Source: Paucihalobacter ruber
Lineage (GTDB): Bacteria; Bacteroidota; Bacteroidia; Flavobacteriales; Flavobacteriaceae
Reading direction: 5' to 3'
DNA length: 64,000 nucleotides
NCBI RefSeq assembly: GCF_006494535.1
Contig: NZ_VHIQ01000002.1
Span: 248,001 to 312,000, forward strand
A program made the translations under genes and the position numbers. This document shows, one piece after another, positions 1-64,000 of this stretch. Numbering within the stretch: position 1 is the stretch's first letter; the number at the start of each line of letters is the position of its first letter. Under the pieces are notes generated by a model. The model searched no databases. It saw only the letters and a program-made list of their open reading frames with translations, and had not been told where the DNA came from.

Positions 1-1
1 A

Positions 2-877
2 CTGCTGGTAGCCGTAGAATCTTTCGGTCAACAAGATCCTCAATATACTCAGTACATGTACAATATGAGCGTGATTAATCCAGCCTACGCCGGCTCTAAT
101 GACGCATTATCATTTGGTGTGCTATATAGAACACAATGGTCGGGTATAGATGGAGCACCTAAAACAGGTACCTTTTTTGGGCACACACCGGTTGGTGAAA
201 AAATAGGTTTAGGACTGTCTGTCATTGCAGACCAAATTGGCCCTATTAACGAAACCAATGCTTATGCGGATTTCTCATATACATTGAATTTAGGTGGCGT
301 TCATAAATTAGCATTTGGTATTAAGGCTGGTGCTACTTTTCACGATCGCGGATTGGGAAGCCTAGACTTGATAGATCCTGGAGACCCTTTCTTTCAAAAT
401 CTAACAGGTGTTACGCCAAATATAGGCTCAGGTGTATTCTATTATACCGATAAATATTACTTGTCTTTTTCTGTGCCAAATATCTTAAGTGGTGTCAAAT
501 TGGATGCCAATGGCACCGAGTTCGGAACTGAAGTGGCACATTATTTCTTATCGGGGGGTTATGTATTTGACCTTTCAGAAAACACAAAATTCAAACCCTC
601 TTTTTTAGTTAAATCCGCATTTGATGCGCCAACTTCATTTGATGTTAACGCCAACTTCTTATTTTTTGAAAAACTAGAACTAGGTGCTTCTTACAGGTTA
701 GACGATTCTTTTTCAGGACTCATTAATTTTGCCCTATCACCATCTATAAGAATTGGATATGCTTACGATGCGGTAAACTCGGATATTAGAACATTTGCAC
801 CGGCTTCTCATGAATTTATGCTGTTATTTGACTTAAATTTCACGAAAAAAGTTTCGCGTTCTCCAAGATTTTTCTAA
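2..877 (+). CDS. PorP/SprF family type IX secretion membrane protein (5' end outside window)
   Basis: This is most of a PorP/SprF-family outer-membrane protein, a group that works with the type IX secretion and gliding machinery of Bacteroidetes. The frame is open to the window edge, so the gene starts upstream. The ATG at 56 is internal: the residues before it (AVESFGQQDPQYTQYM) are the end of a signal peptide plus the family's usual mature N-terminus, and the motif NPAYAGS follows directly. The remainder has the short alternating strands of a beta barrel and ends in aromatic residues. 291 residues are visible, close to the family length of about 300. An OmpA-family gene follows after 20 bp; such pairs commonly sit behind a large secreted adhesin gene, which would be off the left edge. 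The specific T9SS client cannot be read here. Confidence 0.86.
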   Translation: MLVAVESFGQQDPQYTQYMYNMSVINPAYAGSNDALSFGVLYRTQWSGIDGAPKTGTFFGHTPVGEKIGLGLSVIADQIGPINETNAYADFSYTLNLGGVHKLAFGIKAGATFHDRGLGSLDLIDPGDPFFQNLTGVTPNIGSGVFYYTDKYYLSFSVPNILSGVKLDANGTEFGTEVAHYFLSGGYVFDLSENTKFKPSFLVKSAFDAPTSFDVNANFLFFEKLELGASYRLDDSFSGLINFALSPSIRIGYAYDAVNSDIRTFAPASHEFMLLFDLNFTKKVSRSPRFF

Positions 878-897
878 CTAGTTAAGCCAAAACAATT

Positions 898-2811
898 ATG
901 AAAAAAATTAATAATATTATTTTATTTGTTGCATTATTTAGCTTTTTAAATTTAATAGCTCAAAATGAAGCCACCAGCAAGGCCGATCAGCACTTTTCAC
1001 GGTTAGAGTTTGTAGAAGCAGCCAAACAGTACAACAAACTTATTGAAAAGGGCAAGGGGGATAATTATGTTTACAGCCAATTAGCAGAATGTTATTACAA
1101 CATATTTAACACTGTTGAAGCAGAACGCTGGTATGCGAAAGCACTTGCCGGAAGTGATGATCCCGAAATGATGTTTAAGTATTCTCAAATGTTAAAATCT
1201 AACGGAAAATACAAGCAATCTAATGAATGGATGCAACGATTTGCCGAAAAACGCCCTAACGATGTAAGAGCAATAGCTTTTCTAGAAAATCCCAATTACC
1301 TGCCAAAAATTCTTGAAAGAGGTAAAAAGTTTAATATTAAGAATTTAGATATTAATTCAGAATCTTCAGATTTTGGAGGAATTATACATGAAGGTGTGTT
1401 CTATTTTACAACAGCCCGTAATCAAGACAGACGTAAATATGGTTGGAATCAGGAATCTTTTTTAGATATCTATGCAGCTACACAAAATAGCGACGGTAGT
1501 TTTCAAACGCCTGTTAAAATGAACGATAAAATAAATACCCGCCATCATGAAGGTCTGGTATCTTTCAGCCCGGACGGCAAAGCTATGTATTTTGGTAGAG
1601 AAAGCTTTTACGAACAAGTTTTTATGAGAGATTCCACTACAAGAGATAAAGCCGGCGTCATTCATTTATTTAGAGCTACCAAACTTGGAGCAGATTGGGA
1701 TAGAATTGAAGCCCTCAATATAAACAGTGAAAACTATTCTGTTAAAAACCCAAGTGTAAGTGCAGATGGAAAAACTTTATATTTTGCATCAGACATGCCA
1801 GGTGGTTACGGTAGCTTTGATATTTATAAGGCTGCAATAAACGATGATGGTAGCATTGGCACTCCTGTTAATATGGGTCCTAAAGTAAATACTGTGGTTC
1901 AAGAAATGTTTCCTTTCATAAGCAGTAATGGCACATTATATTTCTCATCTAACGGCCATTTAGGCCTAGGTGGCTTGGATGTGTTTTACACCATAGAAAT
2001 TGATGGGGAAATGGCCGATGTAAGAAATGTAGGTGTCCCCGTAAATAGTAATTCAGATGATTTTGCTTTCATTATTGATGAGGAGGCCGAAATTGGCTAT
2101 GTGTCGTCAAATCGTGCAGGCGGAAAAGGCAGCGACGATATCTACGCCATCAAAAAAATTCAGCCGCTTTGTGATGTATTGGTTCAAGTAACCGTAAAAG
2201 ACGATGAAACCGGTAAACCAATTTCAAATGCAACCGTGTCTTTATTTGATGCCGCAGGTAATAAAGTATTATCGAAACAAACTAATGAACAAGGATTAAC
2301 AGAGTTTCTTGTTGAATGCGATACCAATAATGCTGTCGATGCGGTAGCGGAAGGTTACTCGGGTAAGCGACTCCAGATTCCTTCAACCCGAAAAGAGGAA
2401 ATCAGCATGAACATCAACCTACTACCTCTCGACGATTTAATTGAATTAAGCAAAATTAAATTAGACCCTATTTATTTCGACTTTGATAAGTCTAACATCA
2501 CCGAAAAAGCAGCGTTCGAGTTAGATAAGTTAGTTGCTTTGATGAACAAATATCCTCAAATGACGATAAGAGTTGAAAGCCATACCGACAACAAAGGCTC
2601 AGATGCCTATAACAATAAGCTTTCAGACCGAAGAGCCAAATCAACCGTTCAATACGTTATTTCTAAAGGTATCAATGAAGACAGAATATTGGGAATTGGT
2701 AAAGGTAAGAGCGAATTAAAGATTAAATGTGGCACCAATTGTACCAAAGAACAAAATCAGGAAAACAGACGTTCTGAATTTATAATTACCAGCGGAAACC
2801 CAAAAGAATAA
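898..2811 (+). CDS. PorE-like OmpA family protein (TPR, PD40 propeller, regulatory domain, OmpA C-terminus)
   Basis: Predicted periplasmic, peptidoglycan-anchored protein with the domain order of PorE, a T9SS-associated protein known from Porphyromonas. A signal peptide spans about residues 1-22. TPR-like helices occupy about 30-120. PD40/WD40-like blades span about 150-420, with repeats such as SADGKTLYFASD and SSNGTLYFSSN. A carboxypeptidase-regulatory-like beta sandwich covers about 425-500 (ETGKPISNATVSLFD). The OmpA peptidoglycan-binding domain covers about 520-635 (YFDFDKSNI, then ESHTDNKGS and the NRRSEF end). It lies 20 bp behind the PorP/SprF gene and is probably co-transcribed. Several paralogues of this architecture usually exist per flavobacterial genome, so identity with PorE/SprE itself is not claimed. 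Confidence 0.85.
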   Translation: MKKINNIILFVALFSFLNLIAQNEATSKADQHFSRLEFVEAAKQYNKLIEKGKGDNYVYSQLAECYYNIFNTVEAERWYAKALAGSDDPEMMFKYSQMLKSNGKYKQSNEWMQRFAEKRPNDVRAIAFLENPNYLPKILERGKKFNIKNLDINSESSDFGGIIHEGVFYFTTARNQDRRKYGWNQESFLDIYAATQNSDGSFQTPVKMNDKINTRHHEGLVSFSPDGKAMYFGRESFYEQVFMRDSTTRDKAGVIHLFRATKLGADWDRIEALNINSENYSVKNPSVSADGKTLYFASDMPGGYGSFDIYKAAINDDGSIGTPVNMGPKVNTVVQEMFPFISSNGTLYFSSNGHLGLGGLDVFYTIEIDGEMADVRNVGVPVNSNSDDFAFIIDEEAEIGYVSSNRAGGKGSDDIYAIKKIQPLCDVLVQVTVKDDETGKPISNATVSLFDAAGNKVLSKQTNEQGLTEFLVECDTNNAVDAVAEGYSGKRLQIPSTRKEEISMNINLLPLDDLIELSKIKLDPIYFDFDKSNITEKAAFELDKLVALMNKYPQMTIRVESHTDNKGSDAYNNKLSDRRAKSTVQYVISKGINEDRILGIGKGKSELKIKCGTNCTKEQNQENRRSEFIITSGNPKE

Positions 2812-2832
2812 ATAATTTCACACTTATATAAA

Positions 2833-2870
2833 TAGCCGTTTCAACTCAATTGTTGAGACGGCTATTTTTT
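2833..2870. terminator. Intrinsic terminator after the OmpA-family gene
   Basis: A 13-bp stem with one G-U pair (arms 2833-2845 and 2852-2864) has a 6-nt loop and is followed on the plus strand by a T6 run that ends in the stop region of the convergent CYTH gene. It closes the PorP/OmpA unit; on the minus strand the T tract is weak. Confidence 0.8.
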
Positions 2871-3336
2871 ACCACTTATTAAAAGATATTTTACTTAATT
2901 GCGAATTGTAATATCTATTTTCGCCGGTAACTTCCTTACCTAGCCATGGAGGTTTTTCAAAAGATTCATCTTCGCGACTTAATTCAATCTCAGCTATGAT
3001 TAACCCTTCATTTTCGCCATGAAATACGTCAACTTCAAACAAATAATTACGAAATAAGACTTCATATCTGGTTTTATCAATGATCCCGGGTTCACAAATT
3101 TCAAGAAGTTTTTGCGCGTCTTTTAAAAGTATTTTTTGCTCCCATTCCATTCGGGTGGTTCCTGATTTATTTGAGATACCCTTCACAGTAATAAAGGCTT
3201 CTTTACCAGATATTCTTACACGTACCGTTCTTTCGGGGTTGGTGTTTAAAAAGCCCTGTGTTATTCTTTTAATACTTTTGGCTTCCTGAATAAAATCCAA
3301 AGATTTTACCAGATACTTACGTTCGATTTCAAGCAT
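2869..3336 (-). CDS. CYTH domain protein (triphosphate tunnel metalloenzyme family)
   Basis: A small CYTH protein of 155 residues. The family folds as a triphosphate tunnel and includes inorganic triphosphatases, thiamine triphosphatases and class IV adenylate cyclases. The signature ExExK is at residues 3-7 (MLEIERKYLV). Acidic and basic tunnel residues follow, for example TVRVRISGKEAFITVKG and later EIELSRED. I chose the ATG at 3336, where the signature starts; an in-frame start at 3369 would add 11 residues inside the upstream gene. With this start the gene overlaps the NAD(P)-binding gene by 8 bp, which suggests translational coupling. The substrate is not known; inorganic triphosphatase is the commonest activity for stand-alone bacterial members. 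Confidence 0.82.
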   Translation of the reverse strand: MLEIERKYLVKSLDFIQEAKSIKRITQGFLNTNPERTVRVRISGKEAFITVKGISNKSGTTRMEWEQKILLKDAQKLLEICEPGIIDKTRYEVLFRNYLFEVDVFHGENEGLIIAEIELSREDESFEKPPWLGKEVTGENRYYNSQLSKISFNKW

Positions 3337-3991
3337 TGTCGGCAATTTTCTGTATGTCTTCACTTTCAATAATTTTGACAGCGCTACCTTTTAAATCCAA
3401 AGCTATCATAGCGTTAGCAATAGTTTTGGCGTTAATGGATCGATACTTCTTAAAACTTCCAACTAAAAACACATTCAACACTTTCATGGCCATTTTCGCA
3501 ATCATCTCAAACAATCTAAATTCACTTCTTTTTCCTGCGATAAGTGATGGTCTTAAAATGTAAATATTTTTAATGCCTGTGTTTAAAACGGCTTGCTCCA
3601 TCTCGCCTTTTAACTTACTGTAAAAAACCGAGCTCTTAACATTGGCTCCCATAGAGGACATTACAATAAAATTAGGAATGCCATTCATTTCACAAATTTT
3701 TGCAGCATTTGTTGGTATGCCATAGTCTATTTGTCTGTATAAATTTTTATCGGGAGTTTTTGCTTTGGTGGTACCTATGCAGCAAAAAAGCACATCGCCA
3801 ACAAAATGTTCTTTATAATCAAGTAGCTTTAGCAAATTTATTTGCTCAATTATAAGCTTGGGATGAGATAAATGGAATTGAGAACGTACAAAAACAATAA
3901 TCTTGGAATAATGGTCATTGCACAAGAGGCTATCTAATAACAAACTCCCCGTTAAACCAGTTGCACCTAAAACAATTGCAGTTCTTTCCAT
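3329..3991 (-). CDS. NAD(P)-binding protein, HTATIP2/NmrA-like atypical SDR
   Basis: A 220-residue Rossmann-fold protein. The dinucleotide-binding loop is VLGATGLTG at residues 8-16, and a YxxxK pair (YSKLK) sits in the middle, after an MSSMGA strand, as in NmrA/HTATIP2-like members of the extended SDR family. These proteins act as NAD(P)H sensors or weak reductases, and no substrate can be inferred. It is the first gene of a two-gene unit with the CYTH protein, whose start overlaps its stop by 8 bp. It diverges from dinB across 42 bp that carry a dinB-side promoter box. Confidence 0.75.
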   Translation of the reverse strand: MERTAIVLGATGLTGSLLLDSLLCNDHYSKIIVFVRSQFHLSHPKLIIEQINLLKLLDYKEHFVGDVLFCCIGTTKAKTPDKNLYRQIDYGIPTNAAKICEMNGIPNFIVMSSMGANVKSSVFYSKLKGEMEQAVLNTGIKNIYILRPSLIAGKRSEFRLFEMIAKMAMKVLNVFLVGSFKKYRSINAKTIANAMIALDLKGSAVKIIESEDIQKIADNA

Positions 3992-4021
3992 TTAGCAATA
4001 AATTCAACACTAAAGATATCA

Positions 4022-4029
4022 TAAATTTG
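4022..4029 (+). promoter_or_regulatory. Candidate -7 box TAAATTTG for dinB
   Basis: Matches TAnnTTTG, the known -7 element of Bacteroidetes SigA promoters. It ends only 4 bp before the dinB ATG, so transcription would begin at or beside the start codon. No TTG at 17-23 bp upstream was seen, so support is partial. Confidence 0.5.
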
Positions 4030-4033
4030 CAAT

Positions 4034-5125
4034 ATGACGTCTCAATCTCAAATTAGAAAAATCATTCATATAGACATGGATGCCTTTTATGCTTCGGTTG
4101 AGCAGTTAGATCATCCTGAACTAAAAAACCAGCCATTAGCCGTTGGAGGAAGTGAAAAGCGCGGCGTGGTTGCAGCGGCCAGTTATGAAGCCCGTAAATT
4201 TGGTGTAAGAAGTGCTATGAGTGGTATGCAGGCGAAAAAATTATGCCCTGATTTAATATTTGTAAAACCAAGGTTTGACAGGTATAAAGAAGTTTCAAAA
4301 AAAATTAGAGCCATATTCAACCAATATACCGATTTAGTAGAGCCATTATCACTTGACGAAGCATACCTTGATGTAACCCTTAACAAAAAAGGAAACCCAA
4401 GCGCCACATTAATAGCACAAGAAATAAGAGCGCAAATTTTTAATGAATTAAATTTAAAAGCTTCAGCAGGTATATCCATCAATAAATTTGTGGCCAAAAT
4501 AGCCAGTGATTTCAACAAACCTAACGGACAAAAAACGGTAGCTCCTGAAGAAGTTGAAAGTTTTGTTGCAAGTTTAGATGTTAGAAAATTTCATGGAATT
4601 GGAAAAGTCACTGCCGAAAAAATGTATCAAATGGGAATTTTTACAGGTGTAGACTTAAAAAATCAATCATTAGCCACACTCGAAGACCATTTTGGAAAAT
4701 CGGGAGTAAGGTTCTACGAACTCTCACGAGGCATTGATCATAATCCGGTTATACCCGACAGAATAAGAAAATCTTTAGCTGCAGAACACACCTTCGAAAA
4801 CAACTTAGCTTCAGAAATTTATATGCTAGAACAACTTAAAGGCATCACAACAGAAGTTTCTAAAAGGTTAAAAAACCAAAATACAGCCGGCAAAACCATT
4901 ACGCTAAAAATTAAATATAGCGACTTTAACATTCAAACTCGCAGCAAAACATTGGATGATTACACACTTAATTACGATGTAATATATCAAACCGTAAAAA
5001 CGCTTCTACTATCTAATGAACTCAATAATTCTGTACGGCTTTTAGGTATCTCTATTTCAAATTTAAATAACACTACCACTCCAAAAAACGACAATGTGAG
5101 TTCGCAATTGAGTTTTAAGTTTTAG
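4034..5125 (+). CDS. dinB: DNA polymerase IV (Y-family translesion polymerase)
   Basis: Error-prone Y-family polymerase that copies past DNA lesions. The catalytic carboxylates are visible: D14 in HIDMDAFYASVEQ, and D108/E109 in PLSLDEAYLDV. The finger motif YEARKFGVRSAMSG follows the first. A helix-hairpin-helix thumb (KFHGIGKVTAEKM) and the little-finger domain complete the fold. The last residues (QLSFKF) resemble a beta-clamp binding peptide, as expected for DinB. Length (363) is normal. The gene is monocistronic. Its stop overlaps the convergent pyk stop by 3 bp, leaving no intergenic terminator. Confidence 0.96.
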   Translation: MTSQSQIRKIIHIDMDAFYASVEQLDHPELKNQPLAVGGSEKRGVVAAASYEARKFGVRSAMSGMQAKKLCPDLIFVKPRFDRYKEVSKKIRAIFNQYTDLVEPLSLDEAYLDVTLNKKGNPSATLIAQEIRAQIFNELNLKASAGISINKFVAKIASDFNKPNGQKTVAPEEVESFVASLDVRKFHGIGKVTAEKMYQMGIFTGVDLKNQSLATLEDHFGKSGVRFYELSRGIDHNPVIPDRIRKSLAAEHTFENNLASEIYMLEQLKGITTEVSKRLKNQNTAGKTITLKIKYSDFNIQTRSKTLDDYTLNYDVIYQTVKTLLLSNELNNSVRLLGISISNLNNTTTPKNDNVSSQLSFKF

Positions 5126-6564
5126 AAACTACAACTTGTTATTTCGGTAATTCGCAATGTATTCACCATACCTTTATCTTGTATTGGCATTGCCGCTAAA
5201 CTAACAAGCATATCTCCTACTTCTAAAAAACCTTCTTTACAAGCCATGGTATTAACATCTTCAATGGTTTCGTCTGTACTTACAAATTTATCATAGTAAA
5301 AAGCTTGTACACCCCAAAGCAAACTAAGTTGGGTTAGGATGCGTTTGTTAGACGTAAATACCAATATATAAGAAGAAGGTCTCCAGGCCGATATTTGAAA
5401 CGCCGTATAGCCGCTATTAGTTAATGTTGATATGGCCTTTGCTTTAATTTCGTTGGCCATATTTGCAGCGTGAAAACAAATCGACTTTGTTATGTAGCGC
5501 TTAGTACGAATATGTGGTGGTGATTGTGGCACCTTAATAAGAGGTGAATCTTCTACACTTCTTATAATTTTAGTCATTTGCTGAATCACCTGAACGGGAT
5601 AACTACCTACCGAAGTTTCACCACTAAGCATCACAGCGTCGGCACCATCCATAACCGAGTTGGCAACGTCATTAACCTCTGCTCGCGTTGGTGTTAAACT
5701 TGTAATCATGGTCTCCATCATTTGTGTTGCGATGATGACCGGGATTCTGGCGCGTTTTGCTCTTAAAACTAATTGCTTTTGAATAAGAGGTACTTCTTCT
5801 GCCGGAACCTCAACTCCTAAATCACCGCGGGCTACCATTAAACCGTCGCAGTAAGCAACAATTTTATCAATGTTTTCGACAGCTTCAGGCTTTTCAATTT
5901 TGGCAATAATAGGGATTTTATGGTCGCTGTATTCTTTAATCAATTCTTCCAATTCAATTAAATCTTCAGCATTTCTAACAAAAGATAAAGCTATCCAGTC
6001 TACTTGTTGTTTAATTGCAAAAATGGCGTCTTCAATGTCTTTTTCGGTAAGTGCCGGTAAAGATATTTTTGTGTTCGGCAGATTAACTCCTTTTTTAGAT
6101 TTTAATGGTCCGCCCTGAACCACCTTGGCCACAACTTCCGACTTTTTATCGGTTGAAACAACTTCAAATATTAACTTACCATCATCCAATAATATTCGTT
6201 CTCCCGGTTTGGCATCTTGTGGAAAAGTTTCGTAGGTCATGTACACACGCTCTTTAGTTCCTTCAAATGGCGCTCCGGTTGAAAAAATAATTTCGTCGCC
6301 AACGTTTACAACGACGTCTTCTTTCATAACACCCACTCTTAGTTTTGGGCCTTGTAAATCGGCTAAAATACCGGTTTTAAATCCAAACTCTTCGTTGAGT
6401 TCTCTAATCATTTTAATGCGTTGTTCTACTCCCGAATAATCGGCATGAGAAAAGTTGATTCTAAAAACATTGGCTCCTGCCTCTATCATTGCCTTTAGCA
6501 CTTCCTTTGTGCTGGTTGCCGGACCTAAAGTGGCCACTATTTTTGTTTTTTTAAGTTGTAACAT
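5122..6564 (-). CDS. pyk: Pyruvate kinase
   Basis: Catalyses phosphoenolpyruvate plus ADP to pyruvate plus ATP, the last step of glycolysis. The N-terminal KTKIVATLGPATS, the active-site segment IIAKIEKPEA with its catalytic lysine, VARGDLGVEVP and MDGADAVMLSGETSVG are all intact. The C-terminal domain follows and the length (480) is typical. The ATG at 6564 is 3 bp after the IPExxxVDY-family gene, a pairing that is conserved in Bacteroidetes. It ends the acpP-fabF-rnc block and converges on dinB with overlapping stop codons. Confidence 0.97.
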   Translation of the reverse strand: MLQLKKTKIVATLGPATSTKEVLKAMIEAGANVFRINFSHADYSGVEQRIKMIRELNEEFGFKTGILADLQGPKLRVGVMKEDVVVNVGDEIIFSTGAPFEGTKERVYMTYETFPQDAKPGERILLDDGKLIFEVVSTDKKSEVVAKVVQGGPLKSKKGVNLPNTKISLPALTEKDIEDAIFAIKQQVDWIALSFVRNAEDLIELEELIKEYSDHKIPIIAKIEKPEAVENIDKIVAYCDGLMVARGDLGVEVPAEEVPLIQKQLVLRAKRARIPVIIATQMMETMITSLTPTRAEVNDVANSVMDGADAVMLSGETSVGSYPVQVIQQMTKIIRSVEDSPLIKVPQSPPHIRTKRYITKSICFHAANMANEIKAKAISTLTNSGYTAFQISAWRPSSYILVFTSNKRILTQLSLLWGVQAFYYDKFVSTDETIEDVNTMACKEGFLEVGDMLVSLAAMPIQDKGMVNTLRITEITSCSF

Positions 6565-6567
6565 GAA

Positions 6568-7047
6568 CTAAAATATTAGATGGTTTTTTGATTTAAGTTG
6601 ATTAGCATCAACTTTATAGGATGTAACTATTTTTGGTATATCAATTATTTTTTTTATTGTACTTAATTCGTCAAAATGTGTGGCCTCTTCTTCGACTTTC
6701 AGAAAATAATTAACCGACTTATATTCAGGCACTAAAAAATGGGTTTTATAGGCTTTTTGCGAAAAATCAAATAATGAACCAGAACTTTGTATACTTTCAG
6801 TCTCTGTAACACAACTATTTGCAATTAAATACCAGGTTCTGCATTGTAAGGTTTCGTTGAACTCAAAATAAGGATACGATGCCATAAAATACTTAAAATC
6901 TAAGTCTTTTTCGCAACGATTAAGTTTTAGATTCAGATTTTTATTTAATAAATAGGCCAACCTGTAATCTTCTATTTGACTATGGATAGCAATAAGGGTA
7001 AATGAATCATCATAGAATTCGTCCAATTCCAGTCTATGCAAAGCCAT
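6568..7047 (-). CDS. IPExxxVDY family protein
   Basis: A Bacteroidetes-specific family of unknown function, named after a C-terminal motif. Here the motif region reads IPKIVTSYKVD, so the family glutamate and the VDY triplet are not exact. The start is the ATG at 7047 (MALHRLELDEF); a TTG two codons earlier is possible but less likely. The 159 residues are soluble, with no signal peptide or membrane segment. The gene sits between rnc (122 bp upstream) and pyk (3 bp downstream). This neighbourhood is the main support for the call and suggests co-transcription with pyk, not a defined role. Confidence 0.72.
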   Translation of the reverse strand: MALHRLELDEFYDDSFTLIAIHSQIEDYRLAYLLNKNLNLKLNRCEKDLDFKYFMASYPYFEFNETLQCRTWYLIANSCVTETESIQSSGSLFDFSQKAYKTHFLVPEYKSVNYFLKVEEEATHFDELSTIKKIIDIPKIVTSYKVDANQLKSKNHLIF

Positions 7048-7169
7048 ATACAATTATTTACACAAGGTAAAGATAGTATAATAGCAATAGAATAAGTTAA
7101 ATTTTTCCGTTTGTTAGCAAGGTTTTTCTACGAAAACGTTATAGTTGCGGGGTTTCCCCAAAGAATATT

Positions 7170-7907
7170 TCAGTTGCGATTCATATGATTTTGAAAAACA
7201 AAATAGGCTCTTTTTGAGGCTTTCTCTTCAGCTTTTTTCTTTGAAGTTGCTCTAGCCTTTGTAATTACTTTTCCATCAATAGATAATTTCACCGCAAAGT
7301 GTTTGAGGTTATCGTTTCCGGTATCATCGTAAATATGGTATTCAAAACTTTTTTTCTCTTTTTGGCACCATTCTATCAACAAACTCTTGTAGCTTATGAC
7401 TCTGCCTTCTAATTTTTCAATATCAACATGCGGAATAATAACTTTATCATAAACAAACTTTTCACAATCTTTATAACCTCTGTCAAGAAAAATTGCACCT
7501 ACTAAGGCTTCAAATAAATTACCGTGAATATTATTGCCAAAATTGGATTTTGGGATTTTAGACTCAACAAAATTGATAAGATTTAATTCTTTGCCCAATT
7601 CATTAAGATGCTCTCTGCTCACAATTTTAGAGCGCATTTTGGTTAAATAACCTTCATCTCCTTGAGGTGCTTCATTAAATAAAAAATAGGCAATAACGGC
7701 TCCGAGCATTGCATCACCTACAAACTCGAGTCTTTCGTAATTAAGTGCATTACCTTCATCGTCTTTTATGTTCATTGACCTGTGGGTAAATGCCTTAACA
7801 TACAATGACTTATCCTTAATTTTAAAGCCTGTGATCTTTTCCATTTCCAAAAAAAAATTCCCGTCGCCATTGGCACGGGAATTAAATATGTTTCGAATGA
7901 AATTCAT
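7170..7907 (-). CDS. rnc: Ribonuclease III
   Basis: Double-stranded RNA endonuclease for rRNA processing and RNA turnover. The catalytic signature ERLEFVGDAML is at about residues 58-68, a second acidic patch is FEALVGAIFLDRGY, and a C-terminal double-stranded RNA-binding domain spans about 170-243, with the lysine-rich end SKKKAEEKASKRAY. An N-terminal extension of about 15 residues precedes the nuclease domain, as often in this phylum. It lies 8 bp behind fabF, continuing the acpP-fabF-rnc unit. Confidence 0.95.
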   Translation of the reverse strand: MNFIRNIFNSRANGDGNFFLEMEKITGFKIKDKSLYVKAFTHRSMNIKDDEGNALNYERLEFVGDAMLGAVIAYFLFNEAPQGDEGYLTKMRSKIVSREHLNELGKELNLINFVESKIPKSNFGNNIHGNLFEALVGAIFLDRGYKDCEKFVYDKVIIPHVDIEKLEGRVISYKSLLIEWCQKEKKSFEYHIYDDTGNDNLKHFAVKLSIDGKVITKARATSKKKAEEKASKRAYFVFQNHMNRN

Positions 7908-7915
7908 TCAATATT

Positions 7916-9166
7916 TTAATCTAGTTTTTTGAAAAGTACGCAAGCATTGTGACCTCCAAACCCAAACGTATTACTCATTGCTACTTTTACGTCTCTTTTT
8001 TGAGCTTTATTGAGTGTTAAATTAAGTTCAGGGTCAATATTTTCGTCTACTACTGAATGATTAATAGTTGGTGGCACTATGCCGTGCTCAATGCTAAGAA
8101 TAGAGGCAATAGCTTCAACAGCTCCGGCTGCACCAAGTAAATGGCCTGTCATGGACTTTGTTGAATTGATGTTGATATTTTTTGCGTGGTCACCAAAAAC
8201 TTGTTTGATTGCTTTTAATTCGGCTACGTCGCCAAGTGGTGTTGATGTACCGTGGGTATTAATATGGTCTACCTCCTCGGCACTTAAATTAGCATTTTCC
8301 AAACAGTTTTTCATTACTGCTATAACGCCTATGCCTTCAGGGTGCGGTGCGGTCATATGATAGGCATCAGACGACATACCACCACCTAATACTTCAGCAT
8401 AAATTTTGGCGCCTCTGGCTTTTGCGTGTTCATAGTCTTCTAAAATAATAGCGCCCGCGCCTTCACCTAAAACAAAGCCATCTCTTGTAGCATCGAAAGG
8501 CCGAGAGGCAGTTTCAGGACTATCGTTTCTGGTAGAAAGTGCGTGCATGGCATTAAAACCACCCATACCGGCAATGGTTACGGCAGCTTCGCTTCCGCCG
8601 GTTACAATTACATCACAATGACCTAACCTAATGTAATTTAAGGCGTCAATCATAGCGTTGGCTGATGATGCACATGCTGAAACAGTGGTGTAATTTGGTC
8701 CCATAAAACCGTGCTTTATGGATATGTTGCCCGGAGCGATGTCTGCAATCATTTTTGGAATAAAAAACGGATTAAACCTTGGTGTACCGTCGCCGGCAGC
8801 AAAGTTTAATACTTCATCCTGAAAAGTTTCCAAACCACCAATTCCGGCCCCCCAAATTACACCAACTCTCAGCTTGTTTATAGTATCGAGATTTAATTTA
8901 GCATCGGCAATGGCTTCATCAGACGCTACCATTGCGTACTGAGTAAACTTGTCCATTTTACGAGCATCTTTTCGATCTATAAAATTTGTTGGATCAAAAT
9001 TTTTAATCTCACAAGCGAATTTGGTCTTGAACTTTTCAGTATCAAAATAAGTAATAGGTGCCGCACCACTTTTGCCACTAACAAGCGCATCCCAATATTC
9101 AGAAATATTGTTGCCAATGGGTGTTAGTGCACCTAAACCGGTTACTACAACTCGCTTTAACTCCAT
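7916..9166 (-). CDS. fabF: 3-oxoacyl-ACP synthase II
   Basis: Condensing enzyme that elongates acyl-ACP with malonyl-ACP in primary type II fatty-acid synthesis. The Cys-His-His triad is complete: C165 in VSACASSANAM, H305 in NTHGTSTPLGD and H342 in KSMTGHLLGAAGA, with K337 nearby. Length (416) is standard. It follows acpP by 10 bp and is followed by rnc after 8 bp. This housekeeping copy is the reference against which the divergent synthase at 44212-45486 can be judged. Confidence 0.97.
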   Translation of the reverse strand: MELKRVVVTGLGALTPIGNNISEYWDALVSGKSGAAPITYFDTEKFKTKFACEIKNFDPTNFIDRKDARKMDKFTQYAMVASDEAIADAKLNLDTINKLRVGVIWGAGIGGLETFQDEVLNFAAGDGTPRFNPFFIPKMIADIAPGNISIKHGFMGPNYTTVSACASSANAMIDALNYIRLGHCDVIVTGGSEAAVTIAGMGGFNAMHALSTRNDSPETASRPFDATRDGFVLGEGAGAIILEDYEHAKARGAKIYAEVLGGGMSSDAYHMTAPHPEGIGVIAVMKNCLENANLSAEEVDHINTHGTSTPLGDVAELKAIKQVFGDHAKNININSTKSMTGHLLGAAGAVEAIASILSIEHGIVPPTINHSVVDENIDPELNLTLNKAQKRDVKVAMSNTFGFGGHNACVLFKKLD

Positions 9167-9176
9167 GAATTAAAAA

Positions 9177-9410
9177 TTATTTTGCTTCTTCTATATAGGA
9201 AATAGCCTGACCTACTGTTGCGATATTTTCGGCCTGATCATCAGGAATTTGAATGTCGAATTCTTTTTCGAACTCCATGATTAATTCTACAGTGTCTAAT
9301 GAATCAGCACCTAAGTCGTTGGTGAAGCTTGCTTCTGCTACAACTTCATTTTCGTCAACGCCTAATTTGTCTACGATAATCGCTTTTACTCTTGATGCAA
9401 TGTCTGACAT
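9177..9410 (-). CDS. acpP: Acyl carrier protein (primary)
   Basis: A 77-residue acidic carrier of growing acyl chains. The phosphopantetheine site is S37 in the canonical [10 protein letters not shown]. It heads the acpP-fabF-rnc transcript. A TAnnTTTG box 32 bp upstream supports a promoter here. A second, divergent ACP lies in the polyketide operon at 43938. Confidence 0.97.
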
Positions 9411-9442
9411 AACTTTAATTTTTTTAAGGATTTATTAGGAGG

Positions 9443-9450
9443 CAAAAATA
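9443..9450 (-). promoter_or_regulatory. Candidate -7 box TATTTTTG for acpP-fabF-rnc
   Basis: On the minus strand this reads TATTTTTG and ends about 32 bp before the acpP ATG, giving a leader of roughly 25 nt. No clear -33 TTG at the usual spacing was found. Confidence 0.5.
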
Positions 9451-9588
9451 AAAAACTTATTTGTAATTAACACTCTTGCCGTTAAAATGTACGTGTAATT
9501 TAATCAATTTCATTTTAAGTATTTATTATTTAGTGTTTAATTGTTAATAAATTCTTTTTTTTGTTCTTTGAAACCACCTATATTTAAA

Positions 9589-10188
9589 ATGATGAAGCGC
9601 ATTGTTGTTTTTGCATCGGGTTCGGGAACCAACGCCGAAAATCTTATTAATTATTTTAATCAAGGCAATCTCGCTAAGGTTGAATTGGTACTTACAAACA
9701 ATGCGTCTGCAAAGGTATTAGAGCGCTGTAAACTCCTAAACACAAGCGCAATGTCATTTAACCGCTTTAGCCTTTATGAAGAAAACCACGTTGAACAATT
9801 ATTACTAAGCATTCAACCCGATTTAATTGTGTTAGCCGGATTTTTATGGAAATTCCCTGAAAAACTTTTAACGCTATTTCCGGAAAAAGTCATTAACATT
9901 CATCCGGCCTTATTGCCTAAATACGGCGGAAAAGGCATGTATGGTATGAATGTACATCGTGCGGTAGTTAATAATAGGGAGAAGGAAAGTGGCATCACCA
10001 TACATTATGTGAATGAAAATTACGACGAAGGTGCCGTTATTTTTCAGGCATCCTGCCCAATAGACAGCGCTGACTCCGCTGATGATGTAGCAACTAAAAT
10101 ACATGATTTGGAAATGGAACACTTTCCGAAGGTCGTTTCAGGGATATTAAAATCTCAAAAAAACCATTCAAAAAACCTCAACACATAA
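9589..10188 (+). CDS. purN: Phosphoribosylglycinamide formyltransferase
   Basis: Transfers a formyl group from 10-formyl-THF to GAR in purine synthesis. The substrate loop FASGSGTNAENL is near the N-terminus. The catalytic segment NIHPALLPKYGGKGMYG carries the Asn-x-His pair, and the downstream acidic segment is NYDEGAVIFQ. I start at the ATG at 9589 (the next codon, at 9592, is also ATG); the open frame runs back to a TTG at 9541, which would add an unlikely 16 residues. It is divergent from acpP. The RNase H gene follows in the same frame after 15 bp. Confidence 0.93.
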   Translation: MMKRIVVFASGSGTNAENLINYFNQGNLAKVELVLTNNASAKVLERCKLLNTSAMSFNRFSLYEENHVEQLLLSIQPDLIVLAGFLWKFPEKLLTLFPEKVINIHPALLPKYGGKGMYGMNVHRAVVNNREKESGITIHYVNENYDEGAVIFQASCPIDSADSADDVATKIHDLEMEHFPKVVSGILKSQKNHSKNLNT

Positions 10189-10203
10189 ATCTCATCGGAA
10201 TCC

Positions 10204-10845
10204 TTGTCAAAAAAGAAGAAAAAATATTATACTGTTTGGAAAGGCCATCATCCCGGCATTTTTGAAAATTGGGACGACTGTAAAGCACAAATCAAAAATT
10301 TTGAAGGCGCTCAATACAAGTCCTTCGAAACTTTTGAAGCCGCCAAACAAGCGCTCAAAGGCAATTATTTTGATTATATTTCAAAAAAGGGCGCTTTTAA
10401 AAGTGAGCTCTCCCAGACACAAATAGAAAAAATTGGACAGCCCAATTTAAATTCCATCGCGGTTGATGCGGCTTCTAGCGGCAATCCCGGCAAAATGGAG
10501 TACCAAGGAGTAGATACACAAACCAAAAAACTAATTTTTCATCAAGGCCCTTTTGAAGAAGGCACCAACAATATAGGTGAATTTTTAGCCATTGTACATG
10601 CTTTGGCGCTTCTTAAAAAACAAAATAGTCAAAAAATTATTTACACCGATTCTAAAACTGCCATTAGTTGGGTAAAAAAGAAAATGTGTAACACCAAATT
10701 AGAGCGCAATGCTAAAAACCAAAAATTGTTTGAATTGGTTGATCGCGCGGTAAATTGGCTCAAAACAAATAGTTATACTACTCCAATAGTCAAATGGGAA
10801 ACAAAGGCATGGGGAGAAATTCCCGCTGATTTTGGGAGGAAATAA
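10204..10845 (+). CDS. Viroplasmin-domain ribonuclease HI (TTG start)
   Basis: Degrades the RNA strand of RNA-DNA hybrids. An N-terminal viroplasmin/hybrid-binding domain (about residues 7-50, YYTVWKGHHPGIF, NWDDCKAQI) is followed by an RNase H fold with its acidic residues in VDAASSGNPG, IGEFLAI and YTDSKTA, and a C-terminal PADFGRK. The start must be the TTG at 10204. The purN stop codon TAA at 10186 is in the same frame and only ATC, TCA, TCG, GAA and TCC lie between, while MSKKKKKYYTVWKG matches how this family begins. No ATG occurs in the N-terminal part of the frame. Co-transcription with purN is likely. Confidence 0.88.
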   Translation: MSKKKKKYYTVWKGHHPGIFENWDDCKAQIKNFEGAQYKSFETFEAAKQALKGNYFDYISKKGAFKSELSQTQIEKIGQPNLNSIAVDAASSGNPGKMEYQGVDTQTKKLIFHQGPFEEGTNNIGEFLAIVHALALLKKQNSQKIIYTDSKTAISWVKKKMCNTKLERNAKNQKLFELVDRAVNWLKTNSYTTPIVKWETKAWGEIPADFGRK

Positions 10846-10894
10846 ACTTATCATCCTATTAAAATCAACACTTTTTTAAGGCGTAAAATTTGTG

Positions 10895-10902
10895 TAGTTT
10901 TG
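10895..10902 (+). promoter_or_regulatory. Candidate -7 box TAGTTTTG for the PfkB kinase
   Basis: Matches TAnnTTTG and lies 19 bp before the TTG start of the kinase, giving a short leader. A -33 TTG at the expected distance is not evident. Confidence 0.5.
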
Positions 10903-10921
10903 CATCAAAATTTTTTAAGCT

Positions 10922-11857
10922 TTGAATAAACTTGTAATTGTTGGCACAGTTGCCTTTGATGCCATTGAAACACCCTTTGGTAAAACTGATAAAATTTTGG
11001 GTGGTGCTGCGACCTTCATTGGATTGGCGGCATCTCATTTTGGTGTTAATACGGCAGCTGTATCTGTTGTTGGAGGCGATTTTCCGGAAGCCTATCTAAA
11101 ATTACTTTCAGATAAAAATATAGATATCAACGGTATTGAAATTGTAGAAAACGGGAAAACCTTTTTCTGGAGTGGTAAATACCATAATGATATGAACTCG
11201 CGCGATACCTTGGCTACCGAGCTCAATGTATTGGCCAATTTTAATCCTGTAGTTCCTAAGGCCTTTAGAAATGCCGACTATGTTATGTTGGGTAATTTGC
11301 ACCCAATTGTACAGTTAAGTGTTTTAGAACAAATGGATAAAAACCCAAAATTAGTAGTTTTAGATACTATGAACTTTTGGATGGATAATGCCTTAGAAGA
11401 ATTACACGAAGTCATAAAAAAAGTTGATGTGATCACCATCAACGATGCCGAGGCCAGGCAACTTACCGGTGAATACTCTTTGGTAGTAGCTGCAAGAAAA
11501 ATTCATGAAATGGGCCCACGGTATGTTGTTATTAAAAAAGGAGAGCACGGCGCCCTGTTATTTCATCATGAGCATGTGTTTTTTGCTCCTGCTTTGCCAT
11601 TAGAAGAAGTATTTGACCCAACCGGCGCGGGCGATACCTTTGCAGGCGGTTTTATAGGCTATTTAGCAGGCACTGGAGACACCTCATTTGAAAACATGAA
11701 AAACGCCATTATATACGGCTCAACTCTGGCTTCTTTTTGTGTTGAAAAATTTGGAACCGAACGCATGCAAGATCTTACACAGCAAGAAGTGTTAAAACGC
11801 TTAAAACAATTTAAAAATCTTACACAGTTTGATATATCACTTACCAACGCGCTCTAA
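10922..11857 (+). CDS. PfkB family sugar/nucleoside kinase (TTG start)
   Basis: Ribokinase-fold kinase of 311 residues. The ATP-binding and catalytic signature DPTGAGDTFAGGFIGYLA is near the C-terminus and the substrate side carries GGAATFIGLAASHFG. The N-terminus MNKLVIVGTVAFDAIETPFG is typical for the group. The start is TTG at 10922: an in-frame TAA ends at 10918 and only one GCT codon lies between. The stop codon is inside the loop of a terminator hairpin. The PurF-like gene follows after 30 bp, so a link to nucleotide or phosphoribosyl metabolism is possible, but the sugar substrate is unknown. Confidence 0.87.
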   Translation: MNKLVIVGTVAFDAIETPFGKTDKILGGAATFIGLAASHFGVNTAAVSVVGGDFPEAYLKLLSDKNIDINGIEIVENGKTFFWSGKYHNDMNSRDTLATELNVLANFNPVVPKAFRNADYVMLGNLHPIVQLSVLEQMDKNPKLVVLDTMNFWMDNALEELHEVIKKVDVITINDAEARQLTGEYSLVVAARKIHEMGPRYVVIKKGEHGALLFHHEHVFFAPALPLEEVFDPTGAGDTFAGGFIGYLAGTGDTSFENMKNAIIYGSTLASFCVEKFGTERMQDLTQQEVLKRLKQFKNLTQFDISLTNAL

Positions 11858-11875
11858 TTTGAGTGCGTTTTTATT
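11846..11875 (+). terminator. Terminator hairpin enclosing the PfkB stop codon
   Basis: Nine-bp stem (11846-11854 with 11861-11869, one G-U pair), a 6-nt loop that contains the TAA stop codon (11855-11857), and a T-rich tail (TTTTTATTT) that overlaps the end of the right arm. It ends about 12 bp before the PurF-like start codon. Confidence 0.78.
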
Positions 11876-11887
11876 TAAAAAACAACC

Positions 11888-13786
11888 ATGAGTGACGCAA
11901 TAAAACACGAATGCGGTATAGCCATGATCAGGCTATTAAAACCACTTGAGTACTACAAAGAGAAATACGGCAGCGCATTTTACGGGGTCAATAAAATGTA
12001 TTTAATGATGGAAAAACAGCACAATCGTGGTCAAGATGGTGCCGGATTTGCCAGTATTAAACTCAACACCAATCCCGGTGAGCGTTACATTAGCCGAGTT
12101 AGATCTATAGCACAACAACCTATTCAAGATATTTTTAGTCAAATAAACTCAAGAATTTCAGAGGAGATCAAACAAAATCCAGAATACCAAAATAACGTAG
12201 CACTTCAAAAAAAACACATCCCTTATATAGGTGAATTGTTTTTAGGTCATGTGAGATATGGTACTTTTGGTAAAAACAGCGTAGAAAATGTGCATCCCTT
12301 TCTTAGACAAAACAATTGGATGCATCGCAACCTTATTGTAGCGGGCAACTTTAATATGACCAACGTATCCGAATTGTTTAACAACTTGGTTGAAATTGGC
12401 CAGCATCCGAAAGAGAAAGCCGACACCATTACTATCATGGAAAAAATTGGTCATTTTCTGGACGATGCTGTTGCTAAAATATATAAGGATCTCAAAAAAG
12501 AAGGCTATAGTAAAATGGAATGCTCGCCATTAATCGCCGAACGATTAAATTTGGCCAAAATCTTAAAAAGAGCTTCCAAAAATTGGGATGGCGGTTACGC
12601 CATGGCCGGACTCATTGGTCATGGCGACTCTTTTGTTTTACGTGACCCTGCAGGAATTAGACCTGCCTATTATTACAAAGATGAAGAGATTGTAGTGGTT
12701 GCCTCTGAAAGACCTGTGATACAAACTGTATTTAATGTACCTTTTAAGGAAGTAAAAGAATTGCCACCGGGGCACGCCATTATTACTAAAAAGTCAGGCA
12801 AAACAAAAATTCAAAAAATTCTTCCTGTACTAGAACGCAAAGCCTGCTCCTTTGAGCGCATATATTTTTCTCGTGGAAGTGACGCCGAAATCTATACCGA
12901 AAGAAAAAAACTAGGCAGCTTATTAATGCCAAAGGTACTGGAGGCCATCAAAAAGGACACTAAAAATACTGTATTCTCCTATATTCCAAATACCGCCGAA
13001 ACTTCTTTTTATGGAATGATTGAAGCCGTTGAAGATTTTTTAAACGCACAGAAAACCAAATCCATTTTAGAAGGAAAGAGGACGCTTTCTGAAGAAAAAG
13101 TAACTTCAATTTTAAGTGAAAGACCTAGAATTGAAAAAATAGCCATAAAAGATGCCAAACTAAGAACCTTTATTACAGAAGACAGCAGCAGAGATGATTT
13201 GGTAGCCCACGTTTACGATGTTACCTATGGCGTGGTCAAACCAACTGATAACCTGGTAATTATAGACGATAGTATCGTGAGAGGTACCACCTTAAAAAAG
13301 AGCATCATTAAAATGCTTGATAGGTTAAACCCAAAGCAAATCGTTGTAGTCTCATCAGCTCCGCAAATTAGATACCCAGATTGTTACGGAATTGATATGG
13401 CCAAACTCGAAGATTTGATCGCCTTTAGAGCCATGCTGGAACTCCTAAAAGAAAATAATCAATATCATCTAATTGAAGAGGTTTATAAAAAATGTAAGGC
13501 ACAAACTAATTTACCAGATTCAGAGGTTAAAAATTTTGTAAGTGATTTATACAATCAATTCACAACAGAAGAAATATCAAATAAAATTTCTGAATTAATA
13601 TGCGATGACGACATAAAGGCCGAAGTAAAAACCATATTTCAAACAGTAGAAAACTTACATGAGGCTTGTCCACATAATTTAGGTGATTGGTATTTTACGG
13701 GTAATTATCCCACTGTTGGCGGCAACAAAGTTGTTAACAGAGCTTTTATTAACTTTTACGAAGGTAACAACGAACGTGCTTACTAG
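11888..13786 (+). CDS. Amidophosphoribosyltransferase-family protein, long form
   Basis: Class II glutamine amidotransferase fused to a phosphoribosyltransferase domain, the architecture of PurF, which makes phosphoribosylamine from PRPP and glutamine. The nucleophile would be C9 (MSDAIKHECGIAMI) after removal of an 8-residue propeptide. NRGQDGAGFASI and GHVRYGTFG follow as in glutaminase domains. The PRPP loop is VIIDDSIVRGTTLKKS. At 632 residues it is well over the roughly 470-510 of ordinary PurF; an additional segment precedes the glutaminase GHVRYG strand and another sits at the C-terminus. Flavobacteria often carry this long form, sometimes besides a standard PurF, so its exact role is less sure than the family. 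A terminator sits just upstream. Confidence 0.85.
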   Translation: MSDAIKHECGIAMIRLLKPLEYYKEKYGSAFYGVNKMYLMMEKQHNRGQDGAGFASIKLNTNPGERYISRVRSIAQQPIQDIFSQINSRISEEIKQNPEYQNNVALQKKHIPYIGELFLGHVRYGTFGKNSVENVHPFLRQNNWMHRNLIVAGNFNMTNVSELFNNLVEIGQHPKEKADTITIMEKIGHFLDDAVAKIYKDLKKEGYSKMECSPLIAERLNLAKILKRASKNWDGGYAMAGLIGHGDSFVLRDPAGIRPAYYYKDEEIVVVASERPVIQTVFNVPFKEVKELPPGHAIITKKSGKTKIQKILPVLERKACSFERIYFSRGSDAEIYTERKKLGSLLMPKVLEAIKKDTKNTVFSYIPNTAETSFYGMIEAVEDFLNAQKTKSILEGKRTLSEEKVTSILSERPRIEKIAIKDAKLRTFITEDSSRDDLVAHVYDVTYGVVKPTDNLVIIDDSIVRGTTLKKSIIKMLDRLNPKQIVVVSSAPQIRYPDCYGIDMAKLEDLIAFRAMLELLKENNQYHLIEEVYKKCKAQTNLPDSEVKNFVSDLYNQFTTEEISNKISELICDDDIKAEVKTIFQTVENLHEACPHNLGDWYFTGNYPTVGGNKVVNRAFINFYEGNNERAY

Positions 13787-13896
13787 ACCAACTGTTTAAA
13801 ATCAGCATTTTATCCGAAATATTTGTTTTTCATCTTAAAAATATGCATTTCATCTAATATTTAATTTTACTTGATAAAATAAATCTAATTTAGTTT

Positions 13897-13942
13897 CACC
13901 ATAACATAAGTAGGTTAAGTTCATGGTAGATTTGGGGCAAAA
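13897..13942 (+). repeat. 46-bp conserved element, copy 1
   Basis: Identical at 45 of 46 positions to 14122-14167, 225 bp downstream (C/T difference at 13922). It contains TAGATTTG (13927-13934), a match to the -7 promoter box, and runs directly into a terminator hairpin. It begins 110 bp after the PurF-like gene. No coding frame is conserved. Confidence 0.85.
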
Positions 13943-13973
13943 AAGGGTGAACAACTGTTCACCCTTTTTTATT
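13939..13973 (+). terminator. Terminator hairpin of element copy 1
   Basis: Stem of 8 GC-containing pairs (13945-13952 with 13957-13964) extended by A6/T6, loop AACT, followed by T-rich sequence. It could also terminate the PurF-like transcript. Confidence 0.85.
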
Positions 13974-14075
13974 TAAATAAGCTCTCTATAAGTCTATATT
14001 ATAATTAATTATTCCGAAGCCATTTAACCGATATTTTTTACGCTTTTCTCTGTTAGACTAATTTCTAAGCCGTTT

Positions 14076-14091
14076 GTCCAAAAAATTGGAC
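14076..14091. repeat. Short inverted repeat between the two elements
   Basis: Perfect 6-bp arms GTCCAA and TTGGAC around AAAA. No T tract follows, so it is not a terminator. It could be an operator or RNA hairpin; nothing else supports a role. Confidence 0.35.
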
Positions 14092-14121
14092 TAGAGAAAA
14101 TTCATCCCTTTATATTTGACC

Positions 14122-14167
14122 CACCATAACATAAGTAGGTTAAGTTTATGGTAGATTTGGGGCAAAA
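14122..14167 (+). repeat. 46-bp conserved element, copy 2
   Basis: Second copy of the element at 13897. In this copy ACCATAA and TTATGGT form a perfect 7-bp inverted pair, which the C/T difference breaks in copy 1. TAGATTTG is at 14152-14159. A terminator hairpin of different sequence but the same layout follows immediately. The next gene on this strand starts at 15039, so the unit has no obvious downstream target. Confidence 0.85.
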
Positions 14168-14197
14168 GAGGTGAACATTCGTTCGCCTCTTTTCATT
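14164..14197 (+). terminator. Terminator hairpin of element copy 2
   Basis: Thirteen-bp stem (14164-14176 with 14181-14193, one G-U pair), loop ATTC, then a T-rich tail. The stem sequence resembles that of copy 1 only in the GGTGAAC core. Confidence 0.8.
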
Positions 14198-14200
14198 TTT

Positions 14201-14220
14201 ATACCTGCGAAAGCAGGTAT
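14201..14220. repeat. REP-like hairpin with GAAA tetraloop
   Basis: Perfect 8-bp stem ATACCTGC/GCAGGTAT closing a GAAA tetraloop, more GC-rich than its surroundings and not followed by a T tract. Similar palindromes are common as dispersed intergenic repeats in Flavobacteriia. It lies between the duplicated elements and sodA. Confidence 0.55.
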
Positions 14221-14260
14221 CCCGTCTTGTGACTCCCACTTTCGTAGAAATCTTTGCAAT

Positions 14261-14290
14261 AAAAAAGCGAACCTCTCAGTTCGCTCTTTT
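14261..14290. terminator. Bidirectional terminator downstream of sodA
   Basis: Seven-bp stem (14266-14272 with 14279-14285) flanked by A6 on the left and TCTTTT on the right. It mainly serves the minus-strand sodA transcript, where the A run becomes T6. Confidence 0.75.
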
Positions 14291-14310
14291 CATTTCAAAA
14301 TATTTATAAA

Positions 14311-14919
14311 CTACTTTGCCTCGGCGTAGCGTCTTTCAACTTCGTTCCAATTAATAACATTAAAAAATGCTTCAATGTAATCCGGACGTCTGTTTTGATA
14401 GTTTAAGTAATAAGCGTGTTCCCATACATCTAAACCAAGTATTGGAGTTCCGCCACAAGAAACACCGGGCATTAAAGGATTATCTTGATTGGGTGTAGAG
14501 CAAACTTCAACTTTACCACCCTTATGAACACATAACCACGCCCAACCTGAGCCAAATTGAGTCGCAGCAGCTTTAGAAAAAACTGTTTTAAATTCGTCAA
14601 AATTGCCATAAGCTGCTTCTATAGCCGCCTTAAGTTCACCGGATAATCTGCCTTTGCCTTCAGGATTCATCACATCCCAAAACAATGAGTGATTGTAAAA
14701 TCCGCCACCATTATTTCTTACAGCAGCATTAGACATATCCAGATTAGCAAGAATATCTTCTATACTTTTCCCTTCTAAATTGGTGCCAGCAATAGCGTTA
14801 TTTAAATTGTTAGTATAACCGGCGTGGTGTTTAGAATGGTGTATTTCCATGGTGCGCGCATCAATATAAGGTTCAAGCGCATCGTATGCATATTTTAATT
14901 TCGGTAATTCAAATGCCAT
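14311..14919 (-). CDS. sodA: Superoxide dismutase, Fe/Mn family (Mn-type residues)
   Basis: Converts superoxide to hydrogen peroxide and oxygen. Metal ligands are visible in [23 protein letters not shown] and [19 protein letters not shown] (one His, one His, then Asp and His). Gly-Gly before FYNH and the downstream NQD point to the manganese or cambialistic form, not the iron form. Length (202) is standard and there is no signal peptide, so it is cytosolic. It stands alone, with a TAnnTTTG box upstream and a hairpin terminator downstream. Confidence 0.95.
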
Positions 14920-14953
14920 AATTTTAAGTTTTTAATGTTAATTTTATTTATTT

Positions 14954-14961
14954 CAAAGTTA
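14954..14961 (-). promoter_or_regulatory. Candidate -7 box TAACTTTG for sodA
   Basis: Minus-strand TAnnTTTG match 34 bp upstream of the sodA ATG. The nearest -33-like TTG is 14 bp away, shorter than the usual 17-23. Confidence 0.45.
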
Positions 14962-15038
14962 CTGAATACTAATGGCAATAAAAAATAATTATTACCAATT
15001 AAGTCATTGATAGTTTTTATATTGTATGCAAAAAAACA

Positions 15039-18000
15039 ATGCTGTCGTCTAGTTTTTTAATTTACAACGCATCAGCGGGAAGTGGTAAAACCTTCACCTT
15101 GGTAAAACATTATTTAAAAATATTGTTTATTTCAGGGAATGTGCTTCCTTTCCGACATATTCTGGCACTAACTTTCACCAATAAGGCTGTTGGCGAAATG
15201 AAAGAGCGTATTTTGAAGCATCTTTCAGAATTTTCAAAACCCGAAATATTAAACGCCAATGACGCCATGTTTATATCACTTTGCGAAGAATTAGGGTGGC
15301 AGCCATTATTGCTTCAATCAAAATCAAAGGATCTTTTAGAAGAGTTGGTGCATAATTACGCAGCATTTGAAATTTCTACCATCGATAAATTTAACCACAG
15401 AATCATTCGCACTTTTGCGCACGATCTAAGGCTACCGGTAAATTTTGAGGTTGAAATTGACCAAAATTCTATGTTGGTTGAGGCTGTTGACAGCCTAATA
15501 ACAAAGGCCGGAACCGACGAGAAACTCACTGAAGTTATCATAAACTTTGCACTTGAAAAAGCCGATGACGACAAAAGTTTTGATGTGTCACGAGATTTGT
15601 ATGAAATTGCCAAACTTATCACCAACGAAAATGACAAACCTTACATTGATAACATTTCAGAAAAAACGCTCGATGAATTTAACCAATTTAAATTAGAGCT
15701 CATTACTCAACAAATAGATGCCGAGAAAAACCTGGACAATGTATGTAATTCGTTTTTTAATTTGCTTCATCAAGAGCATATTGAAGCCGGAAATTTTAAA
15801 GGTGGTTATTTCCCTAAATATTTCGACAAACTAAAAAGAAAAGATTTCTCCGTAAGTTTTGATGCTGCCTGGCAATCAAATTTAGAATCAGAGCCCTTAT
15901 ATGCAAAATCATTAAATAATGGCACTAAAGAAGTTTTAGACCGCATTCAACCAGAACTGGCCTTTCTTTTTCAAACTTCTAAAAACTTAGTATTTAGAAT
16001 AAAATTTTTGTTTGCTTTATATAAAAACATCACTCCTATATCGGTTTTAAATGCTATTTCAGCGGAATTGACCAAACTTAAACAAGATCAAAATAAATTA
16101 TTGATTTCAGAATTTAACACCTTAATCAACGACGAAATCAAAAATCAGCCAACGCCTTATATATACGAACGTTTGGGAGAAAAATTTAGACATTATTGCT
16201 TAGACGAATTTCAAGACACTTCAGTTTTACAATGGCAAAATATGATTCCGTTAATAGATAATGCCATCTCTCAGGAAAAAGAGGGCAGTTTAGGATCTTT
16301 GCTATTGGTTGGTGATGCTAAACAAGCTATCTATCGTTGGCGCGGCGGAAAACCAGAGCAATTTATCGATTTGTATAGCGGTGCACAAAATCCGTTTCAA
16401 ACTAATTGTACATCATTAAACTTAGATACCAATTACAGAAGCTGTCAAACGATTGTTTCGTTTAACAATTCGTTTTTTGAATATGTTTCAAATTCTGTGT
16501 TTTCAAATCCCGACTACGGCAAACTATATAAAGATAGTAAGCAGCATTTCAATAACAACAATACCGGTCTGGTTGAAATACATTTTGTTGAAGGTGATAA
16601 CCAAGAAGAACGCAGTGCAGCTTATATAGCATCAACTTTTGAGATTATTCAAAATTGCATTGCCAATAAGCAGCCTCTATCCGGTATTTGTGTTTTAGTA
16701 AGAAAAAACAAGGAAGCGGTAGCCATTTCCAATCATTTAATTTCTGAAGGTATTCCGGTAGTTTCTTCAGAATCTTTGCTGTTAAAAAATTCATCTGAAG
16801 TTCAATTTATTATTAATTTCCTGAAATATATAACTACTCCAAATAATGAGGAGGCAAAAATTTTGGTCATCGAGTTTTTGGCATCTCAGCAAGAAATAGT
16901 CGACTCCCATTGGTTTAACAAGTCCTTGATGAAATTAGATGAAATGTCATTTTTTAAGGCCATTTCAAATATGGGTTATCATATAGATTATTACGGCCTT
17001 AGTTCACTCCCGATTTATGAGCTCATTGAAAACTTAATCAAAACGTTTCACCTAATTCAACACTCTAACGCCTATTTACAATGTTTTTTAGATGAAGTAT
17101 TGAGCTTTTCAAACAAAAAAAACGCAAGTCTAAGCAGTTTTCTTGAATACTTCGAAGTTAAAGTTGGCGATGTTTCCATAAGCATGCCAGAGGGACAAGA
17201 GGCCATTAAAATAATGACCATTCACAAATCTAAAGGTTTAGAGTTTGATACCGTTATTTATCCTTTTGCCGATAGTTCTGTTTACAAGACGATGAACGAC
17301 AAAATCTGGTTTCCTTTAAATCCAACAGAGTATGACGGTTTTGAGTTTGCTTACCTCAATTTCAACAAAGACATCTCTAATTTTGGAGAAACAGGTAGTA
17401 GTTTACACACCGATCATAACTCTCAAAAAGAACTAGACGCTGTAAATGTTTTATATGTAGCTCTAACGCGAGCAGTCAATCAGCTGTATATTTTAACCAG
17501 TGCTAAGGGCGATGAAGGTTATGCTAGATTTTTCATCAACTATTTAAAAGATTCGGAACTTTGGCAAGATGGTAAAATGATATATAAATTTGGCGACTTT
17601 CCTGAACGAACTTCCATTACAAAATCGGAAAGAGCTCAAACTATTCAACCAGCATTTATTGGAAATTTAAAATCTGAATTAAATATTTCTGTTGTAAATA
17701 ATGCTGCCTTACTATGGAATACAACCATTAAAAATGCTATTGAAAAAGGAAATTTAATTCACGATATTTTAAAAGAAATAACATCTAAATCTGATATAGA
17801 AACTGCCTTACAACTTTTTCTTGATGAAGGTAAGTTGGAAATTGGTCAATTATCTCCCTTAAAAGAAACCCTATTGAATATTGTAACCCACAATAAACTT
17901 GCAAAATTCTTCGATTCTAGCTGTACCATATACAACGAAAAGGAAATAATTACTAAAAATGGAGAGCTCATACGTCCTGACCGACTCGTTATAACTACCG

Positions 18001-18167
18001 ATAATAAGGCAGTAATTATAGATTATAAAACCGGGTCTGAAAAAGACTATCACAAATTACAAATTCAGTCCTATTCAAAAGCAGTCAATGAATTAGGTTT
18101 TTATGTTGAAAACTTGTATTTGGTATATGTGAATGACGACATTAAAATTGTTCAAATTTCAGCCTGA
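15039..18167 (+). CDS. AddA-like UvrD/RecB helicase-nuclease
   Basis: A superfamily 1 helicase fused to a C-terminal RecB-type nuclease, for processing double-strand breaks. Walker A is NASAGSGKTFTLVKHY at about residue 9. Motif II is CLDEFQDTSVLQW, motif III LLVGDAKQAIYRWRGG, and later motifs are MTIHKSKGLEFDTVIYPF and LYVALTRAVNQLYIL. The nuclease core is DRLVITTDNKAVIIDYKTG near the end. Length (1042) suits AddA-like proteins. Its expected partner, a PD-(D/E)XK protein, is at 21035 on the same strand, separated by kbl and an OmpA gene. No promoter box was recognised. Confidence 0.88.
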   Translation: MLSSSFLIYNASAGSGKTFTLVKHYLKILFISGNVLPFRHILALTFTNKAVGEMKERILKHLSEFSKPEILNANDAMFISLCEELGWQPLLLQSKSKDLLEELVHNYAAFEISTIDKFNHRIIRTFAHDLRLPVNFEVEIDQNSMLVEAVDSLITKAGTDEKLTEVIINFALEKADDDKSFDVSRDLYEIAKLITNENDKPYIDNISEKTLDEFNQFKLELITQQIDAEKNLDNVCNSFFNLLHQEHIEAGNFKGGYFPKYFDKLKRKDFSVSFDAAWQSNLESEPLYAKSLNNGTKEVLDRIQPELAFLFQTSKNLVFRIKFLFALYKNITPISVLNAISAELTKLKQDQNKLLISEFNTLINDEIKNQPTPYIYERLGEKFRHYCLDEFQDTSVLQWQNMIPLIDNAISQEKEGSLGSLLLVGDAKQAIYRWRGGKPEQFIDLYSGAQNPFQTNCTSLNLDTNYRSCQTIVSFNNSFFEYVSNSVFSNPDYGKLYKDSKQHFNNNNTGLVEIHFVEGDNQEERSAAYIASTFEIIQNCIANKQPLSGICVLVRKNKEAVAISNHLISEGIPVVSSESLLLKNSSEVQFIINFLKYITTPNNEEAKILVIEFLASQQEIVDSHWFNKSLMKLDEMSFFKAISNMGYHIDYYGLSSLPIYELIENLIKTFHLIQHSNAYLQCFLDEVLSFSNKKNASLSSFLEYFEVKVGDVSISMPEGQEAIKIMTIHKSKGLEFDTVIYPFADSSVYKTMNDKIWFPLNPTEYDGFEFAYLNFNKDISNFGETGSSLHTDHNSQKELDAVNVLYVALTRAVNQLYILTSAKGDEGYARFFINYLKDSELWQDGKMIYKFGDFPERTSITKSERAQTIQPAFIGNLKSELNISVVNNAALLWNTTIKNAIEKGNLIHDILKEITSKSDIETALQLFLDEGKLEIGQLSPLKETLLNIVTHNKLAKFFDSSCTIYNEKEIITKNGELIRPDRLVITTDNKAVIIDYKTGSEKDYHKLQIQSYSKAVNELGFYVENLYLVYVNDDIKIVQISA

Positions 18168-18217
18168 TAGAATATTTTATACTTGGTATTTACCACGGTG
18201 TTTTGAGCTAGTATAAT

Positions 18218-18225
18218 TATCTTTG
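18218..18225 (+). promoter_or_regulatory. Candidate -7 box TATCTTTG for kbl
   Basis: TAnnTTTG match 33 bp upstream of the kbl ATG. A TTG lies 12 bp upstream, too close for a standard -33 element. Confidence 0.45.
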
Positions 18226-18258
18226 CAATAAAATACATTCAATTTTAAAACTATAAAT

Positions 18259-19452
18259 ATGTACGGTGCTATTCAACAACATTTAGCAAAAGAACTTGAA
18301 TCGATTAAAAATGACGGATTATACAAAACAGAACGCATCATCACATCACCCCAAGGTGCCGAAATTACTTTAGAAGATGGCAGCACTGTTTTAAATTTTT
18401 GTGCCAATAATTATCTGGGCTTATCGTCACATCCTGATGTGGTAAAAGCCGCCAAAGACACCTTAGATTCTCATGGATTTGGAATGTCGTCTGTACGGTT
18501 TATTTGCGGTACTCAAGACATTCATAAAACTCTTGAGGAAAAAATAGCAGAATTCTACGGCACCGAAGACACCATATTATATGCAGCAGCCTTTGATGCC
18601 AACGGCGGAGTTTTTGAGCCACTATTCGGGCCTGAAGACGCCATTATATCAGACAGTTTAAATCACGCTTCAATTATAGATGGTGTTAGATTGTGTAAAG
18701 CTGCGCGCTATCGTTATAAAAATAACGATATGGGAGATTTAGAAATTCAATTAAAAGCTGCCAATAGCAACGGTGCAAGATTCAAAATTATTGTAACCGA
18801 TGGCGTCTTTTCAATGGATGGCCTGGTAGCCCCGCTTGATAAAATTTGTGCGCTCGCTGAGAAATACGATGCACTCGTTATGATAGACGAGTGCCATGCC
18901 ACAGGTTTTATCGGCGAAACCGGTCGTGGTACGCTGGAGGAAAAAGGGGTTATGGGGAAAATTGATATTATAACCGGAACACTTGGCAAAGCCTTAGGTG
19001 GCGCCATGGGTGGCTATACAACCGGCAAAAAAGAAATCATTGAAATACTCAGACAGCGCTCAAGACCCTATTTGTTTTCAAACTCATTAGCTCCGGCTAT
19101 TGTAGGCGCTTCAATAAAGGTTTTTGAGATGCTTTCAAACGACACAACGCTTAGAGATACGCTCGAGTGGAATACCAATTACTTTAAGTCTGGATTAAAA
19201 AAAGCAGGGTTTGATATTATTGATGGAGACTCGGCCATTGTCCCGGTAATGCTTTACGATGCCAAGTTATCACAAACTATGGCTAACTTGTTGCTTAACG
19301 AAGGGATTTATGTGATTGGATTTTTCTATCCCGTAGTACCAAAAGATAAAGCAAGAATTAGAGTGCAGTTGTCAGCTGCCCATACCAAAGAACATTTAGA
19401 TAAGGCAATTGAGGCCTTTATTAAGGTGGGTAAAGCTTTAGAAATAGTCTAA
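18259..19452 (+). CDS. kbl: Glycine C-acetyltransferase (2-amino-3-ketobutyrate CoA ligase)
   Basis: PLP enzyme of the alpha-oxoamine synthase family that interconverts glycine plus acetyl-CoA with 2-amino-3-ketobutyrate in threonine breakdown. The PLP lysine lies in [15 protein letters not shown], the cofactor-binding aspartate in [13 protein letters not shown], and [14 protein letters not shown] is the N-terminal substrate motif. Length (397) matches Kbl. The paralogues KbaSL and BioF are alternatives, but the overall sequence fits Kbl best. No threonine dehydrogenase gene is adjacent. Confidence 0.92.
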
Positions 19453-19498
19453 ATTCACTATAATTACCTTATTTATTAGGCATTATTCAATATTTTTA

Positions 19499-19506
19499 TA
19501 TATTTG
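19499..19506 (+). promoter_or_regulatory. Candidate -7 box TATATTTG for the OmpA-family gene
   Basis: TAnnTTTG match 69 bp upstream of the ATG at 19576, implying an untranslated leader of about 60 nt for a probably abundant protein. Confidence 0.5.
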
Positions 19507-19575
19507 TCTTTGTTAATATTTCTTAACAACTTACTTTTGCTAACAATTAACACTTAAAAATTAAATTTTTTGAAT

Positions 19576-20967
19576 ATGAAACATCTTAGCAGATTTTTGT
19601 TCGCTATGTTATTTTTATTGAGTTTTAGCGCAGCTAATGCTCAGGATAAAAACAACCCATGGGCTGTATTTATTGGTACAAACGCCGTAGACGTATACCC
19701 TGTTGGTCAACCGGCTCCACAAGGCCCATTTTTTGATGAATTTTTCAATGCCAACGATCATTGGAATATTTTACCTGCTCCAACAGTGCTTGGTGTTGGT
19801 CGTTACATTGGTGATGGCTTTTCTTTTACAGCTACAGGGTCATTAAATACTATTAGTAAATTTGGCTCTAATACAAATCCAATTACGGGCGAAGAAACAA
19901 CAAATAGAGTAGCCGATTTAACTTACTTTGCTGTTGATGGTTTAATTTCCTACAGCATTGGTGAAGCCTTAAGCTGGGGTAAAGTAGATCCTTATCTTGG
20001 TGTTGGTGGTGGTTACACTTGGGTAGATGACATCGGTGCCGGAACTTTAAATGGTAGTGCCGGAATAAAATACTGGTTTAACGATAACTTTGGTTTTAAT
20101 GTTCAAACTGTATACAAACACGCATTTGAAGATTATTTGCCTAATCATTTTCAGCACAGTGCCGGTATTATGTTAAAATTCGGTGGTAAAGATTCTGACG
20201 GTGACGGTATTTACGACAAAGATGATAAATGTCCAGACGTTCCCGGCTTAGCTCAATTTGATGGTTGCCCAGATTCTGATGGCGATGGTATTCCAGATGC
20301 TGAGGATGCTTGTCCTTACGAAGCAGGTTTAGCCGAATTTAACGGTTGTCCTGATACCGATGGTGACGGTGTTCCAGATAAAGACGATAAATGTCCTACT
20401 GTAGCCGGTCTTAAAGCACTTGACGGTTGTCCGGATTCTGATGGTGATGGTATTGCCGATGGTGACGACAAGTGTCCAAACGAAGCCGGTCCAAAAGAAA
20501 ACAATGGTTGTCCTTGGCCAGATAGAGACGGAGACGGTGTGTTAGACAAAGACGATCAGTGTCCTGATTTAGCTGGTCCTGCTTCTAACCAAGGATGTCC
20601 AGAAGTAACTGAAGAGGTTAAGAAAACTCTTAATGACTACGCTAAAACTATCTTATTTGATACCGGTAAATCATCTATCAAAACAGAGTCTGAAAAAGTT
20701 CTTAAAGATATAATTGCTATTATTAACGAGTACCCTACTGCTAAATTTAGCGTAGAAGGACACACTGATAGTGTTGGTAGTGCTGCTAATAATTTAAAAT
20801 TATCTAAAGAAAGAGCAGCATCTGTTATGCAATACCTTATTCAAAATGGTGTTGGTTCAAGCAGATTAAGTTCAGAAGGATTTGGTCAAGATAAACCAAT
20901 TGCCTCTAATAAAACCGCTGCTGGTAGATCAGTAAACAGACGTGTTGAAATTAATTTAGCTAACTAA
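19576..20967 (+). CDS. OmpA family outer-membrane protein with thrombospondin type 3 repeats
   Basis: A major-porin-like cell envelope protein of 463 residues. A signal peptide ([16 protein letters not shown] to about residue 22) precedes an eight-stranded-type barrel (about 30-190). Five calcium-binding type 3 repeats follow (for example [15 protein letters not shown], each ending in a Cys-containing turn; about 195-335). The C-terminal OmpA domain (about 345-463) has [22 protein letters not shown] and NRRVEINL. I start at the ATG at 19576; a TTG two codons upstream is possible. The gene has its own candidate promoter and a strong terminator, consistent with high independent expression. Confidence 0.93.
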
Positions 20968-20993
20968 GCGAATTAATAATAAAATAAAAGCTT

Positions 20994-21025
20994 AAAAACG
21001 CCCCGATAAACGGGGCGTTTTTTAT
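20994..21025 (+). terminator. Strong terminator after the OmpA-family gene
   Basis: GC-rich stem ACGCCCCG/CGGGGCGT extended by A/T pairs, loop ATAAA, then T6ATTTTT. It ends only about 10 bp before the start codon of the AddB-like gene. Confidence 0.93.
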
Positions 21026-21034
21026 TTTTATAAT

Positions 21035-23800
21035 ATGAAATCATTTCTTCATGAAATTATAGAAAAACTTATTAGCGAAGGTATTGACTTTCAAAATTCA
21101 GTTTTCATTCTGCCCAATAAGCGTGCAGGGCTATTTTTAAAACAAGCACTTTCAAAACAACTAAAACAAACTCTATTTTCTCCAGAAATAATATCTTCAC
21201 AAGAGTTTGTAACTAATTTATCAGAACTTAAAGAATTAAACAATATTGATGTACTGTTTAAGTTTTATGAAACTTATTGTGAAATCACTTCATCGGAACA
21301 AACAGAATCTTTTGACCAATTCTCATCTTGGGCACAAATTCTGATTAATGATTTTATAGAATTAGACCGTTATTTAATAGACCCCAATAAAATTTTTGAT
21401 TATTTAAGTGCCATAAAAGAAATAGACCACTGGTCTGTTGAACCAAACAAAACAGAACATGTTAAAAATTACCTTCAGTTTTGGAATCATCTAAAAACTT
21501 ATTACACCCATTTTAATCATAAATTGACTTCAGAAGGAGTTGGTCATCAAGGATTACAATATCGTGAAGCAGTTAATAACATTGAGAATTATATTGAAAA
21601 CAATAATAAACAACATTTTTTTATCGGTTTCAATGCTTTAAACAAAGCTGAAGAGATTATCATACAAGAATTATTATCTCAAAACTTAGCAAAAGTGTTT
21701 TGGGATATCGACATTCATTTCTTAGATAATAATCACCATGATGCTGGATTTTTCGTAAGAAAATATAAAGAAAAATGGCCCTACTTTAGAACTCACCTTT
21801 TTGAAATTGTTTCAAATAACTTCAGAAATAATAAAAACATTCAAGTAATTGGCGCCATAAAAACAGTTGGTCAGGTTAAACAAATAGGAGCTCTTTTAAA
21901 GGATTTGTATACTAATAATGCAACCAATCTAGAAAATACTGCTGTAGTTTTAGGAGATGAGCAACAACTCTTACCTTTACTTAACTCGTTACCCACAGAA
22001 ATAGAACACATCAACATCACAATGGGCTTACCGTTAAAATCGGTACCGCTGAGTTCGTTTTTTGAACTACTGTTTAACCTTCACAAAAGCAATAACGAAA
22101 AATATTATTACAAAGATGTTATTGCCATTTTAAATCATTCAAGCCTTAAACCTATTTACTCGAAAATTCAGGCGGTTGAAATTGAAAACTTCATTCAATA
22201 TATTTCTAAAAATAATCTTAGTTATTTCGATTATGATGTAATTAGTAAACATATTGCCACAGCGGCAAAAATTATAGATGCCTTGTTTTGTTCATGGGAA
22301 AACAATCCGGTGCTGGCGTTAAAAAATTGTAGAAATATGGTGCTTGAAATTCAGACAGTTCTCAACAAAAACTCTAGTGCTCATCTGGTAGAATTATCCT
22401 TTTTATATAAGTTTTACACAATATTTAATAAACTTATTGGTTTACAAGAGCAGTTTAGTTTTATTAATAGTATTCAAATATTATTCGGACTTTACAAAGA
22501 ACTTTTAAACATAGAAAGTGTTGATTTTAAAGGAGAACCCTTAAAAGGTCTTCAAATAATGGGTGTTTTGGAATCGAGGCTGCTAGATTTTGAGACCGTC
22601 ATTATTTCTGGGGTTAACGAAGGTGTACTGCCCGCCGGAAAACAACACAACTCCTTTATCCCTTTCGATGTTAAACTTGAAAACCTCTTGCCAACTTTTA
22701 AAGAAAAAGACGCTATCTACACCTATCATTTTTACAGATTACTCCAACGGGCAAAAAACATCTACATTATTTACAATACCGATCCAGATGTTTTATCAGG
22801 AGGTGAACCCAGTAGATTTATTAAACAACTCGAAATTGACGGCATACATCATTTAACGCATTCGTTATCGATTCCGAATGCACAAATAAAAGCTGTAGAG
22901 TTAAAATCTGTTTCAAAGACAGCCACACTTCTAGACGACTTAAAGGATCTGGCAATAAAAGGTTTTTCGCCTTCTTCTCTTAGTAGCTATGTTAGAAATC
23001 CAATTGATTTTTACTATTCTAAGGTGCTCAATATTAACGAATACGACGAAGTAGAAGAAACCATCGCTGCCAACACTTTGGGTAATGTTTTGCACAAAAC
23101 TCTGGAAGAAATGTACAAGCCTTATGTGGGAGAAATTCTTGAAGAAAAGCACATCAAAACAATGTTTAAAAGCATTGATGGTATCGTTGCAAAACACTTT
23201 AAGACTTATTTTTATGACGGCAATTTTACCTCGGGTAAAAACCTAATTAGTTTTGAAGTCGCTAAAAGGTATATTTATAATTTCTTACAGCGAGAATTAG
23301 AACAAATAAAAGCCGGTAGAATTATTGTAATTAAAGAATTAGAAAAGCCCATACAAGTTACGTTAGATATCCCTGAATTAGGTTTTCCTATTCACCTCAA
23401 AGGTGTAATTGACAGAATTGATACCGTTGATAATGATTGGAGAATTATAGATTATAAAAGTGGCAAAGTAAACCAATCAGAGGTTGAAATTGTGAACTGG
23501 GAAGATCTTACATCAGACTATAAAAAGTACAGTAAATCATTCCAGCTGTTAACTTACGCTTATATGTTACACCAAACAAACGTCATACAGCTACCTGTAA
23601 ACGCCGGAATTATTTCGTTTAAAAATTTACAAGACAACTTTGTGCTTAATTTTTCTAAAAAGAATAAAGCCGGAAATGGTGCGGTCAAAGATCCAAAGAT
23701 TACTACTGAAACACTCGATGCTTACTTTGAAGTCTTAAAAAATCTAATTTTAGAAATTTTTAATCCTGAAATTGATTTTACTGAAAAGATTATAGAATAA
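21035..23800 (+). CDS. AddB-like PD-(D/E)XK nuclease family protein
   Basis: The likely partner of the AddA-like helicase at 15039 in a RecBCD/AddAB-type double-strand-break repair complex. The 921 residues start with a degenerate helicase region (VFILPNKRAGLFLKQAL) and include SGVNEGVLPAGKQHNSF, typical of AddB. They end with a RecB-type nuclease domain: SSLSSYVRNPIDFYYSKVL, GVIDRIDTVDNDW and IIDYKSGKVN, where the aspartates and the DYK lysine form the catalytic site. The start lies just behind a strong terminator, so its promoter is unclear. Its stop overlaps the next ATG as TAATG. Confidence 0.85.
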   Translation: MKSFLHEIIEKLISEGIDFQNSVFILPNKRAGLFLKQALSKQLKQTLFSPEIISSQEFVTNLSELKELNNIDVLFKFYETYCEITSSEQTESFDQFSSWAQILINDFIELDRYLIDPNKIFDYLSAIKEIDHWSVEPNKTEHVKNYLQFWNHLKTYYTHFNHKLTSEGVGHQGLQYREAVNNIENYIENNNKQHFFIGFNALNKAEEIIIQELLSQNLAKVFWDIDIHFLDNNHHDAGFFVRKYKEKWPYFRTHLFEIVSNNFRNNKNIQVIGAIKTVGQVKQIGALLKDLYTNNATNLENTAVVLGDEQQLLPLLNSLPTEIEHINITMGLPLKSVPLSSFFELLFNLHKSNNEKYYYKDVIAILNHSSLKPIYSKIQAVEIENFIQYISKNNLSYFDYDVISKHIATAAKIIDALFCSWENNPVLALKNCRNMVLEIQTVLNKNSSAHLVELSFLYKFYTIFNKLIGLQEQFSFINSIQILFGLYKELLNIESVDFKGEPLKGLQIMGVLESRLLDFETVIISGVNEGVLPAGKQHNSFIPFDVKLENLLPTFKEKDAIYTYHFYRLLQRAKNIYIIYNTDPDVLSGGEPSRFIKQLEIDGIHHLTHSLSIPNAQIKAVELKSVSKTATLLDDLKDLAIKGFSPSSLSSYVRNPIDFYYSKVLNINEYDEVEETIAANTLGNVLHKTLEEMYKPYVGEILEEKHIKTMFKSIDGIVAKHFKTYFYDGNFTSGKNLISFEVAKRYIYNFLQRELEQIKAGRIIVIKELEKPIQVTLDIPELGFPIHLKGVIDRIDTVDNDWRIIDYKSGKVNQSEVEIVNWEDLTSDYKKYSKSFQLLTYAYMLHQTNVIQLPVNAGIISFKNLQDNFVLNFSKKNKAGNGAVKDPKITTETLDAYFEVLKNLILEIFNPEIDFTEKIIE

Positions 23801-24639
23801 TGCAGTTACTAAAAAACAACATTATCAGTGGTGCCGAAAATAAGGCGATTTTATTAGATGTTTTTTATGATAGTCATACGTCTAATCAACCCGTAGCTAT
23901 ATTTTGCCATGGTTATAAAGGTTTTAAAGACTGGGGAGCCTGGAATATAATGGCCAAAAAGTTTGCCATGGCCGGTATTTGTTTTGTGAAATTTAATTTT
24001 TCACATAATGGTGGAACTATTGATCAACCAATAGACTTTCCGGATTTGGAGGCTTTTGGTAATAATAACTATAGTAAGGAGTTGGAAGATTTAGAACATG
24101 TAATAACATGGTGTCATCAAAACTTAAAAAACAACCCAAACATTAATGTTAATAATACCGTTTTAATGGGGCACAGTCGTGGCGGCGGTATTGCCGCCAT
24201 AAAAGCTAAGGAAGACCAACGTATCAAAAAGTTAATAACACTTGCCGGCGTTAGCGATTTTAAGTCAAGGTTCGGTTCTGAAGATGAAATCAGTCTATGG
24301 AAGGCTAACGGTGTTAAATTCGTTGAAAACGGTAGAACAAAACAAAAAATGCCTCATTATTATCAATTTTATGAAGACTATTTAAAAAATGAGACCAGAC
24401 TCAATATAAAGAGCGCACTAAAAAATTTAAAAATTCCTCATCTAATTATTCATGGGGAAGCTGACAGCACTGTTCAAATTTCTGAAGCAGAAAATTTATC
24501 TAAATGGAATAAAGACAGCAACTTTATCCGATTAAAAAGTGCTGATCATGTTTTTAACACTCATCATCCTTGGGAATCGATAGAACTTTCTGAATCAATG
24601 AAACAAGTGGTTGATATAACCACTAAATTCATATTTTAG
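23800..24639 (+). CDS. Alpha/beta hydrolase (dienelactone-hydrolase-like)
   Basis: A cytosolic serine hydrolase of 279 residues with no signal peptide. The oxyanion strand is VAIFCHGYKGFKDWG, the nucleophile elbow GHSRGG, the acid in HGEADSTVQI and the histidine in SADHVFNTHHPW. The substrate is unknown; esterase or peptidase activity would both fit this fold. The ATG overlaps the stop of the AddB-like gene (TAATG), so translation is probably coupled. Confidence 0.83.
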   Translation: MQLLKNNIISGAENKAILLDVFYDSHTSNQPVAIFCHGYKGFKDWGAWNIMAKKFAMAGICFVKFNFSHNGGTIDQPIDFPDLEAFGNNNYSKELEDLEHVITWCHQNLKNNPNINVNNTVLMGHSRGGGIAAIKAKEDQRIKKLITLAGVSDFKSRFGSEDEISLWKANGVKFVENGRTKQKMPHYYQFYEDYLKNETRLNIKSALKNLKIPHLIIHGEADSTVQISEAENLSKWNKDSNFIRLKSADHVFNTHHPWESIELSESMKQVVDITTKFIF

Positions 24640-24745
24640 AGAAGATCCTCAAAAAGATTGCATGTATTCTTTATTAATTGTGGATAAGACCCAACCTTCT
24701 CAGTTCCAACAAAGATAAAATTCTGAAACGGATATTTTATTGAAC

Positions 24746-24775
24746 GAAAAAGACCCTCAAAAACATTGAAGGTCT
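24746..24775 (-). terminator. Terminator-like hairpin, duplicate of the tRNA-Ala terminator
   Basis: Arms 24751-24760 and 24766-24775 pair with one mismatch. On the minus strand the hairpin is followed by TTTT. It lies beyond a copy of the 3' end of the tRNA gene, in the same arrangement as the real terminator at 24853. Confidence 0.6.
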
Positions 24776-24786
24776 TCCTGCTTAGC

Positions 24787-24803
24787 GTGGAGAAGATCGG
24801 GCT
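24787..24803 (-). pseudogene. Fragment of tRNA-Ala 3' end
   Basis: A 17-bp exact copy of 24896-24912, the last part of the tRNA-Ala gene (3' acceptor strand and part of the T stem). Homology extends leftward through the terminator hairpin but stops abruptly at 24803, where a GC-rich unrelated stretch (24804-24840) begins. It cannot encode a functional tRNA. Confidence 0.7.
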
Positions 24804-24852
24804 ACCTTCGGCTCCGCTCAGGATAAACTTCTCACCCGATTATTAGATAAAA

Positions 24853-24884
24853 TAAAAAAAGACCTCCAATAATATCGAAGGTCT
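24853..24884 (-). terminator. Terminator of tRNA-Ala
   Basis: Perfect 6-bp stem AGACCT/AGGTCT (24860-24865 with 24879-24884) followed on the minus strand by a T7 run, 12 bp after the tRNA. Confidence 0.7.
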
Positions 24885-24896
24885 TGCTAATTACTG

Positions 24897-24970
24897 TGGA
24901 GAAGATCGGGCTCGAACCGACGACCTCTTGACTGCCAGTCAAGCGCTCTAGCCAACTGAGCTACATCCCC
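24897..24970 (-). tRNA. tRNA-Ala (anticodon GGC)
   Basis: A complete cloverleaf can be drawn on the minus strand. The acceptor strand is GGGGATG, the D arm GCTC...GAGC, the anticodon stem CTTGA/TCAAG around the loop CTGGCAG (anticodon GGC), and the T arm GTCGG/CCGAT around TTCGAGC. A G3-U70 wobble, the identity element of tRNA-Ala, and discriminator A73 are present. The 3' CCA is not encoded. One acceptor pair (positions 6-67) is T-T, an unexpected mismatch that may be real or a sequence variant. The gene stands alone between an alpha/beta hydrolase and a MATE gene. Confidence 0.93.
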
Positions 24971-25108
24971 AAAAAGAAAATCTATTTAGGCTGCGAAAAT
25001 AGTACAAATTTTCTATTTTCACGCCAAATTATATCAAAATTAATACATTCTATAAAGCATTACAAACTGCTAGACTTGTTATTTTAAACTATCAATATTA
25101 TTAAGTAA

Positions 25109-26443
25109 TTGGGAACAGACTTAACCTTTAAAGCCATTAACAAATTAGCAATACCGGCACTTATTGCGGGTGTGGCCGAGCCAATTTTATCTATCACAGA
25201 TACCGCTATTATCGGAAATATGAGCGAAAATGCCACCGAATCATTGGCGGCTGTTGGTATTGTTGGGGCTTTTATTTCAATGCTTGTTTGGGTTTTGGGG
25301 CAAACCCGCAGTGCCATCTCGTCTATTGTTTCTCAATATTTAGGAGCCAATAACTTAGAGCAAGTTAAAAATTTACCGGCACAGGCTATTTTCATTATTA
25401 CTTCTTTAAGTCTGGTTATTATTTTGTGTACTTTCCCGTTTGCCAGGCACATTTTTAGATTGTATAATGCGTCAAACTTAATTTTAGACCTTAGCGTTGA
25501 ATATTACCAAATACGTGTATTCGGATTTCCTTTTACCTTATTTACCATTGCTGTTTTTGGAGCGTTCAGAGGATTGCAAAACACTTTCTATCCTATGATT
25601 ATTGCCATTATTGGGGCTTCGTTGAACATTGTATTAGATTTTATTTTTGTTTACGGTATAGATAATGTTATACCTGCTAAGCACATAAAAGGTGCCGCTT
25701 ACGCCAGTATCATAGCTCAATTTGTCATGGCCTTGCTTTCGGCTGTATTGTTGCTCAGGAAAACCGTTATTCCACTTAGGTTTACTTTACCTTTTAATCA
25801 TGAAATTAAACGCTTTTTACTCATGATTGCCAATTTGTTTGTTAGAACTTTAGCCCTTAATTTAGCCTTGTATTTTGCCAGCGCGTTCTCAACAAGCTTT
25901 GGTAAAAATTACATTGCTGCTTATACCATTGCAATTAATTTATGGTTTTTTGGCGCCTTTTTTATCGATGGTTATGCCAGCGCCGGAAATATTTTAGCAG
26001 GAAAGCTGTACGGTGCCAAACGCTATAACGAGCTTATTAAATTGAGTAACCAATTAATAGTTTATGGTATTTTAGTAGGATTGGGTTTGACTGCAATTGG
26101 ATTTTTGTTTTACGAATTTATAGGAAGTGTATTTACCAAAGAACCCATGGTATTAGAAGAATTTTATAAGGTGTTTTGGATTGTGTTGGCCATGCAACCA
26201 TTTTGTGCAGTTGCTTTTATTTTTGACGGCATGTTTAAAGGTTTAGGCCGAATGAAGTTTTTAAGAAACGTATTGTTATTTTCAACATTACTGGTGTTTG
26301 TGCCAACAATCTTCATAATGGACTTTTACAATTTAAAATTATATGCGGTTTTCTCAGCATTTTATTTATGGATCATCGCCAGAGGTCTGCCCCTCATTAT
26401 AAAATTTAGAGCTATTTTTATACCGTTAAGCAAAAACCCCTAA
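25109..26443 (+). CDS. MATE family efflux transporter (TTG start)
   Basis: A 444-residue polytopic membrane protein with about 12 hydrophobic segments, of the DinF-like MATE group that exports drugs or organic cations by sodium or proton antiport. The first helix carries AIPALIAGVAEPILSITDTA, typical for this branch. The start is TTG at 25109. An in-frame TAA immediately precedes it (25106-25108), and the family's conserved N-terminus begins only a few residues later. Nothing nearby indicates the substrate. Confidence 0.87.
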   Translation: MGTDLTFKAINKLAIPALIAGVAEPILSITDTAIIGNMSENATESLAAVGIVGAFISMLVWVLGQTRSAISSIVSQYLGANNLEQVKNLPAQAIFIITSLSLVIILCTFPFARHIFRLYNASNLILDLSVEYYQIRVFGFPFTLFTIAVFGAFRGLQNTFYPMIIAIIGASLNIVLDFIFVYGIDNVIPAKHIKGAAYASIIAQFVMALLSAVLLLRKTVIPLRFTLPFNHEIKRFLLMIANLFVRTLALNLALYFASAFSTSFGKNYIAAYTIAINLWFFGAFFIDGYASAGNILAGKLYGAKRYNELIKLSNQLIVYGILVGLGLTAIGFLFYEFIGSVFTKEPMVLEEFYKVFWIVLAMQPFCAVAFIFDGMFKGLGRMKFLRNVLLFSTLLVFVPTIFIMDFYNLKLYAVFSAFYLWIIARGLPLIIKFRAIFIPLSKNP

Positions 26444-26461
26444 ATTTAATTTTTTAAAAAA

Positions 26462-26635
26462 ATGTTTAGAATGTTTCTTATTAGTCAGGTTAATATTGAA
26501 GAAAAAATGGAACATGCGCCAGATAGTGCTTATGGCATTGGTGTGTTTATAGGCTCTATGCTTCCCTTTTTGATTTTAGCACTATTGGCCTATCTCATTT
26601 ATTATTACAATAAAAAACGAAACCAAAATCAATAA
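26462..26635 (+). CDS. Small single-pass membrane protein (57 aa)
   Basis: A short frame of 57 codons: polar head with EEKMEHAPDSAYGIG, one hydrophobic helix GSMLPFLILALLAYLIYYY, and a basic tail NKKRNQNQ. The layout suggests an inner-membrane protein with the tail in the cytoplasm. It may start at 26462 or at the ATG at 26471. Small proteins of this type are common in flavobacteria and are sometimes mislabelled adenylosuccinate synthetase. A second tiny membrane frame starts 3 bp after its stop. No function is known. Confidence 0.6.
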   Translation: MFRMFLISQVNIEEKMEHAPDSAYGIGVFIGSMLPFLILALLAYLIYYYNKKRNQNQ

Positions 26636-26638
26636 GAT

Positions 26639-26755
26639 ATGGATCTATTAAGCTTTCTTAGTGGTAATGGACTTTTTCTTTTATTAGCAGTAGTGTTGGT
26701 TGTTGTATACCTCATTAATAAAAACAAAGGAAAAGGTAAAGGCAAACGGAAATAA
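26639..26755 (+). CDS. Very small membrane protein (38 aa)
   Basis: A 38-codon frame starting 3 bp after the preceding small gene. It has one hydrophobic helix (LFLLLAVVLVVVYLI) and a glycine-lysine tail (KNKGKGKGKRK). The spacing, the shared design and the strand argue that the two are co-translated. The stop lies 1 bp from the convergent oxygenase stop. Coding status is uncertain because the frame is so short. Confidence 0.5.
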   Translation: MDLLSFLSGNGLFLLLAVVLVVVYLINKNKGKGKGKRK

Positions 26756-26756
26756 T

Positions 26757-27398
26757 CTACCTGGTTTTTAACCAGCCGGTAATACTTAATCTGCGTTGAA
26801 CTACGGGTTTCACCTCATGTTCTAAAAACTGACTTTCAAAAATGACCATTCTGCCGGGAAACGGATAAATACGCTTCTCGGTTTCAATACCATTTTCATT
26901 GAAATACAGCACCAATTCGCCTCCATAATCTACCTGCCAATCTTCCTCATTTAAATAACATACCATTGAAAGTTTCCTCCTGTCGTCGTTTTGAAAGGTA
27001 TCCAAGTGGCGTTTATAAAAAGTGCCTTGGGGATACAGCGCATAATGAAATTCCTTTTGGAGAATTCCCAAAAAACAAGTTTTATTTAAGTAAGAAACTA
27101 AATCATTGATGTTTTTAAAAAACTCTTGTTCTGCCGAATTGGCTTCCTTTTCATTGAGCCATAAAATAAAATCGCCTCTTATACTTTTCTCAATAGTTTC
27201 ATTGAGTTTGTTGCCAATGGCTGCCTTTTTAAATTCGTCTTCTTCGTATTTTAACAACAACGAATTTCTTAAACCCTGGACTAATTCAGCTGAAAAGAAA
27301 TCTTCAACAACACTGTGCTTATGTTCTAGTAAATCATTGATAATACGCTCGTAAAGCGGATTTTCAACAAAATCGAGTTGTTCAAATATTTCAGACAT
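26757..27398 (-). CDS. 2-oxoglutarate/Fe(II)-dependent oxygenase, prolyl 4-hydroxylase-like
   Basis: Double-stranded beta-helix oxygenase of 213 residues. The iron ligands are seen as HLDTF (His-x-Asp) and a distal histidine in SQFLEHEVKPV, with the 2-oxoglutarate arginine in VQRRLSITGW. GGELVLYF and PGRMVIFES match the prolyl hydroxylase family. I chose the ATG at 27398 over a GTG at 27431 because a TATATTTG promoter box (27418-27425) lies between them. The target protein or small molecule is unknown. Confidence 0.82.
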   Translation of the reverse strand: MSEIFEQLDFVENPLYERIINDLLEHKHSVVEDFFSAELVQGLRNSLLLKYEEDEFKKAAIGNKLNETIEKSIRGDFILWLNEKEANSAEQEFFKNINDLVSYLNKTCFLGILQKEFHYALYPQGTFYKRHLDTFQNDDRRKLSMVCYLNEEDWQVDYGGELVLYFNENGIETEKRIYPFPGRMVIFESQFLEHEVKPVVQRRLSITGWLKTR

Positions 27399-27417
27399 TA
27401 ATTCAGAAAAAAGTGCG

Positions 27418-27425
27418 CAAATATA
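27418..27425 (-). promoter_or_regulatory. Candidate -7 box TATATTTG for the 2OG oxygenase
   Basis: Minus-strand TAnnTTTG match 19 bp before the ATG at 27398. It favours that ATG over the upstream GTG. Confidence 0.45.
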
Positions 27426-27496
27426 CGCCACAAACGCATCGGTTTTACACGCAGAAGTAAATAAGATTGGCTTAACAGGCTATTGAAAAATTACTG

Positions 27497-27504
27497 TATT
27501 TTTG
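27497..27504 (+). promoter_or_regulatory. Candidate -7 box TATTTTTG for queD
   Basis: TAnnTTTG match 17 bp upstream of the ATG at 27522. The nearest TTG is 11 bp upstream, too close for the usual -33 spacing. Confidence 0.45.
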
Positions 27505-27521
27505 CAGCGTAAATTAGCGGC

Positions 27522-27971
27522 ATGAGTAACATAAGACTTACCAAATCATTTTCATTTGAAACCGGACACGCACTTTATGGCTACGATGGCAAGTGCAAAA
27601 ACATTCACGGACATAGCTACAAGTTATATGTAACGGTTATTGGCGAACCAATATCAGATTCGGGAAATGTTAAATACGGCATGGTAATAGATTTTGGCGA
27701 CCTAAAAAAAATTGTAAAAGAAGAAATTGTAGATGTTTTTGATCATGCCACAGTTTTTAATAAAAATACACCGCACTTTGAGTTAGCTATGGAATTAAAA
27801 ACCAGAGGCCATAATGTACTATTAGTTGATTATCAACCAACCAGTGAAATGATGGTAATTGATTTTGCTCAAAAAATTCAGCGATTATTACCACAACATA
27901 TACAGCTTCATTCTTTAAAACTTCAAGAAACTGAAACCAGTTTTGCTGAGTGGCACGCAGCCGATAATTAA
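27522..27971 (+). CDS. queD: 6-carboxytetrahydropterin synthase (QueD/PTPS family)
   Basis: Makes 6-carboxytetrahydropterin, the second step of queuosine precursor synthesis. Zinc ligands are the histidines of ETGHAL and NIHGHSY, with the catalytic cysteine in GKCKN just before. A C-terminal ETETSFAEWH fits the family. Length (149) is slightly above E. coli QueD. A eukaryote-like pyruvoyl tetrahydropterin synthase activity is the alternative. No other queuosine genes are nearby. Confidence 0.88.
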   Translation: MSNIRLTKSFSFETGHALYGYDGKCKNIHGHSYKLYVTVIGEPISDSGNVKYGMVIDFGDLKKIVKEEIVDVFDHATVFNKNTPHFELAMELKTRGHNVLLVDYQPTSEMMVIDFAQKIQRLLPQHIQLHSLKLQETETSFAEWHAADN

Positions 27972-28058
27972 ATTGTATAAATTTATTGGATTTATTTTTC
28001 GGCTCAATGCGGTAAATCTAAACTAAGACCTTATCACAAACTTCATTATATTTACCAT

Positions 28059-28811
28059 GTGAATGTACCAAAGGGTAAATACATCTATTTCGCATCCGAT
28101 AATCATTTGGGCGCACCAACACCTCAGGCATCATTGCCCAGAGAGCAAAAGTTTGTGGCTTGGTTAGACGCGGTGAAATCAGACGCAGCGGCCATTTTTT
28201 TACTCGGTGATTTATTCGATTTTTGGTTTGAATACAAAACGGTTGTACCAAAGGGTTTTACACGTGTTTTAGGTAAACTTGCCGAAATATCGGATGCCGG
28301 AATACCCCTTTATTTCTTTGTTGGCAACCACGACTTGTGGATGAAAGATTATTTCAAAACCGAATTAAATATTCCTGTCTATCACGAACCACAGGTGTTT
28401 ACTTTTAATGACAAACAATTTTTTATAGGTCATGGCGACGGTTTGGGCCCTGGAGACAAAGGTTACAAACGCATGAAGAAATTGTTTACCAATCCCGTCT
28501 CAAAATGGTTATTTAGATGGCTACATCCCGATATTGGCATGCGCCTGGGCCACTATTTTTCTGTAAAGAACAAGCTGATTTCGGGTGATGAAGATGCCAA
28601 GTTTTTAGGCGAAGACAACGAATGGCTAGTTCAGTACTGTAAGCGTAAACTTGAAACCAAACACTTTGATTATTTTGTTTTTGGGCATCGTCATTTACCT
28701 TTAGAGATTCAACTAAATGAAAAATCTACTTACATCAATTTAGGCGACTGGATACAGCACTACACCTATGCCGTTTTTGATGGTGAAAATCTTCAGCTAA
28801 AAAAGTATTAG
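28059..28811 (+). CDS. lpxH: UDP-2,3-diacylglucosamine diphosphatase (GTG start)
   Basis: Calcineurin-like phosphoesterase that cleaves UDP-2,3-diacylglucosamine to lipid X in lipid A synthesis. The metal-binding motifs are FASDNHLGAP, LLGDLFDFWFEY, FVGNHDLW, GHGDGLGPGD and FGHRHLPLEI. The start is GTG at 28059 (MNVPKGKYIYFASD): the ATG two bases earlier is out of frame and meets a stop at once, and no in-frame ATG lies upstream. Length (250) fits. The stop is 2 bp from the convergent MFS gene. Confidence 0.9.
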   Translation: MNVPKGKYIYFASDNHLGAPTPQASLPREQKFVAWLDAVKSDAAAIFLLGDLFDFWFEYKTVVPKGFTRVLGKLAEISDAGIPLYFFVGNHDLWMKDYFKTELNIPVYHEPQVFTFNDKQFFIGHGDGLGPGDKGYKRMKKLFTNPVSKWLFRWLHPDIGMRLGHYFSVKNKLISGDEDAKFLGEDNEWLVQYCKRKLETKHFDYFVFGHRHLPLEIQLNEKSTYINLGDWIQHYTYAVFDGENLQLKKY

Positions 28812-28813
28812 TT

Positions 28814-30085
28814 CTAGTCTTTTTGGTGGTCTTCGAGGTCTTTGGTTAAATCTAATTTTCTAAACGCCGGAGACACAATGCCCGTAGTTATTACCGTAAG
28901 TAGCGTCATCGTTCCACCAAAAACAACTGCTGTTACCGTTCCCATCCATTTGGCAGTAATGCCACTTTCAAAAGCCCCCAACTCGTTTGAAGAACCAACA
29001 AACATAGAGTTTACTGACGACACGCGACCGCGCATATGATCGGGTGTTTTAATTTGTAATATGGTTTGCCTAATGACCATTGAAACGCCATCGGTTACAC
29101 CGCTAAAAAACAAGGCTACTACAGAGACCCAAAATATGGTTGAAACTCCAAAGACAATAATACAAACCCCAAAACCAAATACCGCGGCTAATAATTTAAT
29201 TCCTGCTTTTTTACTTATAGATAAGTAAGCTGTTGCCAACATTGTTAAAAAGGCACCAACAGCCGGGGCTGCTCTTAAAACACCAAAACCTTCGGGACCA
29301 ACTTTTAAAATATCTTGAGCATAAATTGGTAATAAGGCAACAGCACCACCAAACAACACGGCTACCATATCTAAGGTAATAGCGCCTAAAATGGCCTTAG
29401 TTTTAAAAACAAAATTGAGACCTTCCTTTAAACTTTGAAAAACCGGTTCGCCAATTTTTGGATTTAGAATTGGTTTGCGTTTAATCTTCTGAAGAATTAA
29501 AAAAGATAAACTCACCAAGCCAAATACCACCATGAGCGTATGATGCACACCAAACCAGTTAATAAACAATCCGGCAGTTGCCGGACCTAAAACTGATGCC
29601 ATTTGCCAGGTTGAACTACTCCAGGTAGCGGCATTGGGATAAATTCTCTTCGGAACAATTAAGGCTACCAGCGAAAAAATGGTTGGCCCGAAAAACGACC
29701 GTAAAAATCCGCCAAAAAAAACCAATCCGTAAATGGCGTATAATATATGTTGGGTAGACCAACTTTCGGTAACTTCTGGCGAAGTAATCCAGAATAAACC
29801 AAAACTTATTAACGAAAAAAGCGCAATACACAAGGCCAGTAAATTTCGTTTTTCGCGCTGGTCTACAATATGGCCTGCAAACAGCGCCATAGATAATGCC
29901 GGAATTATTTCCATCAAGCCAATTAATCCCAATGATAGCGGATCTTTTGTAAGAGAATACACCTGCCACTCAATCACAATAAACTGCATACTCCAGCCGA
30001 ACACCAGTGCAAATCTAACTAATAAAAAAATGTTGAATTCCTTAATGCGTAGCGCTGCGTAAGGATCGTTTTTGGGTGCAGACAT
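28814..30085 (-). CDS. MFS transporter (EntS-like exporter group)
   Basis: A 423-residue major facilitator with about 12 membrane helices. The loop after helices 2-3 reads GHIVDQREKRN, a variant of the MFS signature, and the overall layout resembles the EntS-like exporters (MFS_3). PNAATWSSSTWQMASVLGPA is typical of the central part. The substrate is unknown. A promoter with both -33 and -7 elements lies upstream. Confidence 0.85.
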   Translation of the reverse strand: MSAPKNDPYAALRIKEFNIFLLVRFALVFGWSMQFIVIEWQVYSLTKDPLSLGLIGLMEIIPALSMALFAGHIVDQREKRNLLALCIALFSLISFGLFWITSPEVTESWSTQHILYAIYGLVFFGGFLRSFFGPTIFSLVALIVPKRIYPNAATWSSSTWQMASVLGPATAGLFINWFGVHHTLMVVFGLVSLSFLILQKIKRKPILNPKIGEPVFQSLKEGLNFVFKTKAILGAITLDMVAVLFGGAVALLPIYAQDILKVGPEGFGVLRAAPAVGAFLTMLATAYLSISKKAGIKLLAAVFGFGVCIIVFGVSTIFWVSVVALFFSGVTDGVSMVIRQTILQIKTPDHMRGRVSSVNSMFVGSSNELGAFESGITAKWMGTVTAVVFGGTMTLLTVITTGIVSPAFRKLDLTKDLEDHQKD

Positions 30086-30124
30086 TTAGTTTAATAAAGG
30101 ATTAGCCAAGCTTATTAATAGGCA

Positions 30125-30157
30125 CAAATTTATGGAAGATTGGTTAGTAACTTTCAA
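30125..30157 (-). promoter_or_regulatory. Candidate promoter TTG-N22-TAAATTTG for the MFS gene
   Basis: On the minus strand TTG (30157-30155) and TAAATTTG (30132-30125) are separated by 22 bp, within the known 17-23 bp range, about 40 bp before the ATG. Confidence 0.6.
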
Positions 30158-30170
30158 ATTTAGTGTCATT

Positions 30171-31868
30171 TTAAAACGATTCTTTAATATCCCTCAATTT
30201 CAACTGTAAGCTTACATTACCATTCCAATGATTTTCATCGATACTGTAAACGGCGTTAAATAATTTTTTGTCATTAATTAAATCGAATTTATCACCTAAA
30301 CTAAATCCTATTCCAACAATATTTGGCGCATTGGGTTGCCTAACAGTAACGCGCAAATGCTTGTCATCTTCACCTACACACTTGCCATAACCGGTATCTC
30401 TTAAATGTGTTGTCATAAACACCGGAATCATATTTCCAGGGCCAAAAGGAGCAAATTGTTTCAATATTCTATAGAATTTTGGCGTAATATCTGCCAGATG
30501 AATTTGCGCGTCAATTTTAATTTCTGGTGTGAGTAAGTTTCGGTCTATGGTTTTAGATACGGTATCTTCAAAGGCCTGTTTAAAAGCCTCGTAATTTTCC
30601 TCTTTAATCGTTAATCCTGCAGCGTATTTATGACCTCCAAATTGTTCTATAAATTCAGAACAAGCATCAATGGCATTATACACATCAAACCCGGAAACAG
30701 AACGCGCCGATGCCGCTAATTTATCTCCACTTTTAGTAAAAACAATGGTAGGCCTGTAATAGGTTTCGGTAAGTCTTGAGGCTACAATACCTATTACGCC
30801 TTTGTGCCAGCTTTCGTTATAAACAACGGTTGTTAAACGTTCTTGCTCGCCATCTACCTCAATTTGGATCAAAGCTTCTTGGGTAATTAATTGATCGGCT
30901 TCTTTTCTATCGGCATTAAAAGTTTCGATATCTATGGCAAACTTAATCGCTTCGTTATAATCCTGTTCCATGAGCAAGGTGACTGCATGGTTGCCGTGTT
31001 TCATTCTTCCTGCTGCATTAATTCGGGGCGCGATGATAAAAACTACATCGGTAATATTGAGTTCTTCTTTTTTAATTTGTTGAATAATGGCCTTAAATCC
31101 TGGGCGAGGATTGCTGTTGATGACTTGCAGACCAAAATAAGCCAACGCTCTGTTCTCGCCGGTAACCGGAACAATATCGGCACCTATGGCCGTAGCTAAT
31201 AAATCGAGATATTCGGTTAAATCTTCGGGTGTTTGTCCTTGATTTTCTGCTAAGGCCTGTACCAACTTAAAACCAACACCACAACCGCATAGTTCCTTAT
31301 AAGGATAATCGCAATCGGGTCTTTTAGGATCTAAAACAGCAACGGCATTAGGAATTTCGTCGCCCGGCCGGTGGTGATCGCAAATAATAAAATCAATGTC
31401 TTTTTCATTGGCATATGCTACTTTATCGATGGCCTTAATACCACAATCCAAGGCAATTATTAAAGAGAAATTATTATCGTGTGCAAAATCAATACCTGCG
31501 TAAGAAACACCGTATCCTTCGGCATATCTATCGGGAATGTAGGTGGCAACTTGGGTAGTTCGGGTTTTGAGGTAGCTTGCCATTAAGGCCACAGCGGTGG
31601 TACCGTCTACATCATAATCGCCATACACCAAAATGTTTTCGTTGTTATTTAAAGCTTGTTCAATGCGTTGTACTGCCTTGTCCATATCTTTCATCAAATA
31701 TGGATTATGTAAATCTTTTAGGCTTGGTCTAAAAAATTTTCTGGCGTCCTCATAAGTTTCAATACCGCGCTGTATCAATAAAGTTGCCACAAAATCGTCT
31801 ACTTGTAGCGCTTCTTTGAGAGCTTCAACTTTGTCTATCGGCAGTTTTGGTTTTAGAGTCCAGCGCAT
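30171..31868 (-). CDS. recJ: Single-stranded-DNA-specific exonuclease RecJ
   Basis: 5'-3' single-strand DNA exonuclease for recombination and mismatch repair. The DHH phosphoesterase motifs are present: VYGDYDVDGTTAVA, IIALDCGIKAID and FIICDHHRPGDEIP. The DHHA1 and OB parts follow, with WHKGVIGIVASRL and FGGHKYAAGLTI. Length (565) is normal. It lies 21 bp downstream of osmC on the same strand, and a TAAGTTTG box at 31882-31889 could give it its own start. Confidence 0.95.
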   Translation of the reverse strand: MRWTLKPKLPIDKVEALKEALQVDDFVATLLIQRGIETYEDARKFFRPSLKDLHNPYLMKDMDKAVQRIEQALNNNENILVYGDYDVDGTTAVALMASYLKTRTTQVATYIPDRYAEGYGVSYAGIDFAHDNNFSLIIALDCGIKAIDKVAYANEKDIDFIICDHHRPGDEIPNAVAVLDPKRPDCDYPYKELCGCGVGFKLVQALAENQGQTPEDLTEYLDLLATAIGADIVPVTGENRALAYFGLQVINSNPRPGFKAIIQQIKKEELNITDVVFIIAPRINAAGRMKHGNHAVTLLMEQDYNEAIKFAIDIETFNADRKEADQLITQEALIQIEVDGEQERLTTVVYNESWHKGVIGIVASRLTETYYRPTIVFTKSGDKLAASARSVSGFDVYNAIDACSEFIEQFGGHKYAAGLTIKEENYEAFKQAFEDTVSKTIDRNLLTPEIKIDAQIHLADITPKFYRILKQFAPFGPGNMIPVFMTTHLRDTGYGKCVGEDDKHLRVTVRQPNAPNIVGIGFSLGDKFDLINDKKLFNAVYSIDENHWNGNVSLQLKLRDIKESF

Positions 31869-31889
31869 TATTTAAAAAATTCAAACTTA

Positions 31890-32309
31890 TTAATGAAAGT
31901 GAATAGACGTTTTAATTGTAGCAAAGCGTCTGAACATCTCCATAACTCCACAGTATTTTTCAATTGAAAGATTAACGGCCTTATCAATTTTAGCGGGCTC
32001 TAAATTATTGCCGTAAAAGTGATATTCAACCTCAACCGTGTGGTAATATTTTGGATGTTCATCGGTGAGATGACCTTTGGTAACTATTTTGAATTTTTCA
32101 GGTTGGGCTTTCATTTTTTCCAAGATTGAAACCACATCTAAACCGGAGCAACCGGCAAGCGAAGTTAACATCATAGCCTTAGGCGAAAGACCTTGGCGCT
32201 CCTGCCCTTCAACATCGGTATCTATTTTAACGGTTTTTCCGCTCGGGTTATCAGATTCAAACTGAACGCCGCCTTCCCAAACTGTTGTAACTATATGAGA
32301 CATATCCAT
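31890..32309 (-). CDS. OsmC/Ohr family protein
   Basis: A 139-residue thiol peroxidase-type protein that reduces organic hydroperoxides in characterised relatives. The two reactive cysteines are visible in LAGCSGLDVVSIL and KYCGVMEMF. The start may be the ATG at 32309 or the one at 32303. It faces away from a CMD/AhpD-type gene that also carries a CxxC pair, so the two divergent genes may form a redox pair; this is inference. Confidence 0.85.
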   Translation of the reverse strand: MDMSHIVTTVWEGGVQFESDNPSGKTVKIDTDVEGQERQGLSPKAMMLTSLAGCSGLDVVSILEKMKAQPEKFKIVTKGHLTDEHPKYYHTVEVEYHFYGNNLEPAKIDKAVNLSIEKYCGVMEMFRRFATIKTSIHFH

Positions 32310-32332
32310 TTATTTTTTGTTTCTTGTAACTT

Positions 32333-32340
32333 CAAAAATA
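32333..32340 (-). promoter_or_regulatory. Candidate -7 box TATTTTTG for osmC-type gene
   Basis: Minus-strand TAnnTTTG match 23 bp before the ATG at 32309, in the 45-bp divergent gap. Confidence 0.45.
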
Positions 32341-32354
32341 CAAAATTTATTACC

Positions 32355-32945
32355 ATGCCATTAGTAAATCCGTTATCTGCTCAACACGATTTAGAAACCA
32401 AAAAGTTAGCTGAATTTTTTAACGAAACCCTCGGATTTTGTCCCAACTCGGTTTTAACCATGCAACATAGGCCAGCCATTTCAAAAGCATTTATCAACTT
32501 GAATAAAGCGGTCATGCAAAACGATGGTGGTGTGACTTCTGCCTTAAAAAGGATGATAGCCTGGGTAAGTAGCAATGCAACCGGCTGCAGATATTGCCAA
32601 GCACATGCCATTAGAGCCGCCGAGCGCTATGGCGCCGAACAAGAACAGTTAGACCATGTTTGGGAATACAGAACACATCCTGCTTTTTCTGAAGCCGAAA
32701 GAGCGGCACTTGATTTTAGTCTTGCGGCTAGTCAAATTCCGAATGCGGTGAATGAACAAATAAAAACCGAACTCTATAAATATTGGGATGAAGGCGAAAT
32801 TGTAGAAATGTTAGGTGTTATTTCGCTTTTTGGGTTTTTAAATCGCTGGAACGATAGCATGGGAACAACGCTCGAAGACGATGCTATTGAAAGTGGCGAT
32901 AAATATCTTGGTAAACATGGATGGAACAAAGGGAAACACCTATAA
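32355..32945 (+). CDS. Carboxymuconolactone decarboxylase / AhpD-like protein
   Basis: All-helical AhpD-like protein of 196 residues with the redox pair in TGCRYCQAHAIRAAERYG (CxxC followed by His). Such proteins act as peroxidase partners or decarboxylases. I start at the ATG at 32355 (MPLVNPLSAQHDLE); the open frame extends 54 codons further upstream, but that part is antisense to the OsmC gene and unlike the family. It is divergent from the OsmC gene and convergent with rsmI. Confidence 0.84.
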   Translation: MPLVNPLSAQHDLETKKLAEFFNETLGFCPNSVLTMQHRPAISKAFINLNKAVMQNDGGVTSALKRMIAWVSSNATGCRYCQAHAIRAAERYGAEQEQLDHVWEYRTHPAFSEAERAALDFSLAASQIPNAVNEQIKTELYKYWDEGEIVEMLGVISLFGFLNRWNDSMGTTLEDDAIESGDKYLGKHGWNKGKHL

Positions 32946-32975
32946 AATTTTAATTGACATCAATACAAAAGAATA

Positions 32976-33647
32976 TTATGTCCTTCCAGCTACTATAATC
33001 ACAATTTCACCTTTAGGTGGTTTGTTGGTGTAATAGTCTAAAACTTGTTTAGCTGTACCTCGGACCGTTTCTTCGTATAGTTTGGTAAGTTCTCTTGATA
33101 CCGACAATTGGCGTTCTTCACCAAAATATTCGCAAAAGTTGGCAAGGGTTTTAATGAGTTTATGCGGGCTTTCATAAAAAACCATCGTTCTGGTTTCTTC
33201 CGCCAGTAGTTGAAGTCGGGTTTGACGACCTTTTTTTACAGGTAAAAACCCTTCAAAAACAAATTTATCGCACGGTAATCCGCTATTAACTAAAGCCGGG
33301 ACAAATGCGGTTGCTCCGGGTAAACATTCAACATCAATTTGTTGCTCAACACAAGCTCTGGTTAATAAAAATCCGGGGTCTGAAATGGCAGGTGTACCGG
33401 CATCACTAATTAAGGCAATGGTATTTCCGCTTTTTAATTTTGAAATTAAAGTGTCGACCGTTTTATGCTCGTTATGCATATGGTGCGATTGCATTGGTGT
33501 ACCAATTTCGTAGTGCTTTAATAGTTTTCCTGAAGTACGGGTGTCTTCGGCAAGAATTAAATCTACACTTTTTAAAACTTCAAGCGCTCTTAAGGTAATA
33601 TCTTTAAGATTTCCTATGGGTGTTGGTACCAGGTATAGCTTGCTCAT
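32976..33647 (-). CDS. rsmI: 16S rRNA (cytidine1402-2'-O)-methyltransferase
   Basis: SAM-dependent tetrapyrrole-methylase-fold enzyme that methylates C1402 of 16S rRNA in the decoding centre. The motifs VPTPIGNLKDITLRAL, LAEDTRTSGKLLKHY and ALISDAGTPAISDPGFLL are diagnostic. Its 223 residues are short relative to E. coli RsmI (about 286), with the C-terminal extension absent, as usual in Bacteroidetes. A hypothetical gene lies 41 bp upstream on the same strand. Confidence 0.93.
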   Translation of the reverse strand: MSKLYLVPTPIGNLKDITLRALEVLKSVDLILAEDTRTSGKLLKHYEIGTPMQSHHMHNEHKTVDTLISKLKSGNTIALISDAGTPAISDPGFLLTRACVEQQIDVECLPGATAFVPALVNSGLPCDKFVFEGFLPVKKGRQTRLQLLAEETRTMVFYESPHKLIKTLANFCEYFGEERQLSVSRELTKLYEETVRGTAKQVLDYYTNKPPKGEIVIIVAGRT

Positions 33648-33688
33648 GAGTTAAAATAGTAAAGAGATCATTGCAAAGAAATAACTTC

Positions 33689-34408
33689 TTAATTAAATTT
33701 ATTTTCAATGAGTTGCATCAATCGCTCTTCAAATTCTTCTTTCCCGGTCCAATTGTAATCGGGTTTTACAATATTATGTATAAAATTAATGGCTTCTTCT
33801 TTGGAAGTTGAGGTGTTTAGTTGTGATAAAACTCTTTCAAAATCTTCGGCTTTGCCTTCAAAAAGTTTATTAATGAACGCTATTTTATCATTAAGTCCAA
33901 CTTTTATAATTTTTGGTTTTAACTGGTCGTTAAGGGATTTTTTATTTTGATTTTTTTCGCTAACAGGTTCAAATTCGGGTATTTGATCAAATCCGGCTGT
34001 GATTTCTTCAAAATCGTTTTTAATTCTGGTTTCCGAGAAACCAAACAAGGTATCTACTTGCTGGGTTTCGTGTGGCATTTGCGACACCAGATCTTTTATT
34101 TTTTCCATTACGGGCTCCATAATGCCATCATCTTCAACTTCATCTACATTAATATACGTTTTGTCTTCAACCTCAATATTATCACTTACCTGATTATTAA
34201 AAGCCGAATCTAACATCCCAAAAAAGGATGAATCGCTTCCAATCGTTGGCAAGTCGCCTTCAAAGTTTTGTTCAGCAAACTTTAAAACTGTAAGTTTTTC
34301 ATACAACTGTGCTACTTCGCTGTGCATTTTTACAACATCTTCTTTTCCTTTTAGTTTTAGAATCCGATGTGCAATACTTATCAATTCTGATTCTAATTTC
34401 TTTTTCAT
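33689..34408 (-). CDS. Conserved hypothetical protein
   Basis: Not recognised beyond resemblance to uncharacterised Bacteroidetes proteins. The 239 residues are soluble and acidic. A helical N-terminal part (ELISIAHRILKLKGKED, about 5-45) is followed by a low-complexity acidic middle (about 55-160) and a helical C-terminal part (LNDKIAFINKLFEG to the end) that may be the conserved domain. The start is the ATG at 34408; a TTG three codons upstream is possible. It is placed between rsmI and the divergent tdk. Confidence 0.65.
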   Translation of the reverse strand: MKKKLESELISIAHRILKLKGKEDVVKMHSEVAQLYEKLTVLKFAEQNFEGDLPTIGSDSSFFGMLDSAFNNQVSDNIEVEDKTYINVDEVEDDGIMEPVMEKIKDLVSQMPHETQQVDTLFGFSETRIKNDFEEITAGFDQIPEFEPVSEKNQNKKSLNDQLKPKIIKVGLNDKIAFINKLFEGKAEDFERVLSQLNTSTSKEEAINFIHNIVKPDYNWTGKEEFEERLMQLIENKFN

Positions 34409-34498
34409 CTTTTCCAATTTAAACTTTTGTTTTTTACTATTTTTATGCCACCTTTAGGCAAACGAAAAACGCCACGAATTTAGTGTTAAAAGTACAAA

Positions 34499-35146
34499 AT
34501 GTTTCTCGAAAATACTGTTAATCATAAAGAACAATTTGGTTGGATTGAGGTGATATGCGGCTCAATGTTCTCCGGAAAAACCGAAGAATTGATACGCAGG
34601 TTAAAGCGTGCGCAGTTTGCTCGGCAAAAAGTTGAAATTTTTAAACCGGCAATAGATGTGCGTTACGACGAGCAAAAAGTAGTGTCTCATGATGATAACG
34701 AAATTAGATCTACACCGGTACCAGCGGCCGCTAATATTCCTATTTTGGCCGATGGCTGCGATGTGGTTGGCATAGATGAAGCCCAGTTTTTTGATGACGA
34801 AATTATACGTGTATGCAACGACCTTGCCAACAAAGGTGTAAGGGTAATTGTTGCGGGGTTGGATATGGATTTTAAAGGCAATCCGTTTGGTCCAATGCCC
34901 TACCTCATGGCCACAGCCGAATATGTAACGAAAGTGCACGCCATATGCACCCGCACAGGTAATTTGGCACAATACAGCTATAGAAAAACCAACAACAACG
35001 ATTTGGTAATGTTGGGCGAAGTAGATGAGTATGAGCCATTAAGCAGAGGCGCTTTTTACAAGGCTATGCAACGCGATAAAATTAGGAATCTGAAAGTAAC
35101 AGATCCCGAAGAAGTGATTTCAAAACCCGGTAAAACCGATGTCTAA
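34499..35146 (+). CDS. tdk: Thymidine kinase
   Basis: Type II thymidine kinase that phosphorylates thymidine for salvage. The P-loop is GSMFSGKTEELIRR, the magnesium site GIDEAQFFDD, and the lasso region AICTRTGNLAQYSYRK binds thymidine. Only one cysteine is seen in the segment that normally holds a zinc CxxC pair (CTRTG in place of CxxCG), a pattern I associate with Bacteroidetes enzymes. Length (215) is normal. Its end overlaps alr by 8 bp. Confidence 0.95.
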   Translation: MFLENTVNHKEQFGWIEVICGSMFSGKTEELIRRLKRAQFARQKVEIFKPAIDVRYDEQKVVSHDDNEIRSTPVPAAANIPILADGCDVVGIDEAQFFDDEIIRVCNDLANKGVRVIVAGLDMDFKGNPFGPMPYLMATAEYVTKVHAICTRTGNLAQYSYRKTNNNDLVMLGEVDEYEPLSRGAFYKAMQRDKIRNLKVTDPEEVISKPGKTDV

Positions 35147-36245
35147 AGTACTTGAAACAACTCTTGAAATTGATTTAAAAGCTTTAACTCATAATTTCAA
35201 TTATTTAAAATCTAAGCTCCGGCCAACAACAAAATTTTTAGGTGTAGTTAAAGCATTTGCTTATGGTAGCGATGCTGTAGAAGTCGCTAAACATTTGCAG
35301 CATTTAGGGGCAGATTATCTGGCCGTAGCCTATGTAAAAGAAGGTGTTGCATTAAGAGATGCCGGCGTTACTCTGCCTATTTTAGTATTGCATCCACAAC
35401 CTGTAAATTTCAAAACCCTCATAGATAGATGTCTCGAACCGAGCTTATACAGTTTTAAAGTTTTAAACGAATTTATAGAAATTTCTAAAAACTTAAATCA
35501 AAGTAATTATCCTGTTCACATTAAAATAAACACCGGATTAAACAGATTGGGATTTACGGCAGACGACATTGAAGCTGTTTCAGATAAAGCAAAAACCAAT
35601 GAAAGCATAAAAATAAAATCTGTTTTTTCACACTTAGCGGCCAGCGAAGATTTAAACGAATCTGAGTTTACTTTAAACCAAATCAGTCAGTTTAAATTAA
35701 TTGCTAAAAATTTCTCAGAGTTATTGGGATATCAACCATGGTTGCATATTTGTAATACATCAGGCGTGTTAAACTATCCCGAAGCTCATCTTGATATGGT
35801 AAGGTGCGGCATAAGCCTTTATGGTTTTGGAAATAACCCCAAATATGATCAATATCTTAAACCAATAGCTTCTTTAAAATCGGTGATATCTCAAATTCAT
35901 TTAATAAAAAAAGGAGAAAGTATTGGATACAACCGAGCACTCGTTGCCGAAAATGACATGAAAACTGCAACAATTCCTATTGGCCACGCCGATGGTCTTA
36001 GCAGAATTTACGGCAAAGGAAAGGGGTTTGTTTTTATCAATGACCAAAAAGCACCCATAGCAGGAAACGTTTGCATGGACATGATTATGGTAGATATTAC
36101 ACATATCAACTGTGACGAAGGTGATGAGGTGATTGTATTTGACAATAATCATACAGCAAATGATTTAGCTGCATCAACAGGGACTATTTCCTATGAAATT
36201 CTAACAGCAATTTCTAATCGTGTGAAAAGATGCTATATCAAATAA
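35139..36245 (+). CDS. alr: Alanine racemase
   Basis: PLP enzyme that makes D-alanine for peptidoglycan. The PLP lysine is in LGVVKAFAYGSDAVEVA (the usual KANAYG reads KAFAYG here), the catalytic tyrosine in GYNRALVAEND, and MVRCGISLYG is typical. The frame overlaps tdk by 8 bp (ATGTCTAA), implying translational coupling of two otherwise unrelated enzymes. Length (368) is standard. Confidence 0.95.
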   Translation: MSKVLETTLEIDLKALTHNFNYLKSKLRPTTKFLGVVKAFAYGSDAVEVAKHLQHLGADYLAVAYVKEGVALRDAGVTLPILVLHPQPVNFKTLIDRCLEPSLYSFKVLNEFIEISKNLNQSNYPVHIKINTGLNRLGFTADDIEAVSDKAKTNESIKIKSVFSHLAASEDLNESEFTLNQISQFKLIAKNFSELLGYQPWLHICNTSGVLNYPEAHLDMVRCGISLYGFGNNPKYDQYLKPIASLKSVISQIHLIKKGESIGYNRALVAENDMKTATIPIGHADGLSRIYGKGKGFVFINDQKAPIAGNVCMDMIMVDITHINCDEGDEVIVFDNNHTANDLAASTGTISYEILTAISNRVKRCYIK

Positions 36246-36315
36246 ATTGCCAATTGTAATGTTAACAAAATTTACTTAATTTGCAATTACAAATACTAAC
36301 TTAAATAACACTATT

Positions 36316-36717
36316 ATGCTTAAAGAATTCAAAGAATTTGCAATGAAAGGCAACTTGGTTGATATAGCCGTTGCTTTTGTAATGGGTGCCGCTTTTAACA
36401 AAGTGGTTACTTCTTTTACCGGTGGAATTGTTTCTCCCTTAGTAGGATTAATTTTTAATGCCGATTTCAAGGATTTAAAATACACTATTAAAGAAGGCGT
36501 AGCTAACGATGCGGGCGAAATTGTTGGAGAAGTCTCAGTACTTTACGGTGATTTTATTACCAATATTATTGATTTTGTCATCGTTGCATTTGTAATGTTT
36601 ATGATTATAAAAGGTATTAACCGAATGAAGAAAAAAGAAGAACCGGCACCGGAAGCACCAAAAGGTCCGTCTCAAGAAGAGCTTTTAGCAGAAATAAGAG
36701 ATTTACTCAAAAAATAA
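36316..36717 (+). CDS. mscL: Large-conductance mechanosensitive channel
   Basis: Pore that opens under membrane tension to relieve hypo-osmotic shock. The N-terminal helix and first transmembrane segment (FKEFAMKGNLVDIAVAFVMG, then AAFNKVVTSFTGGIVSP) are textbook MscL, with a second membrane helix (VIVAFVMFMIIKGINRMK) and a C-terminal amphipathic helix. Length (133) is normal. A terminator follows, so the gene is transcribed separately from asd. Confidence 0.96.
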   Translation: MLKEFKEFAMKGNLVDIAVAFVMGAAFNKVVTSFTGGIVSPLVGLIFNADFKDLKYTIKEGVANDAGEIVGEVSVLYGDFITNIIDFVIVAFVMFMIIKGINRMKKKEEPAPEAPKGPSQEELLAEIRDLLKK

Positions 36718-36738
36718 AACAATTGATAATATTAAGTT

Positions 36739-36768
36739 AAAGACCGCTTTTTAAGTGGTCTTTTTTTG
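36739..36768 (+). terminator. Terminator after mscL
   Basis: Eleven-bp stem (36739-36749 with 36753-36763, one G-U pair) running into T7. Its tail contains the -33 TTG proposed for asd. Confidence 0.85.
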
Positions 36769-36798
36769 TTTTATCAAATAAATTATTGGCTACTTTTG
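36766..36798 (+). promoter_or_regulatory. Candidate promoter TTG-N22-TACTTTTG for asd
   Basis: TTG at 36766-36768 and TACTTTTG at 36791-36798 are 22 bp apart, with the ATG at 36814. The -33 element overlaps the mscL terminator T run. Confidence 0.62.
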
Positions 36799-36813
36799 CA
36801 CAAATTTTTTGAT

Positions 36814-37803
36814 ATGAAAGTAGCCGTTGTAGGCGCCACCGGAATGGTTGGCGAAGTTATGTTGAAAGTGCTTGCAGAGCGCAATTTTAAAATTGACGAA
36901 TTAATACCTGTAGCATCAGAAAAAAGCGTTGGTAAACAAATAAGTTTTAAAGACAAATTATACACCGTTCATAGTTTAAGTGAAGCTGTTGAAAAGCGTC
37001 CCGATATTGCCTTATTTTCGGCAGGTGGAGATACCTCTTTAGAATGGGCTCCAAAATTTGAAGCAGTTGGTACTACCGTAATTGATAATTCGTCGGCATG
37101 GCGAATGGTTGAAGGTAAAAAACTTATCGTACCAGAAATCAACGCTCATTTGCTAACCAAAGAAGACAAGATTATCGCTAATCCCAATTGTTCCACCATT
37201 CAAATGGTCTTGGTATTAGCGCCTTTACATAAAGCTTTTAAAATTAAAAGAATAGTAGTCTCGACGTATCAATCGGTTTCAGGAACTGGTCTTAAAGCAG
37301 TTCAACAATTAGAAAACGAAATGAATGGCGTTAAAGGAGACATGGCCTATTTTTATCCTATTCACCGTAATGCCATTCCGCATTGCGATGTGTTTCTTGA
37401 AAATGGTTATACCAAAGAAGAAATGAAATTAGTAAATGAGACCCAAAAAATATTACAAGACCCATCAATAGCTGTAACAGCAACGGCGGTTAGAATTCCA
37501 ACCTCGGGCGGTCACAGCGAATCTGTTAACCTAGAGTTTGAAAAAGAATTTGACCTTTCAGAAATAAGAAACATCTTAAGTAATACCGAAGGAGTTGTTT
37601 TACAGGACAACACCGACACCAACACCTATCCAATGCCGGCATTTGCGCATGACAAAGATGAGGTTTTTGTGGGAAGAATAAGAAAGGACACGAGCGTTAA
37701 AAACGGGCTAAATCTATGGATTGTTGCCGATAATTTAAGAAAAGGTGCAGCTACCAATGCTGTGCAAATCGCCGAATATTTAGTAAAAAATAATTTAGTT
37801 TAA
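36814..37803 (+). CDS. asd: Aspartate-semialdehyde dehydrogenase
   Basis: NADPH-dependent enzyme leading from aspartyl phosphate to lysine, diaminopimelate, threonine and methionine. The nucleotide loop is VVGATGMVGEVML, the catalytic cysteine is in IANPNCSTIQMV, and the histidine is in IPTSGGHSESVN. I use the ATG at 36814 (MKVAVVGATG); the frame is open 16 codons further up, but those residues include the promoter box. Length 329 is typical. Confidence 0.95.
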   Translation: MKVAVVGATGMVGEVMLKVLAERNFKIDELIPVASEKSVGKQISFKDKLYTVHSLSEAVEKRPDIALFSAGGDTSLEWAPKFEAVGTTVIDNSSAWRMVEGKKLIVPEINAHLLTKEDKIIANPNCSTIQMVLVLAPLHKAFKIKRIVVSTYQSVSGTGLKAVQQLENEMNGVKGDMAYFYPIHRNAIPHCDVFLENGYTKEEMKLVNETQKILQDPSIAVTATAVRIPTSGGHSESVNLEFEKEFDLSEIRNILSNTEGVVLQDNTDTNTYPMPAFAHDKDEVFVGRIRKDTSVKNGLNLWIVADNLRKGAATNAVQIAEYLVKNNLV

Positions 37804-37824
37804 TAATTAACTGTATAGATTAAC

Positions 37825-37859
37825 AAAGCCTTCGCATTAGTAGTGAAGGCTTTTTTTTT
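37825..37859 (+). terminator. Terminator after asd
   Basis: Nine-bp stem AAAGCCTTC/GAAGGCTTT (37825-37833 with 37845-37853) with an 11-nt loop and a T run. Confidence 0.85.
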
Positions 37860-37916
37860 ATCTTTATGTGCTATTTCAAATAATACAGTAAAAACACTTA
37901 AAACTAAGGATAACAA

Positions 37917-40079
37917 ATGAAACATCTCTCTATTCTATTAACAGTTTTAGCTATAACCCTAAGTTGTCAGCAAAACTCTAAAACAGCCGAAACAGCCGTG
38001 AATTATCCAAAAACTAACACAGTTGATACCGTAGACACCTATTTTGGTGTAGAAGTTAAAGACCCTTACAGGTGGCTTGAAGACGACCGAAGCTCCGAAA
38101 CTGAAACTTGGGTTAAATCTCAAAACGAGGTAACCTTTGGTTATCTGAATCAAATACCCTACAGAAAGCAATTAAAAGAACGTCTTTCCGAAATTTGGAA
38201 TTATGAACGCAGCGGCGCACCATTTGTTGAAGGTAATTACACTTATTTTTACAGAAATGACGGACTCCAAAACCAATCGGTTATTTACAGGTTTAGAACC
38301 GGAGAAGCTAAAGAAACGGCTGAAGTATTTTTAGATCCCAATACCTTTAAAGAAGATGGCACCATATCGTTGGGTGGTTTAAGCTTTTCTAAAAATGGGG
38401 AATTGATGGCTTATTCAATTTCTGAAGGTGGCAGCGACTGGCGAAAAATCATCGTTATGGATGCCGAAACCAAAGAAATAAAAGAAGACACCTTGGTAGA
38501 CATCAAATTTAGCGGTATGTCTTGGTATAAAAATGAAGGTTTTTACTATTCTAGTTATGAGAAGCCTAAAGGCAGTGAGCTTTCAGCTAAAACAGATCAG
38601 CATAAAGTTTACTATCATAAACTTGGTACTGAACAGTCTCAAGACCAATTGGTTTTTGGTGGTACTCCTGTAGAAAAACACCGCTATATTTATGGCGGCG
38701 TAACAGACGACGACCGCTTTTTGGTAATTACTCCAAGGGTTTCAACATCAGGTAATAAATTGTATGTGAAAGATTTGAACAACCCAAATTCAGATTTTAT
38801 TGAAATACTTGGTCACACCGATAGTGATACTAATGTTATAGACAATATAGGAACTACACTTATTTTAGAAACCAACTTAAATGCTCCTAACAAACGTGTG
38901 GTAACCGTAGACATTTCTAATCCTGCGCCAGAAAATTGGAAAGACCTAATTCCTGAAACCAATCATGTTTTAAACGTTTCAACCGGAGGTAATTATATTT
39001 TTGCCTCTTACATGGTAGATGCCATTTCTAAAGTGTTGCAATACGATTATCAAGGAAATCTAATAAGAGAAGTTGAATTGCCCGGCATTGGCACTGTAGG
39101 TGGTTTTGGGGCAAAAAAGGAAGAAAAAGAACTCTACTACAACTTCACCAATTATGTAACGCCGGGTAGCATCTATAAATACAATATAGAAACCGGTACT
39201 TCTGAACTTTATCAAAAGTCTAAAATTGACTTTGATTCTGATGCTTACGAAAGCAAACAGATTTTCTACACCTCAAAAGATGGCGCTAAAGTACCCATGA
39301 TTATTACACACAAAAAAGGTTTAGAATTAACAGGAAAAAACCCAACTATTTTATACGGCTACGGTGGTTTCAATATCAGTTTAACGCCATCATTCAGTAC
39401 TGCAAATACCATTTGGTTGGAGCAAGGCGGAATTTATGCCATTCCCAATTTACGCGGTGGCGGTGAATACGGAAAAGCATGGCACGATGCCGGCACTAAA
39501 ATGAAAAAGCAAAACGTTTTTGACGACTTTATAGCAGCGGCCGAGTATTTAATTGAAAATAACTACACCTCTTCCGAATATTTAGCCATTCGCGGTGGAT
39601 CAAACGGCGGCCTATTGGTTGGTGCCACTATGACCCAACGTCCCGATTTAATGAAGGTAGCGTTACCGGCAGTAGGTGTTTTAGATATGCTGAGGTATCA
39701 TACATTTACAGCTGGCGCAGGATGGGCTTATGATTACGGTACAGCCGAAGACAGTAAAGAAATGTTTGAATACTTAAAAGGCTATTCGCCAGTTCACAAT
39801 GTTAAAGAAGGCGTAAAATATCCTGCAACACTTATAACCACAGGAGATCATGACGATCGCGTGGTACCGGCACACAGTTTTAAATTTGCAGCCGAGTTAC
39901 AATCAAAACAAGCCGGTACCAACCCAACCCTTATTAGAATTGAAACCGATGCAGGACACGGCGCAGGAACCCCAATAAGCAAAACAATTGAAGAAACTGC
40001 CGATATTTTTGCCTTTACACTATACAATATGGGGTTTGAGGTATTGCCTAATGAAGTTGGTGAAAAAGTAAAGGATTAA
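37917..40079 (+). CDS. Prolyl oligopeptidase family serine peptidase, lipoprotein
   Basis: S9 peptidase of 720 residues. A lipoprotein signal with lipobox LSC at residues 15-17 places it on a membrane facing the periplasm or outside. The N-terminal propeller (about 60-430) begins with DPYRWLEDD, the hallmark of the S9A group. The catalytic triad lies in [11 protein letters not shown] (Ser), [14 protein letters not shown] (Asp) and DAGHGAGTP (His). It cuts short proline-containing peptides in known relatives. The gene is flanked by terminators and stands alone. Confidence 0.92.
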
Positions 40080-40115
40080 ATTTTTAAGAAAATTTGGATT
40101 TTCCAATTTCCGATT

Positions 40116-40141
40116 TAGCCCAGGTTCTAAACCCTGGGCTA
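40116..40141. repeat. GC-rich hairpin downstream of the S9 peptidase
   Basis: Nine-bp perfect stem TAGCCCAGG/CCTGGGCTA with an 8-nt loop and only a short T tract. It could be a weak terminator or a dispersed flavobacterial palindrome. Confidence 0.55.
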
Positions 40142-40166
40142 TTTCAGTTAAGAAGTTTTTTTGCGT

Positions 40167-40174
40167 TATTTTTG
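40167..40174 (+). promoter_or_regulatory. Candidate -7 box TATTTTTG for the ABC ATPase
   Basis: TAnnTTTG match ending 4 bp before the ATG at 40179, so transcription would start at or next to the start codon. No -33 TTG at the expected distance. Confidence 0.45.
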
Positions 40175-40178
40175 TCGA

Positions 40179-41090
40179 ATGCTAAAAGTTAAAAACATAA
40201 GCTTCTCCTACAATAAAACTCCTGTAATTTCAAAAGTTCGTTTCGAAATAAAACCGGGAGAAAATGTCGCACTTATCGGTGAAAGCGGTTCAGGTAAAAG
40301 CACTTTAATTAAATTAATTTACGGTCAATACGATTTATCAAATGGCGAAATTTACTGGAAAGAACAACAAATTCTGGGGCCAAAATTTAATCTTGTAGTT
40401 GGATATGAGTTTATGAAATATGTAGCCCAGGAGTTTGATTTAATGCCATTTACCACCGTAAGGGAAAATATCGGGAAATACTTATCCAATTTTTATCCTG
40501 AAGAAAAACAACAGCGTACCAAAGAACTTATTAAGGTGGTTGAATTGGAAGAATTTGCAGACATCAAAGTAAAATTTTTAAGTGGTGGACAAAAACAGCG
40601 TGTGGCTCTGGCGCAGGCATTAGCAAAACAACCCGAAATTTTACTGCTCGATGAACCTTTTAGCAACATCGACAATTTTAAAAAACAGTCGCTCCGTAGA
40701 AAAGTATTTAAATTCTTAAAAGAACAAAACATCGGTTGTTTGGTGGCTACGCACGACAAAGATGATGTTCTAGGTTTTGCCGATCGGGTTTTGGTTCTGG
40801 ACAACCACAAAATTATAGCTGATAAAAATATTGAAGATTTATACAACAACCCAAAAAACAAGTTAATAGCCGCATTCTTTGGTGAATATAATTACATAGA
40901 ACCATTCGGTTTTGTCTACGCACATCAATTAAAAATAGTAGAAAATTCAAAGTATGAAGCTCAAGTAAAAGATTGTTATTTCAATGGGAAAAACTATTTG
41001 ATTGAAGCTGTTTATCAATCAGAATCAATTTTTATAGAAAATGAAAATAAACTGAACACTGGCGTTTACATTTCATTTGAAAAAAAATAA
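40179..41090 (+). CDS. ABC transporter ATP-binding protein
   Basis: A single ATPase subunit of 303 residues. Walker A GESGSGKST, signature LSGGQKQRVALAQAL, Walker B ILLLDEPFSNID and H-loop VATHD are intact. A C-terminal extension of about 80 residues (after FFGEYNYIEPFG) resembles the regulatory tail of import-type ATPases. I use the ATG at 40179, since the TTG at 40161 lies before the promoter box. No permease or binding protein is adjacent, so its transporter partner is elsewhere and the substrate is unknown. Its stop is 1 bp from the stop of the convergent MMPL exporter. Confidence 0.86.
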   Translation: MLKVKNISFSYNKTPVISKVRFEIKPGENVALIGESGSGKSTLIKLIYGQYDLSNGEIYWKEQQILGPKFNLVVGYEFMKYVAQEFDLMPFTTVRENIGKYLSNFYPEEKQQRTKELIKVVELEEFADIKVKFLSGGQKQRVALAQALAKQPEILLLDEPFSNIDNFKKQSLRRKVFKFLKEQNIGCLVATHDKDDVLGFADRVLVLDNHKIIADKNIEDLYNNPKNKLIAAFFGEYNYIEPFGFVYAHQLKIVENSKYEAQVKDCYFNGKNYLIEAVYQSESIFIENENKLNTGVYISFEKK

Positions 41091-41091
41091 T

Positions 41092-43347
41092 CTACTTATC
41101 AAACCGTTTTAAAAGCGCCGGTAAAAAAACCACATCGCTTATAAAGGCAATTGCAATAGTTAATGCGCATAATATTCCGAATTCGCTTACCGATGGTACC
41201 GCGCTGGTGCTAATAATTAAAAATCCGGCTACCAAAGCAATGGTAGTTGAGAACAGTGCGCTACCGGTGTAAACCATAGATTTATCAATCCGCTGCTGTG
41301 CATTACCCTTTATCGCTTTTGTGCGTTTATATTTATAAATTAGATGAATGGTATCGTCCATAGCAATTCCTAACATTATAGGAGTGATCATAACGGTAGT
41401 AACATCTAGCGGGATTTCTAAAATCCACATGGCCAATGCCAAAACTAATAAGGGTAAAATATTAGGGATAAGCACCAAAATTGTAGTCTTTACATTTTTA
41501 ATAAAAAACAATAGGGCCAAAAAACCAACTATAAAAGCTGCAAAAAACGACCTGAACTGTGTTTGCAAGATAAACTTGTTAAGCTGAGAAAACACCACGG
41601 AAAAGCCTTGAATATCAAGACTGAATTTCTCCGTATTGAAACTCGATTCGAAAGCAGTTTCAATATCATTCATAATAGTTTCTAACTCTGAAGTTTTTAA
41701 TTCTTTAACCCCAACGGTAATCCCCAAAGTTTTCAAATCTTTTGAAAAAAAGGTGTAAAATGAATTGCTATGTTCGTTGTACGAAGTCAAAGCCGATTGA
41801 AGTTTAGTTTTATTAATATTAGATTGAAATAATACCGGTGTTCGCTCCTCTAAAAAATCTTTAATAGTTATTACAGAAACCGGATTTGACAATAATGGAT
41901 GTTCATCTAATTGCTTTTGAAACCTTTCGAGAGATGCAACGCCATCATCTAAAAACATATTATCTTCAGAGGTCGTTGTTATATTAATCTGTAATCGCGA
42001 ACTGGCATCTAAATGTGATTCAATCACCCGAAGATCTTGTTTAGCTTTCCCTTCAGCTAAAAGATTTAGAGAATCGGTGTCTATTTTAAGATTAAAAACC
42101 GAATAAATACCGGCCATCATTAAAATAGTTGAAACTAAAATTATGCCGCTTTTTCTTTCAGAAGTAAATTCATTTAACCTTTGAATTAATAATTGATAAT
42201 TAATATTTGAAAGACTTAAAACAGGCTTTGAATTTTTAAAATCTATATTGTAAAAACTCAATCCAATTATCACAATTACATAAACTAAAACAAAGCAAAG
42301 CAACAAACCAATACAGGTTAAAACACCCATGTTTTTAAATGCCGGAAGCGGTGATAAATACAAGGCAAAATATCCAACAATGGTGGTTAGTGTAGTGTAA
42401 AAACATGGCGTTAGACTTTTTCTAAACGCCAATGCCATGAGGTTTAGTTTATTAAGATTGGAGTTAATAATACCTTCTTTATGATAAATATTAATGATGT
42501 GCACCGCATCGCTCACACTGTACACCAGCAAAATGGTTGGTATCAGCATAGATATCATATTAAGCGCAAATCCAAAGGCTGTAATAATACCAAACAAAAG
42601 CGAAACCGGTACAATTACAGCGCATAAAGCAATAATTAAATAACGCCTGTCAGGCAATAAAAACAACAACATTAAGCCAATTACCGCAATGGTTAAAACG
42701 GCGAAAATTAAACTTTCTTTATAGATACCTCTGCTATAGGCTTCATTGAGAACAGGTGCGCCGGATAGGTGATAATCATTTCCTATTATTTCATTAAAAT
42801 ACTGTTCTATTTCAGGTAAAATAATTTCACGTTGCGATTCAATTAACGGTGTTGGCTTTAACTGAATGTAAAAAAAGAGGTTTTTGAAATCGGCTGTAAC
42901 TAGTTGATGGCTAATGCTTGGAATTTTAGACATCAAACTTTTAATAGCGTTTTCACTTCTTTGCGGGTTGTAAAGAGGCGAAAAAACGAAAACTCCGTTG
43001 TTATAAACAGGATATTCGGCTTTGGATAAACTAAACGAAGTGTTTACATACCAAAGACTATCAATCTTTTGATGTAAACGTTCTAACTTTTTGACCTCAA
43101 TACTATCTAAGGCATTAGAAACCGGAAGCATTGCAATAAAAACTTCGTCTGAACCAAATTTTTCCTGATAGGCTATATAGGCATTATACTTCGGATTATC
43201 TTCTAAAAACCATATAGCCAGACTATTATCAACTTTTAGGTTCTTTAATGTACTGTAATTTGAAAAGCCCAATAGCAGCAGCAGTAAGCCAATTATGAGC
43301 CATTTGGTTATAAGTAAAGTTTCTACAATGTTTTGAAAGATTTTCAC
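41092..43347 (-). CDS. MMPL/RND family exporter of the type III PKS operon (GTG start)
   Basis: A 751-residue RND-superfamily protein with two repeated halves, each a single helix, a large periplasmic loop and a cluster of helices. MLFLLPDRRYLIIALCAVI and VTTVMITPIMLGIAMDDTIH lie in the transport domains, with acidic residues in helices as for proton-driven export. MMPL proteins move lipids or lipid-linked pigments. The start is GTG at 43347; an in-frame TAG lies two codons upstream (43354-43356) with no ATG between. It is the last gene of a ten-gene cluster, 18 bp after the PPTase, and is the likely exporter of the cluster's product. Confidence 0.85.
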   Translation of the reverse strand: MKIFQNIVETLLITKWLIIGLLLLLLGFSNYSTLKNLKVDNSLAIWFLEDNPKYNAYIAYQEKFGSDEVFIAMLPVSNALDSIEVKKLERLHQKIDSLWYVNTSFSLSKAEYPVYNNGVFVFSPLYNPQRSENAIKSLMSKIPSISHQLVTADFKNLFFYIQLKPTPLIESQREIILPEIEQYFNEIIGNDYHLSGAPVLNEAYSRGIYKESLIFAVLTIAVIGLMLLFLLPDRRYLIIALCAVIVPVSLLFGIITAFGFALNMISMLIPTILLVYSVSDAVHIINIYHKEGIINSNLNKLNLMALAFRKSLTPCFYTTLTTIVGYFALYLSPLPAFKNMGVLTCIGLLLCFVLVYVIVIIGLSFYNIDFKNSKPVLSLSNINYQLLIQRLNEFTSERKSGIILVSTILMMAGIYSVFNLKIDTDSLNLLAEGKAKQDLRVIESHLDASSRLQINITTTSEDNMFLDDGVASLERFQKQLDEHPLLSNPVSVITIKDFLEERTPVLFQSNINKTKLQSALTSYNEHSNSFYTFFSKDLKTLGITVGVKELKTSELETIMNDIETAFESSFNTEKFSLDIQGFSVVFSQLNKFILQTQFRSFFAAFIVGFLALLFFIKNVKTTILVLIPNILPLLVLALAMWILEIPLDVTTVMITPIMLGIAMDDTIHLIYKYKRTKAIKGNAQQRIDKSMVYTGSALFSTTIALVAGFLIISTSAVPSVSEFGILCALTIAIAFISDVVFLPALLKRFDK

Positions 43348-43365
43348 AACTTTCTATATATGTTA

Positions 43366-43941
43366 CTAAGCCAAAACCACTGCAAACGCACCGAAACTCC
43401 CGTGATGTGTTAGTGATACATTTACTGGTAAAAAGGTGTTTTTATAGGACAGTTTAGGAATATTGTTCTTGGCTTTATTAAGCTGAATAAGCCTGACATC
43501 AATTTGAAAAAATAATGAAGCATTTTTCTTTAAAGCCAATGATACTTGTTGCGATTGATTATAATAGATATTGCTGTCTAACTCAAAACAACTACTTATA
43601 ACTTTTGACTTTTCTAAAATGGTTTGAGCATAAACGAATTTTGTGTTCGCAATACAATCAACACTTGTTTTAAAATTGTCCATAGAAACTTGAAAGTGCT
43701 CATTTGCCTTTTTACAAATAATTTTTTTAGGAGCAAATTCAGGTTGAAAACCTTGCTGTACAAACAATTTATATGCACTTTCTTTAACTGCCCATAATTT
43801 CCAGATGATTAAATTTGGATCTTCCGAATTAACTATCATTACTTGTTCTTCAACTGTAAAAATCTTGTCCAAGAAGCGCTTCGAACCAATGTGCTTAGAG
43901 CGATTGGCAGTTGAAAGACAAACAATGTCATTACCAATCAT
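43366..43941 (-). CDS. 4'-phosphopantetheinyl transferase superfamily protein
   Basis: Transfers phosphopantetheine from CoA to a carrier protein serine. The signatures are IGNDIV at residues 2-7 and WAVKESAYKLF at about 50-60, the WxxKEA-type metal and catalytic motif. Its 191 residues are intermediate between AcpS and Sfp types. Its start overlaps the acyl carrier protein stop by 4 bp (ATGA), strongly suggesting that this carrier is its substrate. It is a dedicated activating enzyme of the operon. Confidence 0.83.
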   Translation of the reverse strand: MIGNDIVCLSTANRSKHIGSKRFLDKIFTVEEQVMIVNSEDPNLIIWKLWAVKESAYKLFVQQGFQPEFAPKKIICKKANEHFQVSMDNFKTSVDCIANTKFVYAQTILEKSKVISSCFELDSNIYYNQSQQVSLALKKNASLFFQIDVRLIQLNKAKNNIPKLSYKNTFLPVNVSLTHHGSFGAFAVVLA

Positions 43942-44192
43942 TTGCTGTTTTGTTTGGATTGAACTATTTCAATGGCGGCTTTAACATTCAGCATTTGCTC
44001 CATGTCTTCGTTTTCCAATCTAATATCAAATGCGTCTTCGATATCGAGGATGATATCAACCAAATTAGCCGAATTTATTTTCAAATCTTTTACAAAATCG
44101 GTGGTTTCAGTGAGGTTTTTAAAAGCGTCTTCATCTTGAATGTAGGGTTCAATAATGACCTTTAATTTTTCAATTAACACAGTCTTTTCCAT
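43938..44192 (-). CDS. Acyl carrier protein of the PKS operon
   Basis: An 84-residue carrier protein with three or four helices. The phosphopantetheine serine is S41 in LKINSANLVDIILDIE. The residue before it is Asn instead of the Asp of canonical DSL, and the loop is less acidic than in the primary ACP at 9177. It lies between the ketoacyl synthase (19 bp upstream) and the PPTase (4-bp overlap). It presumably carries the growing acyl chain in the operon's pathway. Confidence 0.85.
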   Translation of the reverse strand: MEKTVLIEKLKVIIEPYIQDEDAFKNLTETTDFVKDLKINSANLVDIILDIEDAFDIRLENEDMEQMLNVKAAIEIVQSKQNSK

Positions 44193-44211
44193 ATTTAATT
44201 TTTGCCTAAAG

Positions 44212-45486
44212 TTAAGCTATAAATCGCTTAAATAAAACACAAGCATTGACATCTCCAAATCCAAAACTGGCTTTAGCAATAATGTCAAGGCCTTGCGGTT
44301 GAAATGACTTCGGAATTTTTTCGGAGTCTACAAGCATCAGGATTTCGGGATGCAAATCTTCGCAATTAATATTTGGCGCTAAAAATTGTTCCTTTAACTG
44401 AAGAATTGCAGCGACGCTTTCAATAGCCCCAGCCGCCGCCAGACAGTGACCAATAGTAGATTTGGTGGCGCTAACATAAGGAAAATCTTTACCCCTTCGA
44501 CCCAAAGCCCTGCTCCAATTTTCTATTTCTAGGCCGTCTTTTGAAGTAGCCGTTAGATGACCGTTAATTGCGTCGACCATATGAGATTTAATTCCAGAGT
44601 TAACAATAGCATTTTTAATGCAACGTTGCACGGCTTCAGGGTTTGGAGCCGTTAAGGTGCCGCCATTTCGCTGACCACCACTATTGACATCGCCGCCTAA
44701 AACTTCGGCATAGATGATAGCATTTCGTTGTAAAGCACTTTCTAAATCTTCAAGCAACAAAGCACCTGCGCCGCTACCGGGTACAAATCCTGAAGCGCTG
44801 TTACTCATTGGTCTTGACCCTTGTTCAGGTGAATCATTATGCTTATAAGTACATACACGCATGGCATCAAAACCACCCCAAACATAGGGTCCGTGATCGC
44901 TACAACTACCCACTAACATGCGTTTGGCTTTTCCGGCTTTAATGCGTTCATAACCCATAATAATGGCTTCGGTGCCGGTACTACAGGCCGAAGAATTAGT
45001 TGTGACTTGGTTGCCTAATCCCAACATTCCGCTTAAATATGCACTCACACCGCTAGCCATGGTTTGTACCACAACGGTACTGCCCAAGCGTCGAACCTGT
45101 TTATCATCTAACTGGTAAATGGCTTCTCTGAATTTCTCGACACCTGAAGTTCCTGTACCAAAAATAAGTCCGGTTTCAGGATCGTAATGCTCAAAATTAT
45201 CCGTTGGTAAACCGGCATCTTTCCAAGCGTCTATTCCTGCGATGCAACCATATAGAATACCGGAGCTATTAAAACCTCGCAGTTGTAAATCGGTAAAATA
45301 TTGTTTCTTTAAGGCTTCGGAAATTTTTGGAATTCCGCCTATCTGACAAGAAAAATTAAGATCTTTTAATTCCTGATAGAATTCAATACCGGAAGTTCCT
45401 TTTTTTAAAGCTTCAGAAAAATTAGTAATGCCTACACCATTTGGTGCCACTACTCCCAAACCGGTAACCACTACTCTATTCTTCAT
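44212..45486 (-). CDS. Beta-ketoacyl-ACP synthase of the PKS operon
   Basis: A KAS I/II-type condensing enzyme of 424 residues. C168 is in NSSACSTGTEAI, H310 in DAINGHLTATSKDG and K342/H347 in TKSTIGHCLAAAG, so the active site is complete. The first His motif is GHLTAT where KAS enzymes have HGTxT, showing divergence from the primary FabF at 7916. It overlaps the dehydratase gene by 11 bp. It is probably the chain-elongating synthase for the private ACP. No chain-length-factor partner (a Cys-less paralogue) is present. Confidence 0.87.
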   Translation of the reverse strand: MKNRVVVTGLGVVAPNGVGITNFSEALKKGTSGIEFYQELKDLNFSCQIGGIPKISEALKKQYFTDLQLRGFNSSGILYGCIAGIDAWKDAGLPTDNFEHYDPETGLIFGTGTSGVEKFREAIYQLDDKQVRRLGSTVVVQTMASGVSAYLSGMLGLGNQVTTNSSACSTGTEAIIMGYERIKAGKAKRMLVGSCSDHGPYVWGGFDAMRVCTYKHNDSPEQGSRPMSNSASGFVPGSGAGALLLEDLESALQRNAIIYAEVLGGDVNSGGQRNGGTLTAPNPEAVQRCIKNAIVNSGIKSHMVDAINGHLTATSKDGLEIENWSRALGRRGKDFPYVSATKSTIGHCLAAAGAIESVAAILQLKEQFLAPNINCEDLHPEILMLVDSEKIPKSFQPQGLDIIAKASFGFGDVNACVLFKRFIA

Positions 45487-45928
45487 CTTGCAAAACCTTT
45501 AGCATTCCTGAAATGACACCACGGCAAACCAATTCGTCATTTCGATTAAACATCTTCACCTTGCATTTTAACTTATTGAATCTAAAATATTCCTTCTCTG
45601 AAATAACCGTTACCTTTTCGTTTGGAAATACCGGTAAATAAAAATCTATTTGATGAGACGTTAAGGCCACCTGAATGTTGCTGTTTAATACATGTTCGTT
45701 TCTTAATAAATAAATTCCCAAACTTACCAAACCTATTTGCGCCATACATTCGGTTAAAATAACGCCCGGCGTTACGGGATGGTTTTTAAAATGTCCTTTA
45801 TAAAAATATTCGTCAGATTTAAAAGTATAGCTTCCGGTTAGGCCATTTTCTGAGAGCGCTTCAATAGCATCAACAAACAAAAACGGTGCTTGATACGGTA
45901 ATTTTGCAATGATTTCTTTATCTGTCAT
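45476..45928 (-). CDS. FabZ-like 3-hydroxyacyl-ACP dehydratase of the PKS operon
   Basis: A hotdog-fold protein of 150 residues. The active-site segment is H46 F K N H P V T P G V I L T E60: the His and Glu are spaced as in FabZ, and PVTPG replaces the usual PVMPG. It abuts the SDR gene without a gap and overlaps the ketoacyl synthase by 11 bp. The expected role is dehydration of 3-hydroxyacyl-ACP, leaving enoyl chains for reduction by the SDR or for retention as unsaturation. Confidence 0.83.
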   Translation of the reverse strand: MTDKEIIAKLPYQAPFLFVDAIEALSENGLTGSYTFKSDEYFYKGHFKNHPVTPGVILTECMAQIGLVSLGIYLLRNEHVLNSNIQVALTSHQIDFYLPVFPNEKVTVISEKEYFRFNKLKCKVKMFNRNDELVCRGVISGMLKVLQDEE

Positions 45929-46726
45929 CTATCTCAAATGTTCTCCGCCATCAACGGTAATGATACTTCCATTAATCCACGCTGCTTCATCCTTAGACAA
46001 TAAATACACCACATTGGCAACATCTTCCGGCGTGGTAAGTTTATTGAACGGGTTTCGTTGTACGGCCATTTTTTCCAATGCTTCGCTACCGGGAATGGCT
46101 CTAAAAGAAGGTGTATTAGTAGTGCCGGCCTGAATACAATTGGCTTTTATGCCAAACGGTGCCAATTCTAATGCCATGCTTCTTGTGATGGCTTCTAAAC
46201 TGGTTTTTGCAGCAGAAACCGCTGCATAACCATGCCATGCCTTGATATTACCTTCACTTGTAAAGCTAATAATCCGAGCATCATTATGAAATAATTTGGA
46301 GTCCAAAACAGCCTTCGTCCAATCGTATAAACTAATGGCCATGGCATTGATGGTGAGCAAAAAATCGTCGGTTTTTAAAGTTGGGTTTTCGGTGTGGGTC
46401 ATGGGCTTTAAATTTCCTTTGGCAATACTATGGACCAAGGTTTTTACACTGCCGTTATTGGCCATTTTTGCTTTTAATTGATGAATTATCTCAACTCTAT
46501 TTTTGGGATTTAAGGCATCGGCATTAAAAGATAAAAAGTCAACACCTATCTTTTTAATAGATTCAAATTCTTTTTGAATAGCATGTTCCATATTTCTGGG
46601 TGCTCTGTAAAGCACGCAAATATTCATGCCGTGTTGTGCCAGTTTTTTCGCCGATGCTAAACCCAAACCACTGCCACCACCCAAAATGAGTGCCCAATAA
46701 TTTTTATGTTCAAATTCTTTTACCAT
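45929..46726 (-). CDS. SDR oxidoreductase with enoyl-ACP-reductase-type active site
   Basis: A 265-residue Rossmann-fold reductase. The nucleotide loop is LILGGGSGLGLASAKKL. The catalytic residues are S157, Y167 and K174, and the Y-x6-K spacing is that of FabI/FabL enoyl-ACP reductases, not the Y-x3-K of ketoreductases. The C-terminal end has NGSIITVDGGEHLR. I therefore favour enoyl reduction, while a ketoreductase role cannot be excluded because no other KR is in the operon. It overlaps the type III PKS by 7 bp. Confidence 0.8.
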   Translation of the reverse strand: MVKEFEHKNYWALILGGGSGLGLASAKKLAQHGMNICVLYRAPRNMEHAIQKEFESIKKIGVDFLSFNADALNPKNRVEIIHQLKAKMANNGSVKTLVHSIAKGNLKPMTHTENPTLKTDDFLLTINAMAISLYDWTKAVLDSKLFHNDARIISFTSEGNIKAWHGYAAVSAAKTSLEAITRSMALELAPFGIKANCIQAGTTNTPSFRAIPGSEALEKMAVQRNPFNKLTTPEDVANVVYLLSKDEAAWINGSIITVDGGEHLR

Positions 46727-47772
46727 TGTAATAAAATACGTTGCGCCGAAAAACCGGGGCCAAAACTTAGCATCAAGCCCAAGTCGCCTTCGGGTAGTTT
46801 TCTGTCTATAAATCGTTCTAAAACATAGAGTACAGTTGCACTGCTCATATTGCCGTATTCTTTTAAAACCGATTTGGTATCGTCTATGTTTTTTCCAATA
46901 GCGCCAAACAATTCTTCAACGGTTTGCACAATTTTTTTCCCGCCGGGATGAAAAATCAAATGATTTACGGCATTGATATCAATACCATTCCGCTCTAAAA
47001 ACGGATAAATGATGTCGGGAAAATGATTGGCAATCGTTTCGGGAACCGACTGGTCTAAGACCATTTGCAAACCTGAGTTGGTTAAATTAAATCCCATCAT
47101 ATGGGTGGCGTCGAAAAAATGATACATGGCCTGGTCTAAAATTTCAGGACCGGTTTCTTCAGGATAAGACGATAAAATGGCGGCAGCACAACCATCGCCA
47201 AATATGGCAGCACTTACAATATTTACCATAGAAAAATCGTCGTGCTGAAAGGTAGCCGTTGGCGATTCAACGGCAATAATCAGTGCCCGTTTGTTGGGTA
47301 TAGATTTTAAAAAATGATAGGCATAAATCATAGCCGAAACACCCGCCGCGCATCCCATTTCGGTAACAGGTAAACGCACAATGTCCTGATTCATCTTAAA
47401 GTGATTGATGAGATAGGCATCAAGCGACGGAATCATAATTCCTGTGCAGCTCACTGTAATTATAAAGTCAATTTCGGTGGGTTTTAATTGAGCTTTTTCT
47501 AGTGCCCGCGATGTAGCGGTTTGAGCCAAATTGGTGCATTCTTTTATGTAAATATTATTTTTTTCTTCGAAAGAGGTTTTTAAAAACACCTCATCTGCAT
47601 CCATAATGGCATAACGTTTGTCAACGGCGGCATTTTCAAATATTTTAAGAACCTTCCGCTTAAAACGCTCGTCCTGACCATCAAGCCATTGTTCTACATA
47701 AGGCAAGATATCTTTGGTATGTCTGGTATATTTTGGAAGCGCCTTGGCTACTGTTGTTATTTTTACTGCCAT
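46720..47772 (-). CDS. Type III polyketide synthase (chalcone/stilbene synthase family)
   Basis: A 350-residue homodimer-type condensing enzyme that extends a starter acyl group with malonyl-CoA and cyclises the product. The Cys-His-Asn triad is C141 (TEMGCAAGVSAM), H275 (LIFHPGGKKIV) and N308 (EYGNMSSATV). VSCTGIMIPSLDA and the C-terminal GPGFSAQRILL are family features. The enzyme works on a CoA or ACP starter; the adjoining ACP and fatty-acid-type genes suggest a long acyl starter, giving an alkylresorcinol or alkylpyrone. It lies 1 bp after the methyltransferase. Confidence 0.9.
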   Translation of the reverse strand: MAVKITTVAKALPKYTRHTKDILPYVEQWLDGQDERFKRKVLKIFENAAVDKRYAIMDADEVFLKTSFEEKNNIYIKECTNLAQTATSRALEKAQLKPTEIDFIITVSCTGIMIPSLDAYLINHFKMNQDIVRLPVTEMGCAAGVSAMIYAYHFLKSIPNKRALIIAVESPTATFQHDDFSMVNIVSAAIFGDGCAAAILSSYPEETGPEILDQAMYHFFDATHMMGFNLTNSGLQMVLDQSVPETIANHFPDIIYPFLERNGIDINAVNHLIFHPGGKKIVQTVEELFGAIGKNIDDTKSVLKEYGNMSSATVLYVLERFIDRKLPEGDLGLMLSFGPGFSAQRILLQW

Positions 47773-47773
47773 A

Positions 47774-48478
47774 TTATAATTTAATAATCCATTGGTAACG
47801 AAATGCCCATCGCCATTTAATTTGTGATTTTAATTGAAGCCGGTTTGAAAACCTCACCAGTTCATCTTTTTTAAAAGCTCTTTTTATCGAAGTAAGACCG
47901 TCTTCTTTCACCATTTTATTTGAGATGAAAAGCCCTAAACCTTGAAAGAGTAAATAGGCTAATTTACTTCTTTGTAAATCGTTAATCACAATTCCTATGG
48001 TAGTATTTTGCTGAAATATTTCAAGTAATTTAATGATTTCTTCGTCTTTAAAATGATGTAAAAACAATGTTGCTAACATAATGTCGCAATTCATGTTTTT
48101 AAATGCTTCCGAAAAAACATCTTCGCATAAAAATGAAATATTGGGGTGATTAATAGATAATTCATTTGCATAATTAACAGCATCTAAATTAGCATCAACC
48201 CCAAGTAATTCTAACCGATATCCGTTTTTTTTGGCCCATTTTGCAATTAATCTCAGCATATCTCCATGCCCACAACCAAGGTCAATAATGTGATATATCT
48301 GATCTTTCGGCTTGTCTATAAGCAGGTTTGCAACGCCATTTACTGTAATGCAATTACCTCCCAACCATTTATTAATGTTGCCTAACTTATTAAGCGTGTC
48401 TCTTAGTGTTTCGCCTTCAAGTTTGAAGTCGTCCATAAGTTCTATCTCATCACTTCTATATGTGGTATCTATAAGCAT
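47774..48478 (-). CDS. Class I SAM-dependent methyltransferase of the PKS operon
   Basis: A 234-residue methyltransferase with motif I IIDLGCGHGDML at about 64-75 and an acidic post-I loop (LELLGVDANLDAV). The motif LATLFLHHFKDEE follows. The C-terminal part is basic and may bind lipid or membrane. It overlaps the FAD reductase by 10 bp and precedes the type III PKS by 1 bp. The likely substrate is a hydroxyl or ring carbon of the polyketide product. Confidence 0.83.
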   Translation of the reverse strand: MLIDTTYRSDEIELMDDFKLEGETLRDTLNKLGNINKWLGGNCITVNGVANLLIDKPKDQIYHIIDLGCGHGDMLRLIAKWAKKNGYRLELLGVDANLDAVNYANELSINHPNISFLCEDVFSEAFKNMNCDIMLATLFLHHFKDEEIIKLLEIFQQNTTIGIVINDLQRSKLAYLLFQGLGLFISNKMVKEDGLTSIKRAFKKDELVRFSNRLQLKSQIKWRWAFRYQWIIKL

Positions 48479-49617
48479 TCAACAGCTGTCATTGGTTTAC
48501 CATGTGTGCGTTTAATAATTAACGGAAGTAGTATCGGAAAATAACTAATTAATCCTAACAACATTGGGGCTAACCATTCCTGACGGAATAAGTAAGCCAA
48601 TATATGACCTGTTTTAAGTCGTGCTTTAAATGCTGTATCCCACATTTTGGAATATTGCTTTTCCATTTCACTTCTACTGCTAATTTTTTTATGAAGATAA
48701 TCAATTATCACCAAAGAAGCCATTTGTGCGCTTCTTATTGCCATGGCCATGCCGTTACCGCATAAAGGATGAATCATTCCGGCTGTGTCACCACACATGA
48801 TCATGTGGTTTTCGATGGTCTTTTTAGTTTGAAACGAAATTTGACTGATAGTTAATGGCTGTTCAAAACACATCTCGGCATTTTGAAAAATATAGTTTAA
48901 AGACTTGTTTTTGAATACCACTTGTTGCTGAAAGGCATCTATGTCTTTATGTTTTTTAAAGCTTTTAAAATTGGTAATGTAACAGAGGTTAACACGGTCT
49001 TCTTCTACCATACTAACGCCGCAATAGCCCCCTTTAAAGTTATGTAAAGCAACCAAATCTTCTTTGAAAGCGATTTTTGCATGCGTTTTTACAGCTAGGT
49101 ATGGCGATTGTTGTTTGATGAAACTTCTGTTGAGCTTAACGTCTAAATTAGCGCGTTTACCAAAGGCACCAATGGTAATTGCACTTGAAAATTCCCCGTT
49201 ATTTTTTGTGGAAATAGTAAATTGATTGTTCAAAAAAATAACATTGGTTACTGAATCCTGAAGAATTTGCACCCCGTTTTGAAGAGCAAGTTTAGAGAGC
49301 TCGTAATCCATTTTGTATCGACTAATTCCAAAGCCACCCAAAGGTAATTTAGAGCTGATTTTTTTGTTGCTATTGGTAGTGAGTTCAAAATTATAAATGG
49401 CTTTTGCTCCAAAATCAAAAGGATTAAATCCTAAACTTTTGAGGTATGGTAATACTTCGGTGGAAATGTATTCGCCACAAACTTTGTGCTTGGGGTAACT
49501 ATTTTTTTCAATGAGTAAAACCTGGATATTAAACTTGCTTAAATGAATAGCGCTCACCAATCCGGCCAAGCCACCGCCAATGATAATTACAGGGTAGAAA
49601 TTTGGGGAATTATTCAT
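48469..49617 (-). CDS. FAD-dependent oxidoreductase, geranylgeranyl reductase/monooxygenase-like
   Basis: A p-hydroxybenzoate-hydroxylase-fold flavoprotein of 382 residues. The FAD loop is VIIIGGGLAGLVSAIHLS near the start, and a second FAD motif GDTAGMIHPLCGNGMAMAI occurs at about 270-290. The start is the ATG at 49617; a TTG at 49653 would lie inside the upstream gene. Such enzymes hydroxylate aromatic rings or reduce polyprenyl or acyl chains. In this setting ring hydroxylation of the polyketide is plausible, like SrsC in the Streptomyces srsABC type III PKS pathway; this is inference. Confidence 0.82.
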   Translation of the reverse strand: MNNSPNFYPVIIIGGGLAGLVSAIHLSKFNIQVLLIEKNSYPKHKVCGEYISTEVLPYLKSLGFNPFDFGAKAIYNFELTTNSNKKISSKLPLGGFGISRYKMDYELSKLALQNGVQILQDSVTNVIFLNNQFTISTKNNGEFSSAITIGAFGKRANLDVKLNRSFIKQQSPYLAVKTHAKIAFKEDLVALHNFKGGYCGVSMVEEDRVNLCYITNFKSFKKHKDIDAFQQQVVFKNKSLNYIFQNAEMCFEQPLTISQISFQTKKTIENHMIMCGDTAGMIHPLCGNGMAMAIRSAQMASLVIIDYLHKKISSRSEMEKQYSKMWDTAFKARLKTGHILAYLFRQEWLAPMLLGLISYFPILLPLIIKRTHGKPMTAVECL

Positions 49618-49621
49618 TGGT

Positions 49622-50737
49622 CTAAGGTAGTAAATTGGCCAATTCTTTCCCAACCAAACTTCCTATAGCTACGCCCATGCCACCTAATCTTACACCGCAA
49701 TAAATATTGTTGGAGTACTGTTTTACAATTGGGGATTTTTCTGAGCCAACTCCCATGATGCCACTCCAGCGGTGATCAATATCAAATGGTGTGTCAGGCA
49801 AAATAATTTCCTTTAAATAGTTTTCAAGCTGATTTTGAACTATTTCTGTTAGGCCAAATTCTGTTGTTTCTTCGGTTTTAAAGTCTAAATTTCTGCCGCC
49901 ACCAAACAAAATTCTATTGTTGATACTTCTAAAATAGTAGTAACCTTCGTCTAAATGAAAAGTACCTTTAATTTTTAAAGCATCTATAGGTTTGGTAATT
50001 AATACCTGAGCGCGTGCGGGTTTTACATTAACTTCCATTAATTTGGCGGCAAAACCGTTGGTTGAAACAAATACTTGACTAGTTTTAAATTCAAAGTGAT
50101 TGGTTTTAATGTTTACACCATTTAGGCTATCTTCAATATCTTCAACAGTAATATTATTTAAAATTTTGATCTCTTTTTTATAAGCTAGGTTTAATAAGGC
50201 TTCCATCATTTTTCCAGTGTCGATTTGACCTTCAAACGGATTGAAACTAAGTTGAGGAATCACCTTTTCAAAACCTTGATTATTATCTACCCACGAAAAC
50301 ACGTCAGCACCAAATATGGGTTTAAGCAACCTATTAATTTTGGAAGTATTGGCTTGACATTTCTCGAACAGTTCCTTTTGGCCGTTTAAAAACAACTCAT
50401 AACCTCCGTGTTTTTTATAATCAATAGCTTTATCTCCGAGGGTTTGTCTTAATAATTGTAAGCCTTCTATTCTGTTTTTCACAAGATTTGAAAGTTCTTG
50501 TTCTGAGTGATGATTAAGATCGGCTATCATCTCACTTAAACTTCCAAAGCATGCAAAACCGGCGTTCTTGGTACTGGCACCTTGTGGCAAGATGCCTTTT
50601 TCGAGAACTAAGACTTTAGCGGCAGGAAATCTCTCTTTAAGGTGAATGGCACAGTTTAATCCAACAATACCACTGCCAATAACAGTAAAATCGATGTTTT
50701 GAAGCCAAGATTTTATTTCCCAATAAGATAAATTCAT
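49622..50737 (-). CDS. DAO-family FAD-dependent oxidoreductase
   Basis: A 371-residue DadA/glycine-oxidase-type flavoprotein. The FAD loop is FTVIGSGIVGLNCAIHL at about 16-32 and the mid part has FGGGRNLDF and WSGIMGVG. It is first in the cluster, 4 bp before the second flavoprotein. Its ATG lies directly in the T tract of the terminator that ends the upstream protease gene, so it has no room for an ordinary promoter and leader. Membership in the PKS pathway rests on spacing only; amine or amino-acid oxidation is the general family activity. Confidence 0.78.
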   Translation of the reverse strand: MNLSYWEIKSWLQNIDFTVIGSGIVGLNCAIHLKERFPAAKVLVLEKGILPQGASTKNAGFACFGSLSEMIADLNHHSEQELSNLVKNRIEGLQLLRQTLGDKAIDYKKHGGYELFLNGQKELFEKCQANTSKINRLLKPIFGADVFSWVDNNQGFEKVIPQLSFNPFEGQIDTGKMMEALLNLAYKKEIKILNNITVEDIEDSLNGVNIKTNHFEFKTSQVFVSTNGFAAKLMEVNVKPARAQVLITKPIDALKIKGTFHLDEGYYYFRSINNRILFGGGRNLDFKTEETTEFGLTEIVQNQLENYLKEIILPDTPFDIDHRWSGIMGVGSEKSPIVKQYSNNIYCGVRLGGMGVAIGSLVGKELANLLP

Positions 50738-50766
50738 AAAAAAAGCTCCCGTTTTTTGGGAGCTTT
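50738..50766 (-). terminator. Terminator between protease and DAO oxidoreductase
   Basis: Nine-bp stem AAAGCTCCC/GGGAGCTTT (50742-50750 with 50758-50766), 7-nt loop, and on the minus strand a T run that ends at the next start codon (50737). Confidence 0.88.
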
Positions 50767-50783
50767 AATTTAAGTGATTTTGG

Positions 50784-53072
50784 TTAATCTACTATTATTT
50801 TTTTAGTTACTTTTTGATTGCCGTTGGTGATGCTCAATAAGTACATTCCAGACTGCGCATTGTCTAATGTGAGGGTTTCTTCAAATCTACCGTTGGATTG
50901 GTATGTTTTACTTAAAATGGCTCTGCCACGAATATCATAGACTTCCAATACGATTTTTTCATTTGATTTAGGCTCAAAACTAATATTAACTTTGTCAATT
51001 GTGGGATTTGGATATATTTTGAGATTAGAAAATTGATTCTCATTTACACTTAATTGTGCTTGTATTTCAAAATCTCGAGTATTAACATTATAAAATATAT
51101 TGCCAACTGCTTCCACCATAATTCTACAATTAGTTGCGTCTATTTGTGGTAACATAACAGTTTGAGAACCATCATTTGGAGTATTGGAAACTAGAACCGT
51201 ATCAAAACTTAGTCCGCCATTTGAAGATAATAGAATATTTACATTAGAAACATTAATTCCTGATCCAGCCGTACCTGCAACGTCCCATGTTACCGTTTGG
51301 GAAGTACCTCCTTCTAAAATTAACCCTGTTGTATTTTGAGAAGTCACCTTAAAAAATGCCGCGCCAGTATTAGTTGTAATAATCATGTTATCTACTGCTA
51401 TTTGTCCGCCTCTTAAGTCATTGTCTCTCACAGTAAGTCTATAATTAATCTGTCTACTGACTAATGTTAGTTTTTCCCAATTTGTTGAAGTTCCACCATT
51501 TTGTAATACATCTGATAATCTTGGTACAAATCTAGTGGGGCTATTTGAGCCTTCAAAAGATCGAACTAGCGGCCCTTCAGTTGCTGTTTCAGACGGCATT
51601 CCTGCAGCAGGACCGAGGTCGTATTGCTCCCAGGTGTAGGTGTGAGTGGCTGTACCATCCGGATCTGAAGATAATCCGTTTAGTTTATAAGGAGTGCCAA
51701 CTGGTATTGTATAATTTGCTCCTGCATTGGCAGATGGAACGCTATTACCTGATAAAGTTTGAACAGGGCAAGTACTACTATTTCCTGCAGATATATTCGC
51801 CCAAATAAGTTCTAAACTTCTTTGATGAAAATACGCATCACTCAGTGGCTGTATATTTTGACTTCCACAAATACCAGCGTAAGCCATTATGGTAGTTCCA
51901 CTTCCGGGTTCGTAGGCAGAATTAGCAGTTCTTTGTCCTACGCTTCCACAAAAGCCTTCATTACCATTAAATGTATGTGTTGAGCCAAACTGATGCCCCA
52001 TTTCGTGTGCCACAAAGTCTATGTCGAAAGGGTCTCCCACCGGCTGTGGCAAACCGGTTATCCCTCTAGCTTTTTGACCGTTCACACAAGGCACATTCAA
52101 AGATGCTAAACCTCCTCCTCCAGTACTAAGGGTGTGGCCTATGTCATAATTTGTATTGCCAATGTTGCTGTCAATTACCGCCTGACTCTGGTTTATTAGA
52201 ACACCAGCGTTGTTATTATCGAAAGGGTCGTTGGAAAGAAATATTATGATATCGTTATTGGGAATAATGGTCATTGTTAAAGATAGGTCTCTTTCGTAAA
52301 TTCCATTAACTCTAGTCATCGTAACATTCATTGCGGCTAAAACAGCAGCCTTTTTTTCAATATCGGTTGCTGCGCTCAATCCTGCTCGGTTTACGTGAAA
52401 AGCCGCATATTCTTCGGTACATGCCAAGGCAAGTCTGTATTCTCTAAGTCTCCCGTCGTTAGCATTTCTGGCTTGCTCAAGATTTACAATTTCTGATCTG
52501 TTAAATCCTTGTAATTCGTCTTCTACTTCACAAACATGAGGGTTGTCTAACTCACTCAAATTACGCTTGGCGTATACAATATAAATATCGCCATGCTTCG
52601 AATAAGGATCAATATATTGTGCCCCTGCATTTCCTCCTAATGTCATAGTGTGTAGTCCAAAATCTGAAATACTAAGTCGAACAAAAAGCGAAGGATGATC
52701 TACACCTTGTCCCACATAAGATTTTATTGATGGATACTTTAATTGTAACTCTTCATGCAGTACACTTGCTTCCATAACTTTAAAGTTATCAAACCCACCA
52801 CTGGAATTTGGCAAATTTATTACAATATTAGAATTTACATTACCACTCACACGTTGCGGAGCATTCTGTAAAACTTCTTTGATTGCTCTAACGTCTAACT
52901 GATAATAATAAGACTGATTGGGTATGGTCTTTCTGAACTCTCGCTCTGAAGATTCAACTTTCTCGGCACTTATAGGTTTCCAGTAATTATTACTCTTTTG
53001 AGCAATTACTGTTGATGTAAATATCAAAATAGCTAAAGTCAATTTCAATATTATTAAGTAATTATTTCTCAT
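50784..53072 (-). CDS. Secreted reprolysin-like zinc metalloprotease with T9SS sorting domain (copy B)
   Basis: A 762-residue exported protease. The signal peptide ends near residue 24 (TSTVIAQ). The metzincin zinc site is HEMGHQFGSTH in the catalytic domain, HExxHxxxxxH. Further domains follow (SGNSVPSANAGANYTIPVGT and a beta-sandwich region), and the last 75 residues form the T9SS type A sorting domain (IYPNPTIDKVNISF, then SGMYLLSITNGNQKVTKKI). It is thus secreted through the type IX system. It is a close paralogue of the gene 28 bp upstream, with the same domain order, and precedes the PKS operon. Confidence 0.93.
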   Translation of the reverse strand: MRNNYLIILKLTLAILIFTSTVIAQKSNNYWKPISAEKVESSEREFRKTIPNQSYYYQLDVRAIKEVLQNAPQRVSGNVNSNIVINLPNSSGGFDNFKVMEASVLHEELQLKYPSIKSYVGQGVDHPSLFVRLSISDFGLHTMTLGGNAGAQYIDPYSKHGDIYIVYAKRNLSELDNPHVCEVEDELQGFNRSEIVNLEQARNANDGRLREYRLALACTEEYAAFHVNRAGLSAATDIEKKAAVLAAMNVTMTRVNGIYERDLSLTMTIIPNNDIIIFLSNDPFDNNNAGVLINQSQAVIDSNIGNTNYDIGHTLSTGGGGLASLNVPCVNGQKARGITGLPQPVGDPFDIDFVAHEMGHQFGSTHTFNGNEGFCGSVGQRTANSAYEPGSGTTIMAYAGICGSQNIQPLSDAYFHQRSLELIWANISAGNSSTCPVQTLSGNSVPSANAGANYTIPVGTPYKLNGLSSDPDGTATHTYTWEQYDLGPAAGMPSETATEGPLVRSFEGSNSPTRFVPRLSDVLQNGGTSTNWEKLTLVSRQINYRLTVRDNDLRGGQIAVDNMIITTNTGAAFFKVTSQNTTGLILEGGTSQTVTWDVAGTAGSGINVSNVNILLSSNGGLSFDTVLVSNTPNDGSQTVMLPQIDATNCRIMVEAVGNIFYNVNTRDFEIQAQLSVNENQFSNLKIYPNPTIDKVNISFEPKSNEKIVLEVYDIRGRAILSKTYQSNGRFEETLTLDNAQSGMYLLSITNGNQKVTKKIIVD

Positions 53073-53100
53073 ATCGACTGTTTGTTTTTAGAGCATCTTA

Positions 53101-55359
53101 TTACTGTATTACTACCTTTTTGGTTACTTGTTTATTTCCTTCAGAAACTTTTAACAAGTAAACCCCGGTGCTTAGGTTATTGACAGAAATAGACCTGCTT
53201 ATTTCTCCTGACTCTTTAACTATATCAGTGTAAACAACTCTACCTTTTAAATCAAAAAGTTGTAAATTTATTGTTTCTCCTGACGTGTTAAGTAGTTGTA
53301 TTTCAAAATTGCCATCACTCGGATTAGGATAAATTCTAAAATTAGCCGCTAATGTATCATCGTTAATACTAAGCTGTTCTTGAATTTGAAATGTCCTGTT
53401 ATTAACGTTAAAGAAAATATTACCAACTGCCTCAACCATAATGCGGCATTGTGTGGCGACAACATTTGGCATGGTAACAACCTCAGTGCCATCATTTGGT
53501 GTATTAGAGGCTAAAACAATATTGAAGTTTTGACCCCCATCAATAGATAATAATATATTAACATTTGAAGTATTAATGCCCGAGCCGGTTGTACCAGCTA
53601 CATCCCATGAGACTGTTTGATCAGAGCCGCCCTCGTAAACTAAGTTTAAGGTATTTTGGGAAGTAACTCTGAAAAAGCCCGAAGCAACTGTATTAATTGT
53701 CATTTCGTCAAATGCGTTATTTCCACCTCGAGTGTCATTATCTCTAACCGTAAATCTATAATTAATGACTCTTGCTAAAACTGGTAGCTGTTCCCATTGA
53801 ACATTAGAGGCGCCACTTGTTATTATATTCGATAATCTTGGCACGTATCTAACAGGGCTAGCACTTGGTAAAAAGGATCGAACTAATGGTCCTTCTGCAG
53901 TAGTTGCTGAAGGCACGCCCGAAGGACCCAAGTCATATTGCTCCCAAGAGTAAGTATGTGTTTCAGTACCGTCGGGATCTGCTGAAGAACCGGTAAGTTT
54001 ATAAGGCGTTCCTATTGGAATGTTGTAATTAGGGCCTGCATTTGCAATTGGACTTGAATTTCCTGAAGAAACTAAGTTTGGACAGGCAGAACCAGTACCG
54101 GCAGATATGTTGGCCCATATAGCTTCTAAACTACGTTGGTGAAAATACAAATCACGATTGTTTTGTACATTCTGTACACCACAAATACCGGGATAAGCCA
54201 TAATAGTTGACCCACTGCCTGGCTCATAAGCCGAATTTGGATCTCTTTGGTTGGGGTTACCACAAGCATTAGTATTTCCATTAAAGGTATGTCTGCTGCC
54301 AAATTGATGCCCTATTTCATGTTTTAATACTCCTTCAAATCCGATTCCGGCTGGTACACCCGACCCTGACACACCTCTTGCCTTATTTGAAGTACAAGGT
54401 GAATTTAACTGTGCCAAACCACCCGGTCCTGTGCAAAGCATATGACCTATGTCATAAACTGTTCCTATGAATGCATCGATAAATTGCTGACTTTCACTAA
54501 TAAGATTAGTTAGATTATTATTACTTAAAAAAGGTGAAGAAAGAAAAATAACATTTTCATTGGTAGGCACAAGTATCATGGTTAGTGAAACTTCATTTTC
54601 GTATACAGCATTTACCCTTGTCATTAAATCATTCATTACTACTAATACAGCAGCTTTCTTTTGCGCATCGGTAGCGTCATTTAAGCCAGCTTGGTTTACA
54701 TGAAAGGCGGCGTATTCTTCAGTGCAACCCATGGCCAACTTATATTCTCGCATTTGGCCGTCATTAGCGTTTCTCTCAAAGGAGCTACCGAAGTTTCTGT
54801 TAAAATCAAGTCCGTCGTCATCAAAACCACACTCAAAATAATCTGTTCCTTCGGGTAGATTTTTTCTATTGAAAACCGAAAAAACCAACTGCTCTTTAAT
54901 AGCCGGTTCAATATATTCTGTACCGGTTTCATCATTTAAGCTTATGGCTTTAAAACTATTTTCTGAAATACTAAATCGAATTATTTTAGAAGGATTTTCT
55001 AAACTTTTACCAATATAAGAACCCAATTCAGGATAGACTTCTTGTAGGGACTCGTCTATTACAGGTGCATTAAATATTTGAAATTTTTCTATTTTACCAA
55101 ATGCATTAGGGAATCCTATTTCAACATGACTTCTGGCATTTGAGGAACGGCTTGGTGCATCAGCCAATAGGGTCTTTAACCTATTTAAATTTAACTTATA
55201 AAACTGTTCTTTTATTGGTAAATCTGGGCGATTTTGCAGAATTTTAGCGTCTAAAGTGTTAGTATCGACTGCTTGCCATATATTTTGCGCTGATATTGTA
55301 AAAACACAAAAAACAATAAAAGTAAAAGATGCCAAGGCTTGGGTAACTTTTTTATTCAT
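53101..55359 (-). CDS. Secreted reprolysin-like zinc metalloprotease with T9SS sorting domain (copy A)
   Basis: A 752-residue paralogue of copy B. A signal peptide (ALASFTFIVFCVFTISAQ), the zinc motif HEIGHQFGSRH, AYEPGSGSTIMAYPGICG, and a C-terminal sorting domain (IYPNPSDGNFEIQL, STGVYLLKVSEGNKQVTKKV) line up along the length with copy B. The start is the ATG at 55359 (MNKKVTQAL); an upstream in-frame start would precede the signal peptide. The tandem arrangement on one strand indicates local duplication and later divergence, especially in the propeptide. The natural substrate is unknown. Confidence 0.93.
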   Translation of the reverse strand: MNKKVTQALASFTFIVFCVFTISAQNIWQAVDTNTLDAKILQNRPDLPIKEQFYKLNLNRLKTLLADAPSRSSNARSHVEIGFPNAFGKIEKFQIFNAPVIDESLQEVYPELGSYIGKSLENPSKIIRFSISENSFKAISLNDETGTEYIEPAIKEQLVFSVFNRKNLPEGTDYFECGFDDDGLDFNRNFGSSFERNANDGQMREYKLAMGCTEEYAAFHVNQAGLNDATDAQKKAAVLVVMNDLMTRVNAVYENEVSLTMILVPTNENVIFLSSPFLSNNNLTNLISESQQFIDAFIGTVYDIGHMLCTGPGGLAQLNSPCTSNKARGVSGSGVPAGIGFEGVLKHEIGHQFGSRHTFNGNTNACGNPNQRDPNSAYEPGSGSTIMAYPGICGVQNVQNNRDLYFHQRSLEAIWANISAGTGSACPNLVSSGNSSPIANAGPNYNIPIGTPYKLTGSSADPDGTETHTYSWEQYDLGPSGVPSATTAEGPLVRSFLPSASPVRYVPRLSNIITSGASNVQWEQLPVLARVINYRFTVRDNDTRGGNNAFDEMTINTVASGFFRVTSQNTLNLVYEGGSDQTVSWDVAGTTGSGINTSNVNILLSIDGGQNFNIVLASNTPNDGTEVVTMPNVVATQCRIMVEAVGNIFFNVNNRTFQIQEQLSINDDTLAANFRIYPNPSDGNFEIQLLNTSGETINLQLFDLKGRVVYTDIVKESGEISRSISVNNLSTGVYLLKVSEGNKQVTKKVVIQ

Positions 55360-55448
55360 ATAATTTTTTTTTGCTAAAGTTACGGCCAAACCATTAAAAT
55401 TACAATAAGCTTAAAAAAATTCTAAGAATTTAAAAATTTGACATAATC

Positions 55449-55475
55449 AAAAAAAACTCCGACTGTTTGTCGGAG
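55449..55475 (-). terminator. Terminator after accC
   Basis: Seven-bp stem CTCCGAC/GTCGGAG (55457-55463 with 55469-55475) followed on the minus strand by a T run, ending the fabH-accB-accC unit. Confidence 0.88.
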
Positions 55476-55481
55476 CTCTTT

Positions 55482-56834
55482 TTAATCTTCTTCAATTGGC
55501 TGCATTTTAAATCCTTCCATAAATTTAGTGGTGTAATTACCTGCCAAATAATCTGGATGTTCCATTAACTGTCTGTGAAATGGAATCGTGGTTTTAATCC
55601 CTTCAATTACAAATTCATCTAATGCGCGCTTCATTTTATTGATGGCTTCTCCCCTGGTTTGAGCGGTTGTTATGAGTTTGGCAATCATTGAGTCATAATT
55701 AGGCGGAATAGAATATCCGGCATACACATGAGTGTCTAATCGTACTCCATGACCACCGGGTGCATGAAGGGTTGTAATTCTTCCCGGTGAAGGCCTGAAA
55801 TCGTTAAACGGGTCTTCGGCATTGATTCTGCACTCGATAGAGTGCAAGTTTGGTGTATAATTTTTACCTGAAATTGGCACTCCGGCAGCGACCAAAATTT
55901 GTTCTCTTATTAAATCAAAATCTATGACCTGCTCTGTAATTGGATGTTCAACCTGAATTCGGGTATTCATCTCCATAAAGTAGAAATTACGGTGCTTGTC
56001 AACCAAAAACTCAACCGTGCCGGCACCTTCATATTTAATAAATTCTGCTGCTTTAACTGCCGCCATCCCCATTTTATCGCGAAGCTCATCGGTCATAAAT
56101 GGTGAAGGGACTTCTTCAGTTAATTTTTGATGACGTCGCTGTATGGAACAATCTCTTTCGGAAAGGTGACAAGCTCTTCCTGTTGAATCTCCTACAATTT
56201 GAATCTCGATATGTCGCGGTTCTTCTATAAGTTTCTCCATATACATACCATCATTACCAAAAGCAGCTTTAGATTCTTGCCTGGCCGAATCCCATGCCGC
56301 TTTCAGGTTTTCGGGTTTCCAAACGGCCCGCATACCTTTTCCGCCGCCGCCTGCCGTGGCTTTAAGCATTACAGGATAACCTATTTCTTTTGCTAATTTT
56401 TCGCAAGTTTCAAAATCGGGAATAATACCTTCACTACCTGGAACACATGGAACGCCTGCCGCTCTCATGGTTGCTTTGGCTGTTGCTTTATCTCCCATCT
56501 TCGCAATCATTTCTTCTGAGGCGCCAATGAATTTAATACCGTGCTCGGCGCATATTTTTGAAAACTTAGCGTTTTCTGATAAAAAACCATAGCCGGGATG
56601 GATAGCGTCTGCATTGGTAATTTCGGCTGCGGCTATAATATTTGACATTTTAAGGTAAGACTCTGCGCTTGAAGGCGGGCCAATACAAACGGCTTCATCG
56701 GCAAATTTAACATGCAAACTTTCTGCATCGGCAGTAGAATAAACCGCTACTGTTTTAATGCCCATTTCTTTACATGTTCTAATGACACGAAGCGCAATTT
56801 CACCTCTGTTGGCTACTAATATTTTTTTAAACAT
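55482..56834 (-). CDS. accC: Acetyl-CoA carboxylase, biotin carboxylase subunit
   Basis: ATP-grasp enzyme that carboxylates biotin on AccB, the first step to malonyl-CoA. [17 protein letters not shown] opens the protein, the glycine-rich ATP loop is [14 protein letters not shown], and [14 protein letters not shown] and [12 protein letters not shown] are conserved. I start at the ATG at 56834, since the 26 residues ahead of it in the open frame come from the palindromic spacer after accB. Length 450 is typical. Confidence 0.96.
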
Positions 56835-56871
56835 AACTTCTAAAATTAAATTTTTCAAATTCCAAGTGCCC

Positions 56872-56899
56872 AATTCCAAAATACTGGAATTTTGGAATT
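56872..56899. repeat. Inverted repeat in the accB-accC spacer
   Basis: Perfect 11-bp stem AATTCCAAAAT/ATTTTGGAATT (56872-56882 with 56889-56899), 6-nt loop, no T tract. Related AATTCCAA words surround it. It may be an mRNA hairpin that sets accB/accC ratios or a dispersed repeat. Confidence 0.6.
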
Positions 56900-56923
56900 T
56901 ACTTTTTGGCAATTGTCAATTGG

Positions 56924-57412
56924 TTATGATGGGTCTACTAAAAATAGCGGTTGGTCAAATTCTACAGGTGATGAATCATCTACAAGAATTTTTACAATTT
57001 TACCTGAAATTTCAGATTCAATTTCGTTGAATAATTTCATGGCTTCAATCACACAAAGCACATCTCCTTCTTTGATTTCTTTTCCAACCTCAACAAAAAC
57101 AGGTTTGTCGGGCGAAGGCTTTCTATAAAAGGTTCCTATAATTGGAGACTTAATTGTGATATACTTACCATCTTCTGAGGCAATCGAAGCTGCTTGTGGT
57201 GCTTCTTGAGGCGCCGACTGCAATTGTGTAGCCACGGGAACCTGTGTTATTGGCTGACCAACAGGCGCTTGCTGAACAATTGTAGTAGACTCACCTTTGA
57301 CTTCACCTCCGGTTTTAATAGTGATTTTTACGTCGTCCATTTCTAATCTCACCTCGTTAGCTCCTGATTTAGCTACAAATTTTATTAGATTTTGAATGTC
57401 TTTTAAATCCAT
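56924..57412 (-). CDS. accB: Acetyl-CoA carboxylase, biotin carboxyl carrier protein
   Basis: Carries biotin between AccC and the carboxyltransferase. The biotinylated lysine is K126 in VIEAMKLFNEIE. An N-terminal helical domain, a Gln/Pro-rich linker (about 45-82) and the C-terminal biotinyl domain are in the usual order. Length 162 is normal. It lies 14 bp after fabH and 89 bp before accC. Confidence 0.96.
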   Translation of the reverse strand: MDLKDIQNLIKFVAKSGANEVRLEMDDVKITIKTGGEVKGESTTIVQQAPVGQPITQVPVATQLQSAPQEAPQAASIASEDGKYITIKSPIIGTFYRKPSPDKPVFVEVGKEIKEGDVLCVIEAMKLFNEIESEISGKIVKILVDDSSPVEFDQPLFLVDPS

Positions 57413-57426
57413 TTGTTATAGTTATT

Positions 57427-58431
57427 TTAGTTAGTTTTAGTATTATATGCCCATTTTAAATACACCGAACCCCATGTAAAACCACCTCCAAAGGCAGCGA
57501 AAATAAGATTATCTCCTTTTTTAAAACGGGATTCGAACTCTGCCAACAACAATGGTAAGGTTGCTGAAGTAGTATTTCCGTATTTTTCAATGTTTTTAAG
57601 AACTTTTGATTCTTCCAAATCTAATCGGTTGGCGGTTGCATCAATAATTCTCATGTTAGCTTGATGAGGTACCAACCAATCAATATCTCGTTTTGACAAA
57701 TTATTTCGATCTAATATTTTTTCGCAGACGTCTGCCATATTAGATACAGCAAATTTAAATACTGTTTTACCATCCTGAAAAACAAAATGCTGCTTATTTG
57801 TTACTGTTTCTATGCTTGCTGGTAATATAGATCCGCCGGCATCTATTTTTAAATGAGCTCTTCCTATGCCATCGCTTCTTAAATATTCGTCTTGCAACCC
57901 TAAGCCTTCGTTATTGGGTTCAAATAAAACTGCTCCGGCACCATCCCCAAAAATAATACAGGTGGTTCTATCTGTATAGTCGATGATAGAAGACATTTTA
58001 TCGGCACCAATTAACAATACTTTTTTATATCGACCGGATTCTATGTATGCGGCAGCATTTGACATGCCGTACAGAAAACTGGAACAGGCTGCTTGTAAAT
58101 CATAGGCAAAAGCGTTAACTGCTCCAATTTGTGTAGCCGTGTAAACAGCAGTAGCGGCCACAGGCATATCGGGCGTAGCGGTAGCTACTATTACGCAGTC
58201 TATTTCTTTTGGATTAATATTGTGTTTTGTGATAAGTTGGTTAGCGGCTTGTATGGCTAAGTAAGAAGTACCCTGTCCGGGAACATTTAATATTCTTCGC
58301 TCTTTAATACCTGTGCGGGTTGTAATCCACTCGTCATTGGTATCTACCATAGTTTCTAAAACCTTATTTGAAAGTACAAAATCAGGAACATAAGAACCTA
58401 CAGCAGTTATAGCGGCAGTGATTTTACTCAT
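57427..58431 (-). CDS. fabH: 3-oxoacyl-ACP synthase III
   Basis: Initiates fatty-acid synthesis by condensing acyl-CoA with malonyl-ACP. The triad is C116 (LQAACSSFLYG), His in LVPHQANMRIID and Asn in EKYGNTTSATLP. The C-terminal FGGGFTWGSVYLKW is typical. Length 334 is standard. It heads the fabH-accB-accC group, downstream of a terminator that closes rpmF, and has an inverted repeat in its leader. Confidence 0.95.
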   Translation of the reverse strand: MSKITAAITAVGSYVPDFVLSNKVLETMVDTNDEWITTRTGIKERRILNVPGQGTSYLAIQAANQLITKHNINPKEIDCVIVATATPDMPVAATAVYTATQIGAVNAFAYDLQAACSSFLYGMSNAAAYIESGRYKKVLLIGADKMSSIIDYTDRTTCIIFGDGAGAVLFEPNNEGLGLQDEYLRSDGIGRAHLKIDAGGSILPASIETVTNKQHFVFQDGKTVFKFAVSNMADVCEKILDRNNLSKRDIDWLVPHQANMRIIDATANRLDLEESKVLKNIEKYGNTTSATLPLLLAEFESRFKKGDNLIFAAFGGGFTWGSVYLKWAYNTKTN

Positions 58432-58463
58432 TGTAAATATTTAGATTGACTTTAAGCAAAAAC

Positions 58464-58509
58464 AGGCCATTTTTGATAAATTTTTTATTGTTTTTTATCA
58501 TTTTGGCCT
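58464..58509. repeat. Interrupted inverted repeat upstream of fabH
   Basis: Outer arms AGGCCA/TGGCCT and inner arms TGATA/TATCA (58464-58478 with 58496-58509) around a T-rich loop, 33 bp before the fabH ATG. It could be an operator or a leader hairpin. Confidence 0.5.
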
Positions 58510-58557
58510 AATTTCTCTGCAAATTAAGTTGTTTTTAGAAGACTTAAAAATAAATCA

Positions 58558-58583
58558 TAAAAAAAACGCTCGATATCGAGCGT
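58558..58583 (-). terminator. Terminator after rpmF
   Basis: An 18-bp perfect palindrome (58566-58583, arms ACGCTCGAT/ATCGAGCGT) followed on the minus strand by T8. Confidence 0.88.
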
Positions 58584-58606
58584 CTTATTGTATGCGTGCA
58601 TAATAC

Positions 58607-58810
58607 TTATGCTGCGTTTTCTTCTTTTTCAGAATTGTCAATCAATACTTGACCTCTGTAGTAAAGCTTACCTTCGTGCCAGTGAGCTCTGTGGAATAAG
58701 TGAGGCTCTCCCGTTGTTGGGCAGGTAGCGATTTGAGGCATAGAAGCTTTATAATGGGTTCTTCTTTTGTCTCTTCTGGTTTTAGAGGTTTTTCTCTTTG
58801 GATGTGCCAT
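58607..58810 (-). CDS. rpmF: 50S ribosomal protein L32
   Basis: A 67-residue basic ribosomal protein. [20 protein letters not shown] is the L32 N-terminus, and [15 protein letters not shown] is the middle. Only one cysteine is present, so the zinc-free form of L32 is likely. It lies 8 bp after the DUF177 gene, the conserved arrangement in most bacteria. Confidence 0.96.
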
Positions 58811-58818
58811 TTTATATG

Positions 58819-59370
58819 TTATTTATCCGTTATTAATTTTTTTAATTTATCCCAACGAGGGTCAACCTCATCGGTATTATTTTTTTCGTCTTGTTGTTTT
58901 GGACTTAGTTCTTCGAGTTTTTCGAGTGCCTCACTTTTTAAGGTACCATCTTTGACTCCCGGATGGATTCTTTTTAATGGCACAGATAAGATAATTAACT
59001 CGTAAATGTATTGCGCAACGTTCATTTCATATTCAGCATGAGGAATAATCAAAATCGCATCATTTTCATCGTTGTATTCCTGACCAAATTTCACAACCAG
59101 ATCAAAACTTCCTTGAACCTCCTGGTTATAGGGTTCATTGGTTAAATCGCAATTAACATTAACCCAACCTTCTATTTGAAAATTCAACTCCATTAAAGTT
59201 GTTTTCTTGTCAAATGTTAGATTGGTTTTAACATTTACTTCGTTAAACTCGTCGTATTCAAAACAATCAAAGAACGCTTTTGTTATGTTGTACTCAAACT
59301 GATGCTTTCCAAGTTTTAAACCTACAAATTGTATGTTATAATCTTTTAAAGCCTTCATTTGCACACTCAT
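58819..59370 (-). CDS. DUF177 (YceD-like) family protein
   Basis: A 183-residue member of the YceD/DUF177 family, linked to 23S rRNA accumulation in E. coli and plants and usually encoded before rpmF, as here. The CxxC zinc motif of other members is reduced: the cysteines are in FDCFEYDEF and [15 protein letters not shown] and the acidic C-terminal part fit. An alternative ATG is at 59358. A TATATTTG box lies just upstream. Confidence 0.82.
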
Positions 59371-59380
59371 TTTGAGCCTG

Positions 59381-59388
59381 CAAATATA
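59381..59388 (-). promoter_or_regulatory. Candidate -7 box TATATTTG for DUF177-rpmF
   Basis: Minus-strand TAnnTTTG match ending 10 bp before the ATG at 59370. No -33 TTG was found at the usual distance. Confidence 0.45.
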
Positions 59389-59575
59389 TAAAATTTATAA
59401 GTAGTGTAGCATAAAAATGCCGCTAATAAGTTAATATTTATTTATTATTGAGCTTTAAGATAAATATAATATTGATTATTAATTAATTATTGACATAATT
59501 TGAAGCTAAATTATTCCTTAATTTTAATCTAATATTTAAATATTTTACAATCTTGTTTATTCATCGTAATAAAAA

Positions 59576-60640
59576 TTAAGCATCAAAAGACTTTTGAGAC
59601 GACTTTTGAGATAATTTTAATGGGTTTTGCGTTAGTTTTTGATACGAATTTCGATTGTTGTAAATTTTAAGAGCAGTAAAAATTGCTTGCTTAAATGAAC
59701 TGGCATCTGCCATATTTTTACCGGCAATATCGTAACCTGTTCCATGGTCTGGAGAGGTTCTAATTTTACTAAGACCGGCGGTGTAATTTACACCCTCGCC
59801 AAACGAAATGGTTTTAAAAGGCACCAAGCCTTGGTCGTGATAAGCTGCCAAAACGGCGTCAAAATTTCTATAATTTCCGGTGCCGAAAAAAGTGTCGGCT
59901 GCATAAGGGCCATATACCAGCTTACCGTCGTCTCTAAGTTGAGACAATGTTGGCTTTAAAACATCGTCGTCTTCATTGCCAATAACACCACCATCGCCTG
60001 CATGCGGATTAATTCCTAATACTGCTATTTTGGGTCTTCTAATCTGAAAATCCATGATAAGCGATTGATACATCAAATCAATTTTTTCTTTAATTAAGTC
60101 CGGAGTGATTGATTTTCCTACCACCTCAACCGGTACATGATCTGTAAGTAGGCCTACTTTTAAATGGTCGGTTACCATAAACATCAGGCTTTTACCATTA
60201 AGTTGTTTTGCAATATAGTTGGTGTGACCTGGAAAGTTAAATGTATCTGATTGTATGTTTTGCTTATTTATTGGGGCAGTTACCAGAACATCTATGTCGT
60301 TACTTTTTAATGCTTCAACAGCACCTTCAAGAGATTTTACGGCATATGTGCCAATGGTTTTATTCTCTTCTCCAAAATTTATTTCTACGGGCTCTTTCCA
60401 AACATTTAAAACGTTTATTCTACTATCTATTAGTTGATTAAACTTGTCTATACCGTGAAAACTAATATCACTATTCATGTGATTTTTAAAAAAAGACATG
60501 GTTTTAATCGAAGCAAAAATAACAGGCGTGAAAAAGTCGAGCATTCTTTTATCTTCAAGAGCTTTAATAACTATTTCAGGTCCAATTCCGTTTAAGTCGC
60601 CTATTGAAATGCCAACGCGTATTTTATGTTCCTTTCTCAT
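59576..60640 (-). CDS. pdxA: 4-hydroxythreonine-4-phosphate dehydrogenase
   Basis: NAD-dependent enzyme of vitamin B6 synthesis. VGISIGDLNGIGPEIV opens the protein, the substrate and zinc histidines are in FNFPGHTNYIA and AAYHDQGLVPFK, and GINPHAGDGGVIG and RTSPDHGTGYDIAG are diagnostic. Length 354 is typical. It has its own promoter and is divergent from ribE. Confidence 0.95.
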   Translation of the reverse strand: MRKEHKIRVGISIGDLNGIGPEIVIKALEDKRMLDFFTPVIFASIKTMSFFKNHMNSDISFHGIDKFNQLIDSRINVLNVWKEPVEINFGEENKTIGTYAVKSLEGAVEALKSNDIDVLVTAPINKQNIQSDTFNFPGHTNYIAKQLNGKSLMFMVTDHLKVGLLTDHVPVEVVGKSITPDLIKEKIDLMYQSLIMDFQIRRPKIAVLGINPHAGDGGVIGNEDDDVLKPTLSQLRDDGKLVYGPYAADTFFGTGNYRNFDAVLAAYHDQGLVPFKTISFGEGVNYTAGLSKIRTSPDHGTGYDIAGKNMADASSFKQAIFTALKIYNNRNSYQKLTQNPLKLSQKSSQKSFDA

Positions 60641-60675
60641 TAAAATGCTATTTGTAGTGCGTATTTTTGCAATAA

Positions 60676-60708
60676 CAAAATTACGTGAATTTTTTCATTG
60701 AAAGTCAA
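60676..60708 (-). promoter_or_regulatory. Candidate promoter TTG-N22-TAATTTTG for pdxA
   Basis: On the minus strand TTG (60708-60706) and TAATTTTG (60683-60676) are 22 bp apart, 35 bp before the pdxA ATG. A plus-strand TATTTTTG at 60662-60669 points to ribE but is 100 bp from it. Confidence 0.6.
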
Positions 60709-60768
60709 TTCTAACAAGAAAGCAGCTTGATGTAATTTATTATTAAGAAAAAGAAAAATCTAAAAATA

Positions 60769-61356
60769 ATGTTTACAGGAATTATCGAACAAATTGGTAT
60801 GGTATCTAACCTTGAAGTGGACAGCAATAATTTACACATCACGGTTAAAAGCGATTTAGCGCCTCAGTTAAAAATAGACCAAAGTTTGGCTCATAATGGT
60901 GTTTGCCTTACTGTGGTAAAAACTACGGAAGACACCTATACTGTGACAGCCATCAAGGAGACTTTAGATAAAAGTAATTTGGGTTTATTGCAAATTGGTG
61001 ACCTTATAAATTTAGAAAGAGCGATGATATTAGGTCAGCGTTTAGATGGTCATATTGTTCAGGGTCATGTTGACCAAACGGCGATTTGCACCAAAGCTGA
61101 AGACTTAAATGGCAGTTGGAAATACACTTTTACCTATGATAAAACTCCAAGAAACATCACCATCGAAAAAGGTTCAATAACCGTTAATGGTGTGAGCCTC
61201 ACTGTTGTTGATTCTGGTGTGAATAATTTTAGTGTTGCTATTATTCCGTACACTTATGAGCATACCAATTTTAAGACTTTTAAAGAAGGTACGGTAGTTA
61301 ATTTAGAGTTTGATATGATTGGTAAGTATATTCAAAAATTGCAGCAATTATACTAG
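60769..61356 (+). CDS. ribE: Riboflavin synthase
   Basis: Converts two 6,7-dimethyl-8-ribityllumazines to riboflavin. MFTGIIEQIG is the family N-terminus, and the two lumazine-binding halves are visible as repeats: SLAHNGVCLTVV in the first and SITVNGVSLTVV in the second, each before a conserved turn. GQRLDGHIVQGHVDQ lies at the junction. Length 195 is normal. No riboflavin riboswitch is seen upstream. Confidence 0.95.
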   Translation: MFTGIIEQIGMVSNLEVDSNNLHITVKSDLAPQLKIDQSLAHNGVCLTVVKTTEDTYTVTAIKETLDKSNLGLLQIGDLINLERAMILGQRLDGHIVQGHVDQTAICTKAEDLNGSWKYTFTYDKTPRNITIEKGSITVNGVSLTVVDSGVNNFSVAIIPYTYEHTNFKTFKEGTVVNLEFDMIGKYIQKLQQLY

Positions 61357-61403
61357 TTCTCGATATCCTTTCAAATTATTAGTAGAAGCTGCTTCCCGCT
61401 TTC

Positions 61404-61478
61404 TGCTAAACCTGCCTTGCCGGTAGGCAGGTCTTTTGCTCGTGCCTCACAAAAGGATGTCGCTGCAATCGGGGCTAA
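61404..61478. repeat. GC-rich palindromic sequence, REP-like
   Basis: CCTGCC...GGCAGG arms around a near-palindromic centre (61411-61431), embedded in a stretch of higher GC than its surroundings that also includes CTCACAAAAGGATG. It is not followed by a T tract. Similar sequences occur as dispersed intergenic repeats in flavobacterial genomes as I recall them; this needs a genome search. Confidence 0.5.
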
Positions 61479-61507
61479 AATGAAAACATCATTTAATAAT
61501 TAAGTTA

Positions 61508-61726
61508 TTAATTATTAGAAGATTTTGCGGCGTTTTTAATTTTCAAAAAATAAAACACCCCTATTGCCAAAGCCAGTAATATCATAAACGGTAAATAATC
61601 ATCAATAGGTAAACCGGGTGGTGGTGGTGGTACAGGCGGAGGTGGCATGGCTTGCGAAAATGCGGTAAGAGACTGCGTAAAACACAGCAACAACATAAAG
61701 GTTTTTTTTATTTTTAGTAATCTCAT
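61508..61726 (-). CDS. Small exported membrane protein with proline-rich segment (72 aa)
   Basis: A signal peptide or first helix (FMLLLCFTQSLTAFS), a run AMPPPPVPPPPPGLP, and a second hydrophobic helix (LPFMILLALAIGVFYFLKI) with a short basic tail. The layout fits a cleaved signal peptide followed by a single anchor, leaving the proline tract outside the membrane. Such PPPP small proteins are common and uncharacterised in flavobacteria. The function is unknown. Confidence 0.7.
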   Translation of the reverse strand: MRLLKIKKTFMLLLCFTQSLTAFSQAMPPPPVPPPPPGLPIDDYLPFMILLALAIGVFYFLKIKNAAKSSNN

Positions 61727-62100
61727 CGTACTTGGGCACGTAAATGTATTAAAAAAGACATACTTAAAAAATTAATTTTAATTGTTTTGTCCTTAAAATG
61801 TCATTTTTATCGTTAAGACGCATTGCATATTCAAACTCGTGAGGGATTACTTAAATAAATTGTTTGAAAATAGCTAGTTAGGCGCAAATATATACTTTTT
61901 AAGGAAATGTTAAAGCATTATATAGTTTAATTAATGGTTAATAACGATGAGAAGCGCAAATTATCATAAAACACCTTAAATCAAAGTGGCAGAGTTGTAA
62001 AAAATCTAAGTTAAGCTCAAATATACAAACTTAAAAATCGCTAAAAACCAATGTTTTGACATAGATTTAGACAAGTGGTGATTAAAATGTTACACTGCTA
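61727..62100. other. Gene-free AT-rich interval with two TATATTTG boxes
   Basis: No frame longer than a few codons looks coding on either strand. Minus-strand TATATTTG boxes lie at 61885-61892 and 62018-62025, 159 and 292 bp before the nearest minus-strand start. They could drive a long leader or an unannotated RNA. No terminator follows. Confidence 0.4.
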
Positions 62101-62991
62101 TTAATTTATTTCTAATGGTAAATGTATTTGGATAAAATCTTCTAATTTAAGTTGTAAATCCAGATAATCTGCTTGGCTCCAGTCATCGCCGTGACCTCCT
62201 TGGTAGACCGTAAATTCGTTTGCGGTGCCTTGTGTGTTTAATGAAGCAGCTAAGGTTTGGCCGTTACTTAGTGGCACAATTGGGTCTTGATCTCCGTAAA
62301 ACAGAATTGTAGGAGAACTCAATGCCGAGACTTGAAGTGCCGGACTCACGGTCTCTGCTAAATTGGCATTTTGAGGATAAGCACTTGCATCGACCAAGAA
62401 TTGTAATGCCAGTGGAAAGTTAGGGTCGTCGGCATAAAATGGATCGGTAAAATCAGTTGGACCAACAATGTTTGCAACAAACTTTACCTGATTACTCGTA
62501 TCGTACACATAATCATACATAAGCGAAATATGCGCACCTGCGCTGGTGCCTATGAGTCCAAATTGTGGTTGAATCTGTAACTCGTTTTGCTGCGCGGTTA
62601 ATTGACTAATAACCCGGCCTAAATCTAAAAATTGATTTGGAAAGGCCGGAACGCCAAACCCAGCCAGCACATAATTGATGTTGGCAATGGCATAATCCGA
62701 ATGGTTTTCTCTTAGGAGATTTACAAATTGACTCATGTCGCTTTTATCTCCTGAGGTCCATCCACCACCATGAACGAGGATAATAACTTTAGTGTTTTCT
62801 TGTGTACGTCCTTGCGGAAGGTATAGATCATAGACCTGTTTAGAATTAGTGCCGTATGATACATTAAGCAGCGTTTCTGCCTCCAGTATTTGATTTGGGT
62901 TTTCATCCGCGGTATCGTCATTAGTGCTACAGGAAGTAACAAGAAAAATAGACATATAAAACGCGATGAATAAGAGAAGTTGTTTTTTCAT
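62101..62991 (-). CDS. Alpha/beta hydrolase lipoprotein (BD-FAE/esterase-like)
   Basis: A 296-residue esterase-type hydrolase. The lipobox VTSC (cysteine 21) marks a lipoprotein. The oxyanion loop is HGGGWTSGDKS, the nucleophile GTSAGAHIS, the acid in GDQDPIVPLS and the histidine in QGGHGDDWSQ. The family includes carboxylesterases and feruloyl or acetylxylan esterases, so a role on acylated polysaccharide or peptide esters is possible. It has no clear operon partner. Confidence 0.86.
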   Translation of the reverse strand: MKKQLLLFIAFYMSIFLVTSCSTNDDTADENPNQILEAETLLNVSYGTNSKQVYDLYLPQGRTQENTKVIILVHGGGWTSGDKSDMSQFVNLLRENHSDYAIANINYVLAGFGVPAFPNQFLDLGRVISQLTAQQNELQIQPQFGLIGTSAGAHISLMYDYVYDTSNQVKFVANIVGPTDFTDPFYADDPNFPLALQFLVDASAYPQNANLAETVSPALQVSALSSPTILFYGDQDPIVPLSNGQTLAASLNTQGTANEFTVYQGGHGDDWSQADYLDLQLKLEDFIQIHLPLEIN

Positions 62992-63268
62992 TATTAGATG
63001 TTTTTACACTTAAACGAGCAGAAATAAGGTTTATGTTATTTATTAACTTAATAGTTAAATTTCTTTTTTATTTAATGGCTTTTGTTAATGCAATATAACA
63101 TAAAAAAAATCTGGCAATTAATGTCTATTTCAACTTATAAAGGGCCTCTTATATAAAATTGTGTGATTTTGTTTGAGGGCTTAACGCATTATTTTACTCG
63201 TTGTTAAACTACGTAATTAATTCTAGTCTAACAGTTCCCTCTATTTTTGATAAAAAGCTGGATTGCAT
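62992..63268. other. Gene-free interval between esterase and fasciclin genes
   Basis: AT-rich, with no credible reading frame and no clear promoter for the esterase. A plus-strand TATTTTTG at 63242-63249 points into the end of the fasciclin gene and is probably chance. Confidence 0.4.
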
Positions 63269-63303
63269 AAAAAAACAGGATTGCTAAATAAATAACAATC
63301 CTG
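63269..63303 (-). terminator. Terminator of the fasciclin gene
   Basis: Perfect 8-bp stem CAGGATTG/CAATCCTG (63276-63283 with 63296-63303) with a 12-nt loop and, on the minus strand, a T7 run. A partial copy GCTGGATTGCAT lies just beyond. Confidence 0.85.
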
Positions 63304-63340
63304 CTTTATAAATTTTAAATTAACTTTTTTAAGAAATCAA

Positions 63341-64000
63341 TTATGGTATTAATACGCTGTTAATTACATGAATCACACCATTTGTTGCTTGAACATTTAA
63401 CAAACTTGGTACTAACATTGCATTACCGTCTATAGTTAACGTTTCAAGATCCAAATCGAAACTTCCGTTAAGCGTTTCAACCGGGCCACTTGACAAATCG
63501 GTTGAAAACACACGACCGGGCACAACGTGATATAATAAGATTGGTGCTAAATCTTCAGGGGCAAGTCCGTTTACAGCATCAATAGCTTCCTGAACTGTAT
63601 TTACCCCTAAAAGGTTCATAAATGCTTGATTTGTTGGAGCAAAAACAGTAAAAGGTCCGTCATTTGCCAAAGTAGCAGCTAACTCTGCTTTGATGGCTGC
63701 TGCCAATAAAACAGAAAATTCCGGATCAAAACTACTTGCTAATTCAACTAAATTTTGTGTAGGTGGAAATAAGACATCATCAATAGCGTGTATTACCCCA
63801 TTTCGAGCTTCTATATCGGCAATAACTACCGTAGCATCATTTATAGTTACACTAGAACCAACATTTACTTCAACGCTGGCACCGTTTAAAGTAGCCACAA
63901 ATCCATTGCTTGGTAAATCTCCACTAAAAACCGTACCGGCGACAGCATGGTACAATAAAATAGACCTTAAGGTTTCTACTCCTAAGGTAGAAACAATATT
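63341..64000 (-). CDS. Fasciclin domain-containing protein (5' end outside window)
   Basis: An extracellular adhesion-type protein with repeated FAS1 domains. One complete domain is visible at the C-terminal end (DGPFTVFAPTNQAFMNLLG, then LYHVVPGRVFSTDL and ATNGVIHVINSVLIP) and the second half of another precedes it (ILLYHAVAGTVFSGDL). The frame is open to the window edge; the TTG at 63955 is internal, because the preceding in-frame residues continue the FAS1 H1/H2 region. 219 residues are visible. The gene stands alone with a terminator. The ligand is unknown. Confidence 0.9.
   Translation of the reverse strand, partial: NIVSTLGVETLRSILLYHAVAGTVFSGDLPSNGFVATLNGASVEVNVGSSVTINDATVVIADIEARNGVIHAIDDVLFPPTQNLVELASSFDPEFSVLLAAAIKAELAATLANDGPFTVFAPTNQAFMNLLGVNTVQEAIDAVNGLAPEDLAPILLYHVVPGRVFSTDLSSGPVETLNGSFDLDLETLTIDGNAMLVPSLLNVQATNGVIHVINSVLIP

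Follow-up and report, generated by a model that had tools for sequence, protein, structure and literature searches.

A cassette of eight minus-strand genes (positions 49617-43366) encodes a type III polyketide synthase (PKS), two tailoring enzymes and a set of discrete acyl-carrier enzymes. It lies in a 64,000-nucleotide stretch of the Paucihalobacter ruber genome, hereafter the window, and runs in the order fad2, mt, t3pks, SDR, FabZ-like, KS, ACP and PPTase. On comparative grounds, we consider it probable that the cassette combines the gene triad of the hid/srs/pkq systems with a dedicated fatty acid synthase (FAS) like that of the ars operon, here in the form of a discrete type II module. 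What would be new on this best reading is the joining of a known kind of triad to such a module, since both the triad and an ars-like dedicated FAS are known. Gene content, gene order, intact catalytic residues and co-inheritance were observed directly, and from them we infer the chemistry.

The open reading frame list of the window holds ten minus-strand frames between 41092 and 50737, and Pfam and NCBIfam profile searches placed their products, mostly as divergent members, in the families named by the sequence-only reading. The junctions, measured one by one, were also as that reading had given them, neighbouring genes overlapping or being separated by no more than 19 bp. Starting from dao, there is a gap of 4 to fad2, taking the fad2 ATG at 49617 (an alternative TTG start at 49653 would overlap dao), followed by FAD2/MT (overlap 10), MT/T3PKS (gap 1), T3PKS/SDR (overlap 7), SDR/FabZ (gap 0), FabZ/KS (overlap 11), KS/ACP (gap 19, the largest spacing), ACP/PPTase (overlap 4) and PPTase/MMPL (gap 18). 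A terminator-like hairpin (50766-50742) ends almost at the dao start. Terminator-like and sigma-70-like sites were dropped as evidence, their counts in the window being close to expectation (8 seen and 7.2 expected; 35 seen and 39.4 expected), and the consensus used for the latter, that of sigma-70, is unsuited to Bacteroidota promoters.

Loci for comparison were collected by their type III PKS, using the window's protein as query (Pfam PF02797 for L150, L152 and L179), so that the presence of the PKS in them is no evidence. The first cassette gene, fad2 (48469..49617), encodes a FAD-dependent monooxygenase/reductase-like protein that matches Pfam FAD families and, among the best 25 NCBIfam matches listed, has none above cut-off. 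In a fold comparison, its AlphaFold model (pLDDT 85.9) came closest, with Z of 36-32, to flavin halogenases and aromatic hydroxylases; these predicted-structure matches were counted in favour of the pathway proposed below. Asp277 is present in 114 of 115 aligned rows, with one gap; the FAD glycine motif, as searched, was not found in the window's protein. The mt product (47774..48478) is a class I SAM-dependent methyltransferase, PRK06202-like (Methyltransf_25, E 7e-11; NF004851, 139 bits, cut-off 243). Both fad2 and mt occur at every one of the 111 distinct loci.

Catalytic residues are invariant throughout the acyl set in the rows compared. The SDR (45929..46726) has FabL as its best NCBIfam model, at 145.9 bits under the equivalog cut-off of 328, and its Ser/Tyr/Lys residues, including Y167 and K174, are kept in 104 of 104 rows; this Y-x6-K spacing fits what we take to be the catalytic signature of FabL/FabI-type enoyl-ACP reductases. 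The FabZ-like 3-hydroxyacyl-ACP dehydratase (45476..45928; FabA PF07977, E 1.7e-12; FabZ 61.7 bits, cut-off 113) retains His46 and Glu60 in 109 of 109 rows. The beta-ketoacyl-ACP synthase (KS; 44212..45486) is a divergent FabF-like protein (FabF TIGR03150, 271 bits, cut-off 494) with an intact Cys168/His310/His347 triad (108/108 rows). In the acyl carrier protein (43938..44192; PP-binding PF00550 above cut-off), Ser41, the candidate phosphopantetheine site, is likewise found in 108 of 108 rows, and the 4'-phosphopantetheinyl transferase-like protein (43366..43941; ACPS PF01648 above cut-off) keeps Asp5, Lys53 and Glu54 in 95 of 95.

The PKS (46720..47772) belongs to the Pfam chalcone/stilbene synthase families (PF02797, 79.3 bits; PF00195, 65.3 bits; cut-offs 27), and has both the catalytic triad of a type III PKS (Cys141, His275 and Asn308 in 116/116 rows) and the fold. 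The best solved matches to its model (pLDDT 88.5) are Pks11 (Z 43.7 over 346 residues), which is titled an alkylpyrone enzyme, and CylI (Z 42.6). Phe228, which aligns with THNS Tyr224 (CHS Gly256), marks the clade in 116 of 116 rows, whereas other bacteroidotal type III PKSs have Trp (35/36) or Tyr (1/36) at this specificity position. If Phe228 also corresponds to ArsB position 281, an unproved mapping inferred from the spacing to a Met, it replaces the Trp reported there for PkqA-like PKSs. Since this is Phe and not the Trp described in alkylresorcinol synthases, alkylresorcinol formation and other cyclisations cannot be told apart from the residue. Basic residues near the PKS N-terminus were dropped as a guide to CoA or ACP preference because malonyl-CoA must bind there anyway. 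NCBIfam cut-offs excluded membership of the DarB/flexirubin resorcinol system (30.7 against 550 bits), of HpnN, and of DpgA (dihydroxyphenylacetyl-CoA synthase), the best NCBIfam model for the PKS (167.6 bits against an equivalog cut-off of 425).

Comparison with relatives strengthens the reading, suggested by sequence, of a private acyl-ACP supply. Among 199 genomes of Flavobacteriaceae, with close to one genome per genus, the cassette PKS type was found in 63, and the cassette KS in 62 of these 63 and in 0 of the other 136, a co-occurrence most of which linkage alone would yield, only two genomes being clearly unlinked. In those two (G482, with the genes ~355 kb apart, and G440, with the genes on different contigs), the KS is retained nonetheless. 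A PKS without the KS was seen in a whole-genome search of G434 and within the 21-kb locus L086; in the stretch of L030, the KS is present and no ACP was found. Over the 111 distinct loci, fad2-mt-t3pks are adjacent in the same order in 109, the KS is present in 105 and the ACP in 104. The acyl set is not uniform: among loci retaining KS and ACP, the SDR is missing in 11, FabZ was not detected in 3 and the PPTase was not found in 13. L047 and L054 are examples of cassettes without the SDR. Nor is the cassette tied to one genomic setting, as a dao or greA-like gene lies nearby in 74 of the 111 loci and neither in 37. The PKS type is present in about a third of the Flavobacteriaceae genera sampled.

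Only one PKS clade comes with the acyl module. A search of 36 bacteroidotal loci that hold type III PKSs of other kinds, 13 of them with a related FAD gene and methyltransferase (class level), yielded neither KS nor ACP nor PPTase; related FAD and methyltransferase genes thus accompany another PKS clade elsewhere. Identity between flavobacterial and triad-group proteins is 41% for FAD, 35% for MT and 28% for the PKS, while within the flavobacterial rows the PKS is the most conserved (72%, compared with 52% for FAD and 46% for MT), and the trees agree with this pattern of related FAD and MT proteins with a different PKS clade. The claim of a dedicated, duplicate KS/ACP/FabZ/SDR/PPTase set is therefore upheld by the co-occurrence, the invariant residues and the retention of an unlinked KS. 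That the operon itself makes and loads its acyl donor was over-stated: the eight genes include neither a ketoreductase nor a malonyl transferase, the former lack meaning that the set is not self-sufficient, and the SDR and PPTase are missing at some loci.

With these parts, the cassette would probably assemble an acyl chain and then a ring-bearing lipid, a methylated and oxidised alkyl-phenol, quinone or pyrone. The ACP would be charged by the cassette PPTase or by a host one. The KS would then extend acyl-ACP with host-supplied malonyl-ACP, a host ketoreductase, invoked because the cassette has none, acting within each cycle, which the FabZ-like dehydratase and, where present, the SDR would finish. 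The resulting acyl-ACP or 3-ketoacyl-ACP may be passed directly to the PKS, which would add malonyl-CoA units and cyclise the product to an alkylresorcinol or alkylpyrone. By the hid/srs/pkq precedents, the methyltransferase would methylate the ring and the flavoprotein hydroxylate it, giving a phenolic lipid or quinone. In many relatives, a YceI-family gene lies just before fad2 (the genome of the window has YceI genes elsewhere only), a neighbour consistent with a lipid of the membrane or periplasm. More tentatively, the Phe228-marked clade, bound to its private type II module, may make a lipid class not yet described, possibly an accessory quinone. If so, unsaturated or polyene tails would be expected in lineages that have lost the enoyl reductase.

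The sequence-only reading had treated all ten genes as a single pathway, with the DAO-family FAD oxidoreductase (49622..50737; PF01266) oxidising and the MMPL/RND-family membrane protein (41092..43347; PF03176) exporting the product. The continuous run with its short junctions speaks for this, as do the 30 of 111 distinct loci at which an MMPL gene comes straight after the PPTase or ACP, and MMPL could have been recruited in the Winogradskyella-like lineage. We nevertheless find it very unlikely, as relatives can have either flanking gene and lack the cassette, or have the cassette and lack both. The dao gene occurs without the PKS in one genome (G007) and away from the PKS contig in three (G002, G008 and G012), and many relatives have accC, dao, mtgA and a greA-like gene running together. 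With up to 5 candidates scored in each genome, a close MMPL homologue is found in 15 of the 199 genomes. The PKS type is absent from 10 of these; of the 63 PKS-type genomes, 5 have such a homologue and 58 do not, which is not the co-occurrence of a pathway exporter. Of the eight MMPL loci inspected in which the cassette is absent, five read dao-[mtgA]-greA-like-[yceI]-mmpl, with nothing of the cassette in between. Because of this mutual independence, the label 'exporter' is unsupported, and both genes look like neighbours of the cassette rather than members. The synteny comparison thus kept the core together and separated the flanks. Housekeeping acpP and fabF (7916-9410) do lie apart from the cassette, as had been claimed; the fabH-accB-accC set (55482-58431) is less separate, since accC directly precedes dao in 26 of 47 distinct relatives' loci holding both genes, with one gene between them in 16 more. 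In the window, two metalloprotease-like genes intervene.

Two further explanations concern the eight genes themselves. The triad might be an ordinary hid/srs/pkq system fed by housekeeping acyl-CoA or acyl-ACP, with the KS/ACP module a linked passenger making an unrelated lipid. Triad genes do occur elsewhere without the module (all three fall within the stretch at 13 of 14 triad-group loci), and the KS was not found in the two PKS-bearing cases given above, one of them judged from its locus only. This explanation is unlikely, however, given the PKS-KS co-occurrence (62 of 63 genomes, 0 of 136 others), the unlinked KS genes and the absence of the KS, ACP and PPTase from loci of other PKS types. 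Alternatively, the order may be reversed, the PKS making an aromatic acid from malonyl-CoA in the manner of DpgA or THNS, which would then be attached to the ACP and extended by KS, FabZ and SDR. Aryl starters are elongated on a carrier in aryl polyenes and flexirubin, and KS, FabZ, SDR and ACP resemble an elongation set. DpgA is the best, though far from sufficient, NCBIfam match, and Phe228 aligns with a THNS residue whose bulk (Tyr) is reported to favour a malonyl-CoA starter. But among the eight genes there is no DpgB/C/D-type gene, nor a ligase or acyltransferase that could load a free acid, and FAD and methyltransferase genes beside a PKS are known from alkylresorcinol operons, so that we regard the reversed order as quite improbable.

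Type III PKSs are described as generally using CoA thioesters, with few accepting acyl-ACP (PMC6274091, in part). A lineage with its own type II acyl set (63 of 199 genomes) would thus offer a genetic and biochemical way into the recognition of acyl-ACP by a type III PKS, and Bacteroidia with the triad only, whose tailoring genes are related but whose PKS belongs to another clade, would be a natural control. It would also link a pathway to the common, so far unassigned flavobacterial 'T3PKS' cluster class.

In the literature as far as it was available, only class-level mentions were found, in agreement with the earlier statement that no named system has exactly this set. AntiSMASH surveys of Flavobacteriaceae assign 9% (PMC7440613) and 10.74% (PMC10734526) of biosynthetic gene clusters to T3PKS, the sections available giving neither gene anatomy nor product. 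A single T3PKS cluster is described for Winogradskyella bathintestinalis APC 3343, with 8% similarity to a beta-lactam cluster (PMC7615552); it is very likely this cassette in part (locus L047 here). By the available descriptions, hidABC (hierridins, cyanobacteria) and a planctomycete operon, like the cassette, hold methyltransferase, FAD oxidoreductase and type III PKS together, with no KS, ACP, FabZ, SDR or PPTase reported alongside in those descriptions, unlike the cassette; the starter proposed for HidC is a C14 acyl-ACP (PMC10896814, PMC8086630). In the Saltatorellus ferox operon, as excerpted, the first genes encode a lipoprotein and a lipid/isoprenoid-binding protein, recalling the YceI gene beside the cassette in relatives. 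The actinobacterial srsABC and pkqABC, again by partial description, are three-gene sets of type III PKS, methyltransferase and hydroxylase/oxidoreductase making alkyl quinones, with Trp281 in the PKS where the cassette has Phe at the inferred equivalent (PMC9927152). CylI (cylindrocyclophane), which with Pks11 heads the structural matches of the cassette PKS, is described as taking a carrier-bound chain from upstream type I PKSs (PMC8086630), unlike the cassette.

A PKS with adjacent methyltransferase and FAD oxidoreductase, as in the hid/srs/pkq sets, is what 109 of the 111 loci hold, in most cases not as three genes without a FAS of their own (KS in 105, ACP in 104). The ars operon reportedly uses a type I, multidomain FAS, whereas the cassette has discrete KS, FabZ-like, SDR and ACP proteins. 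The natural supply of GCS (germicidin) is primary fatty acid synthesis. The part of the source available documents ArsB/ArsC, SCO7671 and GCS as type III PKSs that use acyl-ACP, GCS having taken hexanoyl-ACP, and in Azotobacter vinelandii the type III PKSs of the ars operon are paired with a dedicated FAS, as the cassette PKS appears to be, and receive its ACP-bound chains directly (PMC6274091).

The ten minus-strand ORFs proposed for 41092-50737 in the sequence-only reading were borne out by the ORF listing, with junctions ranging from an 11-base overlap to a 19-base gap. The functional labels given there also agree with Pfam and NCBIfam, the proteins being mostly divergent members that fall under equivalog cut-offs. 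We refer to the inner eight genes (49617-43366, minus strand: fad2, mt, t3pks, sdr, fabZ-like, ks, acp and pptase) as the cassette, and treat dao (49622-50737) and mmpl (41092-43347) separately as outer genes. In the PKS tree, the window PKS lies nearest to the row of its congener G001, followed by Jejuia and Winogradskyella (relatives' genomes are designated G, and loci fetched from them L).

Type III PKS regions were taken from six relatives, from named genomes (the 80 top-ranked of 466 confirmed loci), from 22 of the 64 family-level genomes in which the PKS was matched, from PF02797-matching genomes (20 of 24 at class level, 17 of 98 at phylum level and one extra at family level, G303) and from 17 further stretches chosen as special cases. 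ORFs were labelled with profiles built on the flavobacterial loci. The window's PKS type, defined by a score of over 400 bits, was present in 115 loci, 111 of them distinct after dropping four duplicates. All 111 carry the FAD and methyltransferase genes, and most carry KS (105), ACP (104), FabZ (103), SDR (100) and PPTase (91); DAO was present in 68 and MMPL in 30. Six loci gave no KS. A contig end truncates two of them, L049 and L089; another two, L212 and L214, belong to split clusters with the KS elsewhere; and for L079 (G434) and L086 neither a contig end nor a split explains the absence. L030 has the KS, with no ACP found within its stretch. The motifs that we take to be catalytic were invariant: the PKS triad in 116/116 rows, KS Cys-His-His in 108/108, the ACP Ser in 108/108, FabZ His/Glu in 109/109, SDR Ser-Tyr-Lys with Y-x6-K in 104/104 and the PPTase residues in 95/95, where rows include the window and duplicates and leave out those under the score threshold.

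The acyl module is tied to the PKS by co-occurrence. In a set of 199 Flavobacteriaceae genomes, with roughly one for each genus, a PKS was found at E<=1e-40 in 64, or 63 after excluding G372, whose PKS (32% identity) was set aside as another type. The cassette KS (E<=1e-130) was found in 62 genomes of a same-sized draw, all within these 63; G434 was the sole PKS genome in which this search did not find it. Since linked inheritance accounts for most of this co-occurrence, the genomes where the genes are unlinked weigh most, and there are two. The PKS and KS lie ~355 kb apart in G482 and on different contigs, both away from contig ends, in G440, and each genome has kept both halves. The candidate G367 was not counted as unlinked, its PKS and KS both lying within ~1 kb of a contig start. 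The splits (L212/L213 in G482, L214/L215 in G440) place FAD-MT-PKS-SDR and FabZ-KS-ACP at two sites, and in both genomes the FabZ-KS-ACP half adjoins an ~800-aa ORF.

Eleven distinct loci have no SDR but retain KS, FabZ and ACP (L047, L054, L056, L062, L075, L099, L152, L157, L166, L178 and L179). No SDR match at E<=1e-30 was found in six SDR-less genomes (G244, G126, G340, G040, G303 and G099); the same search recovered the gene in the window's genome and in the SDR-bearing controls G122 and G315. The tail may be less reduced in such cases, or a host reductase may serve instead. Neither a ketoreductase nor a malonyl transferase is among the eight cassette genes. At L023, L024, L026, L165-L169 and L173-L176, which come from a further group of genera, an ~660-aa and an ~230-aa ORF (dehydrogenase-like and OmpA-like at L023) precede the cassette, which mostly has no recognised PPTase. 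A second methyltransferase-profile ORF lies between ACP and PPTase at L064, L065 and L080.

The outer genes look like neighbours of the cassette. In many relatives DAO is held in an accC-dao-mtgA-greA-like run, with accC directly before dao in 26 of the 47 distinct loci having both. A close DAO (E under 1e-100) was found in 7 of 21 genomes; G007 has one and does not have the window's PKS type, DAO and PKS are on different contigs in G002, G008 and G012, and a close DAO is missing from G011, a genome with the PKS. In the window, accC and dao are separated by two tandem 762-aa paralogues (50784-55389, minus strand), both of which show an HExxH motif and end in a sorting-like C-terminus as read from the translations, and a terminator-like hairpin and T run (50766-50737, minus strand) ends nearly at the DAO start codon. 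MMPL had a close match (E<=1e-60, with up to five candidates scored per genome) in 15 of the 199 family genomes, five of which have the window's PKS type (G000, G001, G010, G337 and G360); the other ten include incomplete assemblies (G436, 75%; G349, 82%). Of the eight loci inspected among these ten, five (L204, L205, L206, L210 and L218) read dao-[mtgA]-greA-like-[yceI]-mmpl, uninterrupted by a cassette, and three (L207-L209) have other settings. Thus, the site between MMPL and the DAO-side genes that the cassette occupies is also found empty; the cassette may have arrived there or been lost from there, and MMPL may have been recruited in the window's lineage. In 48 of the 111 distinct loci, the gene immediately before fad2 encodes a YceI-family protein. 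For eight of the 48, the stretch contains neither DAO nor the greA-like gene (two, L048 and L091, end at a contig end), so yceI can stay by the cassette even when the DAO run is not there; at L210 it is kept beside mmpl and the cassette is absent. No YceI gene is present at the window's cassette site, and two lie elsewhere in its genome.

Two of the 20 class-level loci outside Flavobacteriaceae, L150 (G267) and L152 (G099), hold the flavobacterial cassette; its presence in these other families of the class suggests horizontal transfer. Another 14 were grouped as triad loci, with FAD, MT and another PKS type; 13 have all three in the stretch, in varying order, and L143 has no MT. The remaining four have a PKS without both partners. 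KS, ACP and PPTase gave no match in the 36 loci of other PKS types (18 class-level, 17 phylum-level and L177), several of which end at contig ends. Flavobacterial rows share on average 41% identity with triad rows for FAD, 35% for MT and 28% for PKS, and among themselves 52%, 46% and 72%, respectively (21 flavobacterial rows; 14 FAD, 13 MT and 14 PKS triad rows). In quick trees without bootstrap, with PDB rows on long branches, the flavobacterial-type PKS clade (25 rows, SH-aLRT 100) is apart from the one that includes the triad rows (27 rows, SH-aLRT 100), whereas the flavobacterial-type FAD rows (25 rows, 96) adjoin the triad rows, away from the three outgroup rows.

The PKS types also differ at position 228, which aligns to THNS Tyr224. 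Phe stands there in every one of the 116 rows with the window's PKS type, versus Trp in the 14 triad and 17 phylum-level rows; five other rows have four Trp and one Tyr. According to a review (PMC6274091), THNS Tyr224 equals CHS Gly256, a residue linked to starter choice and chain length, and ArsB Trp281 governs resorcinol versus pyrone formation. ArsB Trp281 is probably the same position as 228, judging from the spacing to a Met, since ArsC Met293, nine residues past its Gly284, corresponds to window PKS Met237. In fold searches, the PKS model (pLDDT 88.5) matched Pks11 (Z 43.7, at 2.5 A over 346 residues) as well as CylI (Z 42.6). For the FAD model (pLDDT 85.9), matches were FasV and PltA, a halogenase (Z 36), together with aromatic hydroxylases, among them 3-hydroxybenzoate 6-hydroxylase (Z 33). 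These predicted structures support the enzyme class, not the product.

No description of this gene set was found, by title and abstract start, in a literature search over mainly open-access journal papers. In passages of PMC7440613, PMC10734526, PMC10896814, PMC8086630, PMC6274091, PMC9927152, PMC7615552, PMC10456417 and PMC3098273, mentions of such a set stay at class level; surveys among them (PMC7440613, PMC10734526, PMC7615552) give T3PKS clusters as a class. The cassette resembles the known hid, srs and pkq sets, which combine a type III PKS with a methyltransferase and an oxidoreductase, in its FAD and MT tailoring pair, but appears to differ from them in its dedicated, discrete acyl-ACP module; its PKS clade is distinct from that of the bacteroidotal triad loci. 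On its predicted gene content, it is a new combination of known ingredients: a hid/srs/pkq-like tailoring pair, a different PKS clade and a putative acyl-ACP module of its own.
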